Of a DNA stretch of 64,000 nt, positions 1-64,000 are shown one piece after another; the first letter of the stretch is position 1; each line of letters starts with the position of its first letter. Both the position numbers and the translations under genes were made by a program. Origin of the DNA: Styela clava. Lineage: Eukaryota; Chordata; Ascidiacea; Stolidobranchia; Styelidae. The notes beneath the pieces were generated by a model. That model did no database searches. It was given only the letters and a program-made list of their open reading frames with translations, and was not told where the DNA came from. The stretch covers positions 6,470,151-6,534,150 of the forward strand of contig NC_135257.1 in assembly GCF_964204865.1 (NCBI RefSeq), in the 5' to 3' direction.

Positions 1-109
1 ATCAGTAAAAGATATTTACAGCAAATTTTAGGATATATTGTTGAAACTGCATATAGTCTTGAAGCTTGAAGCATATTTTTTTTAAAATATATTCCATACT
101 TCTTCTCAG

Positions 110-1370
110 GTCCGCCTGGAGATCACACTAGTGGAACTGGTACATACATGTATGTTGATGCATCTAGTGGAATACAAGGTAGTCAGGCACATTTAGAAAG
201 TGGCATAATGCAAGCAACATCAGCCACCTGTGAAATGATAATGTATTATCATATGAATGGAGATCATATTGGCACATTACAGGTATGCAAATAAACTATG
301 TTTTGTTGTTGTATCATTTGGATTATAAATTACACTGAATGTGATTTGTAAAGTTTTATTCACTTTTCGTACTATATCTGGCTTTTTTATATGTGTGCAT
401 ATTTTTTTTTAAATAATGCTAAAATAGTTTATACATAGATTGTAACATAATTTAAAATTACCGGTAAGTGTCTGGAATTTTTGGATGTATCCCTAATGTC
501 TTCCTAGGTCAGTAAAAGGATTGATAGTGAAGATAACATTATATGGTCAAGAATTGATTCACAAGGAGATCAATGGAATCAAGCTATTGTAAGAATTGGC
601 AGAGTTTCAAGACCTTTCACCATTGTGATCAGTGCAACAAGAAGTTTTGATGTGCTAGGTGAGTAAAATCTATTCTTAAAATTCTGTAAGTTTAACCAAT
701 TCAATTAATCGGAAACCTTCTGATATTTTAAATTGCATATATGGTAAATATAATATCATTTATTATGTTAATTTATTTTTAACTGAACACATATTGGACC
801 TATTTATCGTTGTGCTAAATTCTTGAGCATTTCTTTTTTATGAAAATATCCATTTCAAAATATTTTTAATTCTGAACAAATATCATTATGGCTATATTAC
901 ACAGGTGATATTGCAATTGATGACATCATCTTCCAGAATTGTGAAATGCTACCTGCTCAACCTAGTTGCGCTGGCAGTGAATTCCAATGTGCAAATGGTG
1001 CTTGTGTTCCTTCATCAAGGAAATGTGACTACACTGATGACTGTGGGGATTATTCAGATGAAACAGGTCTGTTAAAAAAAACTTCCTGCTTGAGCTTTAA
1101 TTGTAAAAAGCGGTTGGAAACATTTTAGAATACTTATGGTATCTTTTATGAAATCCTATTCTTGATGTCACAAAATGATTCCTTTATGCTATATTCTGAT
1201 ACTACAGATTATTGGCTTTAAAAGCTCTCAAAACTTGAGACATTGAAATTACGTTTTACTGAATGTATACCAAAAATAAATGGATTTTAATTTAGCTTAA
1301 ATTATGATTCAATTTTTTATACTTGCCTTTATTTATGCTCTATATTTACCTATTTTTTAAAGACTGTTTG
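110..1370 (+). other. MAM1 (partial) and LDLa1 of the MAM/LDLa receptor
   Basis: Exons 110-282, 508-658, 905-1066 and the first bases of 1363-1560. The visible MAM part starts at PPGDHT and ends at the IAIDDI block. LDLa1 spans CAGSEFQC to the Cys encoded at 1365-1367 and keeps [13 protein letters not shown]. The exon before 110 ends in phase 1 outside the window. Confidence 0.88.
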
Positions 1371-4300
1371 AGTTATGTTGGACGTTGCGATTTTGAAGGA
1401 GGTTTGTGTGATTGGCAACAAATGTCTGAGACAGATGATTTCAATTGGCTGAGAATTAATGGTTTCCGTTGCCGTCCAGAAACCGGCCCATGTGTAGATC
1501 ATACTCGTGGTACAAGAGATGGATATTCTCTTATTGTTGATTCAAGAATCAATAAAAGTGGTATGATTTAACTATTTTGGTTGTGTCTATATATGTAAAT
1601 ATTGCTCATGGATAAGACATTTGGATGTATTCATGTATCAAAGTAGACAAGGTTCTACTATATTCTACATCAGCGTTTCCCAAACTTTTTTGGCTACGGA
1701 ACACTTGCACTTTTTGTATCGCCTCGCGGAACACCAAAAATTGAAAGCGTAAAATTGATAAAGAAAATTGGTGTAATTCAGCGGTTCCCCAAGAGCGCGC
1801 CGTGGCGAGTTGCCAAATGCGGCACGAAAACCAACAGAGTTGTGTTAAACACACCAAAATATTATTAAATATATTGCATTTATTTTAAATGCTGTGTATA
1901 TAATTCAATAAATTCATTTTACCTTTCTATGTCGTTTACCATTACATTACTTTCCACTACATTCCAATGTCACGTAACAATGCAGATTCAGGTGGGAGTT
2001 ATGATGGACATGTGCAAACATCGTTATACTTTGTCTTCTACAAGTACTTAGGTACGAAACTTCATGAGATCCGCCCGCATTAGGCTGAAGGTGACGCGAT
2101 ATTGAACGGTCGTCAGTTGGGCAACAACTCCACAATCCCGGGATCGTCATGACTACCAAATTTATTGTTGTGTTGTTTTCACATTATTGTGTTATTTAAA
2201 GATAATTTTTTTTATCAGATTGCTTCATTGCTATATTTGCTGCTATATTACAGCATTTGGTGTTGCTGACTGGATGTCTCACTAAATCTTCAGCGATCTC
2301 ACATTAAATTGCTATGAATCGATGTTTCTTATTTTTAGTTTGCTATCATGTTTTTTTTCTTTTGATTTAAATTGATTCTTCCATGACGAAAAATAAGTAT
2401 CTGAATCTTTAGACATAATTTTGATTTCTTTTCCATGGAACACTCGAAACACGCTTACGGACCACAGTTTGGGAAACGCTGTTCTACATAGTCAAACAAT
2501 CTATTATGTATCAGATTAACAATTGAATATTTCTGTTCTAGGCTCGTCAACTACTAAGCTAACTCTCATGATTTTTATTCCATACTTTTTGTCATTAGGC
2601 AATGATTTCATAGCCATGAATTTTTAAAATATATTCGATATACTTTTAGATATATTATATGTTATTTACTTTTTCTCTTTTCTAATATTAGTCCCCATTT
2701 CGGGAGGAAATGTTAAATATTCTGTTTATATGATGATAAAATATGCTAATGTAAATGTAATCTGTTTTCATTTTATCACTTCATGTAGGTACATTTGCTC
2801 GTCTAATCAGTCCACCTGTGATGGCAAATTCTGATTCATGCAGCATAAGGTTTTACTATCATATGTATGGAAGCAGTATTAGATCACTTAGGGTATATAC
2901 TAGAACACAAGATGGTGGACCATTGGTTCAAGTCTGGTCAAAGAGTGGTTATCAAGGTGACTTCTGGGAAAGAGCTGATGCTAATTTGGGAGCCACAGTA
3001 GGACAACCTTTTCAGGTGAACTTGTCTTCTTTATTATTAGGCATTGTGGTTTTTAGCTGTGAATATGATATTTTGAATCTTAATTTGAAATGCTGCACTC
3101 TACATGTTCATATTTTAAGAATATGAACATTTTATGCACTATGAAAAAATTTTTTTTTATTTATTTATTATAAACTCGGAAAGAAAGAAAGTTATTCGAT
3201 TTTGTAATTGATCCACATTGTTTTTGATATTATCAATTAATGTGTTGCTTTCAAACATTGATAATTTTTATTATTATAGCCATTTTTTAATAAACTTTAC
3301 TTGTTGCCAGGTCATAATTGAAGGACAATCATCCAATGCTGAATTTGGCGATATGGGAATTGATGATGTTGTTTTTAGTCCACAATGTGTTACAGGATCC
3401 GATCTACCACCTGGAACAACTATATTGCCAACTACCATTGCACCATGTCCTGATGGTCAATTCCATTGTGGAAATGATGTCTGTGTTGATTTACTCAAGT
3501 ACTGTAATGGTCAGTTGGTCTTTTGTTTTTGTATTTCAAATAAAAATTGTTAATACCATATTTTGATAAGGCTGAGAGCTTCAAACCAAACAAAAAAATG
3601 TCTGAATATTCTGATAAATTTGTTTTTTACCCAGGTATTTATATCTATTCTTTTTCTGTGATGACATATTATTATTTATCTTTGGTTGAAAGCAAAATGA
3701 CTGAATTTTTACCTACAACATGTGACACTGAAAAATATTGACTTGCTGAGCACTGTAATTTTTGCCACTTCAGATATTTATGAATAATACCAATGGTCAA
3801 TGTATTCCCTAATTAAACATGCTTATGTATCTGAAATCATCAAATTCTTAGGGTCTTGTATTCATACATACATACATATATATGGTTACCTTTCCTATAC
3901 TCAAAAATAAATATCCTGATTATTCAATCATTTAATTATATTTTTGCTCTTAGGTCAAAAAGATTGTTCAGATGGAAGAGATGAGTTATACTGTGGTGAT
4001 TGTGATTTTGAAGGTGATATGTGTGGATACAGAGATGACAGTTCTGGTTTATACCAATGGTATAGAGATCAAGCATCTTCTGCAGTTTCTCAAAATACTG
4101 CTCCACCAAGTGACCACACACAGTTATCTGCATCTGGTAAATACTAGATTTATAGCTTCAAGGTTTTCTTAAAGTCAACTTTTTTGGAGTGTTTCACTCA
4201 TTTGATCTGAACAAGAATAAAATCAACTTTATTACACATAAGACTCTTTCTGGTTCTCGATTATCGACTTGAAAAAAATGCACTCTGAGTGAGTTGTGTG

Positions 4301-7300
4301 TATTCTTTTGAAAGTTATTACGAAATAATTCAATATTTGCTTTATTACTTTTACCAATATAATATTTTTTGTTAATAACCAGGGTGGTATGCTTATCTTG
4401 CTTCATCAACTGGCAACTTCATGAACAATGCTCATTTAGTCAGTCCCCCACTAGCCAGATCAAAATCAACCTGTAAATTAAATTTCTGGTACTACATAAA
4501 TTCTGCTGCTTCGAACCCCAATGTGAGAATGGCTTTGCTTCTTATTACTGAATCTGGATCATCGGTTAGTAGATTTTGTGTTGAATATTTTCTGACTATT
4601 AGTGCAATATATTATGTTACAGATTATATATAAAACTATGATAATATATAATATTTCAATAAACTATGATATTATAATATTTTAATATATTTATTTTGCT
4701 ATCTAGGAAATATGGTATGTTACTGGCAACCAAGGAACAGCATGGAAGTCTGCTTCTGTAAACATTGGTGCTGTAGAACATGGACATCTAGTTATATTTG
4801 AAGCTTATCGTGGGGATTATGATGGTATGAAATTTTTTTATTTTCAATCTTAAAACTAATTTAATAAACCAATTTATTACTGTAAGCTTTTTGGCTTCAG
4901 TTGAGTATTTATCTTCCGTAGTTGTATTAATTTACTGGCCAAACTGTTGTGCAATAATTCCTTATAGGCATATGCATGGCACAAATAAGCATGATATGAG
5001 TAAGTTGATTAAATCACTGCAAACTTGTTTTTTTATATGTATTCCTTCTTTATTGCATGTAGTCAAATTAAATTTTTTTTAATTAGGAACAACCTTATTA
5101 TAGATATTCTTATAAGATATAATAAAATAGAAGGTTGATGTCCAAAAATGTGGAATGTAGGTGAATCTTATTATTTGCAGTCGCCGTTGGTGTGGATGAC
5201 ATAACTTTTACCGATTGTATTATACCAAGTGGAAGTGGGAGTTGTCAATTTGATGAATTTGGATGCTCAAATGGTATTTGTGTACCTGAAGACAATGCTT
5301 GTGATTTCCAAGATCAATGTGGAGATATGAGTGATGAATTATCATGTCCTGATTATCTGTAAGTGAGATAAGATTTTTATTCAGGTCGAGAGATCTGAAT
5401 GTAACATTGTTGCTATAGTCATTAGAATCATTTGTAAAAAATTCAAGGAAATTGATATCATGGCTTTTGCTGTACAAATATAGAGTATATTTCTAAAAAT
5501 TTTGAAGCTTTCAAACTGAGCAATTAAAAGGTGTCCGGATGTGAACACAAAACATACGGTAGTTTAATTATACAAACGCTAATATATTCTAAAAGTTGTG
5601 TGATATCTATTACATTAAATATTGTATATATATTTTTTACAGTACAATTTTAATTACTCAATTATTCTTCATCTTCGAAACCTCGGAAAGGAAACCTTTT
5701 TTATATTCTGACTACAACTTTCCTACCTTAGTTAGAATATTGAATGTGAATATTAATCATTCAACTTTACATCATTTAACGTTGATAAAAATTCATTCAG
5801 AAACAAATCTATATCATCATTTAAAACAATACATGTATAGACAACAGTACCTGAGTTTGATGTTGTAACAAAAATAGCATGGAAAAAGCTATTTGAAATT
5901 TTGATTTGATTTATTAATTTCTATCTAGGGCTTGTGATTTCTCATCTTCGATGTGTGCATGGGCTTTTGATGCTACCAGTCAATTCAGTCTAACGAGAGG
6001 TAGTTATGTGAGTGGACCATCTGATCACACACCCTCAACTCTTGTTACTGGCGAAATTGGGAGTTATATGTATGTTGTGGCCTCATCTGTAAATACAAAC
6101 CAGATTGTAAGTTTTTTCATCTGTTTTTGCTTAGGAAGACTAATTGTTAATGATAAGCTAAGATTGTCTTCATTTATGTTCTCAGTCTCGATTAACTGGA
6201 CCTGTCATCAGGCCTGTTCAAAATGGAGCTTGTAAAATGCGAATCTACAGAAACATTTATGGATCAAATATAGGAAAAATCAACATATATATTCGTACTG
6301 CTGTAAGTACACAACTTTTTTATTTTCAATTTGATTTGGTCATTGATAAAATTATTCTGAATATATCGTGCACATATCTCAAAAGCATAACTTTTGAGTT
6401 TTAATATTATTTTTATTTGTGTGCCTCTTCTGGTATTCTCTTTTTTATTTGGTTTGTATTCAAAATGCATTATTACTATCTACACAATAAGAATTCAAAA
6501 CCATGCAATACATTAAAAAATCTTCATAAATGACTTTTCATCTTTTTTCCTGATCTCGTATGTAAAAAGTGTATTTTCGATGTGGTGATAAAAAAATAAA
6601 CTACTGATTACGTTTAGCTTACTGGACTCAACTACATTTACTCAATTACCGGAAGTGATGTGACTACTGAATGGAAATTGGAAAAAATAGCACTTGATTC
6701 AAATACATACTTTGAAGTAAGTATTTGGATAATTTTTCAATGTATTTGTATTATAAAGTATTTAGTATTTGTTACCACCAGAACTATTTATTTATATAAT
6801 GATAACAACTAACACCTCCTTTAAGTTCAGGAATGGGCAATTATTTTCTGAGTGGGCCAGTTACAGATTATAGACTTACTGGGCCAAAATTCATATAATA
6901 AGCAGCACAATGTACCAATCAGGGTCACTATGACAGTGTTTTCATCAATATTTACAACGGGCCGTAATTTGCCCACTCCTGTTTCAGTTGTAATGACAAG
7001 ATCCGTGTATTGCAAAAACTAAGATTTCCTATGGATGGTATGATAAAAATAAAATATTTGTTCAAAATCAGCCCTACATCTGTTTTTACTTTACTGACAT
7101 GACTATTCAATTGTATATGAAAATCATAACTTAAATTTTATTTTATGTAACTACCGGTACTTTAAAAATACCTAAAAATACAAAACATTGAATCATTCCC
7201 AACTATGTTTTACAGCCTGTCATTGAAGTGGAGAGGCAAGCTGGACTGTCAGGAGTGATATCGATTGATGACATCAGTTTTTCAGCAAGTTGTGATGTTG

Positions 7301-10300
7301 ATCCTAATGCAATATTAGGATGTGGAACTGGACAACTGGCTTGTACTGATGGCACCTGCATTGCAATGGACAAATTTTGTGATTTTAATGTATGTAGTCA
7401 GATAAAAATATTTTAATAATTATTATAAAGAGAACAAATATATTCAAATTCAAATATATCACAAACATTGGTTCATAACATCTGAATAACTGTCATGCTG
7501 AATTGCTTTTAATTCATTGCTATAATTAGTAGAAATAAGGTAAGATATGCCCTTTATTATTTGCAGTGCCTTCACTGTTAAGTTTGTGCTATATAAATTT
7601 TTTTTTAAATATCTTTTTTGCTTACCTCGTTTGATGATTCATGAACTTCTATTTCAATTTTCTATATTAAATTTGCTGGATCTTCTATATTTTATGCAAT
7701 CTTATATATCTAATTATTTAATAACACCCTTTTCCTGTTTAATTTGTTTTAGTCTTAAATAGTCAATATCATTGTGTATCATTTGATTTTTAATAGAACG
7801 ACTGCTCAGATGGATCAGATGAAGCACCATGTCCTTCTTCATGTTCATTTGGAGACAATGATCAATGCTTATGGAGTAATGTTGTTGGCAACCAACTGAC
7901 CTGGAGACTTCAACAAGGTATAAATGGAAATCCAGCAAGTGGCCTTGGACCTAATACAGATGGTTCTGGAAATGGTCAAGGATACTATATTATACTGCCA
8001 AAACCATCAGGTTCTACATACATTGGATCATCAAATCGATACCAAAGTGTTGTTTACAATCAAGCAGGACAAAGTTGCAACTTGCAGTAAGTAATGAACA
8101 ATGGAAATATATGGGTAGAAAATTATGCTCTTTGTGTTATTGTGGGATATACAGCTTACAGATAAATAGAAATAATAATCATGCAGCCCTTTACATTTTT
8201 CAAAACAAAGAAAAGACAGAATAATTGTGAAGAACATTGATCCTAATTGATCTTTGAATTCGTTTTGTAGGTTCAAATACTACATGAATGAAGACATTGG
8301 CACACTTCGTGCTCTTATATCATCTGGTAATTCTGAACAACAAATTTGGAGTCAAACAGGAGACAAAGGAAATTTTTGGAATTTGGTCACTGTACAGTTG
8401 CCTTCTTGCTCAAAAGAATTCAAGGTTTGCTTTTTCTGATTTTCTTTATTTTGTAATGTGTTTCTATGTAAAGTGCAAATATTTGAGAGCAAGCAAGGGA
8501 ACGATAAAACTAGTTATTGATGTTTTCTGGAATTTAAATTGTGAAGTTAACCTTTGTTGATGTTGCACAAAACACCCGTATCTTGTGTTAGAAAAATTAT
8601 TTCTAATTTTGAATCAATGAGATTTTATTACTAGCTATACTTACTATATCAAATGCTTTCTAACTTGGATTTTGTATTACAATTTTTTATTATATTGTTG
8701 TATTGATGTTTCTTTCTTTTGTTTATGAATAGATCATATTCGATGGAAAAATAGAACAATCTATTCAAGGTGCCTTTGCAATTGATGACATTAATTTACT
8801 AAATTGTGCTTACAGTGAAGCAACACCTGGAACTTGTACCGCTGGTCTAAAACAGTAAGTTAGAATGAATGTCTTTAACATATCTTATATATTTTTAACA
8901 TTGAATTTAGATGGTGTAATATTTCTACCTTATTATTCCTATCAAGAAAATCATATGGCAACTATTAAAGTTTCAATCAATTTGTTTGTATGTTCCTTTT
9001 CATTTAATTTTTAGATGTGACAGTGGACATTGTGTTGAATCTGAACAATGGTGTGACTTTAGTTATGACTGCTGTGATGAATCTGATGAAAATTCATTTG
9101 ATTGTGCAAGTTATTCTAGATGTTCATTCGAAAGAGATTTCTGTGATTGGAAAAAAGAGAGACGTAAGTTACTTTATAATTTTTTTTAGTCTTTTATCTA
9201 CCCTGGAGTACTTTCATTATGCTTGGAAAATTGAAGATAATTCAAGTTTTTTAAAACACGGATAAATCTGTATTGGAGTATATGGAATAGCCAAGTACAA
9301 AAACAATCAAAATAATACAAAATCTCAGATTCAGTATCAAATGTTATTGGTATATTGCAGAAAATTCAGACTGGGTTGTTGGTCGAACACCATCTGGAGA
9401 TCCTACAGCTGATCATACAACACTATCGGGTGAAGGAAGTTATATGTACTTAGATTCATCTATTATGGCTGGTGGAGTTGCATCAACATTGTTCAGTTTT
9501 GTTTTCTACTCTCCAACTCAAGATTGCTCAATCAGGTATGAAAATGTTATAGGAGTTCAGCTAAGCTTGAATTGTTCTATCTTTAAAATATCTGCAGTCA
9601 AGGTTTGTTATTTTGATCATATTTGGCAAGATACAATTTCTTACTAAAAATTAAAATATTAATTTATTATTGTCACTACCTACTAAATTTACCAAAATAT
9701 TTGCATCTATATTCATGTAAAAGTTCTCATAGCTAGGCCTAAATTTTGGAGAAACAGTGCTGTTAAATTTTTTACTAATGTACATACAACATGATTTTAT
9801 ATTTACCAGGCTATATGAGTACATGACATTACCTGGTGCTCAGCAATTGAAAATATATGTACTTACAACTGCTGGAACATATGAAAGAAATTCTATCGTT
9901 CCATCTGGAACAACTGGACAGTGGCGACGACATGTTGTTTCTCTCATGCCTGTCACAGGACCTTTCCAGGTATATAATTTTTGATGCAAATGAGATTAAT
10001 AGTAATTAATTAAATTACGGTAACTGCTTGTAATGAATTATTATTAATCTGTCTAGATTTATATATTAATATATTCATATGAATATTTTTTATTATTGTT
10101 ATCAAATTGCCGTTTTGTTATAATTTTTTTTTTCATTGTTAATTTCAGGTCATTTTGGAAGGAACCTTACAAGATGATACTACTGGTGTTATAGCAGTTG
10201 ATGATGTTTCATTCAGTGAAGGTATAGTTGCCAGTATCCAATATGTTAATATGGTGATTGTATTTAAATTATAATATCACTCTGTGTTTAAGAGATTAAG

Positions 10301-13300
10301 ATAGATAATTCTCATCATAAGAAATGTAAAAATTTTCATAAAAAAAATATGATCGAATATAGTTTATTGAACAAATTTGTTTTTTTTCTCAAATTTGTTT
10401 GAAAAATAAGTTAATGATGTGATATATTCAGTTTTCATTAATATCCAATTAAATTAATTCTTCCAATCTAATCTATCAATGAAATTACTTATCTGTATTT
10501 TTGATGTAGTAGTAACCAAATATTAGTCTACTTGAATAGTTTTTATTTTTGAATCCTATTGATATATTTTATTTGAATTACAGGTTGCTTACGAAGTTCC
10601 TCTCCCACTCCGCTACCATTTGAGACCACTCTTCCAACCAAACCTCCAATAACTGGAGGCCCTGGTCATGCATGTGATTCAACTTACAACTTAAACTGTG
10701 GAACATTGAATGTTTGCTACAGCACGGCCCAGAAATGTGATTTTGTGTACCATTGCCCCAATGGTTATGATGAAGATACATGCCGTAAGTAGCTACCTTC
10801 TACTACATCTAAATATTAATTGATATTATTTTGTTCCATCTCATTTAGCTAAAGTTCAATTAATCATTTATCGTACTTTCAGCATCATTCTATGATTTTG
10901 ACACTGAAGAACAACTTCATTATGCATGGCAGGAATCAGTGGGAACTGAGCTTGATGGCTTTAATTGGCAACGTTCTGTTGCAAAGAATGCTTTCTCTCA
11001 GTAAGCTTTTATAGACATTTTGTCATCCTATATAAATTTTAATGTTAAAAATATTAAATGTTCTAAAATATTTTTGTCATAATTTCATGAGAACGCATGA
11101 AATTTATATTCTGCAATAATAGAAATTGATAAAATTTGATATGCTTTGAAGTTTCTTGAAACTGATGTATAGGTCGGAACTTGGTTCAGTTTTAAACAGC
11201 AATATTTATTTGTAATGTTTACTTTCAGATTCGGACCAGCATTTGATCATACTTTAGGTGCCGATACTGGTGGATATACATATGTTGTTAAAATATCAAG
11301 CATTGCGGAAGATGTTGCTCAATTAAATGGACCCACTTACCTGATGGCTCATTCCAGTTGCAAGGTTTGTAGATGTTACTAATTTAATAGAAAAGCTTCC
11401 ATGCTATTTATTTGTAGCAGTGCGTGACCTGTTAGTTATCAGCAATAAATACATTTTAAAAAAGTTGTCATGATTCAAGTGCTCTTTTATGTTTAAAGTG
11501 CAATAAATGTAATATTTGTGCTTTTGGAAATTATATCCTAGTCACATTTCTTTTCGTTATTTTGTAATTACAATTTTAAATAACTGGCTGTCGATTTTTC
11601 TTATTGATTTGGTCTGATGTACTGAGGAGATTTTCAACTCCAGGATTAGAGTATTATTGTTTTTTGTTGTGTGAAAAAATGAAAATGATGTATTTACAGT
11701 TTGAATTTTGGTATTATCAAAGTGGCGATGATGTGAGAGACTTGGATGTAATTTTATATACTAACTCCGAATATCATCCAATGGCTATTGTAAAAGGTGA
11801 TCAAGGATCTTCATGGAAAAGGATGAGAATAGATATTGGAAAAAGAACAGACCAATACCAGGCATGTACATTTTAACCCTTTATGAATTGGCAAGGAAAA
11901 GTAAATGATGAATATATAGTGAAGAATTTGTCTATTAAGTTCAATCGACAAAGATGCGATATTGAACTATGACTAACACAATTTGAAATGAAACCTTATT
12001 ATAACAGTCTTTAGTATTTTGCTCTAAGCATATTTCAATTGATATTGTGTATCTGTATAAGAGGAAAATCAAGCAAATATCTACCTAAAATGGAACATCG
12101 GTGTTCACAATTTTGCATCTTGTTTAACGATCGGCCTTTTATTTCTAATATACTTTTAGATTATTATTGCAAAAGTTGATGATGGTCAGTATGATGGAAG
12201 AACTGCGATTGATGACATTGCTTTGGTTGACTGTGCAAAACCAACATACACAAGAGACTGTGATTCTTCTGAATTTACATGTTCGACCACGAAAGCATGC
12301 ATATCAATAGCTGACTCAAAATGTGATGGTGTTGATGATTGTGGTGACAATTCTGATGAACAATCCTGTTGTAAGTAGTCATGTATCTAAATGATTTGTT
12401 AGTTTGTTATACGATTAATTAAATGTGATACAATATTAAATAGTTTGGTTCAAGTGATATAGCAAATTTGTGGTATATGCAAAATTCAACAGCGTCAAAC
12501 AATATTTTTTTATAAAGAAGGAATTGTCTTATTTTCATATATACATTTCTTTGAGTATATTAAAATTAACATTTACTATATTTCAATATTAACATTTATT
12601 TAAAAATCATTTCAGCAACATCAAAGACATGTGATCTTGAAAATGGACTTTGCAATTGGACACAAGAAAATTTATGGGACGATTTTGATTGGAATCTATC
12701 AGAACAAAAACCCACTGATACAGCAGATACAGGTTTATATGATATTATCATCATCAACTATTCCTTATCAAGTGCTAGATTTTTTTATGTTAAATGAGTT
12801 GATAAAAAAATTTGATTATTATTATTCAGAAATTTCAACGAATTCGCATTTATTCTTGTTTACGATAATAAAAAGAATTTGATAAATAAAGTGATATTTC
12901 AAAAACAAAATAGCCACAAAAAAGTCGAATTATCAAATCTATTATCACACAGCATTTGACTTGAATTACTGATGATGTTTCTGATTTTATATTATACCCC
13001 ATAAATTATCACTTGGATTAAAAATATCATTGTAATGAAACTATCTTAACTATAGTCCATGCTTCCAAAAACAAATAACTGGCCAACTAATTTCATACAT
13101 GGTTTGATTATGATTAAAATGATATGAATATATTTTTAGGCCATCTCATCACCTTTTCCTCTCCCTCAGGATAATTATATAAATCCTATCCTTTATGTTT
13201 AAATGATTGCGTTATAACAAATGCACAAATTCTACCTAAAGGTCCATTGAGAGATCATACAACTGGTTTGCAAACTGGAATATTTGCTTACATTGATGCA

Positions 13301-16300
13301 TCTGCTCCCCAATCAAATGGAAACAGAGCATGGCTTGTCAGCCCTGTTATATCATCTGTCACAATTAGTGCTGAATGTCAGGTGAAAATATTTTATAATT
13401 TATTTTTTTTTTGAATGAAAATACGAAAACATAGTATAGCAAAGATTTTCAAACGTTATTGATCTCTGGCCTCCTTTCAAAGACTCTCAACACTTTGCCC
13501 CTTGCCCTTGCTCTTACTTTGAAAATACCTATGTTTGCCTTAACACATTTCAATCATTCAAATATCAAATAGGGAAAAACTGTCAAATAAAATGATATTT
13601 TCCATATTTGCTATAGAAACACATGCATTCATGATGAATTTTTGAAATGGAGACTTTACTATGAATATTGAGCAAAAAGCTTTATAAACTGCATGACCCA
13701 CTATTAGAACTAACAACTTCACACAACTTGCTTTTTAGTTGAGATTCTGGCGTTACATGTTTGGAGCAGATATATACAGACTCAGTGTCTATGTAAGGAC
13801 ATATTCTAACGGGGGATACGAGCACTTGAAAGACTACACTGGTGAAGAAGTGGACAAACTGTTGTGGTACAAGACCATTTTTCCACTGTACAGCACATCA
13901 AATTTCCAGGTACATTGTTACACAATAGATTGGTAATATTGTTAAGAAGTAAATATCTTGTCATTGGGGTTATAATTAGATATAGCAATTCATAAGAAAT
14001 AAAGACAATTTTTTAAGAAAAAAAACGTCATGATGATAAGTATAAGTTTATTTTGACTACATACTCGACATAGAAGACGATAAAATAATTGATAAAAACA
14101 AAATTAAACTGGTTACAGAGTCAGGAAAGTGACCAAAACCTCAGGTAAGGTTAGAAACGTTCAGATTTTAGATTGAAAAGTGTTGTTAACAGAAGTTGTA
14201 CCTGTTTGCTCACTCACCCAAAGTGCTGAGTTAATTAAAACATGCACACACACATACATACAATAACACAGAGAAAAAATAATTAAATGAGAGAAAAAAA
14301 AAAAGAACATAAGATATACCTAGTAAGAAGAAAAGTATACAAACAAAACAAAAAACAAAATTGTGTCACACCATATTAGTAATTTTGTAAGGATTGCCAA
14401 ATTGGACACCGAATTAGTTAGCAGGAGGGAAATATATAGAAAAATATTTCTAAGAAGATATCGACATGCTGATCATAATTGGAGTCACCTAATGCCAAAT
14501 TGTCCAATCGTAATTGCTAAATTGTGTGCATAAGGAAATGGGCAAGAATATTCACTCAATAAAGCCAAAAAGTAGCCAAATTAGAATCCAGAAAATATTG
14601 AATATTAATTAATTAATCAGTAAAGGTAAATATATTTAAATGATGCTAACTATACAGAATATACAATATCCATTCACATTGGTAATACAAAACGCTTACA
14701 AAATACAAAATTTATTTATTTAGGTCATAATTGAAGGAGTTGTTGGTAAAAACATCCAAGGTGATATTGCCATTGATGACATTTCACTTTCACCTTCTTG
14801 CACTGTTTTAACATCAGGTAATTGTTTAAAAACAAAATTAAGGTATTTTCAAGTTTGATCCATTTATAAATATTCATGTGGAAGCATTTGGATGAATTTC
14901 AACTCAAGTTATATGTTCAATGCTAAGCTAAGCAATTCGTTTTATCTCCACAAGACAACCTGTTGGAATATTTTGAAAAACTCTTATCTCCCAAATCATT
15001 ATCTCATGCACGGTACTTATTCTTTGAAATTATAATTGATGTAGGCTGGCTATACTTAGTTTTGTTTAATTTGTCGTTTGTGCCATATTAAAGTGAAAGT
15101 GAATGAAAATATTTTTACTGGGCTTCCAATTTTAAGCAACACTGCCTGCACATCCTGGTGGACCAGAGTATCCTCCTGAAGCAACACCAGCACCTGCTTG
15201 TGATGAAACATTACATTTTACTTGTCGGTCATCGTCTGGATCTTATGCTGAAAATTGCATCGATCTAGAAAAAGTGTGTGATTTCCGAACAGATTGTGCA
15301 GATCAATCGGATGAATCGGATTGTGGTAAATATTGTTTTTTGTAAGACAGACATATATAGTAGAGAAGAAACTGTGATTTCTCAAAATGTGGGTCTATCT
15401 GACTTGTACACAATAGGTAGTGGTCAGTGTATTGTGCCTATAAATGTCACAGATTATAATTAGAACTGATTTGAAATATCATTCCCAATTACCTCCCCTA
15501 GGTTATAGACCTCTTGTAGACTATGCCAAACTAGAAAAATTTTGGATTCTTTCATCAAGAAGAAATAGCATATCTGAAAAAAAAGTACATAAGTTGGTAC
15601 CTGGACCTAAGGATCCAATTTTTCAAGCAAGTTTATATGATTATGACAGTGCAAGATACGTGCGATTTTGAAGATCCCAATTTATGCGGATGGGAAGTTG
15701 TACCAACAAGGTTAAAGGCAGGGACAACATTTGAATGGCAACGTGGTAGAGGATCTGGCATGGATTCATCTGAACAAGGTGTCAGACCTAGTGCTGATAA
15801 AACATCCGGCACTGCAACTGCTTACTATTTATATGCTGATAGCTCTCTAGCTTCATTTGGAGATTCAACTCAGGTATGTAACTTTATTTTCAAATCAAGA
15901 CAAGACTGTTCTATATATTCATGCTTATGTATATTTTTATTAGATATTTTTTAATTGGTGTATCATACTGAGTAGAGCAGACTGATATTAGACTACAACC
16001 TTTTTTATTATATGATATGTCTTAACATTGATCCAGCATTGTAGGTCTGAAATAATAAATGTTAGTATACTCTTACTTAATTTAATGCTCAAACTTGAGG
16101 TAAAATAGGATTTTACATGTACTATATATGAAAGGAACGCATATAACTATGCCTAAGTATATAACAAGTCAAAAGATTTGGTTTTCTGATCGCAAGTTCA
16201 GTTCAGGTATGGAAATAATCAGCAATGGTAACTAGCAGTGCAATTGTGAATGTGGTGAAGAATTTCTTTACAAAGCAACTGTAGAGTAAAAATGACATCC

Positions 16301-19300
16301 AATCTTCAAGATCAAAACACTTCTAAACTGAAATTCTGATTTTTTGTAGATTATATCGGCCAATATATCCCAATCTGGACCTCAGTGTGCACTTCGATTT
16401 TATTCATGGATGACTGATTATTCTATTGGATCATTACACATTTTCTCTCATCATATCAATGATGCGGGACAAATTGTTGAACTCTGGAGCAAGAGTGGTA
16501 AACTAGGAAATGACTGGACATTATCAGAAGCATTTATTGGAAGCAGAACTAACTTCAGGGTACGCTTCTAAAGTTATTTACTCTTTAAAGTTTCACAATG
16601 TTTGCTTTTACATTTTGTAAATTTTTTTCTGTAAACAGAAGAGTCTTTGTTTTAATTAGCATATTGTATAAATCCAGAAGTTGGACTAGAGCATTCTGCC
16701 TTTTTGTTGATACAAACCCTAAACTTTGTCTTATTCACGAATACTTACCACACAACCAAGTCAAATTTTTTTCTGCAAGTACTGTTTGATTCACTCATAT
16801 TTCTTATTGATGACCAATCTTTTTTTGTTTTTTCAAGGTACTTTATCATGATATATTGAAATTTTATTTGTATATTTAGGCAACAAAAATATATTTTGGT
16901 TATATAAAATTGTGTTAAAACATTTAGGTAAGCATATTTGAATTGGAATAATGCATTAAATCATTTATCATTGTAGATTATCATTGAAACAAGACGTGGG
17001 AACACTGGACAAAAAGATATTGCTATAGATGATTTCTTGTTCAAGGACTGTGCACCACCACCATATTCTGATCAGCCTTGTGGATCAAATGAGTTTACCT
17101 GCGCCAACAAAGTATGCTTTGTATTGATGAATATTCTACATATCACACAGTTGTACTGAAATTGAATACTTCTATTTAATGCCACTCAATTCTCTTCTAA
17201 TCTTAACAAGTTCTCATTTTATTTTAGGTCTGTGTATCAACTGATTTAACTTGTGATTTTGCTGATAACTGTGGTGATGCAACTGATGAATTGAATGCAT
17301 TGTGTTATCAGAAAGCTCCAAGGTAGATTTTTATTGAGTCATTCATTCTTTTCCCAATTTTTTAATTTTTCTGGGGGGCGCTCCAGAAGTGTAGGTACCA
17401 ATATGGAGGTAACTAATTTCGTTCAATTACCAGTAATAGAAACAATCAGGGTTGGTAAGTTTTAAACACAACATTCTGATTTAGTAGGAAGTAACAATCT
17501 CCCATGGGTACTATTTACTTTAATATTTGTTTGATTTTTATTACCGTAAGCATTTCAGTATAAAATTTAGTATTTAGCATAGTATATGTGTTTAAAAATT
17601 GACTGAACACCATCGGAAAAACACAACAAAGCATATATGTAGTAATATTGTATGTATTATTACACAGATGCAACTTTGAATTTGATTTGTGCGGTTTCAA
17701 TCGTGAAGAAGATTCTGATATCCAATGGCAACTAATAAAAGGTGGGGCAATGTTGGATGGAAGTACTGGTCCATCATTTGACCATACAACAAGATCACCT
17801 CAAGGGCAATACCTGTTTGCAGACCCTTTCACTAGTGCTCAAGCAGATTATAATGGAAAAGCAAGATTAGGAACTCCAGGTAAATATTTTTATCGCATTT
17901 ATTTGCATAGCAAATTTATATAAAAATGAAAACTTAAAAATTGAAAAAGGAAGTCATTACATACTGTACTCCAAATGAACTCCGACACGATATGACATCT
18001 AACAACTCCTAACTTATCCAATGGAAACTATTCATAGCATTTGACGTGCTTTAACTTTTCCTCAAATACTGATAGAATATTTTAATGTATTGAATCATAT
18101 TATAGGCCTAATATAGTTAAAATACTTCTTTATATTATTGAAAAATTAAACAAAACATCTTAAATTAGGTCTTTTCAATTCGGTAAAAAATTCTGATGGA
18201 TGTGTCGTCCGATTTTACTACAACTTAATGTCAGTCGATTCTGGTGAATTGCGAGTATACACAAGAACGCAATGGGAGCAAGATCCGGATCAAGGATTGA
18301 CTCAAATGTGGTCAAGCACAAATGGAGAAATTGGTGATTTTTGGCAGAGGCAAGATGTGACGTTATACTCATCAACAAACTTCCAAGGTATGTTTATTCA
18401 AATTATTCACATAGAAATCATTTGATTGTATTGCAAACTATAAAACCAAATTTGTTATTTTATGAAATGCTGACTTGTAGTCCCTCATATTTGGAAGACA
18501 ATGGAAAGAAAACTATCCGTAACTTTTAATTTTTTTAACGTTTACAATTGATATTTCTTCAAACAACCTATTTTAAGTATAACTGGTATTTTAGCATGTA
18601 ACCAAAACACTAAGTTTTCAAATTGTATCATAACAATTTCTGTTGTACCTTTTACCTGAAGTCCTTGATTGATTAAATAAAGGGCAAAACTGATTTTTTT
18701 TTCCTATGATGTAAAAATAATAATGTCCGTATAAGTATAACATTCATTTTGTGTGATATATTAAACAGCAAAATGGAACATCACACCAGGTATTTGTTTG
18801 CAGTGAATTTAATTTCTATATATCTTATTTGCATTCACAATAAATCGATATGGATGACAGTGCTATCTTTTTATTGTTAATTTTATTTCCTTTTTCAGTG
18901 ATATTTGAAGCTATACACACATCTGGTGGGTATACTCCATCAATTGCAATTGATGACATTAGTTTCTCAGATCAATGTTTGTTTGATATATCTGGATCAC
19001 ATGGAACAGTTCCACCACCCGTCACACAATCTCCAATATGCTCTGCTGGTTTGTATCCATGTGACAATGGAAAGTGTTATTCATCAGCCCAAAGATGTGA
19101 TTTTACTGATACTTGTGGCGACAACACTGATGAAAAATTATGTGGTATGTTTATTAAAATTGGAAATTAAAATTTATATATAAAAAGAATTAAACGTATT
19201 GGACAAAATTATTTTAACAGTGATTATTATCAGTCAATTCAATAACTGAATAACACATTTGCCTGTATCTGTAGAAAAATTTTTGAAATTTGATCTTGTA

Positions 19301-22300
19301 ATAATATTTGTGTAAAAAGAATTGTCATGGAGTATCTGATTTTAAAACATCACATACATATCTCGTTAGATATTTTTCAATTAGCATTTTTGATATACTA
19401 AAATTTAGTAACTTTGAATATTATTGAAATCATGACAATCCATTTGGTTTGAAACAGGCACTACTTGTGATTTCGATGTTGATCAATGTGGTTGGACAAA
19501 TTCTGAAGGTGTCAGTCAAGATTTTGATTGGATAAGACAAACTGGAAGTGATGGTACAGGGCCTGATAATGATCATACAAGGTATAAAAATTGTTGTAAA
19601 TTAGGTGTACTTCAACTTGGAGATAATATATTCGAAACCACCCTGCTCTGTTAAACGTTATTTAAAAATTACTAATTGAGACACTTTATGGTTTTTGTTC
19701 TGCTATTTTGAACTGATTGTTTCTTGAAACATATGATATGTTATTTATATTTTAATAGTGATTGTTTCTCACATCAATCTTTTTATCTAAACCAGTGGCA
19801 ATGGATATTTCATGGTTGTACCTACCGATGAATATAAAGGACGAGGAGCAAAAGCACATTTGGTTACTAACATATATCATGATTCCTCCTCAATATGTTC
19901 AATATCTTTCTACTATTCAATAAAAGCAATGTCAACGGTATGATTATTTAAATTTACATTATATATCATATTTAGTGAAATTGAGATTTTTAAATTACTG
20001 GTATCAATTGACAATCAAAGAGAATTTAACCTAACAATAATTAAGAGTATTTTTATTAACAGTCAACAAATGTAGGAACGTTGCGTGTGTTACGAAAACT
20101 TTTTACGACTGGTGCTGGCGGTGTTGATCAACTGTTTGAAACCAGTGTTCAAGGCGATGATTGGAAATCTGCAACAGTATCAGTTGGACACAGCAGGTAT
20201 TTCTTATATCATAAGAATGTCAGTAATTGAGTCGGGGCATTTTTTGAAGTTCATTGTACTTCATTACAATGATTGTAAGAGTTTTTTCCAAATTTTCTGC
20301 TTAACTACTATAATTTGATCACATAATTTTTACTGTTAAAAAGGATTTCCGAAAGACTAATTAAGACTGTTACAAATTTTATCTCTCTTCAAAGTTGAAT
20401 ATCGTATATTATATGTAAATTTGTATTGTATAGGGATTTTCAAGTAATATTTGAAGTTGAGAACGCAGAAGATAAATATGGATATGTTGCTATTGATGAT
20501 GTACAATTTAACAACTGTGCACCAAGTGGAAATTCTGTCTGTTCAGGTGATCAATTCTCCTGCACAGATGGAAAATGTCTCCTCTATGATGAGGTATGTT
20601 TCTAATGTCACTATTTGAAAAGTTGAACATTTTTTAGTATTTTGCGCCTGTTTATTTTATATGAATATTTGCTTATATGAAGCAAGCTAAATGAAATAAT
20701 AGATATAATCAAGATATCAACATTAATATCTGCCAGACAATTTAGATTTTCTTTGTACCCAAAATGTTAATCATTAATCATTAAATTATACACTACTGTC
20801 ATTTCTTACTTCTGGAACTAACTGATTTTTTTGCTGTAACTGAAAATCATGTAATACCTTCATTTTTTTAAAGGTTTGTGACTACAGAAATGACTGCGAT
20901 GATGGAAGTGATGAAAAATCGTGTGTTTTGTTGCCTGGTGATTGTACTTTCGATTCTGCAGAAGTTTGGACTGATTTATCATCTGGTTCTACCTCAGGAT
21001 GTCAATATATTCAAAATGAAAACAACAATGGAGATTGGCAGCTTTCTACAGGACTAATCAGTTAGTAGATGAAATATTACTGTTTCTAAATTTAATTTTG
21101 TGATTACCGATGCCAATACACTTTAATTTTCGAAAAGAAATTTTATTGTTTGTTAGGATGTATTTGAATAATCATTGGCAGTCCACTTTATTTTTTCAAC
21201 TCTGCGCAATAGTTATTTTATGTAGAAGATGCCTCCAGATCATGCTTGACATATAATATAAGCAAAGTCAATCTTACTAAACATAATACCTTGCAATCCA
21301 ATAGTATTTTACTCACACTGAGTTATATTCTGTCAGTTTATTATTATCCTCGTCAAATAATAACTTTATACTCAGAATGTTATAGTCAATGCATTAATTA
21401 ACACCTGTATGAACACTGTTATACTCAAATATCACGAAACTTGCTCAACATTATTGATCATGAATTCGACTGCCAAAAATGTTTTTAGCGTGTTCGTATA
21501 TAATACAATTCTTTTTTATAATCATATTTTCCAGGTGATCCATCATCTATTACCGATGTTGCACCTACTGATGATCACACTCAATATGGAAATGATGGAA
21601 AATTTGCCTATATCAATGTAAAACAATATTACGCTGGTGACGTTATGAGATTTTCAACCTCTGCAAGCTTTGCTTCCAGTATTGGTGTATGCAAATTGAG
21701 ATTTTGGCATTTCATGTCAGGTACTGTATCATTGATATTGTTGTACATTGCTAAGTTTTCGTTAATTGTAGGAGAACAGCGTACGAGATAATTTCGAGAT
21801 GTAATTAACATTGATAATTCACATACCCATAATCGGTCATTTTTATTATACCGCAGGATCAACAGTTTCAACAATACTCAGGGTGTATGTTGTAGAACCT
21901 TCTGGATCAAAACACAGAGTAAGCTCTCTTATTGGAAATGCAAGTCCGAATAATGAATGGAACTATGCACGAGTTGACGTTGGTAGTAATACTGATGGCT
22001 GGCATGTTGAGTTTGAAGCAGAAGCAGGAGATGGTGCACACGACCTTGGGGGTTATATTGCCTTGGATGATATTACATTCTCAGACCAATGCTATGGAGG
22101 TGAGTGAAGACATATCACTTCTCTCATTTTTATTATGTAATTGTGTTGCTCTTATTCCAGAAATAATGGAAGTTAAATTTTGATTTGTGCTGTATCAGTT
22201 TTTAATTTAAAAAGATGCCGACATTTAAACCAGAAATTTAAAAGTAAGATTGTCTCAGTTTGACATTCGTTGTCATTAAACTTTAATCTCTGTTACACAC

Positions 22301-25052
22301 AATACATTCTATATTTTATTTAAATATTTTCATGATAGATTGATCCTCCAATATTATTTCGATTCACAACATCCATCATTACTTCAAAAATGTGACTTAT
22401 TTTCAACAACAATTCTCACTCACAGAGCATGCAGTGGCAACCTGTACACCTCAAGAAATATCCTGCAAAGTAGGAGGACAAGAATCATGTATTACAGCTA
22501 TTTGGCGGTGCGATGGATGGGTGGATTGTGACAATGGCATAGATGAACGTGGTTGTCCAACAAAACCACCAAACACAGGAACAACACCTGATCAAAATGT
22601 CGGAAACTGTAAAGATAACGAAGTAAGATTTATTCATATCATTTTTGTTTTTAAATATGACTGCTTTTTTGTAAACACAATCAACCTCTTGTTATATTGG
22701 TGAAAACACTTTGGGTGTTAGAATTTTCATCATGATAAACAGGATTCTCATTTTCAACGAATGCGTTGATTTGTTCCATCAGTTATCAGTGAAAAAAATT
22801 CATTCATTCTGCTCATATATTATTATTCTTATACTTTTGACATAACAAATATAACTCAAATTCTGAAGATTGAATTTCTGTGAAAAAAGTATACTTTTGT
22901 TGTACTCTGACAACATTAGTTGAGATGATTTATTTTTTACAGTTCCGTTGTTCGGATGACAGCTGTATACCAAGTATATACAGATGTGATGGAGTTCGTG
23001 ACTGCCCTAGGAGTGGTGAAGATGAGAATGGATGTGATTCCTCATCAAACTGCCCTAGTGGGAAATTCTATTGTACGTCGACATCAACTTGCCTGAGCTC
23101 TGAAAAACAATGTGATGGCGTATTTGATTGTGAATCTCAGGTATGTATTTGTATAATGGAAAACTGATTTTAAAAGTCACATAAAATTTTTTTTTTTAAT
23201 AATTGATACAAATTAACAAAATTAGTATACTTATGGCATGAAATTTTGGGATTAGTGATCCAGAGAAAAGCATACCCATCAACAAATACCCCGGTTGACA
23301 TTGGTCCTAAAAATGTGTGAAAGGTATCTTTGGAACGATACTTGATGTCTTTACTAGTACCACAGTAATTATATAATATACAGATATAATAGATGATACA
23401 TATATGAAAGGATGCACAGCTAATTATATCGGTAAAACCCTATGTGCTATATAATAAAACAAAGTTTAATAATTTCTCTTCATAAAATGAGAAATAAAAT
23501 TGATTTTTCCAATCAACAAACATCGTATGTTCAATTACACCTATACTTCCCTATATTTGTTTTCTCTGATCAATAAAACGTTTAATATAATATACACAGG
23601 CTGATGAAAGTTTATGCAATGTCTGTCCTGATAATTACTGTGGTGAGGGAGGAACTTGTGGATTAACATCAAATAAAGCCCCAATATGTACTTGCAAAGA
23701 TGCATATGTGGGAACCAGATGCCAAACTAATAGAGAACCCCCTGAAGGAACTGGTGGCTTAAGTGGAGGTATGTGTACGGATGTTCCAAGCACTTATTAG
23801 ATTGAATGCACTCGCAGATCAATGTTTTTTTTTGTATTTTTGAAAAAGCAACAACACCTTTTCCGCATCTCGAAACAGAGGCAGCCTAGACATAAAGAAC
23901 TAATGGGTTCAGTTTGATATTATATATTAGTCTTACACATAAATCCATTATAATCAGATAATCAGTCCAGAATAAGCATTTTTGTCATAAATTTTGTTCT
24001 ACAGGTGCAGTTGCTGGAATAGTTCTTGGATGTATTGGTGGTATTGCAGCTATTGGCCTAATTATTATATTTGTTATGAGAAGAGATGGCAATATCAGGT
24101 AAATTTCTTTGGTTAAAAATATTGTCATATTTGGTTTAACTGCCCAAGCCATACTTGCCTATAATAACAGTGTTCTAAAAACTTACTTTCTAACCTTAAA
24201 AATTTAATTAGTTATTGCACCTTGGGTGTCCTTGCTCGATAACCAATTTTTGTTCCTTGCGGCTTTCCTTCCCCAGTAAAAATTAATTTTATTTTTTGTC
24301 AATTTTGCATGTTATTTTTCACTGGATGGAAAAAATAAACTTGACTCTGTCTTTGAGAGATATATTTGCAAAAATAGAGTCTATGTGATAATATTTCGGT
24401 GTCTTTGACATACTTCTGGTCCAGACTTTGGCTTGATTTTTTATTTTTGCGTGTTGGTTGCTCAAGATGTCTCCCCAACACCTTCCAGTTGTCCCCACCT
24501 TTGTTAAATCCCTCCCTTTGCCTATTTTCGAACTCTTTATTCTTCCTTCCCTATGCACAAAACTACTCTATTTGCTCAATCTTTAATCGACGCTTTGCTA
24601 GTGTTATGTGCAACTCAAACTCTGTCCCAGTACAATTTGAGCAGTTTATTATGTGTTCATAAATTAGTAGTATATTAATAATAAAAAACTAAAGAATATT
24701 AGCCATACTACAGTGAATATGAAGCAAAATTCCGTCCTAAAAGCGACTGAATTCCTCCACGGTAGGGAAATGCTGCCTCATAATATCTATTTTACTTCTA
24801 AAATCTCTCAGGCGACAAGCTTTACTGGATGAACAAAGTGGACAACGAACATATGACAACCCATTGTTTTCTTCAAGTTCATCTCCTTCATCTGGTGGTG
24901 GCGGAGACTACAACTTACAAACTTTTGGTACTCCTACTACCCCTGGAGTAATAGAAACGAGTAAAGGCTTTGAAAATCCATTATTTGGAGATGGCAGTGG
25001 TGACGCCACAGTTTATGCTACTTTTGGTAGTTCATCTGAATCTAAAGCTTGA
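110..25052 (+). CDS. MAM and LDL-receptor class A repeat receptor (MALRD1-like), 5' end outside window
   Basis: Fifty exons joined in frame from 110 to the TGA at 25050-25052 give about 2,805 visible residues; the N-terminus lies upstream of the window. Order: partial MAM, then eleven LDLa-MAM alternations, three further LDLa repeats, one EGF-like domain, a single transmembrane helix and a short cytoplasmic tail, so a type I surface protein. LDLa repeats show the calcium-cage pattern CDxxxDCxDxSDE; MAM domains show CDFE..LCxW starts, PxxDHT and IDD motifs. Pro/Thr-rich linkers separate some domains (near 3400, 10600, 15150, 19010). The architecture matches the MALRD1 (Diet1) family, where MAM/LDLa arrays mediate extracellular binding; the ligand here is unknown. 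Intron phases agree at all 49 junctions. A poly(A) signal AATAAA lies at 25414-25419. Sure of the family, less sure of orthology. Exons are listed in the unit entries that follow. Confidence 0.93.
1363..3986 (+). other. MAM2 and LDLa2 of the MAM/LDLa receptor
   Basis: Exons 1363-1560, 2789-3015, 3311-3509 and the start of 3954-4136. MAM2 opens with [10 protein letters not shown] and ends at GIDDVVF; a Pro/Thr linker follows (about 3400-3445). LDLa2 is split by the 3509/3954 intron and reads CPDGQFHC to [10 protein letters not shown]. The 1561-2788 intron is enlarged by an 811-bp hAT-type insertion. Confidence 0.9.
1671..2481. mobile_element. Non-autonomous hAT-type element, 811 bp
   Basis: Terminal inverted repeats of 16 bp are perfect (CAGCGTTTCCCAAACT at the left, its complement at 2466-2481). 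Both sides carry the identical 8-bp target duplication TTCTACAT (1663-1670 and 2482-2489). No transposase frame is visible inside. It sits in an intron of the MAM/LDLa gene. Confidence 0.9.
3954..5358 (+). other. MAM3 and LDLa3 of the MAM/LDLa receptor
   Basis: Exons 3954-4136, 4383-4564, 4707-4824 and 5181-5358. MAM3 starts [10 protein letters not shown], has PSDHT before the phase-1 intron at 4137, and ends VGVDDITF. LDLa3 runs CQFDEFGC to [10 protein letters not shown] and ends just before the donor at 5359. Confidence 0.9.
5929..7833 (+). other. MAM4 and LDLa4 of the MAM/LDLa receptor
   Basis: Exons 5929-6106, 6186-6302, 6618-6716, 7216-7389 and the start of 7797-8086. MAM4 begins [10 protein letters not shown] and ends SIDDISF. 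LDLa4 is CGTGQLAC to [10 protein letters not shown], split by the 7390-7796 intron between the two Asn codons of CDFNNDC. The 6717-7215 intron holds a 154-bp hAT-type element. Confidence 0.9.
6828..6981. mobile_element. Small hAT-type MITE, 154 bp
   Basis: Ends are CAGGAATGGGCAAT and, on the other strand, CAGGAGTGGGCAAAT. Flanks TTTAAGTT (6820-6827) and TTTCAGTT (6982-6989) match 7 of 8 as a decayed target duplication. Intronic in the MAM/LDLa gene. Confidence 0.8.
7797..9105 (+). other. MAM5 and LDLa5 of the MAM/LDLa receptor
   Basis: Exons 7797-8086, 8271-8424, 8733-8854 and 9015-9163. The first MAM5 exon is unusually long (290 nt) because the intron normally placed before the DHT-type motif is absent. 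LDLa5 reads CTAGLKQC to [12 protein letters not shown], with an inserted residue and a doubled cysteine in the calcium-cage region. Confidence 0.88.
9015..10784 (+). other. MAM6 and LDLa6 of the MAM/LDLa receptor
   Basis: Exons 9015-9163, 9361-9535, 9810-9969, 10149-10221 and 10584-10784. MAM6 starts [10 protein letters not shown] and ends AVDDVSF. A Pro/Thr linker of about 25 residues precedes LDLa6, which reads CDSTYNLNC to [10 protein letters not shown]; the usual Asp after CD..DC is replaced (CPNGYDE), so calcium binding may be weakened. Confidence 0.87.
10883..12371 (+). other. MAM7 and LDLa7 of the MAM/LDLa receptor; uses a GC-AG intron
   Basis: Exons 10883-11000, 11229-11364, 11700-11861 and 12160-12370. 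MAM7 starts [14 protein letters not shown] and lacks the two N-terminal cysteines of its siblings. Its third exon ends in CAG followed by GCATGT at 11862, a GC donor. Phase and homology (Q then IIIAK, as in the other MAM units) both support it. LDLa7 reads CDSSEFTC to [10 protein letters not shown]. Confidence 0.85.
12616..15325 (+). other. MAM8 and LDLa8 of the MAM/LDLa receptor
   Basis: Exons 12616-12732, 13242-13381, 13739-13909, 14724-14817 and 15137-15325. MAM8 begins [10 protein letters not shown], carries PLRDHT and ends AIDDISL. A Pro-rich linker (about 15140-15200) leads to LDLa8, CDETLHFTC to [10 protein letters not shown]. The 13910-14723 intron is 814 bp, AT-rich, without coding sequence. 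Confidence 0.87.
15650..17322 (+). other. MAM9 and LDLa9 of the MAM/LDLa receptor
   Basis: Exons about 15650-15873, 16350-16559, 16977-17111 and 17228-17322. The first acceptor is uncertain: AG at 15648-15649 or 15654-15655 both keep the frame, and neither has a good pyrimidine tract. MAM9 reads [11 protein letters not shown] to AIDDFLF; LDLa9 reads CGSNEFTC to [12 protein letters not shown] and is split by the 17112-17227 intron. Confidence 0.82.
17373..17460. repeat. Possible fragment of a palindromic MITE family
   Basis: The stretch beginning GGGGGCGCTCCAGAAGTG, followed by ACCAATATGGAGGTAAC, resembles the ends of the foldback element at 51610-51803 (GAAGT..TG..ACC.AGATGG.GG). No partner terminus was found. 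Weak call. Confidence 0.3.
17668..19144 (+). other. MAM10 and LDLa10 of the MAM/LDLa receptor
   Basis: Exons 17668-17879, 18169-18387 and 18899-19144. MAM10 starts [10 protein letters not shown], has PSFDHT and ends AIDDISF. After the linker [11 protein letters not shown] comes LDLa10, CSAGLYPC to [10 protein letters not shown]. Confidence 0.9.
19458..20925 (+). other. MAM11 and LDLa11 of the MAM/LDLa receptor
   Basis: Exons 19458-19581, 19796-19937, 20063-20196, 20434-20593 and the start of 20874-21060. MAM11 begins [10 protein letters not shown], has PDNDHT split by the intron at 19582, and ends AIDDVQF. LDLa11 reads CSGDQFSC to [10 protein letters not shown]. Confidence 0.9.
20874..22622 (+). 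other. MAM12 and LDLa12 of the MAM/LDLa receptor
   Basis: Exons 20874-21060, 21535-21720, 21857-22099 and 22426-22622. MAM12 is the most divergent full copy: it starts CTFDSAEVW and has a longer, Ser/Asn-rich opening. It still carries PTDDHT and ALDDITF. LDLa12 reads CTPQEISC to [10 protein letters not shown]. Confidence 0.85.
22609..25052 (+). other. LDLa13, LDLa14, EGF-like domain, transmembrane helix and cytoplasmic tail
   Basis: Exons 22426-22622 (end), 22943-23140, 23600-23768, 24005-24098 and 24812-25052. LDLa13 is CKDNEFRC to [11 protein letters not shown]; LDLa14 is CPSGKFYC to CESQADESLC. The EGF-like domain is [12 protein letters not shown] to [13 protein letters not shown] hydrophobic, Gly/Ile-rich helix (24005-24080) is followed by the stop-transfer residues MRRDGN. 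The tail, about 80 residues, contains YDNPLF and FENPLF. Confidence 0.9.
24190..24770. repeat. Repeat related to the element at 46727-46974
   Basis: The intron before the last receptor exon contains segments similar, with mismatches, to the right half of the lipocalin-intron element: TATGTGTTCATAAATTAG and CATACTACAGTGAATATGAA versus TATGTGTTCATGAATGAG and AATACTACGGCGAATACAAA. The order and orientation are the same, but the termini are not clear here. Confidence 0.45.
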
Positions 25053-28000
25053 TTTTAATTTCTAATCTTTTGTATATAAATTATTGAATTCTTATTTTTG
25101 TTCCAGAAGTCAACTAATTTTAGAAATCTCAATGCATTTTTAATTTTGTTATTAGTTTCAAAAAAATATGTTCCATTTCTCTGTTTTACGTTACATTTAA
25201 AATTCAACCTGCTCACTCATTTAATTTGTGGATCTTATTCCGTCGTCGTTCATTAATTTTCAGCCATCAAAATATGCAATTTTATTGAATTTCAGTTCAT
25301 CAGTGTTCTTTTAAATTTTCTTTTTCTTTGAAATGCCAACTAATTTTATGTTCTTCAAAATCTGTGCAATTTAATGAATATTTTGTTGACTTTTTTGATT
25401 TATCATTAACTGTAATAAAATACTGTGACCAATATCATTTTCTGAAAAATTATAGGAAAAGGGGGAATTTCATTACTTCAAATATAGCTTCGTGGTCACA
25501 ACATGACCTATGACCCCAACGAACATGGTTTCATAAAGGGTTGATACGATGTAAATTACCACTTATTGTACTTATTGAACTGTTTCAAATCCTTTTCCGT
25601 CGGATTTCGAATCATCGTTTGTTCTTAGTCAGGATATGAGATCGTTTAGCAAGCTATTCACATGCTCTTTCCGGTGATTTTTTTCATGATTCTCGCTCGG
25701 TTTTTCAGAAATGTCCTATCCCAGTTGTACGAATTTCATATGATTTCCGATGTTTGCTAACGCGTTCTCGCCTTTCCGCAAAAACTTTGTAAACGTTCCG
25801 TAATATTTACAATACTCCTCGAACCTTTAAACATCATGATACGTTCACTTTCTATCATACGAATCACGACGCATTAAAAAAAAACATTTGACTTTATTGG
25901 CATTGAATTGCCATAAGGTAACATTTCATGACATATGTACATTTAATACCTTACCAGAGGTTGTTTTTGAGCACATATACCAGGGGTCGGCAACTTAGAG
26001 CCCGCGGGCCAGATCCGGCCCCGGAGTAAAATAATCCGGCCCCCGACGCTTCACGGCATGAATTATAGCGACAAAACGGCTGTTTTCACGATTATACGTC
26101 TTTACGTAAAAGAATTTATTGTGAGACACGTGTAGACTAAATTATATATATTATATCCTAACAATTTAGTGAACAGCTACGCGTTTACTGAGCTTAGAAT
26201 TCAATTATAATTAGACAAATGGCGACAAAAATCGCAGAAAAGTCGATGCTGAGTGCAGCGGGTTCAATGGCGCAGAAAATATTCAACGCAATGCAAGGAG
26301 GAAATAAAATCCCTAATCTCTTGGAGACATGTATCACTGCTTGATTTTCATGGAAAGTATCTTATTAAAAAGTAAAACTCTATCTGAATTGGACAAACCA
26401 TGGGAACAATTTTTTTGAAGTACATAGTGTACGAACAATTATTTTCGAAAATGAACATTACAAAGAAAAAGCTGAGAACTCAGGATTAATGATGCCCATT
26501 TAGAAAATGTTTTAATCTTGGCATGTCGCCTGATGTCGAAAAGCGTGATGCAACAAAAAGTGTCAAATTGAATGTCATTTGTAATTTTTTTTTTCTTTCA
26601 GTAGGACGACTAGGTTGAGTTCACGAGTTGTCGCAGTCTTCTTAATTATAACTTCTGATCTGTGTGAAAAAGTTGTGATTCATCGGCCATCTGTTCGATT
26701 TTTAACTTTCTAAAAATATGTGCGCCCCGCCAAGACTTGCAACCCCTAATTTTAGCCCGTGAGCGACAAAAGGTTGCCGACCTCTGACATAAACGATCAT
26801 ATCCGACACTGCCAGTCGTTCTCTCAGTGTCTATTTTACGAAATTTGATCATTTTATCAAAAATTTCAACGAGGCAGATAAAAAGTAATTTTGTAGAAAA
26901 TAGATAGAAATTTTGCGACTTATTCGAAATTATTTGCGAACGATTTTGGAAATAATCAACTAATCAATATATATATATATATAATTTGGTACAAATTACA
27001 ACTGAATTGAGAGCTTAACAGTGACATCAATGGACATAAATTATTAATGACGTCATAAATATCATCTTACATGAGATAATATCTAGACCAGACTTTAAAT
27101 AGTGATTTCGGAATAAATTCAGTTTAATTTGACCCTAACATTAAACCTAGAACAAAAAGAGGAAAAAAAGCTCGCAATTAGATTCATATTGTTCATACCG
27201 TAACGGAATCGTTCCCTCAAGACACTTCATTATTGTTATGAAATAACCACTAATTTAGCACCCAATTTAATGAATCATCCCTGACCCTTGATTGGTATAT
27301 CAATCGCTATATCCAATTCATCAATACTGTTGAACGATTCACTTGGTGTTAAAAATTCATTGACGTTTGCATAAGATTTCAAAATTGTTTAACGCATCTT
27401 CAAGCGATAGTTTTACGACTAATTGTATTTTTGGGGAATACCAAATAACTGGATTACTTAACCGATTTTTCATCCCCTCAGCTATTATACTTTATACTAG
27501 CTATTATACAAATATTAGATTTCAGGCGTGGTTCTGTTCGAATTTCATTTCATTTTTTTTTTATTTGCGAACCAATTATGCTAGTAGTTTTCGAAGCGAA
27601 ATTAAAAGTAAATTTTCTGATTCGATCAGGGGTAAAATCACAATTTTGATAATGTAGAAACCCACGCCCAAACCAAAAAACACACAATTACCATCATTTA
27701 CGTTAGTCTGGTACCGGCTAATTAAACAGTTTCATTTATTTTTTCTACGAGCTCATTTCGATACGATCAATGATCATCATCGTCATAGGATTACGAATGA
27801 AGCGAGCAGTGAAAAGCGTGAAATCGTAGTTCGACAAAGTAAGGTTTTGATTTCAACTACCTAGTTTTTGAATGAAAGATAGATAAAATATGCCTAGTTT
27901 CGGTTTATGTAAATAATCCGACTAACTTTATAGCGCCATTTTTGCCCGTCTTCAATATAAAATACTAAAGTTCTAATGATGTTCGTTCGTAAACCTTCAC

Positions 28001-29110
28001 TGTATTTTAAAATCAAACAACTCCGTTGATCTTTTCTTAAAATATTTAATTCAATTACCCGTGAGATTTATGCGCGCATTCCCCTTTGATTCCATTATTA
28101 TCAAATCGAAACTACTGAACTACTGAAGCGAATATTCATTCCCACATCATTTTTTTTTTTAATTCAAAACGAACTTTGCTCATTTCTGTGCAATAAGTCT
28201 AGATTTCACTGCTGGTGGAACTGTTGTCATTATCTTTTACAAATAATTGCATGTTACGGTACGAGTATATGCAAAATTTTTACAGCTGTTCTCAGATTTG
28301 AATATTCAATATATTTGGGCAAATGTCGCACTAAACTACGTAATCATAGATGACCTGGAAAGTTCGACAGAGCGAGGTTATTTTATGAAATGATATTTTT
28401 AGTGATATTTTTTATTTAATAATTATAATCATTTGAACCTCCGCAATTTTCGGTTTTGGGGTGAACGAAGCGACGAGATAAAATCTTAGCTAAAGGATGT
28501 ATTTACTTACATTAGAATCAAACTTGGCCTGCGGAATAAATTTGACAGTCGCGTGCAGTTCTGAAGTACATAGTTAGCCGGGCGATGACTAACGCTATCT
28601 CAATGCCTAACATACGTTGTGGTTTCCCACGTATTGTAACCTACAATACTATATTTTTGGTGCATTAATTAGTCCATTGTTTGGCTTTCAACACTGTTTG
28701 TGTTGAAGAATAAAATTTAATATTTGATATTTGGAGGCACAGCGACAACTTCCTCGGGTATTTTTTGTTATGCCTTTTGTCTCGATAATATAGCGCTTGT
28801 ATGCTAGAACCTAATCTGTGGATGTAAACCCTGTTAATCCGAGTGAATTCGTTAATTCTGTAACTATTACTTTTCATTCCGTAAATGATTAATCGAAATA
28901 GCTTATGTTGTCACATGATAGAGATATTATGCTTGACTAGACTGCGCACTTTCTGTTCGAAGTATAATAGATATTGTGAAACATAATCGATCGACTTTGT
29001 TTGCTCAGTCGTTCTTACAGGCAAACCAAACAATGAGGTGCTGGGCGTTGTGTTAGTTTGGATGCTTTACTTGTTTGTATCTGGAAAGATTTAAAAGAAA
29101 AGCCTGCGAA
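25053..29110. other. Intergenic spacer between receptor and tetraspan genes
   Basis: AT-rich 3'UTR and spacer DNA. It contains the receptor poly(A) signal at 25414-25419, a decayed hAT transposon at 25981-26786 and a short (AT)n run near 26968. From about 27000 to 29100 I see no open frame with splice support and no RNA gene. Confidence 0.7.
25981..26786 (+). mobile_element. Decayed hAT transposon with transposase C-terminal remnant, 806 bp
   Basis: Ends CAGGGGTCGGCAACTT and, on the other strand, CAGAGGTCGGCAACCTT; flanks ACATATAC and ACATAAAC are a 7/8 target duplication. On the + strand around 26435-26570, pieces in two frames read EQLFSKMN..KKKLR and, after a frameshift, AHLENVL. This is the conserved C-terminal dimerisation block of hAT transposases of the GTF2IRD2/ZBED-like kind. 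Broken and not functional. Confidence 0.85.
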
Positions 29111-31744
29111 ATGCATCCGGGTGTGGAATACCTGAATAGTAAACGATTGAGCATAATGGCAATATCGGTATGTATATCAAATAAGAAAGACTTACTATTA
29201 TTATATTATTATTTTATAGGAATACGTACGTCAGACGTCGAGTAATCACCGGCGAACTAACACTTTGTTCATGGCTCACCTCTGCCAGCTTAGACTAATG
29301 CGCATCACTTTCATCTTAAGCAACTAATTTTATTGTGTACGGGCAAACTTCATTCAAAAGTTCATAAATAATGGTCCTTATATCAGTTCATATTTATTCG
29401 TTGAACCAAGGTAGCTCTGAATGTTTATGATAAAAAGCTCTATGTGACTAAATGATTTTCACGCAGACGTCACAGTTCATATTGGGTTTGCTCTGCATTC
29501 TATTTTGGACGGCAAGTACTCAATATTGCAGATATTGCTATGATTCTCATGGATTTGACTGGTCACAATTTTGTCAATGGACAGCGCCTTTACAAGGAGT
29601 TTGGGGTGGAATATTTGTACGTATTCGGGTTTTATAATCTCCTTCTAATTTTGTCTCTTTTATATCTCATGGTTTTCTTGTTCACATTTCTTTCCGTCTG
29701 CCTCTATCACTTCATGGCTACCTCTTCGTTATTTTTTCGTTTTATAATTTTATTTATTACGTCCAATCAATCTCCCCTTACAAATCTATGTTTCAGGCAT
29801 TACTTTGTGGGAGCATAGGCGTAGTGCGGGCATGCAAGACGTCAATAGCGGGGGTGAGTAAAACTAGAAGTATTCATTTATTCTATTGCCTTATCGTGGT
29901 AATAAATGAAACAATGGCGTTTTCTGTTTGACGCATTAAATATACTGTATATTTCAATAGTATATATACAATAAATAAAATAAATTGCTGGACAGACACG
30001 AAATGGACCTATAGGTAGTTATAGTGTTGTTAGTATTCTCCTTGCAGTTAATATGAAAACAATCGGTTTCCCATCTTGCTACTGGATAAATTGCTTTGAA
30101 ATTTTCAGTGGTTAAAGATTGTTGTTGTCGCTATAAATTAGAAGGCTATTATTTTATTCATTTCAAAAATTTCTGTGGGCTCTACGTTTCTTATGTGCAA
30201 TGACGTCATCAAAATAAAGAATCGTGGACCTTGGGGCTGTTCCGCGTTCGCGATCGTTGCTATCGTGTGGTCAGGCGAAGTCGGAAGACCAAGGTAACGA
30301 AAGTCTACGGTCTACGGTTTGCACATGAAAGTCATTAGTGGTTCTGTTGTGAATGTACGCAATAATATCTCATGTTCATATTCATAATAAATTATCTATT
30401 TGAACTTGATTCAGAATTCTTCTCACATCGCTGCGTCTGTTTTATCTCTTTTAACCTCGTCGGCAATGGTGGCTTTGGAAATATTATTAATTACTGACAA
30501 CGTAATCTTTGATGGGACAGCGGATTTCAAAGAACATTGCTTACCTGAAGAAGGAATTATAATTTGGAAGTATTTCCATTATACATTGATAGGAATGGGA
30601 GGCTTATGCTTTATATTAAGCATACCCTCTTGCATTATGACAAGTTATGCGCAATGTGGATGCTGTGGAACACATTGTGATACGGAGGTGGGTGGAAGTC
30701 GTCGATACATAATCATATTGTAGATGTGATATTGTTACAAAATGTTTGTTATCACAATATTTACGTGATAAGGTATTTCATATAAATATATATGAAGAAA
30801 AATTAATGTACAAACATGAATGATATATTTTCAATTGTTTTATTTCAAAATATTCCCTCTTTTGTTACTTTTGGGCCAATTTTGTTTAATATTTTACACG
30901 TTTATTACAAATAGATCAAAACTAAAATCAAAATTGTACTAACATTTTGACAATACATTCTAACCCACATCGATTTTACTGAACGCACGCTATACCAATT
31001 AACCGAATGCATTGAAAGCAACCCGATTATTAGAATAACCCAAAAAATAGCTTGGGTGCATTCGATGTTTCATGGACTTTCTTTACTTAATATGTCGTAT
31101 ACAATGCGAACAAGAAGTAGCCTAAACATACCTATGTTATTTACTTGATAAAAAATGTTTCAGGCCGACTATGAATATTTAAGAAATGATGGTATTTCGT
31201 ATGAAGAACGATTTGCACCACCTCGACACAGTAAGTATTATATACTAATACGTAGTCTAATATTTGAGTGTAATGATAAAACTAACATACAAACATTTGT
31301 CTATCAATGCTCTTATCTGTTTTTAGATATAGAACTATTTCAAACCGTACCTAAAATAAACTTTCCTATTTCAAATATATATTCCGGATTGGAATTTCAA
31401 CTGTGTATTTATTCTCAGCTAAGTTTCGCTTATTCGTTCCAGATGAAGTTAGAGTACAAGCTTGTGTTCATCATTCATGTAATTGTGAGTTACCTGCTCA
31501 TCAACAAGAACGATTTCAACAACATGAGGTTGTACATGCTCAAGAACCAAGACGATATGTACCTATCGATGATATTCTACGAATGGATGCAGAAAACGAA
31601 GGCGAAGGGGGTGATGATAATTTAATCCAGCTTGAGGACGAACCCGAAACTCGTGAGAATACTAGTGGAAGAACACAAATCAGTGAAAATGCACAAGATC
31701 ATCAGGATCCTACGGAACCACCTCCTCCGTATACTATAACGTAA
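29111..31744 (+). CDS. CD20-like four-transmembrane protein with C-terminal PPPPY motif
   Basis: Exons 29111-29167, 29467-29616, 29797-29853, 30415-30687, 31164-31230 and 31443-31744 sum to 906 nt (301 aa). Four hydrophobic segments: about residues 20-37, 67-85, 93-115 and 140-165. The second begins with GVWGGIFALLCGS, which resembles the WGGI..SGS element of CD20/MS4A-type proteins. Between helices 1 and 2 is a Cys/Trp-rich loop (YCRYCYDSHG). After helix 4 comes a Cys cluster (CGCCGTHC), then a hydrophilic, acidic tail of over 100 residues ending EPPPPYTIT. PPxY motifs bind WW domains of NEDD4-family ubiquitin ligases. The combination recalls the ENTREP (FAM189) group, but orthology is inferred only. 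The start is the first Met of the exon that joins in phase 0. AATAAA at 32138-32143. Confidence 0.75.
30081..30217 (+). repeat. Dispersed repeat family, copy 1
   Basis: Shares with 58909-59004 the string TTTGAAATTTTCAGTGGTT, then AGAAGGCTATTATTTT and TGACGTCATCAAAAT in the same order. Lies in an intron of the tetraspan gene. Inverted relatives are at 33609-33670 and 54892-54960. Confidence 0.7.
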
Positions 31745-32721
31745 AATTTATGTACAATATTTCATTACTGTGAATTTAATTATGCAACCTTTTTTGACTT
31801 TTTGTATTTTGGTTGTGGTTGATATATATAATGTAATGATTTACTTCGACAATGCTTTTTGGAGATGGGTGGTCAACCAAGAGTTGAAATTTATTTATTG
31901 TTAAATTAACAAAATATCCGACGGTTATTGGATATGGAGTGTACATATGAATTGCTTTGCTAATACTTGCTTGGTTTCTATTTGGAACTTTGGGAAATAT
32001 AAACTTGAGTGATATAGGATTCGTTACCGACCGACAAAAAGCAATCAAGCGTCGCTTTCGTTTGATCAACATTAATTATATATTTTTTTCATATTCGAGT
32101 TTCAAAAACCTATAATAGAAACCTAGCTGTACGTGGCAATAAAATCCATCACCATGGGATGTTTGCCAGTAGTGCCCAAATATACTTAAGAAACATTGAC
32201 GACATATAGTTATCTCCCAAAACAAGAAAGAGTATCTAAATATAAATATTCAGATTTTTCTAACAGAGACAGAGTAATATTTTGGTTACTACTCTGTAGC
32301 ATAACGTACAATCCACCCTGAAACCTAAATAGAATATCTTTGAATAGGTTAAATCTACCTAAATCTCATCTTGTGTTTACGGCGAAATCTGTCCGCACAT
32401 GTGAACAACCACGAGCTGTGGTTGACTTATTTTATTTATCCCTATTTAACTGTTATTACTAATTTGAGGCTTGAATAGGATCTTCAACAAAAAGCAAGAT
32501 CTATCAAAAATGCTAACTGCCAAATGCATTGTGCCGAACATTTATCAAAAAAACAAGGGAACAAAGCCTAAATATATGGACACGATGGCCAAAACGAAAT
32601 ATTTTACTCGCGATTTCCCCAGAAATCTTACCCTGGAGTAGGATGAAACTCGTAACTTACATCGGAGCATCGTAACTTACCAATCCCGACTAGTAGGCCT
32701 ACCGCATGGCCCTAGCTGTAC

Positions 32722-33394
32722 CAGGGGTGCACAACACTGGCACGCCATACGCTCAAACGTGGCACTCGAACGCTTTTGTGAAAAAATATATGATAAAATT
32801 TTCGGAAAGCTTGGTGGTGGTGGTGAAACTAAAAAATTCGATAGGCTTGTAACAGGACGTATTTAAAAAGCCCATGGTGGAAAATAAAAACGCCATTGCC
32901 GCATCTTATGTTGTAGCAAAAATAATTGCTCTCTATTCGAGGCCATTAACAGATAGCGAGTTTGCTCGAGAATGCATTCAAGACGTGGCAGAGTTGATAG
33001 TCCCGAGCAAACCCATCTTTTTTTTCAAAAAAATCAGTCTCTTGGGGACTAGCCATTGCTAGAAGAATTGAAGAGAAGCGAAAATCTTAATGAGCAACTG
33101 CAATCGAAAGTAGATGACTTCAAATATTTTTCACTTGCTTTTGATGAAAGCTGTGATAAGAGTGATACTGTGCAATTATAAGTTTTCATCCGCGCTGTAG
33201 CAAAAGACATATCTGTTTATAAAGAAGTTGTTCTTCTTTATGACACAACACGTAGGGTATAGATCTTGAATACGCTTCACTATAAAATTCCAAATTAACC
33301 TATATCCAAATTGGTTCCAAAGATTGTGCGTGGCACGCGACAAGATTATATTTAAAAATTTGGCACGTATCCTCGTTTGAGTTGTGCATCCCTG
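32722..33394 (+). mobile_element. Decayed hAT transposon with transposase fragment
   Basis: Left end CAGGGGTGCACAACAC; right end, on the other strand, CAGGGATGCACAACTC. The + strand from 32874 reads AAIAASYVVAKII-like sequence with LTDSEFARECIQDVAEL. After a frameshift near 33060 it continues with RRIEE, FKYFSLAFDESCDKSDT and VFIRAV, the conserved DESxD region of hAT transposases (GTF2IRD2/SCAND3-like). Frameshift and stop codons make it inactive. No clear 8-bp target duplication. Confidence 0.8.
32874..33260 (+). pseudogene. hAT transposase fragment, frameshifted
   Basis: An open stretch of 62 codons (32874-33062) carries KNAIAASYVVAKIIAL and LTDSEFARECIQDVAEL. Shifting frame near 33060 extends similarity through SLAFDESCDKSDTVQL, an in-frame TAA at 33178-33180, and KEVVLLYDTT. 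Only the central transposase region is left; the DNA-binding zinc finger and the C-terminal dimerisation part are missing. Confidence 0.78.
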
Positions 33395-33608
33395 ACTTAA
33401 CTTATAAAGTCTACACTCTACACTGTGTTGCCGGTATCGAAAAGCCTCCGACTTTCGCGTGGCACGAGATCGCAAAATCAAAACGAAAGACAGCCGCTGG
33501 GTGGAATAAAAACTGTGTTACCGTGACTAAATATTAAACAGAGAAATTTTGTGTGAATCATCAAATCTCAACGAATTAATAGGTAGATTAGGAACAAATA
33601 AAGTACAC

Positions 33609-33670
33609 TAATAGCCTTCTAACGACAACAATAATCTATAATTACTAAAAATTTCAAAACAATTGGTCCA
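33609..33670 (-). repeat. Dispersed repeat family, copy 2 (inverted)
   Basis: Read on the minus strand: TGGACCAATTGTTTTGAAAT, then GTTAGAAGGCTATTAG. Same order of motifs as copies at 30081-30217 and 58909-59004. Confidence 0.6.
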
Positions 33671-34742
33671 ATATTCAAAGTGACAGGCGATTTTTTCACA
33701 AGAAGAGGATGGAAAAAAATAGTAACAACAAGAACAACAACAACATAATACCAAAACGCATTTCGTGCCCCAAAAATGGCACAACCTGCGCATATTGATT
33801 TCCTGAACCCAACTGTAGTCATTCAAAAAATTGATTCAAATTTTAAACATATTATATATATATATACATATATTCAATTAATCACAAAATCCGTCGGGTT
33901 GAAGTGAGCATGTGATACCATATTGGTTTTTCTCACATGAAAAGTTCTCGATTTATATGTTCACATATTTTTTAAAACACGCGCAAATGTAAATGAACTT
34001 ATAATAGCCAATACTCGAACAACCTGAAGTAACTATGTAACCTATATGAAATGTGTAAAAGGCGAAACCCTGGAAGTTATTGCGTCGATTTAAAACATGA
34101 GTACATCGTAGTATTCAAAGAAAAATGATCGAACGGGAAACTAGTTGAATTCAATTTACGCTGAGTATTAAGGGCATGCCCACGGAAGATGTATTTGGAT
34201 TCATACCTAATTCAGATATTTATTTCGTCGTTCATGAAACATTGCAAACATTGTCATTTTGTCAACGACACCATGCTCGCCGAGTTGAAAAGCAGACGTT
34301 AAACAAACACCAATGATAAAATTAGAATATATCAACATGGCATGAAATGTCCAATTTAGACGATAAATCAATGATCAAATATATAAAGACGAAAGCCAAA
34401 ACGAAATTTTCAATCAACCAATTATTGGCATGAACTATAAACGAAGGTAGAGTATTTGAACCAGCACTGTATGGAACTTCAACTGTCACATCTACATTGC
34501 ATAAACTAGATTTTTCTTTCTAAAAGGGACAGAGGAAACCATTTCAATAGCCGGAAATCCATAAATACGAAATTCAATTTACCTGTGCGGTAAGAGATGA
34601 TTCTGACTTTCGCCCTCCAACACACGAGTATTGGCGAATGACTATTTGGCGTACCGCGTATATCAGGTTTAAAATGAAAAAGTAACAAATCGCAATCTCA
34701 AAAAATTCATATAAATATATATCTATTATCCGTACGTTTCGT

Positions 34743-34750
34743 TATAAAAA
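34743..34750 (+). promoter_or_regulatory. Candidate TATA box of collectin-like copy A
   Basis: TATAAAAA lies about 112 bp upstream of the ATG at 34862 and about 20-30 bp upstream of a block (TCGTAGTGCAGTTT) conserved before all three copies. The TATA-like run itself is not conserved in copies B and C. Inference only. Confidence 0.35.
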
Positions 34751-34861
34751 TACAGTTAAGATCGTAGTGCAGTTTGTATCGTTGAAATTATATTGACTTA
34801 ATTAAATATTTCAGGTCAAATAAAACTTCATAATATTTGTGCTTTAACCAAAACGATAGCT

Positions 34862-36630
34862 ATGATGTCGAAGACAATGCTGGTCCTTTGTGCTCACTTA
34901 CTGATCTCATTTGGTGACCCTTCAGGCGAAAGTGAGCATATGATCTGCAAAAAAATCAAAAACGTTTTTGAGAGCGATATTCATCAACCTTCGAACAGTT
35001 CACCTTCGCGTGTTCAGCAGGGTCGCCCCGGTAAAATTGGACCGAAAGGTGAAGTGGGACCACAGGGCCCCTCTGGAAATCGTGGACCGATTGGCGTCGT
35101 CGACTACGAACTTGTAAACTCGACTACAAGAAAAATAGTTTCTAAAGGTATGCACAATATAAATTGTTATACCTGTAGGCTATCTGATTTTTTCAATTCA
35201 AATAATAAGTTATAACAAGTCTTTTGCTCGCTCATTTTGTTTTAAAGTAAAACAATTGAATGGCCACATACTATTCGTATCCTCGTAAAACAAATCTTGT
35301 AATTCATTTCATCTTTATATTCAAAGCTATTTCGGACTTGAACGAAAAAATGCAACGAGAATGCAATGAAAAACTTGGAAGACAAGATGAAAAATACCAA
35401 TCTATTGTGGCAAGTTTGAAACAACCATTAGGTGTTTATATAGTTAAACTTATTCTACTTATATTGTCATCAATTTTTCTTTTGCTTTGCTAATAAAGTT
35501 ATAATATATTTTGGATATATTCACGCCTTTTCAGATTCGAGATATATTCTGATAGAAAATATTGCACCCAGAGCTTGACAATATATATATATATATATAT
35601 TGCATAGTAAGCAATTTTTATTTAATTCGACACTTAATTTCATTTGCCTGTTTTGGAAAAAAATGCCACCACAATAAAGCTTAATTATGCAAGTATACCC
35701 GAGGTTCGACAAATAGTGCTGCCTTTTATCATGCGTTAAATTGTATAACTAACCATGATAATATTGAAATCATATACCCTATTAATAATTATGATTTCGT
35801 AATTTATTATACGTTACACATTTATTATATTGCTCCCAACAATTAACTATAAAACATTTCAGGTCACTGCGTAATAGCTTTTGGTGGAATTTGCAGTTTT
35901 ATCTTGAAAGGAGGATGGAATTGGTCAACATCCCTATTGAAATGCACTAACGTAGGCGCGCACCCAGCTGATATTTTCGACAAAGAGCATTTGAACTTAC
36001 TGAAGAATTATATAAGAAAAATCGCAATGTTGAAAACTGACAGCTGGGTGGTGTATTACACTGGGATGCAGTACAACGTGCAGGTATATAAATACAGTGT
36101 TTTCGTATTAACATAGTGATTGAAGTTGCACACACTGAAACAAATTTATTTTATTATAGAAAAAAAACACTGATTTGTGATTTGAAGGAGAAATATTAAA
36201 CCTTATGTATAGGTTTCTTCCTACACGACTTGTAAGTGGAGCAAGTAGTTGTAAATGTGTAGAAGTAAAGTGAACTATGTTTCACTGTTGAGCATATCTT
36301 GCACGTATAATAGTTCACAATTGAAAAACAATATTAGGTGCTTGTTTCTTACATAGTTGCCATGACTACATGTAGCTCTCTAAGACATACTTGATAAACA
36401 AATCCCGACCTCATTGTTTTTTATTCTTCCAGACAAAACAATAAATACTTTACAATGGGGCCAACGGTGGTTATGTAGAATGGTATCCAGGTGGCATTGA
36501 ACCACAAAGTTTATCGGAAGACCATCGTGTTGTTCTTGGAGTTCGTAAAGATGAAACTCAGAAAGAAGGGATGTTCACCCGCATGGAAACGAAAAGCTAC
36601 CATGGAGTTATTTGCCAGTTTGAGATTTGA
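34862..36630 (+). pseudogene. Collectin-like gene copy A, C-terminal lectin segment cut off by a nonsense codon
   Basis: Exons 34862-35147, 35327-35431, 35863-36083 and 36433-36630 (810 nt) match copies B and C exon for exon. At 36442-36444 the codon is TAA where B and C have TCA, so the product would end at residue 207 of 269. The frame behind the stop stays open to TGA at 36628-36630. The part present has a signal peptide, eight Gly-X-Y triplets (from GRPGKIGPKGEVGPQG), a helical neck and the first half of the lectin-like domain. Lost are the EP loop and the final ICQF cysteine, which normally closes the domain. The neck has Cys in QRECNEK where B and C have Trp. A 5'UTR donor seen in B and C is deleted. 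It may be a pseudogene, a null allele or a truncated secreted protein. AATAAA at 36901-36906. Confidence 0.82.
35575..35602. repeat. (TA)n microsatellite in intron 2 of copy A
   Basis: Alternating TA run, found at the same intron position in copies B (about 38588-38606) and C (about 42325-42352), with different lengths. Confidence 0.8.
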
Positions 36631-37361
36631 TATTTACATAAATATAATAATGCCATCTGCACTATACGTTCCAAACGGGAGCAAGGACACGCAGATGGGG
36701 ACACCCATACCCCTATAGAACAACAACAGCATCTAGAAATACAATTCACAAGTACAATTTGCGTTCGTTTTTCAGTTAATTTTATGCTATGACGCGGATA
36801 TAATACAACTTTTCACTTTTAATCAGTTGTTTCTTGACTATACAAAATTAAAAGTTTCCAAATTACTTTATGTATAGATTATATAGAAATTATCCTGCTA
36901 AATAAATGTATCGACTTTTCGCGGCTACAAAAAGTAATTACTATTATGTTGAATGTAATTTAATAACTACATAATTATATACACTAGAAAATATAATGCA
37001 AAGCTATTAAAATGGTTTGTATTGAAATATATGGTTTATTATTCTTTGTATTCACAAAAATACAATGATTTCGAATTTACTGATTATCATCATGTCGTTT
37101 AAAGTGCATCGGTTTGATGAATAAAATTACCAGTTGATGAAAAATACTCAAACCAACTTATTTATGAGATATGTTAGTCGTTCTCACAAAATCAAAAACA
37201 TGTTTTGAATTGAAGTTGCAGCAGATGTTGCAAGAATGACTGCTTCCGACCACCCTTGTTTTATAACGAAGCATATTTAAAGTAGACTTATGTAGATAGG
37301 GTAATCTAAGAATATACCTGTCATGTATGTTCGCGTTATATCGCTAATTACCAACTAAAGT

Positions 37362-37571
37362 GTGAAGTCATTTGGTATGACAACCCTAAACGTCAATGAC
37401 AAACGTGACTTGATCAAAACCATACTTCTCACGCGATGTTTCGTAAATGAGTTTAAATCAATGACTGCATTTCATACTTCAGATAATGCCGCAAGTATAC
37501 GTGCGCATTTGCAGAACCTCCAAAATCAAGGCCCCCGTGCGATTCTTGTCGACAAGTTAGTTACGTTATAG
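37362..37571 (+). other. Short open frame duplicated upstream of copies B and C (B version)
   Basis: Codes 69 residues starting MKSFGMTTLNVNDKRDLIK. The counterpart at 41090-41287 ends with the same KLVTL and stop and shares TILLTRCFVNEF and AFHTSDN. The only indel between them is a multiple of three. No signal peptide, no known domain, no splice evidence. It could be a decayed exon or mere open DNA within the duplicated unit. Confidence 0.3.
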
Positions 37572-37706
37572 TATGCACGTTGTGTTGCACAGTATATTTT
37601 GCGGTGGAGATCTGGCCTCAATTTAGTCTTAGGTTATTTTAGAAAGTCCAAGTTGCGCTCGTAGTGCAGTTTGCATAGTTGAATTGGATTGAAATGAAAA
37701 ACTCAG

Positions 37707-37840
37707 GTACTCGTACCTCGGTGTCTGTCGGGTATAATGTTTCAGCGATAGGAAACAGCGACAGCTATAAATTTATATTGTGTTTTATCTAGTAAGAAGA
37801 AATTATACTAACATTTCATTTTACCTATTAAACATTTCAG
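37707..37840 (+). other. Probable 5'UTR intron of copy B
   Basis: Donor CTCAG|GTACTC and acceptor AACATTTCAG|GTCAAT, 46 nt upstream of the ATG. Copy C has the same pair (41452-41552). Copy A keeps only the acceptor. An alternative is that the acceptor receives a trans-spliced leader, common in tunicates. Confidence 0.5.
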
Positions 37841-37886
37841 GTCAATTAAAACTTATAATATTTGCGTTTTAACCAAAAGGATAGTT

Positions 37887-39664
37887 ATGATGTTGAAGAC
37901 AACGCTGGTCCTTTGTGCTTACTTACTGATCACATTTGGTGATTCTTCGGGCGAAAGTGAGCATATGATCTGCAAAAAAATCAAAAACGTTTTTGAGAGC
38001 GATATTGATCAACCTTCGAACAGTTCACCTTCACGTATTCAGCAGGGTCGTCCCGGTAAAATTGGACCGAAAGGTGAAGTGGGACCACCGGGCCCATCTG
38101 GAAATCGTGGGCCGATTGGCGTCGTCGACTTCGAACTTGTAAACTCGACTACAAGAGAAATAGTTTCTAAAGGTACACACAATATAAATCGTTATGCGTG
38201 TACCTGCAATTTCCAGTTCTGATAATAAGTTATAACATTTTTTTTGCTCAATCATTTTGTTAAACAGTTGAATGACCACATACTATTCGTATCATAGTAA
38301 AACAATTCTTTTTATTCATTTCATCTTTATATTTGAAGCTATTTTGGACTTACAAGAAGAAATGCAACGAGAATGGAATGAAAAGCTGGAGAGACTAGAT
38401 GAAAAATACCAATCCATTGTGGCAACTTTGAAACAACCATTAGGTGTTTATAGTTAAACTTGTTCTACTTATATTGTCATCAATTTTTCTTTTGCTAATA
38501 AAGTTATAATATATTTTGGATATATTCACGCCTTTTTAGATTCGAGATATATCCTGATAGAAAATATTGCAGTCAGAGCTTGACAACATATATATATATA
38601 TAATATTTTACATAGTATGAAACTTTTATTTAATTCGACACTTAATTTCATTTGCCTGTTTTAGGAAAACAGCACCATAGTAAATGTTAATTATACAAGT
38701 ATACCCGAGGTTTGACTAATAGTGCTGTCTTTCACATGCGTTAAATTGTATAACTAAACATGATAATATTGAAATCGTATATCCTATTAATAATTATGAT
38801 TTCGTAATCTATTATACGTTACACATTTATTATATTGCCCCCAACAATTAACTATAAAACATTTCAGGTCATTGCGTAATAGCTTATGGTGGAGTTTGCA
38901 GTTTTATCTTGAAAGGAGGATGGAATTGGTCAACATCCCTATCAAAATGTACTAACGTAGGTGCTCATCCAGCTGATATATTGGACAACGAGCATTTGAA
39001 CTTACTGAAGAACTATATAAGAAAAATCGCAATGTTGAAAACTGATAGCTGGGTGGTGTATTACACTGGGATGCAGTACAACGTGCAGGTATATAAATAT
39101 GGTGTTTTCGTATTAACATAATGAATGCTCACTGCAACGAATTACTTCTAATTTAAAAAAATAAACAAAAATTCGAAAAATTATAGCTTGTTTCATTTGC
39201 CACAAATTGAAGGAGGAATATTAAATCTTTTGCATAACTTCCTATACGACTTTGAAAGCGAGGCTTGTAATTGTAAATGTGCTGACATGAAGTGAACTCT
39301 GTTTTACTTACAAGAATGTCTTTCATGTTTGATAATTCATAATTGAAAAACTACTTTAGGTGCCTATAATGTAAATTTTCTCTAAAATGGTTGTGCATGA
39401 CTATATGTAGAAACTCAAAAACGCACTTGATAAACAAACACCGACCACAATTTTGCATGCTTTCAGGCAAAACAATCAACGCTTTACAATGGAACTAACG
39501 GTGGTTATGTAGAATGGTATCCAGATGGCAATGAACCACAACAATCATCGCAAAACATGCACGTTGTTCTTGGAGTTCGCAAAGATGAAAATCAGAGCGA
39601 AGGAATGTTCACCCGCAGAGAAACGAATAGCTATCATGGAGTTATTTGCCAGTTTGAGATATAA
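37887..39664 (+). CDS. Collectin-like secreted protein, copy B (short collagen stalk, neck, C-type-lectin-like domain)
   Basis: Exons 37887-38172, 38339-38443, 38868-39088 and 39467-39664 give 269 aa. Exon 1: two Met in a row, signal peptide to about residue 20, a lone Cys (MICKK), then eight uninterrupted Gly-X-Y triplets (about residues 53-77) that include GPPGPS. Exon 2: the neck, with heptad-like Leu/Ile spacing (EEMQREWNEKLERLDEKY), likely a trimerising coiled coil. Exons 3-4: lectin-like domain with HCVIAYGGVC, WNWSTSLSKC, AHPADI, VEWYPDGNEP and the closing GVICQFEI. In canonical collectins an EPN loop and a WND motif bind calcium and sugar. Here only EP is kept, no WND is visible and the inner cysteine pair is missing. 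The family role is pattern recognition in innate immunity; ligand here unknown. AATAAA at 39894-39899. Confidence 0.85.
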
Positions 39665-41089
39665 TATATACATGAATATAATAATGCCAGCTACACTATA
39701 CGTCCCAAGTATGCATAAAATGAAACTCAGAAATATATATTATCATACAGATTCCTATTTCTCAAAGTATGATGTGACTGGAGCTAGTTCACCAAATAGA
39801 TAACGTCCCTGTTGTGTCACATATGGCTATGGTTATATAGCCCACAAACACCCAGTGAATAATAAGGTAGCACAAATAGTATATATGTACAAAAATAAAC
39901 TCGTGATCAAGAGTGAAAGTTTTCGACTTTTCTTACGTCAGTATCATTGCGCCAATAGTTGCAATGCTTTTTTGTTTTGAAAAACAAGCATTTTTCATTT
40001 TGGTTCAATTTTGCAGAGGAAGTTATGACAGTATGACATAGCAAATTTTATAGGAAACGCCAAAACCAAAACCATAGTCAACCTAATATCATAGTCTACT
40101 GAATATAGTTCGCTCATGGCCGGTTCGCTACGCATGAGTGATGCGTTACTACGTGACCAGTTTGCTATATTTTGAAGCTTACGGAAGAGGATTTCGGTTC
40201 GAATTTATTTGCGTATTTGCAAGATTTTTGTTGGTTGAAATAACTGAAAATATATATTGAGGCATTAAGATAAAGTAGGGGGTCTGGCTACTGCCACGAC
40301 GAGCGTTATTAGCTCGTGACGAAATCTCGGTCTCGTGTGATTACACTTGTGTTTTCTCCCAAAGAGCCCTCAATAGCATTCGCGGCAGACATCAAACACC
40401 GTAAACTCAGCTTGAATATTCAGAAAGCGAAGACGGCGTTATTGCACCATTTTATTATTGGTGCCGACTGCCATCTTACAGGCGATTTTTCGATTGCAAC
40501 AATCTTACTTTTTTGAAATAGTGAAACATTCTTTATTTTAAATTAGATGACTTTTCGAGTTCTCCCGGAAAATGCTGAGTACCCGACGTTGGACGATGAA
40601 ACATTATTTGCGATTAATTTAGATAAAATTTTACCTTTCGCTACACCCGGTTTCCGAAAATACGAAGTTACAACGCAAAATAATGCGTTTTGTTACATTT
40701 ATTTTGCGCTGCCAATAAAATACATATATATATCTTAGATTTCGAGTCGCTGATAAAACCGTTCTGATTAGCTCCATGATGTTTAAAATGCATTGATTTG
40801 ATGAATGAAATTACAAGTTGTTGATGAAACATACTTAAATCAACTCTTATATGAGACATGTTAGTTGTTCACAAATAATCATCAACATGTTCTAACGAGC
40901 GAGAAAAATTGACGTTGCAGCAGATGTTGCAAGAATGACTGCTTTCGACCACCCTTGTTTTATAACGGACCTTATTTAAAATTAACTCATGCAAAAGAGG
41001 TTAGCTAAGTATTTAATATCCCTGTTATGTATGTTCACGTTATAATGATAATTACCAACTGAAGTGTGATACTTGTAAAGTCTTTTGGT

Positions 41090-41287
41090 ATGACGACCCG
41101 GAACGACAATGGCAGGCAGGTCTTGAACAAAACCATACTTCTCACGCGATGTTTCGTGAATGAGTTTAGATCTATGAGCGCTTTTCATACCTCGGATAAT
41201 GACGCAGCCCGCAAGTATGCACATTTTCAGAGCTTTAATAATCATGGTTCTCGTGCTATTCTTGGCAATAAGTTAGTTACGTTATAG
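41090..41287 (+). other. Short open frame duplicated upstream of copies B and C (C version)
   Basis: Counterpart of 37362-37571; opens upstream at ATG 41066 and shares KSFGMTT, TILLTRCFVNEF, AFHTSDN and the KLVTL end. Many of the differences change amino acids, so strong purifying selection is not evident. Function unknown. Confidence 0.3.
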
Positions 41288-41451
41288 TATGTACGTTGTG
41301 TTCGAATTGCACAGCATATTTTGTGTTGAAGAAATATATGGCCCCAATTCAGTCGTATGATTTTTTTCAGAAAGTCACAGTTGCGCTCGTAGTGCAGTTT
41401 CACCAGTTTGTATCGTCGAATCAAGTTGAAATGGAAAACTTTAATACTCAG

Positions 41452-41552
41452 GTATTGGTGTCTGATATATCACTGTTTCATCGATAGGTCCAAAATTATA
41501 TTTTGCTTTATTTAATAAGAAGAAATTATACTGACTTAATTAAACATTTCAG
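41452..41552 (+). other. Probable 5'UTR intron of copy C
   Basis: Donor ACTCAG|GTATTG and acceptor AACATTTCAG|GTCAG, 45 nt upstream of the ATG at 41598. Positionally equal to the copy B intron. Confidence 0.5.
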
Positions 41553-41597
41553 GTCAGTTCAACTTATAATTTTTGTGGTTTAACCAAAACGATAGTT

Positions 41598-43260
41598 ATG
41601 ATGTTAAAGAAAATGCTGGTCCTTTGTGCTTACTTACTGAATTCATTTGGTGATTCTTCGGGCGAAAGTGAGCATATGATCTGCAAAAAAATCAAAAACG
41701 TCTTTGAGAGCGATATTAATCAACCCTCCGACAATTCACCATTACGTATTCAGCAGGGTCGCCCTGGTAAAATTGGACCGAAAGGTGAAGTGGGACCACG
41801 GGGCCCCTCAGGAAATCGTGGACCGATTGGCGTCGTCGACTACGAACGTGTAAACTCAACTACAAGAGAAATAGTTTCTAAAGGTATGCACAGTATAAAT
41901 TGTTATACGTGTAGGCTACCTGATTTTTTCAATTCTAATAATAAGTTATAACAAGTCTTTTGCTCGTTCATTTTGTTTTGAAGTTAAACAATTGAATGAC
42001 CACATACTATTCGTATCACCGTAAAACAATTCTTTTTATTCATTTCATCTTAATATTCAAAGCTATTTCGGACTCACAAGAAGAAATGGAACGAGAATGG
42101 AATGAAAAACTTGGAAGACTAGATGAAAAATACCAATCTATTGTGGCAAGTTTGAAACAATCATTAGGTGTTTATATAATTAAACTTATTCTACTTATAT
42201 TGTCATTAATTTTTCAATGATTTCAGACTTTTTGCTGATAAAGTTATAATATATTTTAGATTTTCCACGCCTTTTCAGATTCGAAATATATACCCATAAA
42301 AAATATTGCACCCAAAGCTTGACAATATATATATATATATATATATATATTGCATAGTAAGCTATTTTTATTTAATTCGACACTTAATTTCATTTGCCTG
42401 TTTTGGAAATATGCCACCACAATAAAGCTTAATTATGCAAGTATACCAGAGGTTCGACAAATAGTGCAAAAAAATTATGATTTCGTAATTTATTATACGT
42501 TACACATTTATTATATTGCTCCCAACAATTGATTATAAAACATTTTAGGTCACTGCGTAATAGCTTATGGTGGAGTTTGCAGTTTTATCTTGAAAGGAGG
42601 ATGGAATTGGTCAACATCCCTATCAACATGTACTAACGTAGGCGCTCACCCAGCTGATATTTTTGATAAAGAGCATTTGAACTTACTGAAGAACTATATA
42701 AGAAAAATCGCGATGTTGAAAACTGACAGCTGGGTGGTGTATTACACTGGGATGCAGTACAGCGTGCAGGTATATAAATACATTGTTTTCGTATTAACAC
42801 GATGAATGAAGTCGCGCACACTGCAACAAATTTTAAAGCTTGGTTTCTTCCTATACGGCTTTGAAAGTGAGGCATGTAATTGTAAACGTGCTGAAGCGAA
42901 GTGAATTCTGTTTTACTGTCGAGCAATTATCTTACCCGTATAATAATTTATAATTGAAAAACAATTTTAGGTGCCTTCAATGTAAATTGTCTCTAATAGA
43001 CCAGTATCTCTCAATGACATCCTTGATGAACAAATCCCAGCGACAATTATTCATGCTTTCAGACAAAACAATCAACACTTTACAATGGGGCCAACGGTGG
43101 TTATGTAGAATGGTATCCAAATGGCGATGAACCACTACAATCATCGCTAAACAAGTATGTTGTTCTCGGAGTTCGTAAAGATGAAAATCAGAACGAAGGA
43201 ATGTTCACCCGCAGAGAAATGGATAGCTATCATGGAGTTATTTGCCAGTTTGAGATATAA
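41598..43260 (+). CDS. Collectin-like secreted protein, copy C
   Basis: Exons 41598-41883, 42063-42167, 42549-42769 and 43063-43260 give 269 aa, the same structure as copy B. Signal peptide (MLVLCAYLLNSFG), eight Gly-X-Y triplets with GPRGPS, neck (EEMEREWNEKLGRLDEKY), lectin-like domain ending GVICQFEI. Position 43072-43074 is TCA (Ser), where copy A has a stop. The loop that is EPN in sugar-binding collectins reads DEPLQ here, NEPQQ in B and IEPQS in A: the most variable short stretch between the copies. Possible N-glycosylation at NSTT and NWST. AATAAA at 43788-43793. Confidence 0.85.
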
Positions 43261-46200
43261 TATATACATGAATATAATAATGCCAGCTGCACTATACGTA
43301 CCAAGTATGCATAAAATGAAACCCAGAAATATATATTATCACACAGATTCCTATTTCTCAAAGTATGATGCGACTGGAGCTAGTTCACCAAATAGATAAC
43401 GTCCCTGTTGTGTCACATATGGCTATGGTTGTTCTATAGCAATATTTAGGCAAACAATCTGACAAATTGGAGCTGTTTGTAAATATATATATATTCACCA
43501 TTAAGAGTAAAAACTTCTATTGAACTTATTTTCTGCGTCCGAAAAACTTTCGCCGTCCGACAAACCTCCTGGTATATGGCAAATTTGGACGTTATAGTTA
43601 TACATTTATTATTGGACGAATCTATACTGAAACCCAGTTAACAAGATTAAAAGCTGTGTGGTGTATGGTAACGTGTGCCCTAAGTTAATAGACTCAAGTA
43701 AAATGTATTGAATATAGGAGTATTTTGTGGTTTTATCGCCCACAAACACCCAGTGAATAATAAGGTAATACAAATATTATGTACAAAAATAAACTCGTGA
43801 TCAAGAGTGAAAGTTTTCGTCTTTTCCTACGTCAGTGTCATTGCGCGAATAGTTACAATGCTTGTTTTATTTTGAAAAGAAGCATTTCTCGTTTAAGTTT
43901 AATTTAGCAGAGAAGGTTATGACAGTACGGTATGCATAGCCAATTTTATAGGAAAAGCCAAAACAGAAACATAGAACAAAACAGAAAATAATGCGTCACG
44001 ATTAAGACGTCACAATAACTATGAAAACAATCACGCTATGTGTTTAACAACATAAATGTTAGATGTTAGTATTTTCATTTTTCTTCTCCATTCCCAATTG
44101 TAAAAAACTTTTCATATATAATTTTATACTTATTCAATACAAAATTATTTTTTGTAGCAGTTAAGCGGCATGCTTGATTAGCTGTCTAACGGCATAATAT
44201 TACTTGGCCTATGGTAGTTAAAGAGAGAGAATTTGTAAAATATGTGTAAATCTTTTGACTGTTTTCGTCATCGTAGTCGAATCTGGTAAACACTTACGCT
44301 TCAGACACAGTTAGTTGTGATGTCATGCACGGCTTCAAAATAATCCATGATTTTTGAAGATATTTTTGAACTTTGGCGTGGGCAATATAGTGACATTCAA
44401 ATCCAATAATTCCACGTTTCCCAACCAGGGGAATTTTGTTTCCATTTGCAGCAGTTTTACTAAGACTATTTTCATTATTACTATACTACTTGATTATGCA
44501 CACATGATAAACTCAACTACTTAAGCTGTGCAAAAACGGGAGCTCAGTTTACTTAAAAACGTTACTAAAAAAAGTTACTTTTTATTCATAATGAGGGTAA
44601 AATAAGTTCCAAAATAGACGAAGGGGGAATTTAATAAAAAAGATTGAGAATCATTTCAATAATTCCTCCAATTTAAAATTGCATTGATAAAATTAGAAAA
44701 AATTCTAGCAGTAATTGCTAGCAATCAGTTTTTTAATAACATAATGAAAGCCTACAAATACAAAACAACTCTGCACCCTCGGAATGAAATCACTGATACA
44801 TAATATCGGCTATTAATTTCTACATTTATGCCTTAAATTTTAAATAATATTCAAAAATAACAAACAGAATGGTAAAAAATGATTTTCTGACTTTTGTCTT
44901 TAGCTATAATTACAATATATAGTCCAGTACTTCTTCATGTATTTCTCGTAATCAATCCGGCACGCTTATTTTCAGGCGTGGGAATTCTGCGTGATATTCA
45001 TCAAAAAGTAAGCGAAAGTTTTTTCACTAACGTAAACAAAAGTGCATTCATAAACAGCAAAGACGCTTGTAAACATTTGTTTTAACATAATTTACATGCA
45101 TGAACTGTGACAAAACAATTTCGACAAAAAACGAGAACCGCAAGACGATCAATCAATTGATTAGTTATAATATGGATTTATATAATAAATCGATGTTTGG
45201 ATAAAAACCTAACCAGCACAAGCTTTATAGAAACTGTAAAAATATTGGCAATTTTGCCGCCATTCTCGTAATTTTGTAAGGTATAATCGTATCTCTGTTT
45301 GATCGACATTGAACTGATTTTATGTAAACCATATAGTTTCTCCATCAATTCCAGTTTATTTGAAAGGCCTTTTTCGCTACTCTTAGTTGGACGACGGACG
45401 GTCTTTTTATATTGGAATGAGATCGAAATTATCTTTTGTTTAAACTATACTATAACAAAAATTTACCACATTTAAATATATAATCGCTATTATAACGTAA
45501 AAGATAATTAGCGATATGTTAATTATAAAATATTTATCAACGTTTTTAATTTTTCGACGTTTTGTGTCCAGGGCAGGGTACGTTCTTTAAGGCCTTCTAA
45601 TAAGTTGTTGCGTATAAGTGTAAACAACTGGTTCCGCTTTATGCCTAATTTTTTTCCTGTTTTATGTTTAAATTTAGAAAACAACAATTGGAGTCACGTA
45701 CGATTCTGCCAAACCCCAAAATACGTGAATACTTAATTCCTGTTAAATTTAAAACCGTTTTTTTTAAATTTTAATTATCAGGAAAGAAGAGGGATTGTAT
45801 TTTTTCCCCTTTTTCGGCAAGTCTGCAAACATGAAAATATTTAACCGTATGAGCTATAAATATAATAATAAGCCTTCAAAATAGGGTGTTTCAATTTTCT
45901 TCCAGTCTAACTTGTAACTTGTACATCATCTGCTACACTTTTGCATGGTCACTTGCAACATTTGAGGACGTGACATTTTCTTAAAAAATTTCACTTTTTA
46001 AAAATATTTCCATTTTAACGCATTGATAGTTAAGAAACAAATTACAATTTTTTTCCACTGACTAATTTTCACGTGGCATAGGAAAGTTATAGATTCTGAC
46101 TTTCTGTCCATTTTTGTTGTACTTCATAAAATCATATGGTTTTAATTTACCATCAAATTTACAGAGAACTTATCATTATGTTTATAAGAGATACCTATGC

Positions 46201-46590
46201 ATGGTCGGAAAATATCACATGGCCTTGGGGCGATTGATTGTGTTAACATCGAAGCAACGTCACAAACGAAAGTGAGTAGAAAAACAAAATTAGAAGAAAA
46301 CAAAAAGAATATTTAAAATAAATTAATGTGATCCGAAGCACGCGCTTTAGACAAATGATCACTCGAAGTGATGCCATTTTCGGAAATGATACCGCTTACG
46401 TAAACTGTTTTGAAAACAATATTACAAAGAAAATACGTGCCGTTCTCATATTCTTATTCCATTTTTAAAATAAAATAAACAATGCGGATTGATACATTTG
46501 AAAATGTATATAAGATCACCTATCAGAAAACGAGACACACAGTTATCTTGACTTTCTATAGTAAAGATCTACAAATAAGACAACTTCGAA
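43261..46590. other. Spacer between collectin-like cluster and lipocalin gene
   Basis: Begins with the copy C 3' flank, including the 310-bp segment specific to it. From about 43975 to 46590 the DNA is AT-rich and I find no gene with splice support. Short open frames (44894-45085, 46482-46679) have no recognisable domain. Confidence 0.6.
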
Positions 46591-48658
46591 ATGGGCTACT
46601 CTATGCTAGTTTTTGCTGCTCTATGCTCTGTAGCATTTTGCCAGAGCTGCAATTTCACAAACCCAGCGAAAAACATTAATTGGTCGAAGGTAAGTTTATT
46701 TCAATGTTTTTATTGATAATTTAAATCAGTTATTCCGAACCTTTCTGTTAAATTTCCTCACTTCGCATAAAACTATTCATTTATTCAAATCGAATGGATC
46801 CTCAGCTAGAGATATGCGCAAGTCGCAATCCCGTTTTTGTACCTTTTAAGTATAGTTTGTTAAATATGTGTTCATGAATGAGTTATAGTTACAATAATAT
46901 TATCAATACTACGGCGAATACAAAGCAAACTCCCTTCCCCAAAACTCCGATTCTTCTCAGGTTGGGGAACGTTGATTCTTATCTTTCTTACTATTAAAAC
47001 TTTGTTATTATAACGTTAAATTTGTTGTGACTGCATCTTCAATGGTGTTTGACGTCCATTTAAAAAAAAAGCAAATGGGATAACATATTGACATGATGTC
47101 GCATTATATGAATAGACCTTTACATCTACGTTTAAAACAAGTTTTATAGGATATTCCAAATCTAGCAAAGTGATTAAATAATAACTTATTGGTCTCATTT
47201 TATTAAAGGTTAGAAACGGACCATGGAAATGGGCAGCTTACACGGATGACGAATTCACACAACCTCTCTTATGTTCCGATGCTTCAATTGAATCACAAGA
47301 TGATCTCGCTTTCATAGACATGCAATACGGGTAAGGATTTTTCCACCGACGTCATTTTATGTGCAGGGAGTTAGCGCTAAGTAGACCTTTTTCAAATGTA
47401 CACTTCAATTATACACTATTGTTGTCTGATGTAGTCGACATTGTGTAAAAGAATCGGAATTTTGACCTTTTCAGATCTGCGATTTATTTAGGCGCTGTGA
47501 AAGTGTCTATCAGTAACTCTACCGAATATACTGATTTTGCCATATTTTTATTCATTTCTGTCTCATTTTAGAACCATGAGACATCAAATTTACACACTGC
47601 GGGGACAACGTATTGGCACAGGAGAATACATTCTTGATGACTTTAGTAAGTATTTATAGCAATGAGGCATATTTTATCGCAGTCGAGATAGTTCATTGCA
47701 TTCAGGATAAACCTAAAAATTATATCAATGAAGAAAATCTCTTGATGATGTTAAGATTAATAATATTGTTCTTTTATTACCATTGTGATATTTTTTCAAT
47801 CAGGTCAATCTTGGAGAAGAATTGTAAAATACACAGTCAAGGGATCAGAACGAACAAAACTTCTTAACAGCGGTAAGAAAATTGAAAAAAAATATTTTTG
47901 CAAAAAAAAAATTTTTTGATACTTACTCACAGTCTATTTTCTCTCTCTCCTACATTTTAACGCGTAAGTATCGTGACTAAAAACGTAAAGGCTGGTAAAA
48001 CAACAGGCGACTATAAGATAAATGATGAAATCTCTATTGCTCTAGCTAGGCACTATATTGATTAAAGCATCATGGTTTCATTTTATACTCATTAATTTAC
48101 AGAAACCGAGGAGCCAAAGAAAGACCATGCTGTTTTCTATACTGACTACAAAAACTACTTTATCGCAGCTATTTGCATGCCGAACGGTGAGTATTTAAGT
48201 TCTTCAGTTCCTGATTTGCTTCTCTCTGTGGGCATCGCTATATATATATGCTGGCTTCGAGTCTTGGTTTTTGCAAAGGAGAATCCATACCTACGACCCA
48301 TTTATTCATGACTTCCAGTTTAATTTGAACCTATCAGTTTCATAGATGAAGCCACACAGTGTTAGCAAGCAACATGTTCAACATTGAAATGTGAAATCCA
48401 AACCTAAAATCGTTTCATTAATTCCTATTCGAGCCCATTAATACAAAATAAGTTCATTTCAATATTGTACAATCATGAACTATTTTTTATTTCCCAGGAC
48501 GAGTTTCAGTAAGCGCTTTCACCATGCACAGAAGAGTAACGCCATATTTGTTCACTCGAATCCAGGATGTTCTGACTGACAACAACGTCGACCAGGCTGT
48601 GACCCGAGTTAACTGCAAACAGATCAAGAAACAAAAGAACCGTCCTTCGTTGAAATAG
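46591..48658 (+). CDS. Secreted lipocalin-family protein
   Basis: Exons 46591-46689, 47209-47330, 47572-47645, 47804-47872, 48103-48186 and 48498-48658 (609 nt, 202 aa), with all phases consistent. The start MGYSMLVFAALCSVAFCQSC is a signal peptide. Family landmarks: the GxW-type block INWSKVRNGPWKW near the mature N-terminus (structurally conserved region 1), HAVFYTDYKNYFIAAIC (region 2, with the TDY signature), and an Arg-containing helix segment RRVTPYLFTRIQDVL (region 3 side). Cysteines at CQSC, LLCSD, AAIC and VNCK could form the two usual disulfides. The Lys-rich end KKQKNRPSLK follows. Lipocalins carry small hydrophobic ligands in an eight-stranded barrel; the ligand is not predictable here. 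Six exons are typical of the family. AATAAA at 48718-48723. Confidence 0.82.
46727..46974. mobile_element. Probable hAT-type MITE, 248 bp, in lipocalin intron 1
   Basis: Left end CAGTTATTCCGAACCTTT; right end on the other strand CAACGTTCCCCAACCT. Flanks ATTTAAAT and ATTCTTAT match 5 of 8. A related sequence sits at about 24190-24770. Confidence 0.55.
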
Positions 48659-50877
48659 ATCTAAAAATCAAATTTATTTTTATAGCTATATCCGTTCCTA
48701 TAATGAATTGGTAAAAAAATAAATAAAAAAAAGTTATGCGAGACAAACCTTTAGCAAATACCTCGAATGAATCAGGGCATGATCATACGATTTCACAAAA
48801 AATAAATAAATTATATGATTTTTGTACAGTGTCGAAAGAGATCAACTTTTTTGTGTTCACTATTGTTGATATTTTTATTAGTTCGCTATGCTCAATGTCT
48901 TCAATATATTGTGATAAAGTTGAAATATATCATATTGATACATAACAAGTTGTATTTATCGTTAAACTAAGAAGGTGTACAAGACGCAGAAATATCTTAA
49001 TCAATCTGCTTCATATTGTTTGTCGACTTGATTAGATGATCGATCGTAGTGCACAGCAAACTTATGCAAGTACGGAAGATACCACTCATTCGTACGCTTT
49101 AGTTTTGACATGGGCAATTTACGGCCCGCGGGTCAAATCCGGCCCGTGGGGTAGTTCAATCTGTCCCGTCTGATGTTACCACAACCCAACTAAAACCAAT
49201 TTTGATTTTTTTAGCTGAAAAATTGCTCGAGGAATTTGTTGAGATTGCGATTAAATTTAATTTTAACACTGTAAATATTGTTAATAAAATGTAACTTTGT
49301 TCGTCACACTTACATAATCCAGGTGTCCAGGCGGCAACATTTTTGGCCCCTAGTCAAAAAACCTTGCCCACCCCTGCTTTAGTTTAACAAAGTTTTGCAT
49401 ATCTATATATAGTTATTGAAAACTTGCAAAGAATAAAAGGAAAAAGTGGTGCCATAAGTTCAGTTACTATTTCCGTAAAAAGATACTAAGAAAATTGAAA
49501 ATGAGCTACGGATATTAGATATACATTGCGTCTTACATGAACAGATTCAAATATATACGTATCGGGCATAATATGAGTTGTCCTGGTTTAACGTGTCTTG
49601 TACTTCTTTGGCTAATTTTTTTTAAAATCTGTAAAAATTGACATTATTAATATCAGTCACTTTCGCCGGTGTTGTCAACAACTGTTCGAATATCATCGAC
49701 CGTTACTAAATTTCAACCACTTGAGGAAAGCCTTATATTTCTAAGGTTAAACCAATCAGGATATTAACCAAGAACTACAAGCCGAGCTTGATAGTATATC
49801 TATATAGTCTGATGAGAAATCGACATCCTAAATATTGTTGGAAATGACAATACCAAACAACAGGCGTTCATTCTTCCTTCTACAAACGAGAAACCTGATC
49901 AGGAAGCTAAAATGACGTCACTTCCTGTATGAGTATAGACCGCGTATTATCATTCGGCAACACTGTCAATGATCCACAGCTAGCACAGACATCGCACAAG
50001 CTTCGCACAACCTGTACAGCAGGAATAGCCTCATTTATATTCAGCAGAGCAAAAGTTCTCTGAGTGCAGTTGGTCATAACAGGAATACTATACTGTGCAG
50101 GAATTCAATGGAGTGACTTTTAACTATAGTTTCATGAGCGGTAATATTGTATATTCTTACTGTAAGTAGGGTGATAAATTATAAACGACAATATTCAGTT
50201 ATTCAAACGTTTCACCAGTTGCTTTTTGAAAACATTTTATCATAGTTAGTTAGTTAAGTCGTATTAAATTAGTACTGAGGGTGCCAGTGTACCATGATAA
50301 TATGAAAATGGCATTAAACGATGAACCGATAAAAAACGATATCTGGAACAAAAATTATGTCTTGTTGGGAAATATTTAACAATTATTTCAAGTGAGCCAA
50401 GATGATGAATGTAACATTAAATATCTAATACAAAACCTCAGCAAGTTCTTTTTGAAATTACAAAATTTAAACGATATTAAAATATGCTTGGTGGACGAAG
50501 TGCTTTTACAATTTTCATAGTCAACTTTTAATATGAAACACTGAACGGAATAGTACAAGTCTGCAATTGAAAATCATATATTTGAAGGCCTGAATGTGTT
50601 TTGAAGCTAAACTATTGTAATCAATCATCTTTGACGACTTTTGACGAATAGATTCGCCCGCGACATATTGGAGACATTTTTACGATACATGCAGACAGCA
50701 TCAACTTAGTTCTCGGAAGTATTTGATTCCACTGCCACGCGACCTGCCCATATTTTACTATTTTTATTTTATTGCAGTATTCCTGCTTATTTATATTTAG
50801 CATCCCCGCTCTACCAAAATGGAGTAAAAATATCTTCCATAATTACTTTTCTAAAAAACAGTATAAGAACACTCACC
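48659..50877. other. Spacer between lipocalin and PI3-kinase genes
   Basis: Contains the lipocalin poly(A) signal, a 272-bp hAT-type MITE (49105-49376) and the kinase 5' flank. AG acceptors at about 50777 and 50850 could serve a 5'UTR intron or a trans-spliced leader. No further gene seen. Confidence 0.6.
49105..49376. mobile_element. hAT-type MITE, 272 bp
   Basis: Perfect 8-bp target duplication CTTTAGTT (49097-49104 and 49377-49384). The right end reads, on the other strand, CAGGGGTGGGCAAGGTTTT; the left end has decayed to TTGACATGGGCAATTT. Both subterminal regions are rich in GGCCC. Confidence 0.85.
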
Positions 50878-62230
<11,353 letters not shown>

Positions 62231-63069
62231 ATGGGATTTTGTTCAAAAAAGCGAAACATGTTGAAATTTGACTATGCAAAACGTTTGTCGCGACCTTGCA
62301 AAGTGTATTTAATCAGATAGAATGTGAATGAAAAACGAAATTACTCCAACTTTGCACTTAATTGGTGTTTTACATCAGCTACGTATAATTCAATATTATA
62401 CTTGAAATGCAAATTTCATTGCTGCCGTACATTTAGGAATTCCGTTCGACTTGCTCTGTGGTGTTGCTATGTTCCGTAGTTTTGAGTTCGTTTTTTTTTC
62501 AAGTTTGCCAGACATGTGTTATACACAACGGACCTTCAGTGAAATAATGAAAAAATCCACTTTCCTACGGATGTTCGACATACTATATTTTGTCCCAAAA
62601 ATGAGTACGGTATTGAAGTACATTTGTTGCACAGCGAACATATTTTGGAGATTGTATAGTTGAATCGTTACGAAATATAAGACTTACATACTTGAGTTTG
62701 ATGCCTTTATGTTTCAATAAGTTTTTTTATACAACAGCACAAAGATTTATTCACAAAACAAACATGTTGATATGAATTTTGGGAAAATTTAGATAGTTCC
62801 ATTTACTCTATCATTTCAACTTTCAAATTTTTAATTCTTTTAAATATACGAGTTCTAAAATAAATGTAACCTTTTTATTGTATTTCCAATTTTTGTCCTT
62901 ATCTTCTGAACACAACATAACCTTTTACATACTAGTCATCCTAAAGTGCAGATTTAATACATGAACTTCAGACGGACTTGTATATATTTGGAAATCTTTT
63001 ATTGCAGATATTGATAAAGTTTGTCAAATCGCAGCAACTCGGTTTTATTTTGTATATTGTGCACTCTTG
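62231..63069. other. Convergent intergenic region, PI3-kinase 3'UTR to cupin gene 3' end
   Basis: Contains AATAAA on the + strand at 62859-62864 for the kinase. On the minus strand AATAAA occurs at 63044-63049 and 62998-63003 for the cupin gene, so the two 3' ends nearly meet. The open stretch at 62451-62663 has no recognisable domain. Confidence 0.65.
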
Positions 63070-63806
63070 CTACTTTCTCGTCAATGACTTGATAACTTTC
63101 TTGTGTTTAGGATACATTGTAATCAATTCTTCAGCCGTTGGTTCGTAATTATCTTTCATTTCAAATCCAGGAGATACCGTAACTCCGAGAAGAGAATATT
63201 TCCCCTCGCCGGGATATGTCAAGCGTGCGGCGTACCAGTCACCTTCAAAATGTAAAGAAAATTTATCATATCAATATCGTGTTGTTCAAATATCGTCGAC
63301 TATTTAATAGGTAACAAAAGACATACCTCGTTTTACTGCAACTACAAACTTTTTGGCCGTCTTTCCTAGGTAATGACACGTAAGTTCGCCAGTCACATAA
63401 TCAATGACGAAAAGGGTTAGTTTCGCTCCGTGATAAAAATGCCACAGCTGATCCGAATTTAGTCGATGGAACAGAGAAAAGTCTTTGTCCTGATTCAAAA
63501 AAGAAAGGCAATCTACAACGAAAGTAATATTCATGTTTAGTATTCAACCTCCTTGAATTTTTATCATCGTGGATTAAATTTTCTATCAGTTCGTACTAAT
63601 CATCTTAGCAAACTATATAAACTTGATAAGGCAGAAACATTGTCTATGTTTGCTCTTTTCTCAGCAAACTTTACCTCCAATAGGTAGTAAATATGTGTGC
63701 CAAAGACTCTAGTTGCGTTTGCTCCATATCTTTCTGGAAGGTAACTTATTTTTTCCGTACTTCTGTATATTTCACTGAACCAACCTCCCTGGATTTTAAT
63801 ACCCAT
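63070..63806 (-). CDS. Cupin_5 (DUF985) family protein
   Basis: Minus-strand exons 63675-63806, 63327-63489 and 63070-63242 (468 nt, 155 aa). Family features in order: QGGWFSEIYRS, THIYYLLE, FHRLNSDQLWHFYHG, ELTCHYLGK, GDWYAARLTYPGEGKYSLLG, VSPGFEMKDNYEP and YPKHKKVIKSL. The His/Glu-like cupin positions (FHRL..DQLWHF) lie on the barrel's metal-site strands. The family is widespread in bacteria and invertebrates; its biochemical role is poorly defined. Start: ATG at 63804-63806, preceded by an in-frame TGA 9 nt upstream. An acceptor (TTATTTTCAG) lies 29 nt upstream, so a 5'UTR intron or trans-spliced leader is likely. Exon 2 uses the acceptor GAATCAG at 63490; the earlier AG gives a stop. Confidence 0.83.
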
Positions 63807-64000
63807 GTTTATTTGTCAATCCAGTAATTTGCGGTCTGAAAATAAGAAATTATCCGCAAGTAATATATTCGATATTTTGTGTTGTCATATTTCATTTTGA
63901 TATTATGGATTTTGTAACGGCTCTTAAGCTAACTTTTACCGTTAATAATCCACTTGGTCGACAATCATAAACCATGCTCAAATGTCGCTTAATTGCAATA
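63807..64000. other. 5' flank of the cupin gene to window end
   Basis: Splice acceptor on the minus strand at about 63836-63837, then AT-rich DNA. Any 5'UTR exon is beyond the window or not recognisable. Confidence 0.5.

What the first reader, a model, noticed from the sequence alone, without database searches (positions are those of the whole stretch)
34862..43260. Tandem collectin-like genes with an altered lectin domain
Each copy joins eight Gly-X-Y triplets, a 35-residue coiled neck and a C-type-lectin-like domain that keeps the outer cysteines and the EP of the sugar loop. It lacks the inner disulfide and a WND motif. Between copies the loop after EP varies (IEPQS, NEPQQ, DEPLQ) while the stalk hardly changes. 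This looks like an expanding recognition family with non-canonical binding, and it is my best candidate for something undescribed in this window.
Basis: partly seen in the sequence, partly recalled or inferred. Interest (0 to 1): 0.7.

Follow-up and report, generated by a model that had tools for sequence, protein, structure and literature searches.

The report
Three tandem mini-collectin genes, one broken
An animal genome carries three neighbouring copies of a gene for a small secreted immune-type lectin with a collagen stalk; two look intact, one carries a stop signal, and the lectin head seems to have lost its usual calcium and sugar site while the stalk keeps a short sequence that in vertebrate relatives docks complement proteases.

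Summary
Three tandem four-exon genes (A, B, C; 269 codons each) encode a leader, eight Gly-X-Y triplets, a 35-residue neck and a C-type-lectin-like domain (CTLD) with four Cys, an EP and no WND. B passes the Pfam Lectin_C cut-off; C does not. (1) A has an in-frame TAA at codon 208, upstream of the loop; it is probably a pseudogene, and 11 of 17 unique nonsynonymous loop changes are A's. For the intact pair B/C dN/dS is 0.29 overall and 0.94 in the loop, with no significant excess after correction. (2) A's gene body is far closer to B/C than its flanks and exon 4 are: gene conversion explains much of the stalk/head contrast. (3) All copies carry PGKIGP, fitting the published MASP-docking motif. 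Best reading: secreted trimeric collectin-type recognition proteins with a possible MASP dock and a head lacking the canonical Ca2+ site. A tunicate-like genome is plausible but unproven. The kind is known; diversifying selection is not shown.

The parts
34862..36630 (+). Copy A: exons 34862-35147, 35327-35431, 35863-36083, 36433-36630; in-frame TAA at 36442-36444 (codon 208); probable pseudogene or truncated product
37887..39664 (+). Copy B: exons 37887-38172, 38339-38443, 38868-39088, 39467-39664; intact 269-aa frame
   Evidence: Pfam Lectin_C 23.4 bits full length, 25.5 bits CTLD alone, cut-off 22.6
41598..43260 (+). Copy C: exons 41598-41883, 42063-42167, 42549-42769, 43063-43260; intact 269-aa frame
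   Evidence: Lectin_C 15.6 bits, below cut-off 22.6
38046..38117 (+). Eight GXY triplets in B (A 35021-35092; C 41757-41828)
   Evidence: Pfam Collagen 19.8 bits in B and 19.7 in C, below cut-off 27.2
38052..38069 (+). PGKIGP in B, fits the MASP-docking motif (A 35027-35044; C 41763-41780)
   Evidence: motif definition from passages of PMC2592599 and PMC3179595; arises in 2.3% (A, C) to 4.6% (B) of X/Y shuffles of the same triplets
38339..38443 (+). Neck exon of B, 35 codons, phase 1 at both ends (A 35327-35431; C 42063-42167)
   Evidence: core positions hydrophobic: 9 of 9 in B, 8 of 9 in C, 7 of 9 in A; 1 of 20000 shuffles of B reaches 9; spacing pattern chosen after looking
38868..39661 (+). 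CTLD of B in two exons (38868-39088, 39467-39661); A and C likewise
39506..39574 (+). Loop codons 218-240 of B with EP at 39533-39538 (A 36472-36540; C 43102-43170)
37080..40077 (+). B duplication unit with flanks, pairs with the C unit 40764-43974; A pairs with either only within 34784-36674
37834..37844 (+). ATTTCAG|GTCA acceptor-like site 46 nt ahead of B's ATG (first base after AG 37841; A 34815, C 41553): 5'-UTR intron or trans-splice acceptor (inferred)
   Evidence: sequences also

Best explanation
B and C are intact genes for short secreted collectin-type proteins. Inferred working: three chains zip together through the neck; the eight triplets form a short collagen helix whose Lys58 (in Pro/Hyp-Gly-Lys-Ile-Gly-Pro) docks a MASP-type protease; three CTLD heads bind a surface ligand, so that clustering on a target would activate complement-like proteolysis. 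The head keeps the CTLD frame (Cys158-Cys265 and an N-terminal Cys133-Cys141 pair, pairing inferred) but lacks the canonical Ca2+/sugar site: Gln or Leu follows EP, Phe-Thr-Arg stands where WND would be, and the inner disulfide is absent. Binding is therefore probably Ca2+-independent, or of non-sugar or anionic ligands, perhaps through Arg254 (speculation). Copy A is a partly gene-converted, probably dead copy. Shown by sequence: gene models, domain order, motif, stop codon, conversion-like pattern, constraint on exons 1-3 of B and C. Inferred: secretion, trimer, MASP docking, ligand class.
For: Domain order equals that described for MBL (Cys-containing N-terminus, collagen, coiled neck, CRD; PMC2592599 section 5). 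Lectin_C above cut-off for B; all 3 CTLDs match it at E up to 10. With a profile of the three CTLDs, 12 of 15 PDB sequences listed are CTLDs, DC-SIGN first, though all at E 0.15 or worse. WND position reads FTR in hhalign and by count from the C-terminus. PGKIGP is identical in 3 of 3 copies, Pro in Y, Lys in X, aliphatic Ile, as the motif asks. Constraint in exons 1-3: B-unique changes 7 of 19 nonsynonymous, C-unique 11 of 22, against 74% expected, P 0.0007 and 0.014; A-unique 13 of 21 (P 0.21) and in exon 4 18 of 21, the stop itself included (P 0.44; 17 of 20 without it, P 0.44).
Against: C's CTLD and the collagen segments of B and C are below Pfam cut-offs. hhalign to three recalled CRDs gave 4.5% probability (E 0.009); local alignments of B to them were weak (shuffles scoring as high: 42, 9 and 240 of 300). 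In exon 4, the part that bears the loop, constraint is seen for B only weakly (4 of 9 nonsynonymous, P 0.043) and not for C (7 of 8, P 0.69) nor for both together (11 of 17, P 0.27). The motif arises in 2-5% of shuffles, and eight triplets make a short helix. One Cys (29) precedes the collagen after the leader, against three in human MBL. No expression data; MASP genes of this genome not searched; fold not predicted (exon-3 fragment pLDDT 41.4).
Confidence: 0.55

Rival explanations
1. Expanding recognition family with positive selection on the loop while the stalk is held constant.
For: Loop dN/dS 2.5 (A-B) and 4.8 (A-C). A-unique loop changes 11 nonsynonymous and 0 synonymous, slightly above neutral (one-sided P 0.047). 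Fisher P 0.028 (A-B) and 0.0045 (A-C), A-C scan P 0.031, and nominal hypergeometric P below 0.05 for every set. C-unique loop changes 5 nonsynonymous, 1 synonymous.
Against: The excess is mostly in A, downstream of its stop codon. B-C gives 6 nonsynonymous and 2 synonymous, dN/dS 0.94, P 0.70 against neutral; C-unique 5 of 6 gives P 0.55; scan P 0.18 for three copies and 0.41 for B-C; gene conversion confounds the stalk comparison.
Confidence: 0.12
2. Collagen-stalked CTLD used as a structural, mucus or egg-coat protein rather than in immunity; the MASP-like motif is coincidental.
For: Canonical Ca2+ site lost; short collagen; motif found in 2-5% of shuffles.
Against: Domain order, neck and motif register together match lectin-pathway molecules.
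Confidence: 0.25
3. All three copies are dying relics.
For: A has a stop codon; C has Ser at neck core position 100, its Lectin_C score is below cut-off, and its exon-4 changes fit neutrality.
Against: Frames and splice borders of B and C are intact and exons 1-3 are constrained.
Confidence: 0.08

Closest known systems
Mannose-binding lectin and other collectins
   Same: Order of Cys-containing N-terminus, GXY, coiled neck, CTLD; [quoted passage not shown]
   Different: Eight triplets only, no collagen interruption, one N-terminal Cys after the leader, no EPN/WND, no inner disulfide, CTLD split by a phase-0 intron (the single CRD exon of vertebrate collectins is recalled, not looked up).
Ciona MBL-like collectins (nine collectin genes; MBL and MASP transcripts in gut)
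   Same: Collectin-type genes; known to me only from passages and citations in PMC514892, PMC5465252, PMC10433773 and PMC11312191.
Halocynthia glucose-binding lectin (GBL)
   Same: An ascidian C-type lectin reported to work with MASP in C3 activation (passage of PMC5465252).
   Different: Reported to lack a collagen domain (passage of PMC514892).
Ficolins
   Same: Collagen stalk with the same MASP-docking motif.
   Different: Head here is a CTLD; the fibrinogen-like head of ficolins is recalled, and named FREP in a passage of PMC11312191.
CTLDs without a canonical site (CiCD94-1; bivalve lectins with other motifs)
   Same: CTLD without the usual motifs; CiCD94-1 is said to lack carbohydrate binding and probably to recognise peptides; bivalve examples.
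   Different: Collagen stalk here; not described for those in the passages I saw.

Membership tests
Collectin (architecture) | Collagen GXY domain joined to a C-type lectin domain through a coiled neck | tested here: met
   Eight triplets, 35-residue neck with a hydrophobic core pattern, CTLD; the Pfam Collagen model itself is below cut-off
Collectin / MBL (head) | Ca2+ site with EPN (or QPD) and WND | tested here: not met
   EPQ (A, B) or EPL (C), and FTR in the WND register
Collectin / MBL (head) | Two conserved CTLD disulfides, outer and inner | tested here: not met
   Only Cys 133, 141, 158, 265 in the CTLD; none at the inner positions
Lectin-pathway recognition molecule | MASP motif Hyp-Gly-Lys-Xaa(aliphatic)-Gly-Pro in register | tested here: met
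   PGKIGP, 3 of 3 copies; definition; shuffles 2-5%; hydroxylation of the Pro is inferred
Lectin-pathway recognition molecule | Binds MASP and activates complement | not testable with these tools
   needs protein
CTLD superfamily | Sequence match to the Lectin_C profile | tested here: met
   B above cut-off; C below it at 15.6 of 22.6 bits
CTLD superfamily | CTLD fold | tested here: inconclusive
Ciona collectin family | Orthology to the described genes | not testable with these tools
   no tunicate sequence collection held; own-genome search unanswered in 11 attempts

The most novel reading that the evidence does not exclude
A miniature collectin class in which the MASP dock is kept but the Ca2+-dependent sugar site has been replaced by an invariant Arg-containing site (FTR in place of WND), so that complement-type activation is coupled to a Ca2+-independent, possibly non-sugar ligand; gene conversion homogenises the stalk exons while exon 4 drifts or is selected separately.
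Probability: 0.25. Interest if true: 0.55.

Novelty: new member of a known kind. Interest (0 to 1): 0.3.

Why it matters
If B or C docks a MASP while the head binds without Ca2+, it would show that lectin-pathway initiators can change ligand chemistry while keeping the protease interface. PMC11312191 states that the function of urochordate collagen-bearing MBL and ficolin in activating complement is still not clear (passage). The locus also warns against reading paralogue loop differences as selection when one copy is broken and gene conversion is active.

Tried and rejected
Positive selection on the loop: not supported for the intact pair; the tests that do favour it all involve copy A and are listed under the rival. 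More copies in the window: none found. Relatives in viral contigs (24 pattern matches, 0 confirmed) and prokaryote contigs (68 pattern matches, 0 confirmed), queried with exon 3 only: none, as expected for an animal gene. Rfam and tRNA scans of the window: 0 matches each. Single-sequence PDB search with B's CTLD: 3 hits, the best a CTLD (KLRG1) at E 0.38, the other two antibody light chains. Species identification: not achieved; small AT-rich genes (30-38% G+C per 2 kb) and a downstream PI3K-gamma-like gene fit a deuterostome such as a tunicate, by inference only. Fold prediction of exon 3 alone: mean pLDDT 41.4, not used, and no fold search was run on it. The spliced protein was not handed to the structure tool, because its rule asks for proteins read letter for letter from the DNA with no skipped codons; the exon-4 alignment was made but not folded. 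Of the rows dropped: three-state sites (3 in exons 1-3, 0 in exon 4) were left out of the unique-change counts; rows 34760-34909 and 36110-36259 lie between the two blocks of the conversion test and were left out of it; the 36860-37009 row (17 columns) was too short to use.
Full report
What is there. Three tandem genes on the + strand, each of four exons of equal coding length (286, 105, 221 and 198 nt), each spanning 269 codons: A 34862-36630, B 37887-39664, C 41598-43260. Each reads: hydrophobic leader, short linker with Cys29, eight GXY triplets (54-77), linker, a neck in its own exon with phase 1 at both ends, and a CTLD split over exons 3 and 4. Pfam Lectin_C matches B above its cut-off (23.4 bits full length, 25.5 for the CTLD alone, cut-off 22.6) and C below it (15.6); Collagen is below cut-off in both. 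A profile of the three CTLDs lists 15 PDB sequences of which 12 are CTLDs (DC-SIGN first) and 3 are not, none with a significant E-value; profile comparison with three recalled human CRDs is weak and single alignments of B to them are weak too (42, 9 and 240 of 300 shuffles score as high). So the CTLD assignment rests on Pfam for B, plus near-identity of B, C and A; the fold was not modelled (exon 3 only, pLDDT 41).

The altered head. From the C-terminus back, EGMFTRRETNSYHGVICQFEI is as long as the recalled human MBL segment [21 protein letters not shown], so WND reads FTR and the inner Cys is Thr. EP lies two residues further from the preceding Trp than in MBL, so its identity with the EP of EPN is likely but not certain; the next residue is Gln in A and B, Leu in C. 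The canonical Ca2+ site is therefore not expected. Lectins with other motifs are reported, and some are still Ca2+-dependent (passages of PMC12842671), so loss of the motif does not by itself prove Ca2+ independence.

Copy A is broken. Codon 208 of A is TAA (36442-36444), where B and C read Ser. A product ending there would lack the loop, EP and Cys265. A's own changes look neutral: 13 of 21 nonsynonymous in exons 1-3 (expected 74%, P 0.21) and 18 of 21 in exon 4, the stop included (expected 76%, P 0.44). B's and C's in exons 1-3 do not: 7 of 19 (P 0.0007) and 11 of 22 (P 0.014). In exon 4 the same test gives B 4 of 9 (P 0.043), C 7 of 8 (P 0.69), both together 11 of 17 (P 0.27), so constraint on the loop-bearing exon is not shown for C. 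A also has changes at two neck core positions (W108C, L115Q). An assembly error, a rare allele or a functional truncation are not excluded.

Does the loop evolve fast? Among unique nonsynonymous changes in codons 218-240, A has 11, B 1, C 5. A's 11:0 ratio is marginal against neutrality (one-sided P 0.047). Comparisons with A show an excess (Fisher P 0.028 for A-B, 0.0045 for A-C; scan P 0.077 and 0.031), and a test of the fixed interval gives nominal P below 0.05 for every set, B-C included (0.040). The intact pair shows no excess by the other tests (dN/dS 0.94; 6:2; P 0.70 against neutral; Fisher P 0.16; scan P 0.41).

Gene conversion. B and C share about 3-kb units with flanks (37080-40077 with 40764-43974, broken by small gaps); A matches them only within 34784-36674. 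Outside it A is 38-48% identical to both while B and C are 76-81% to each other (rows 34460-34759 and 36710-36859). In 34910-36109 (exons 1-3 with introns 1-2), sites pairing B with C against A are the minority (28 of 131), but in 36260-36709 they are 61 of 117 (Fisher P 7e-7; blocks chosen after looking). The simplest account is conversion of A's first three exons by B or C sequence, leaving exon 4 divergent. This makes 'constant stalk, variable head' partly mechanical.

How it may work. [quoted passage not shown]). The three copies carry Pro56-Gly-Lys58-Ile-Gly-Pro61 with Pro at Y and Lys at X. Shuffling X and Y residues of the same triplets recreates such a motif in 2-5% of trials, so this is suggestive, not proof. 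With MBL's domain order (PMC2592599 section 5, read), I favour a secreted trimeric lectin-pathway-type recognition protein with a non-canonical head. Secretion, trimerisation, docking and ligand are inferred.

Setting. Upstream ORFs carry MAM and LDLa domains and downstream ORFs a class I PI3K nearest to p110-gamma among the PDB hits shown. Acceptor-like ATTTCAG|GTCA sites lie 45-47 nt ahead of the three ATGs. A tunicate-like deuterostome is plausible but no call establishes it.

Novelty. Ascidian collagen-bearing MBLs and nine Ciona collectins are in print (passages of PMC5465252, PMC514892, PMC11312191). My searches showed, in their listings and in the passages I opened, no description of a collectin with this head plus this motif; but most listed papers were not opened, the library is open-access only, and the primary Ciona papers were not read. 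I file it as a new member of a known kind.

Noticed in passing
window 51608-51805: A 198-bp imperfect palindrome (matches its own reverse complement at 77.5%), upstream of the first ORF that matches PI3K; possibly a mobile-element remnant.
   Followed up: no
window 52543-61010: ORFs of a class I PI3K whose helical domain is nearest to p110-gamma among the 60 of 84 PDB hits shown (99 bits against 70 for beta and 68 for alpha).
   Followed up: partly
window 15535-15951 and 22344-22700: A MAM domain and an LDL-receptor class A domain, parts of one or more multi-domain genes upstream (two ORFs tested).
   Followed up: partly
window 37359-37571 and 41063-41287: Duplicated segment ahead of B and C, not found ahead of A, with open frames of 70 and 74 codons of similar sequence; coding status untested.
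   Followed up: no
window 40078-40763: Stretch between the B and C units with no match elsewhere in the window at E 1e-8.
   Followed up: no
window 29456-31741: Three ORFs with hydrophobic stretches just upstream of the array and no Pfam match at E 0.01; perhaps a multi-pass membrane protein.
   Followed up: partly
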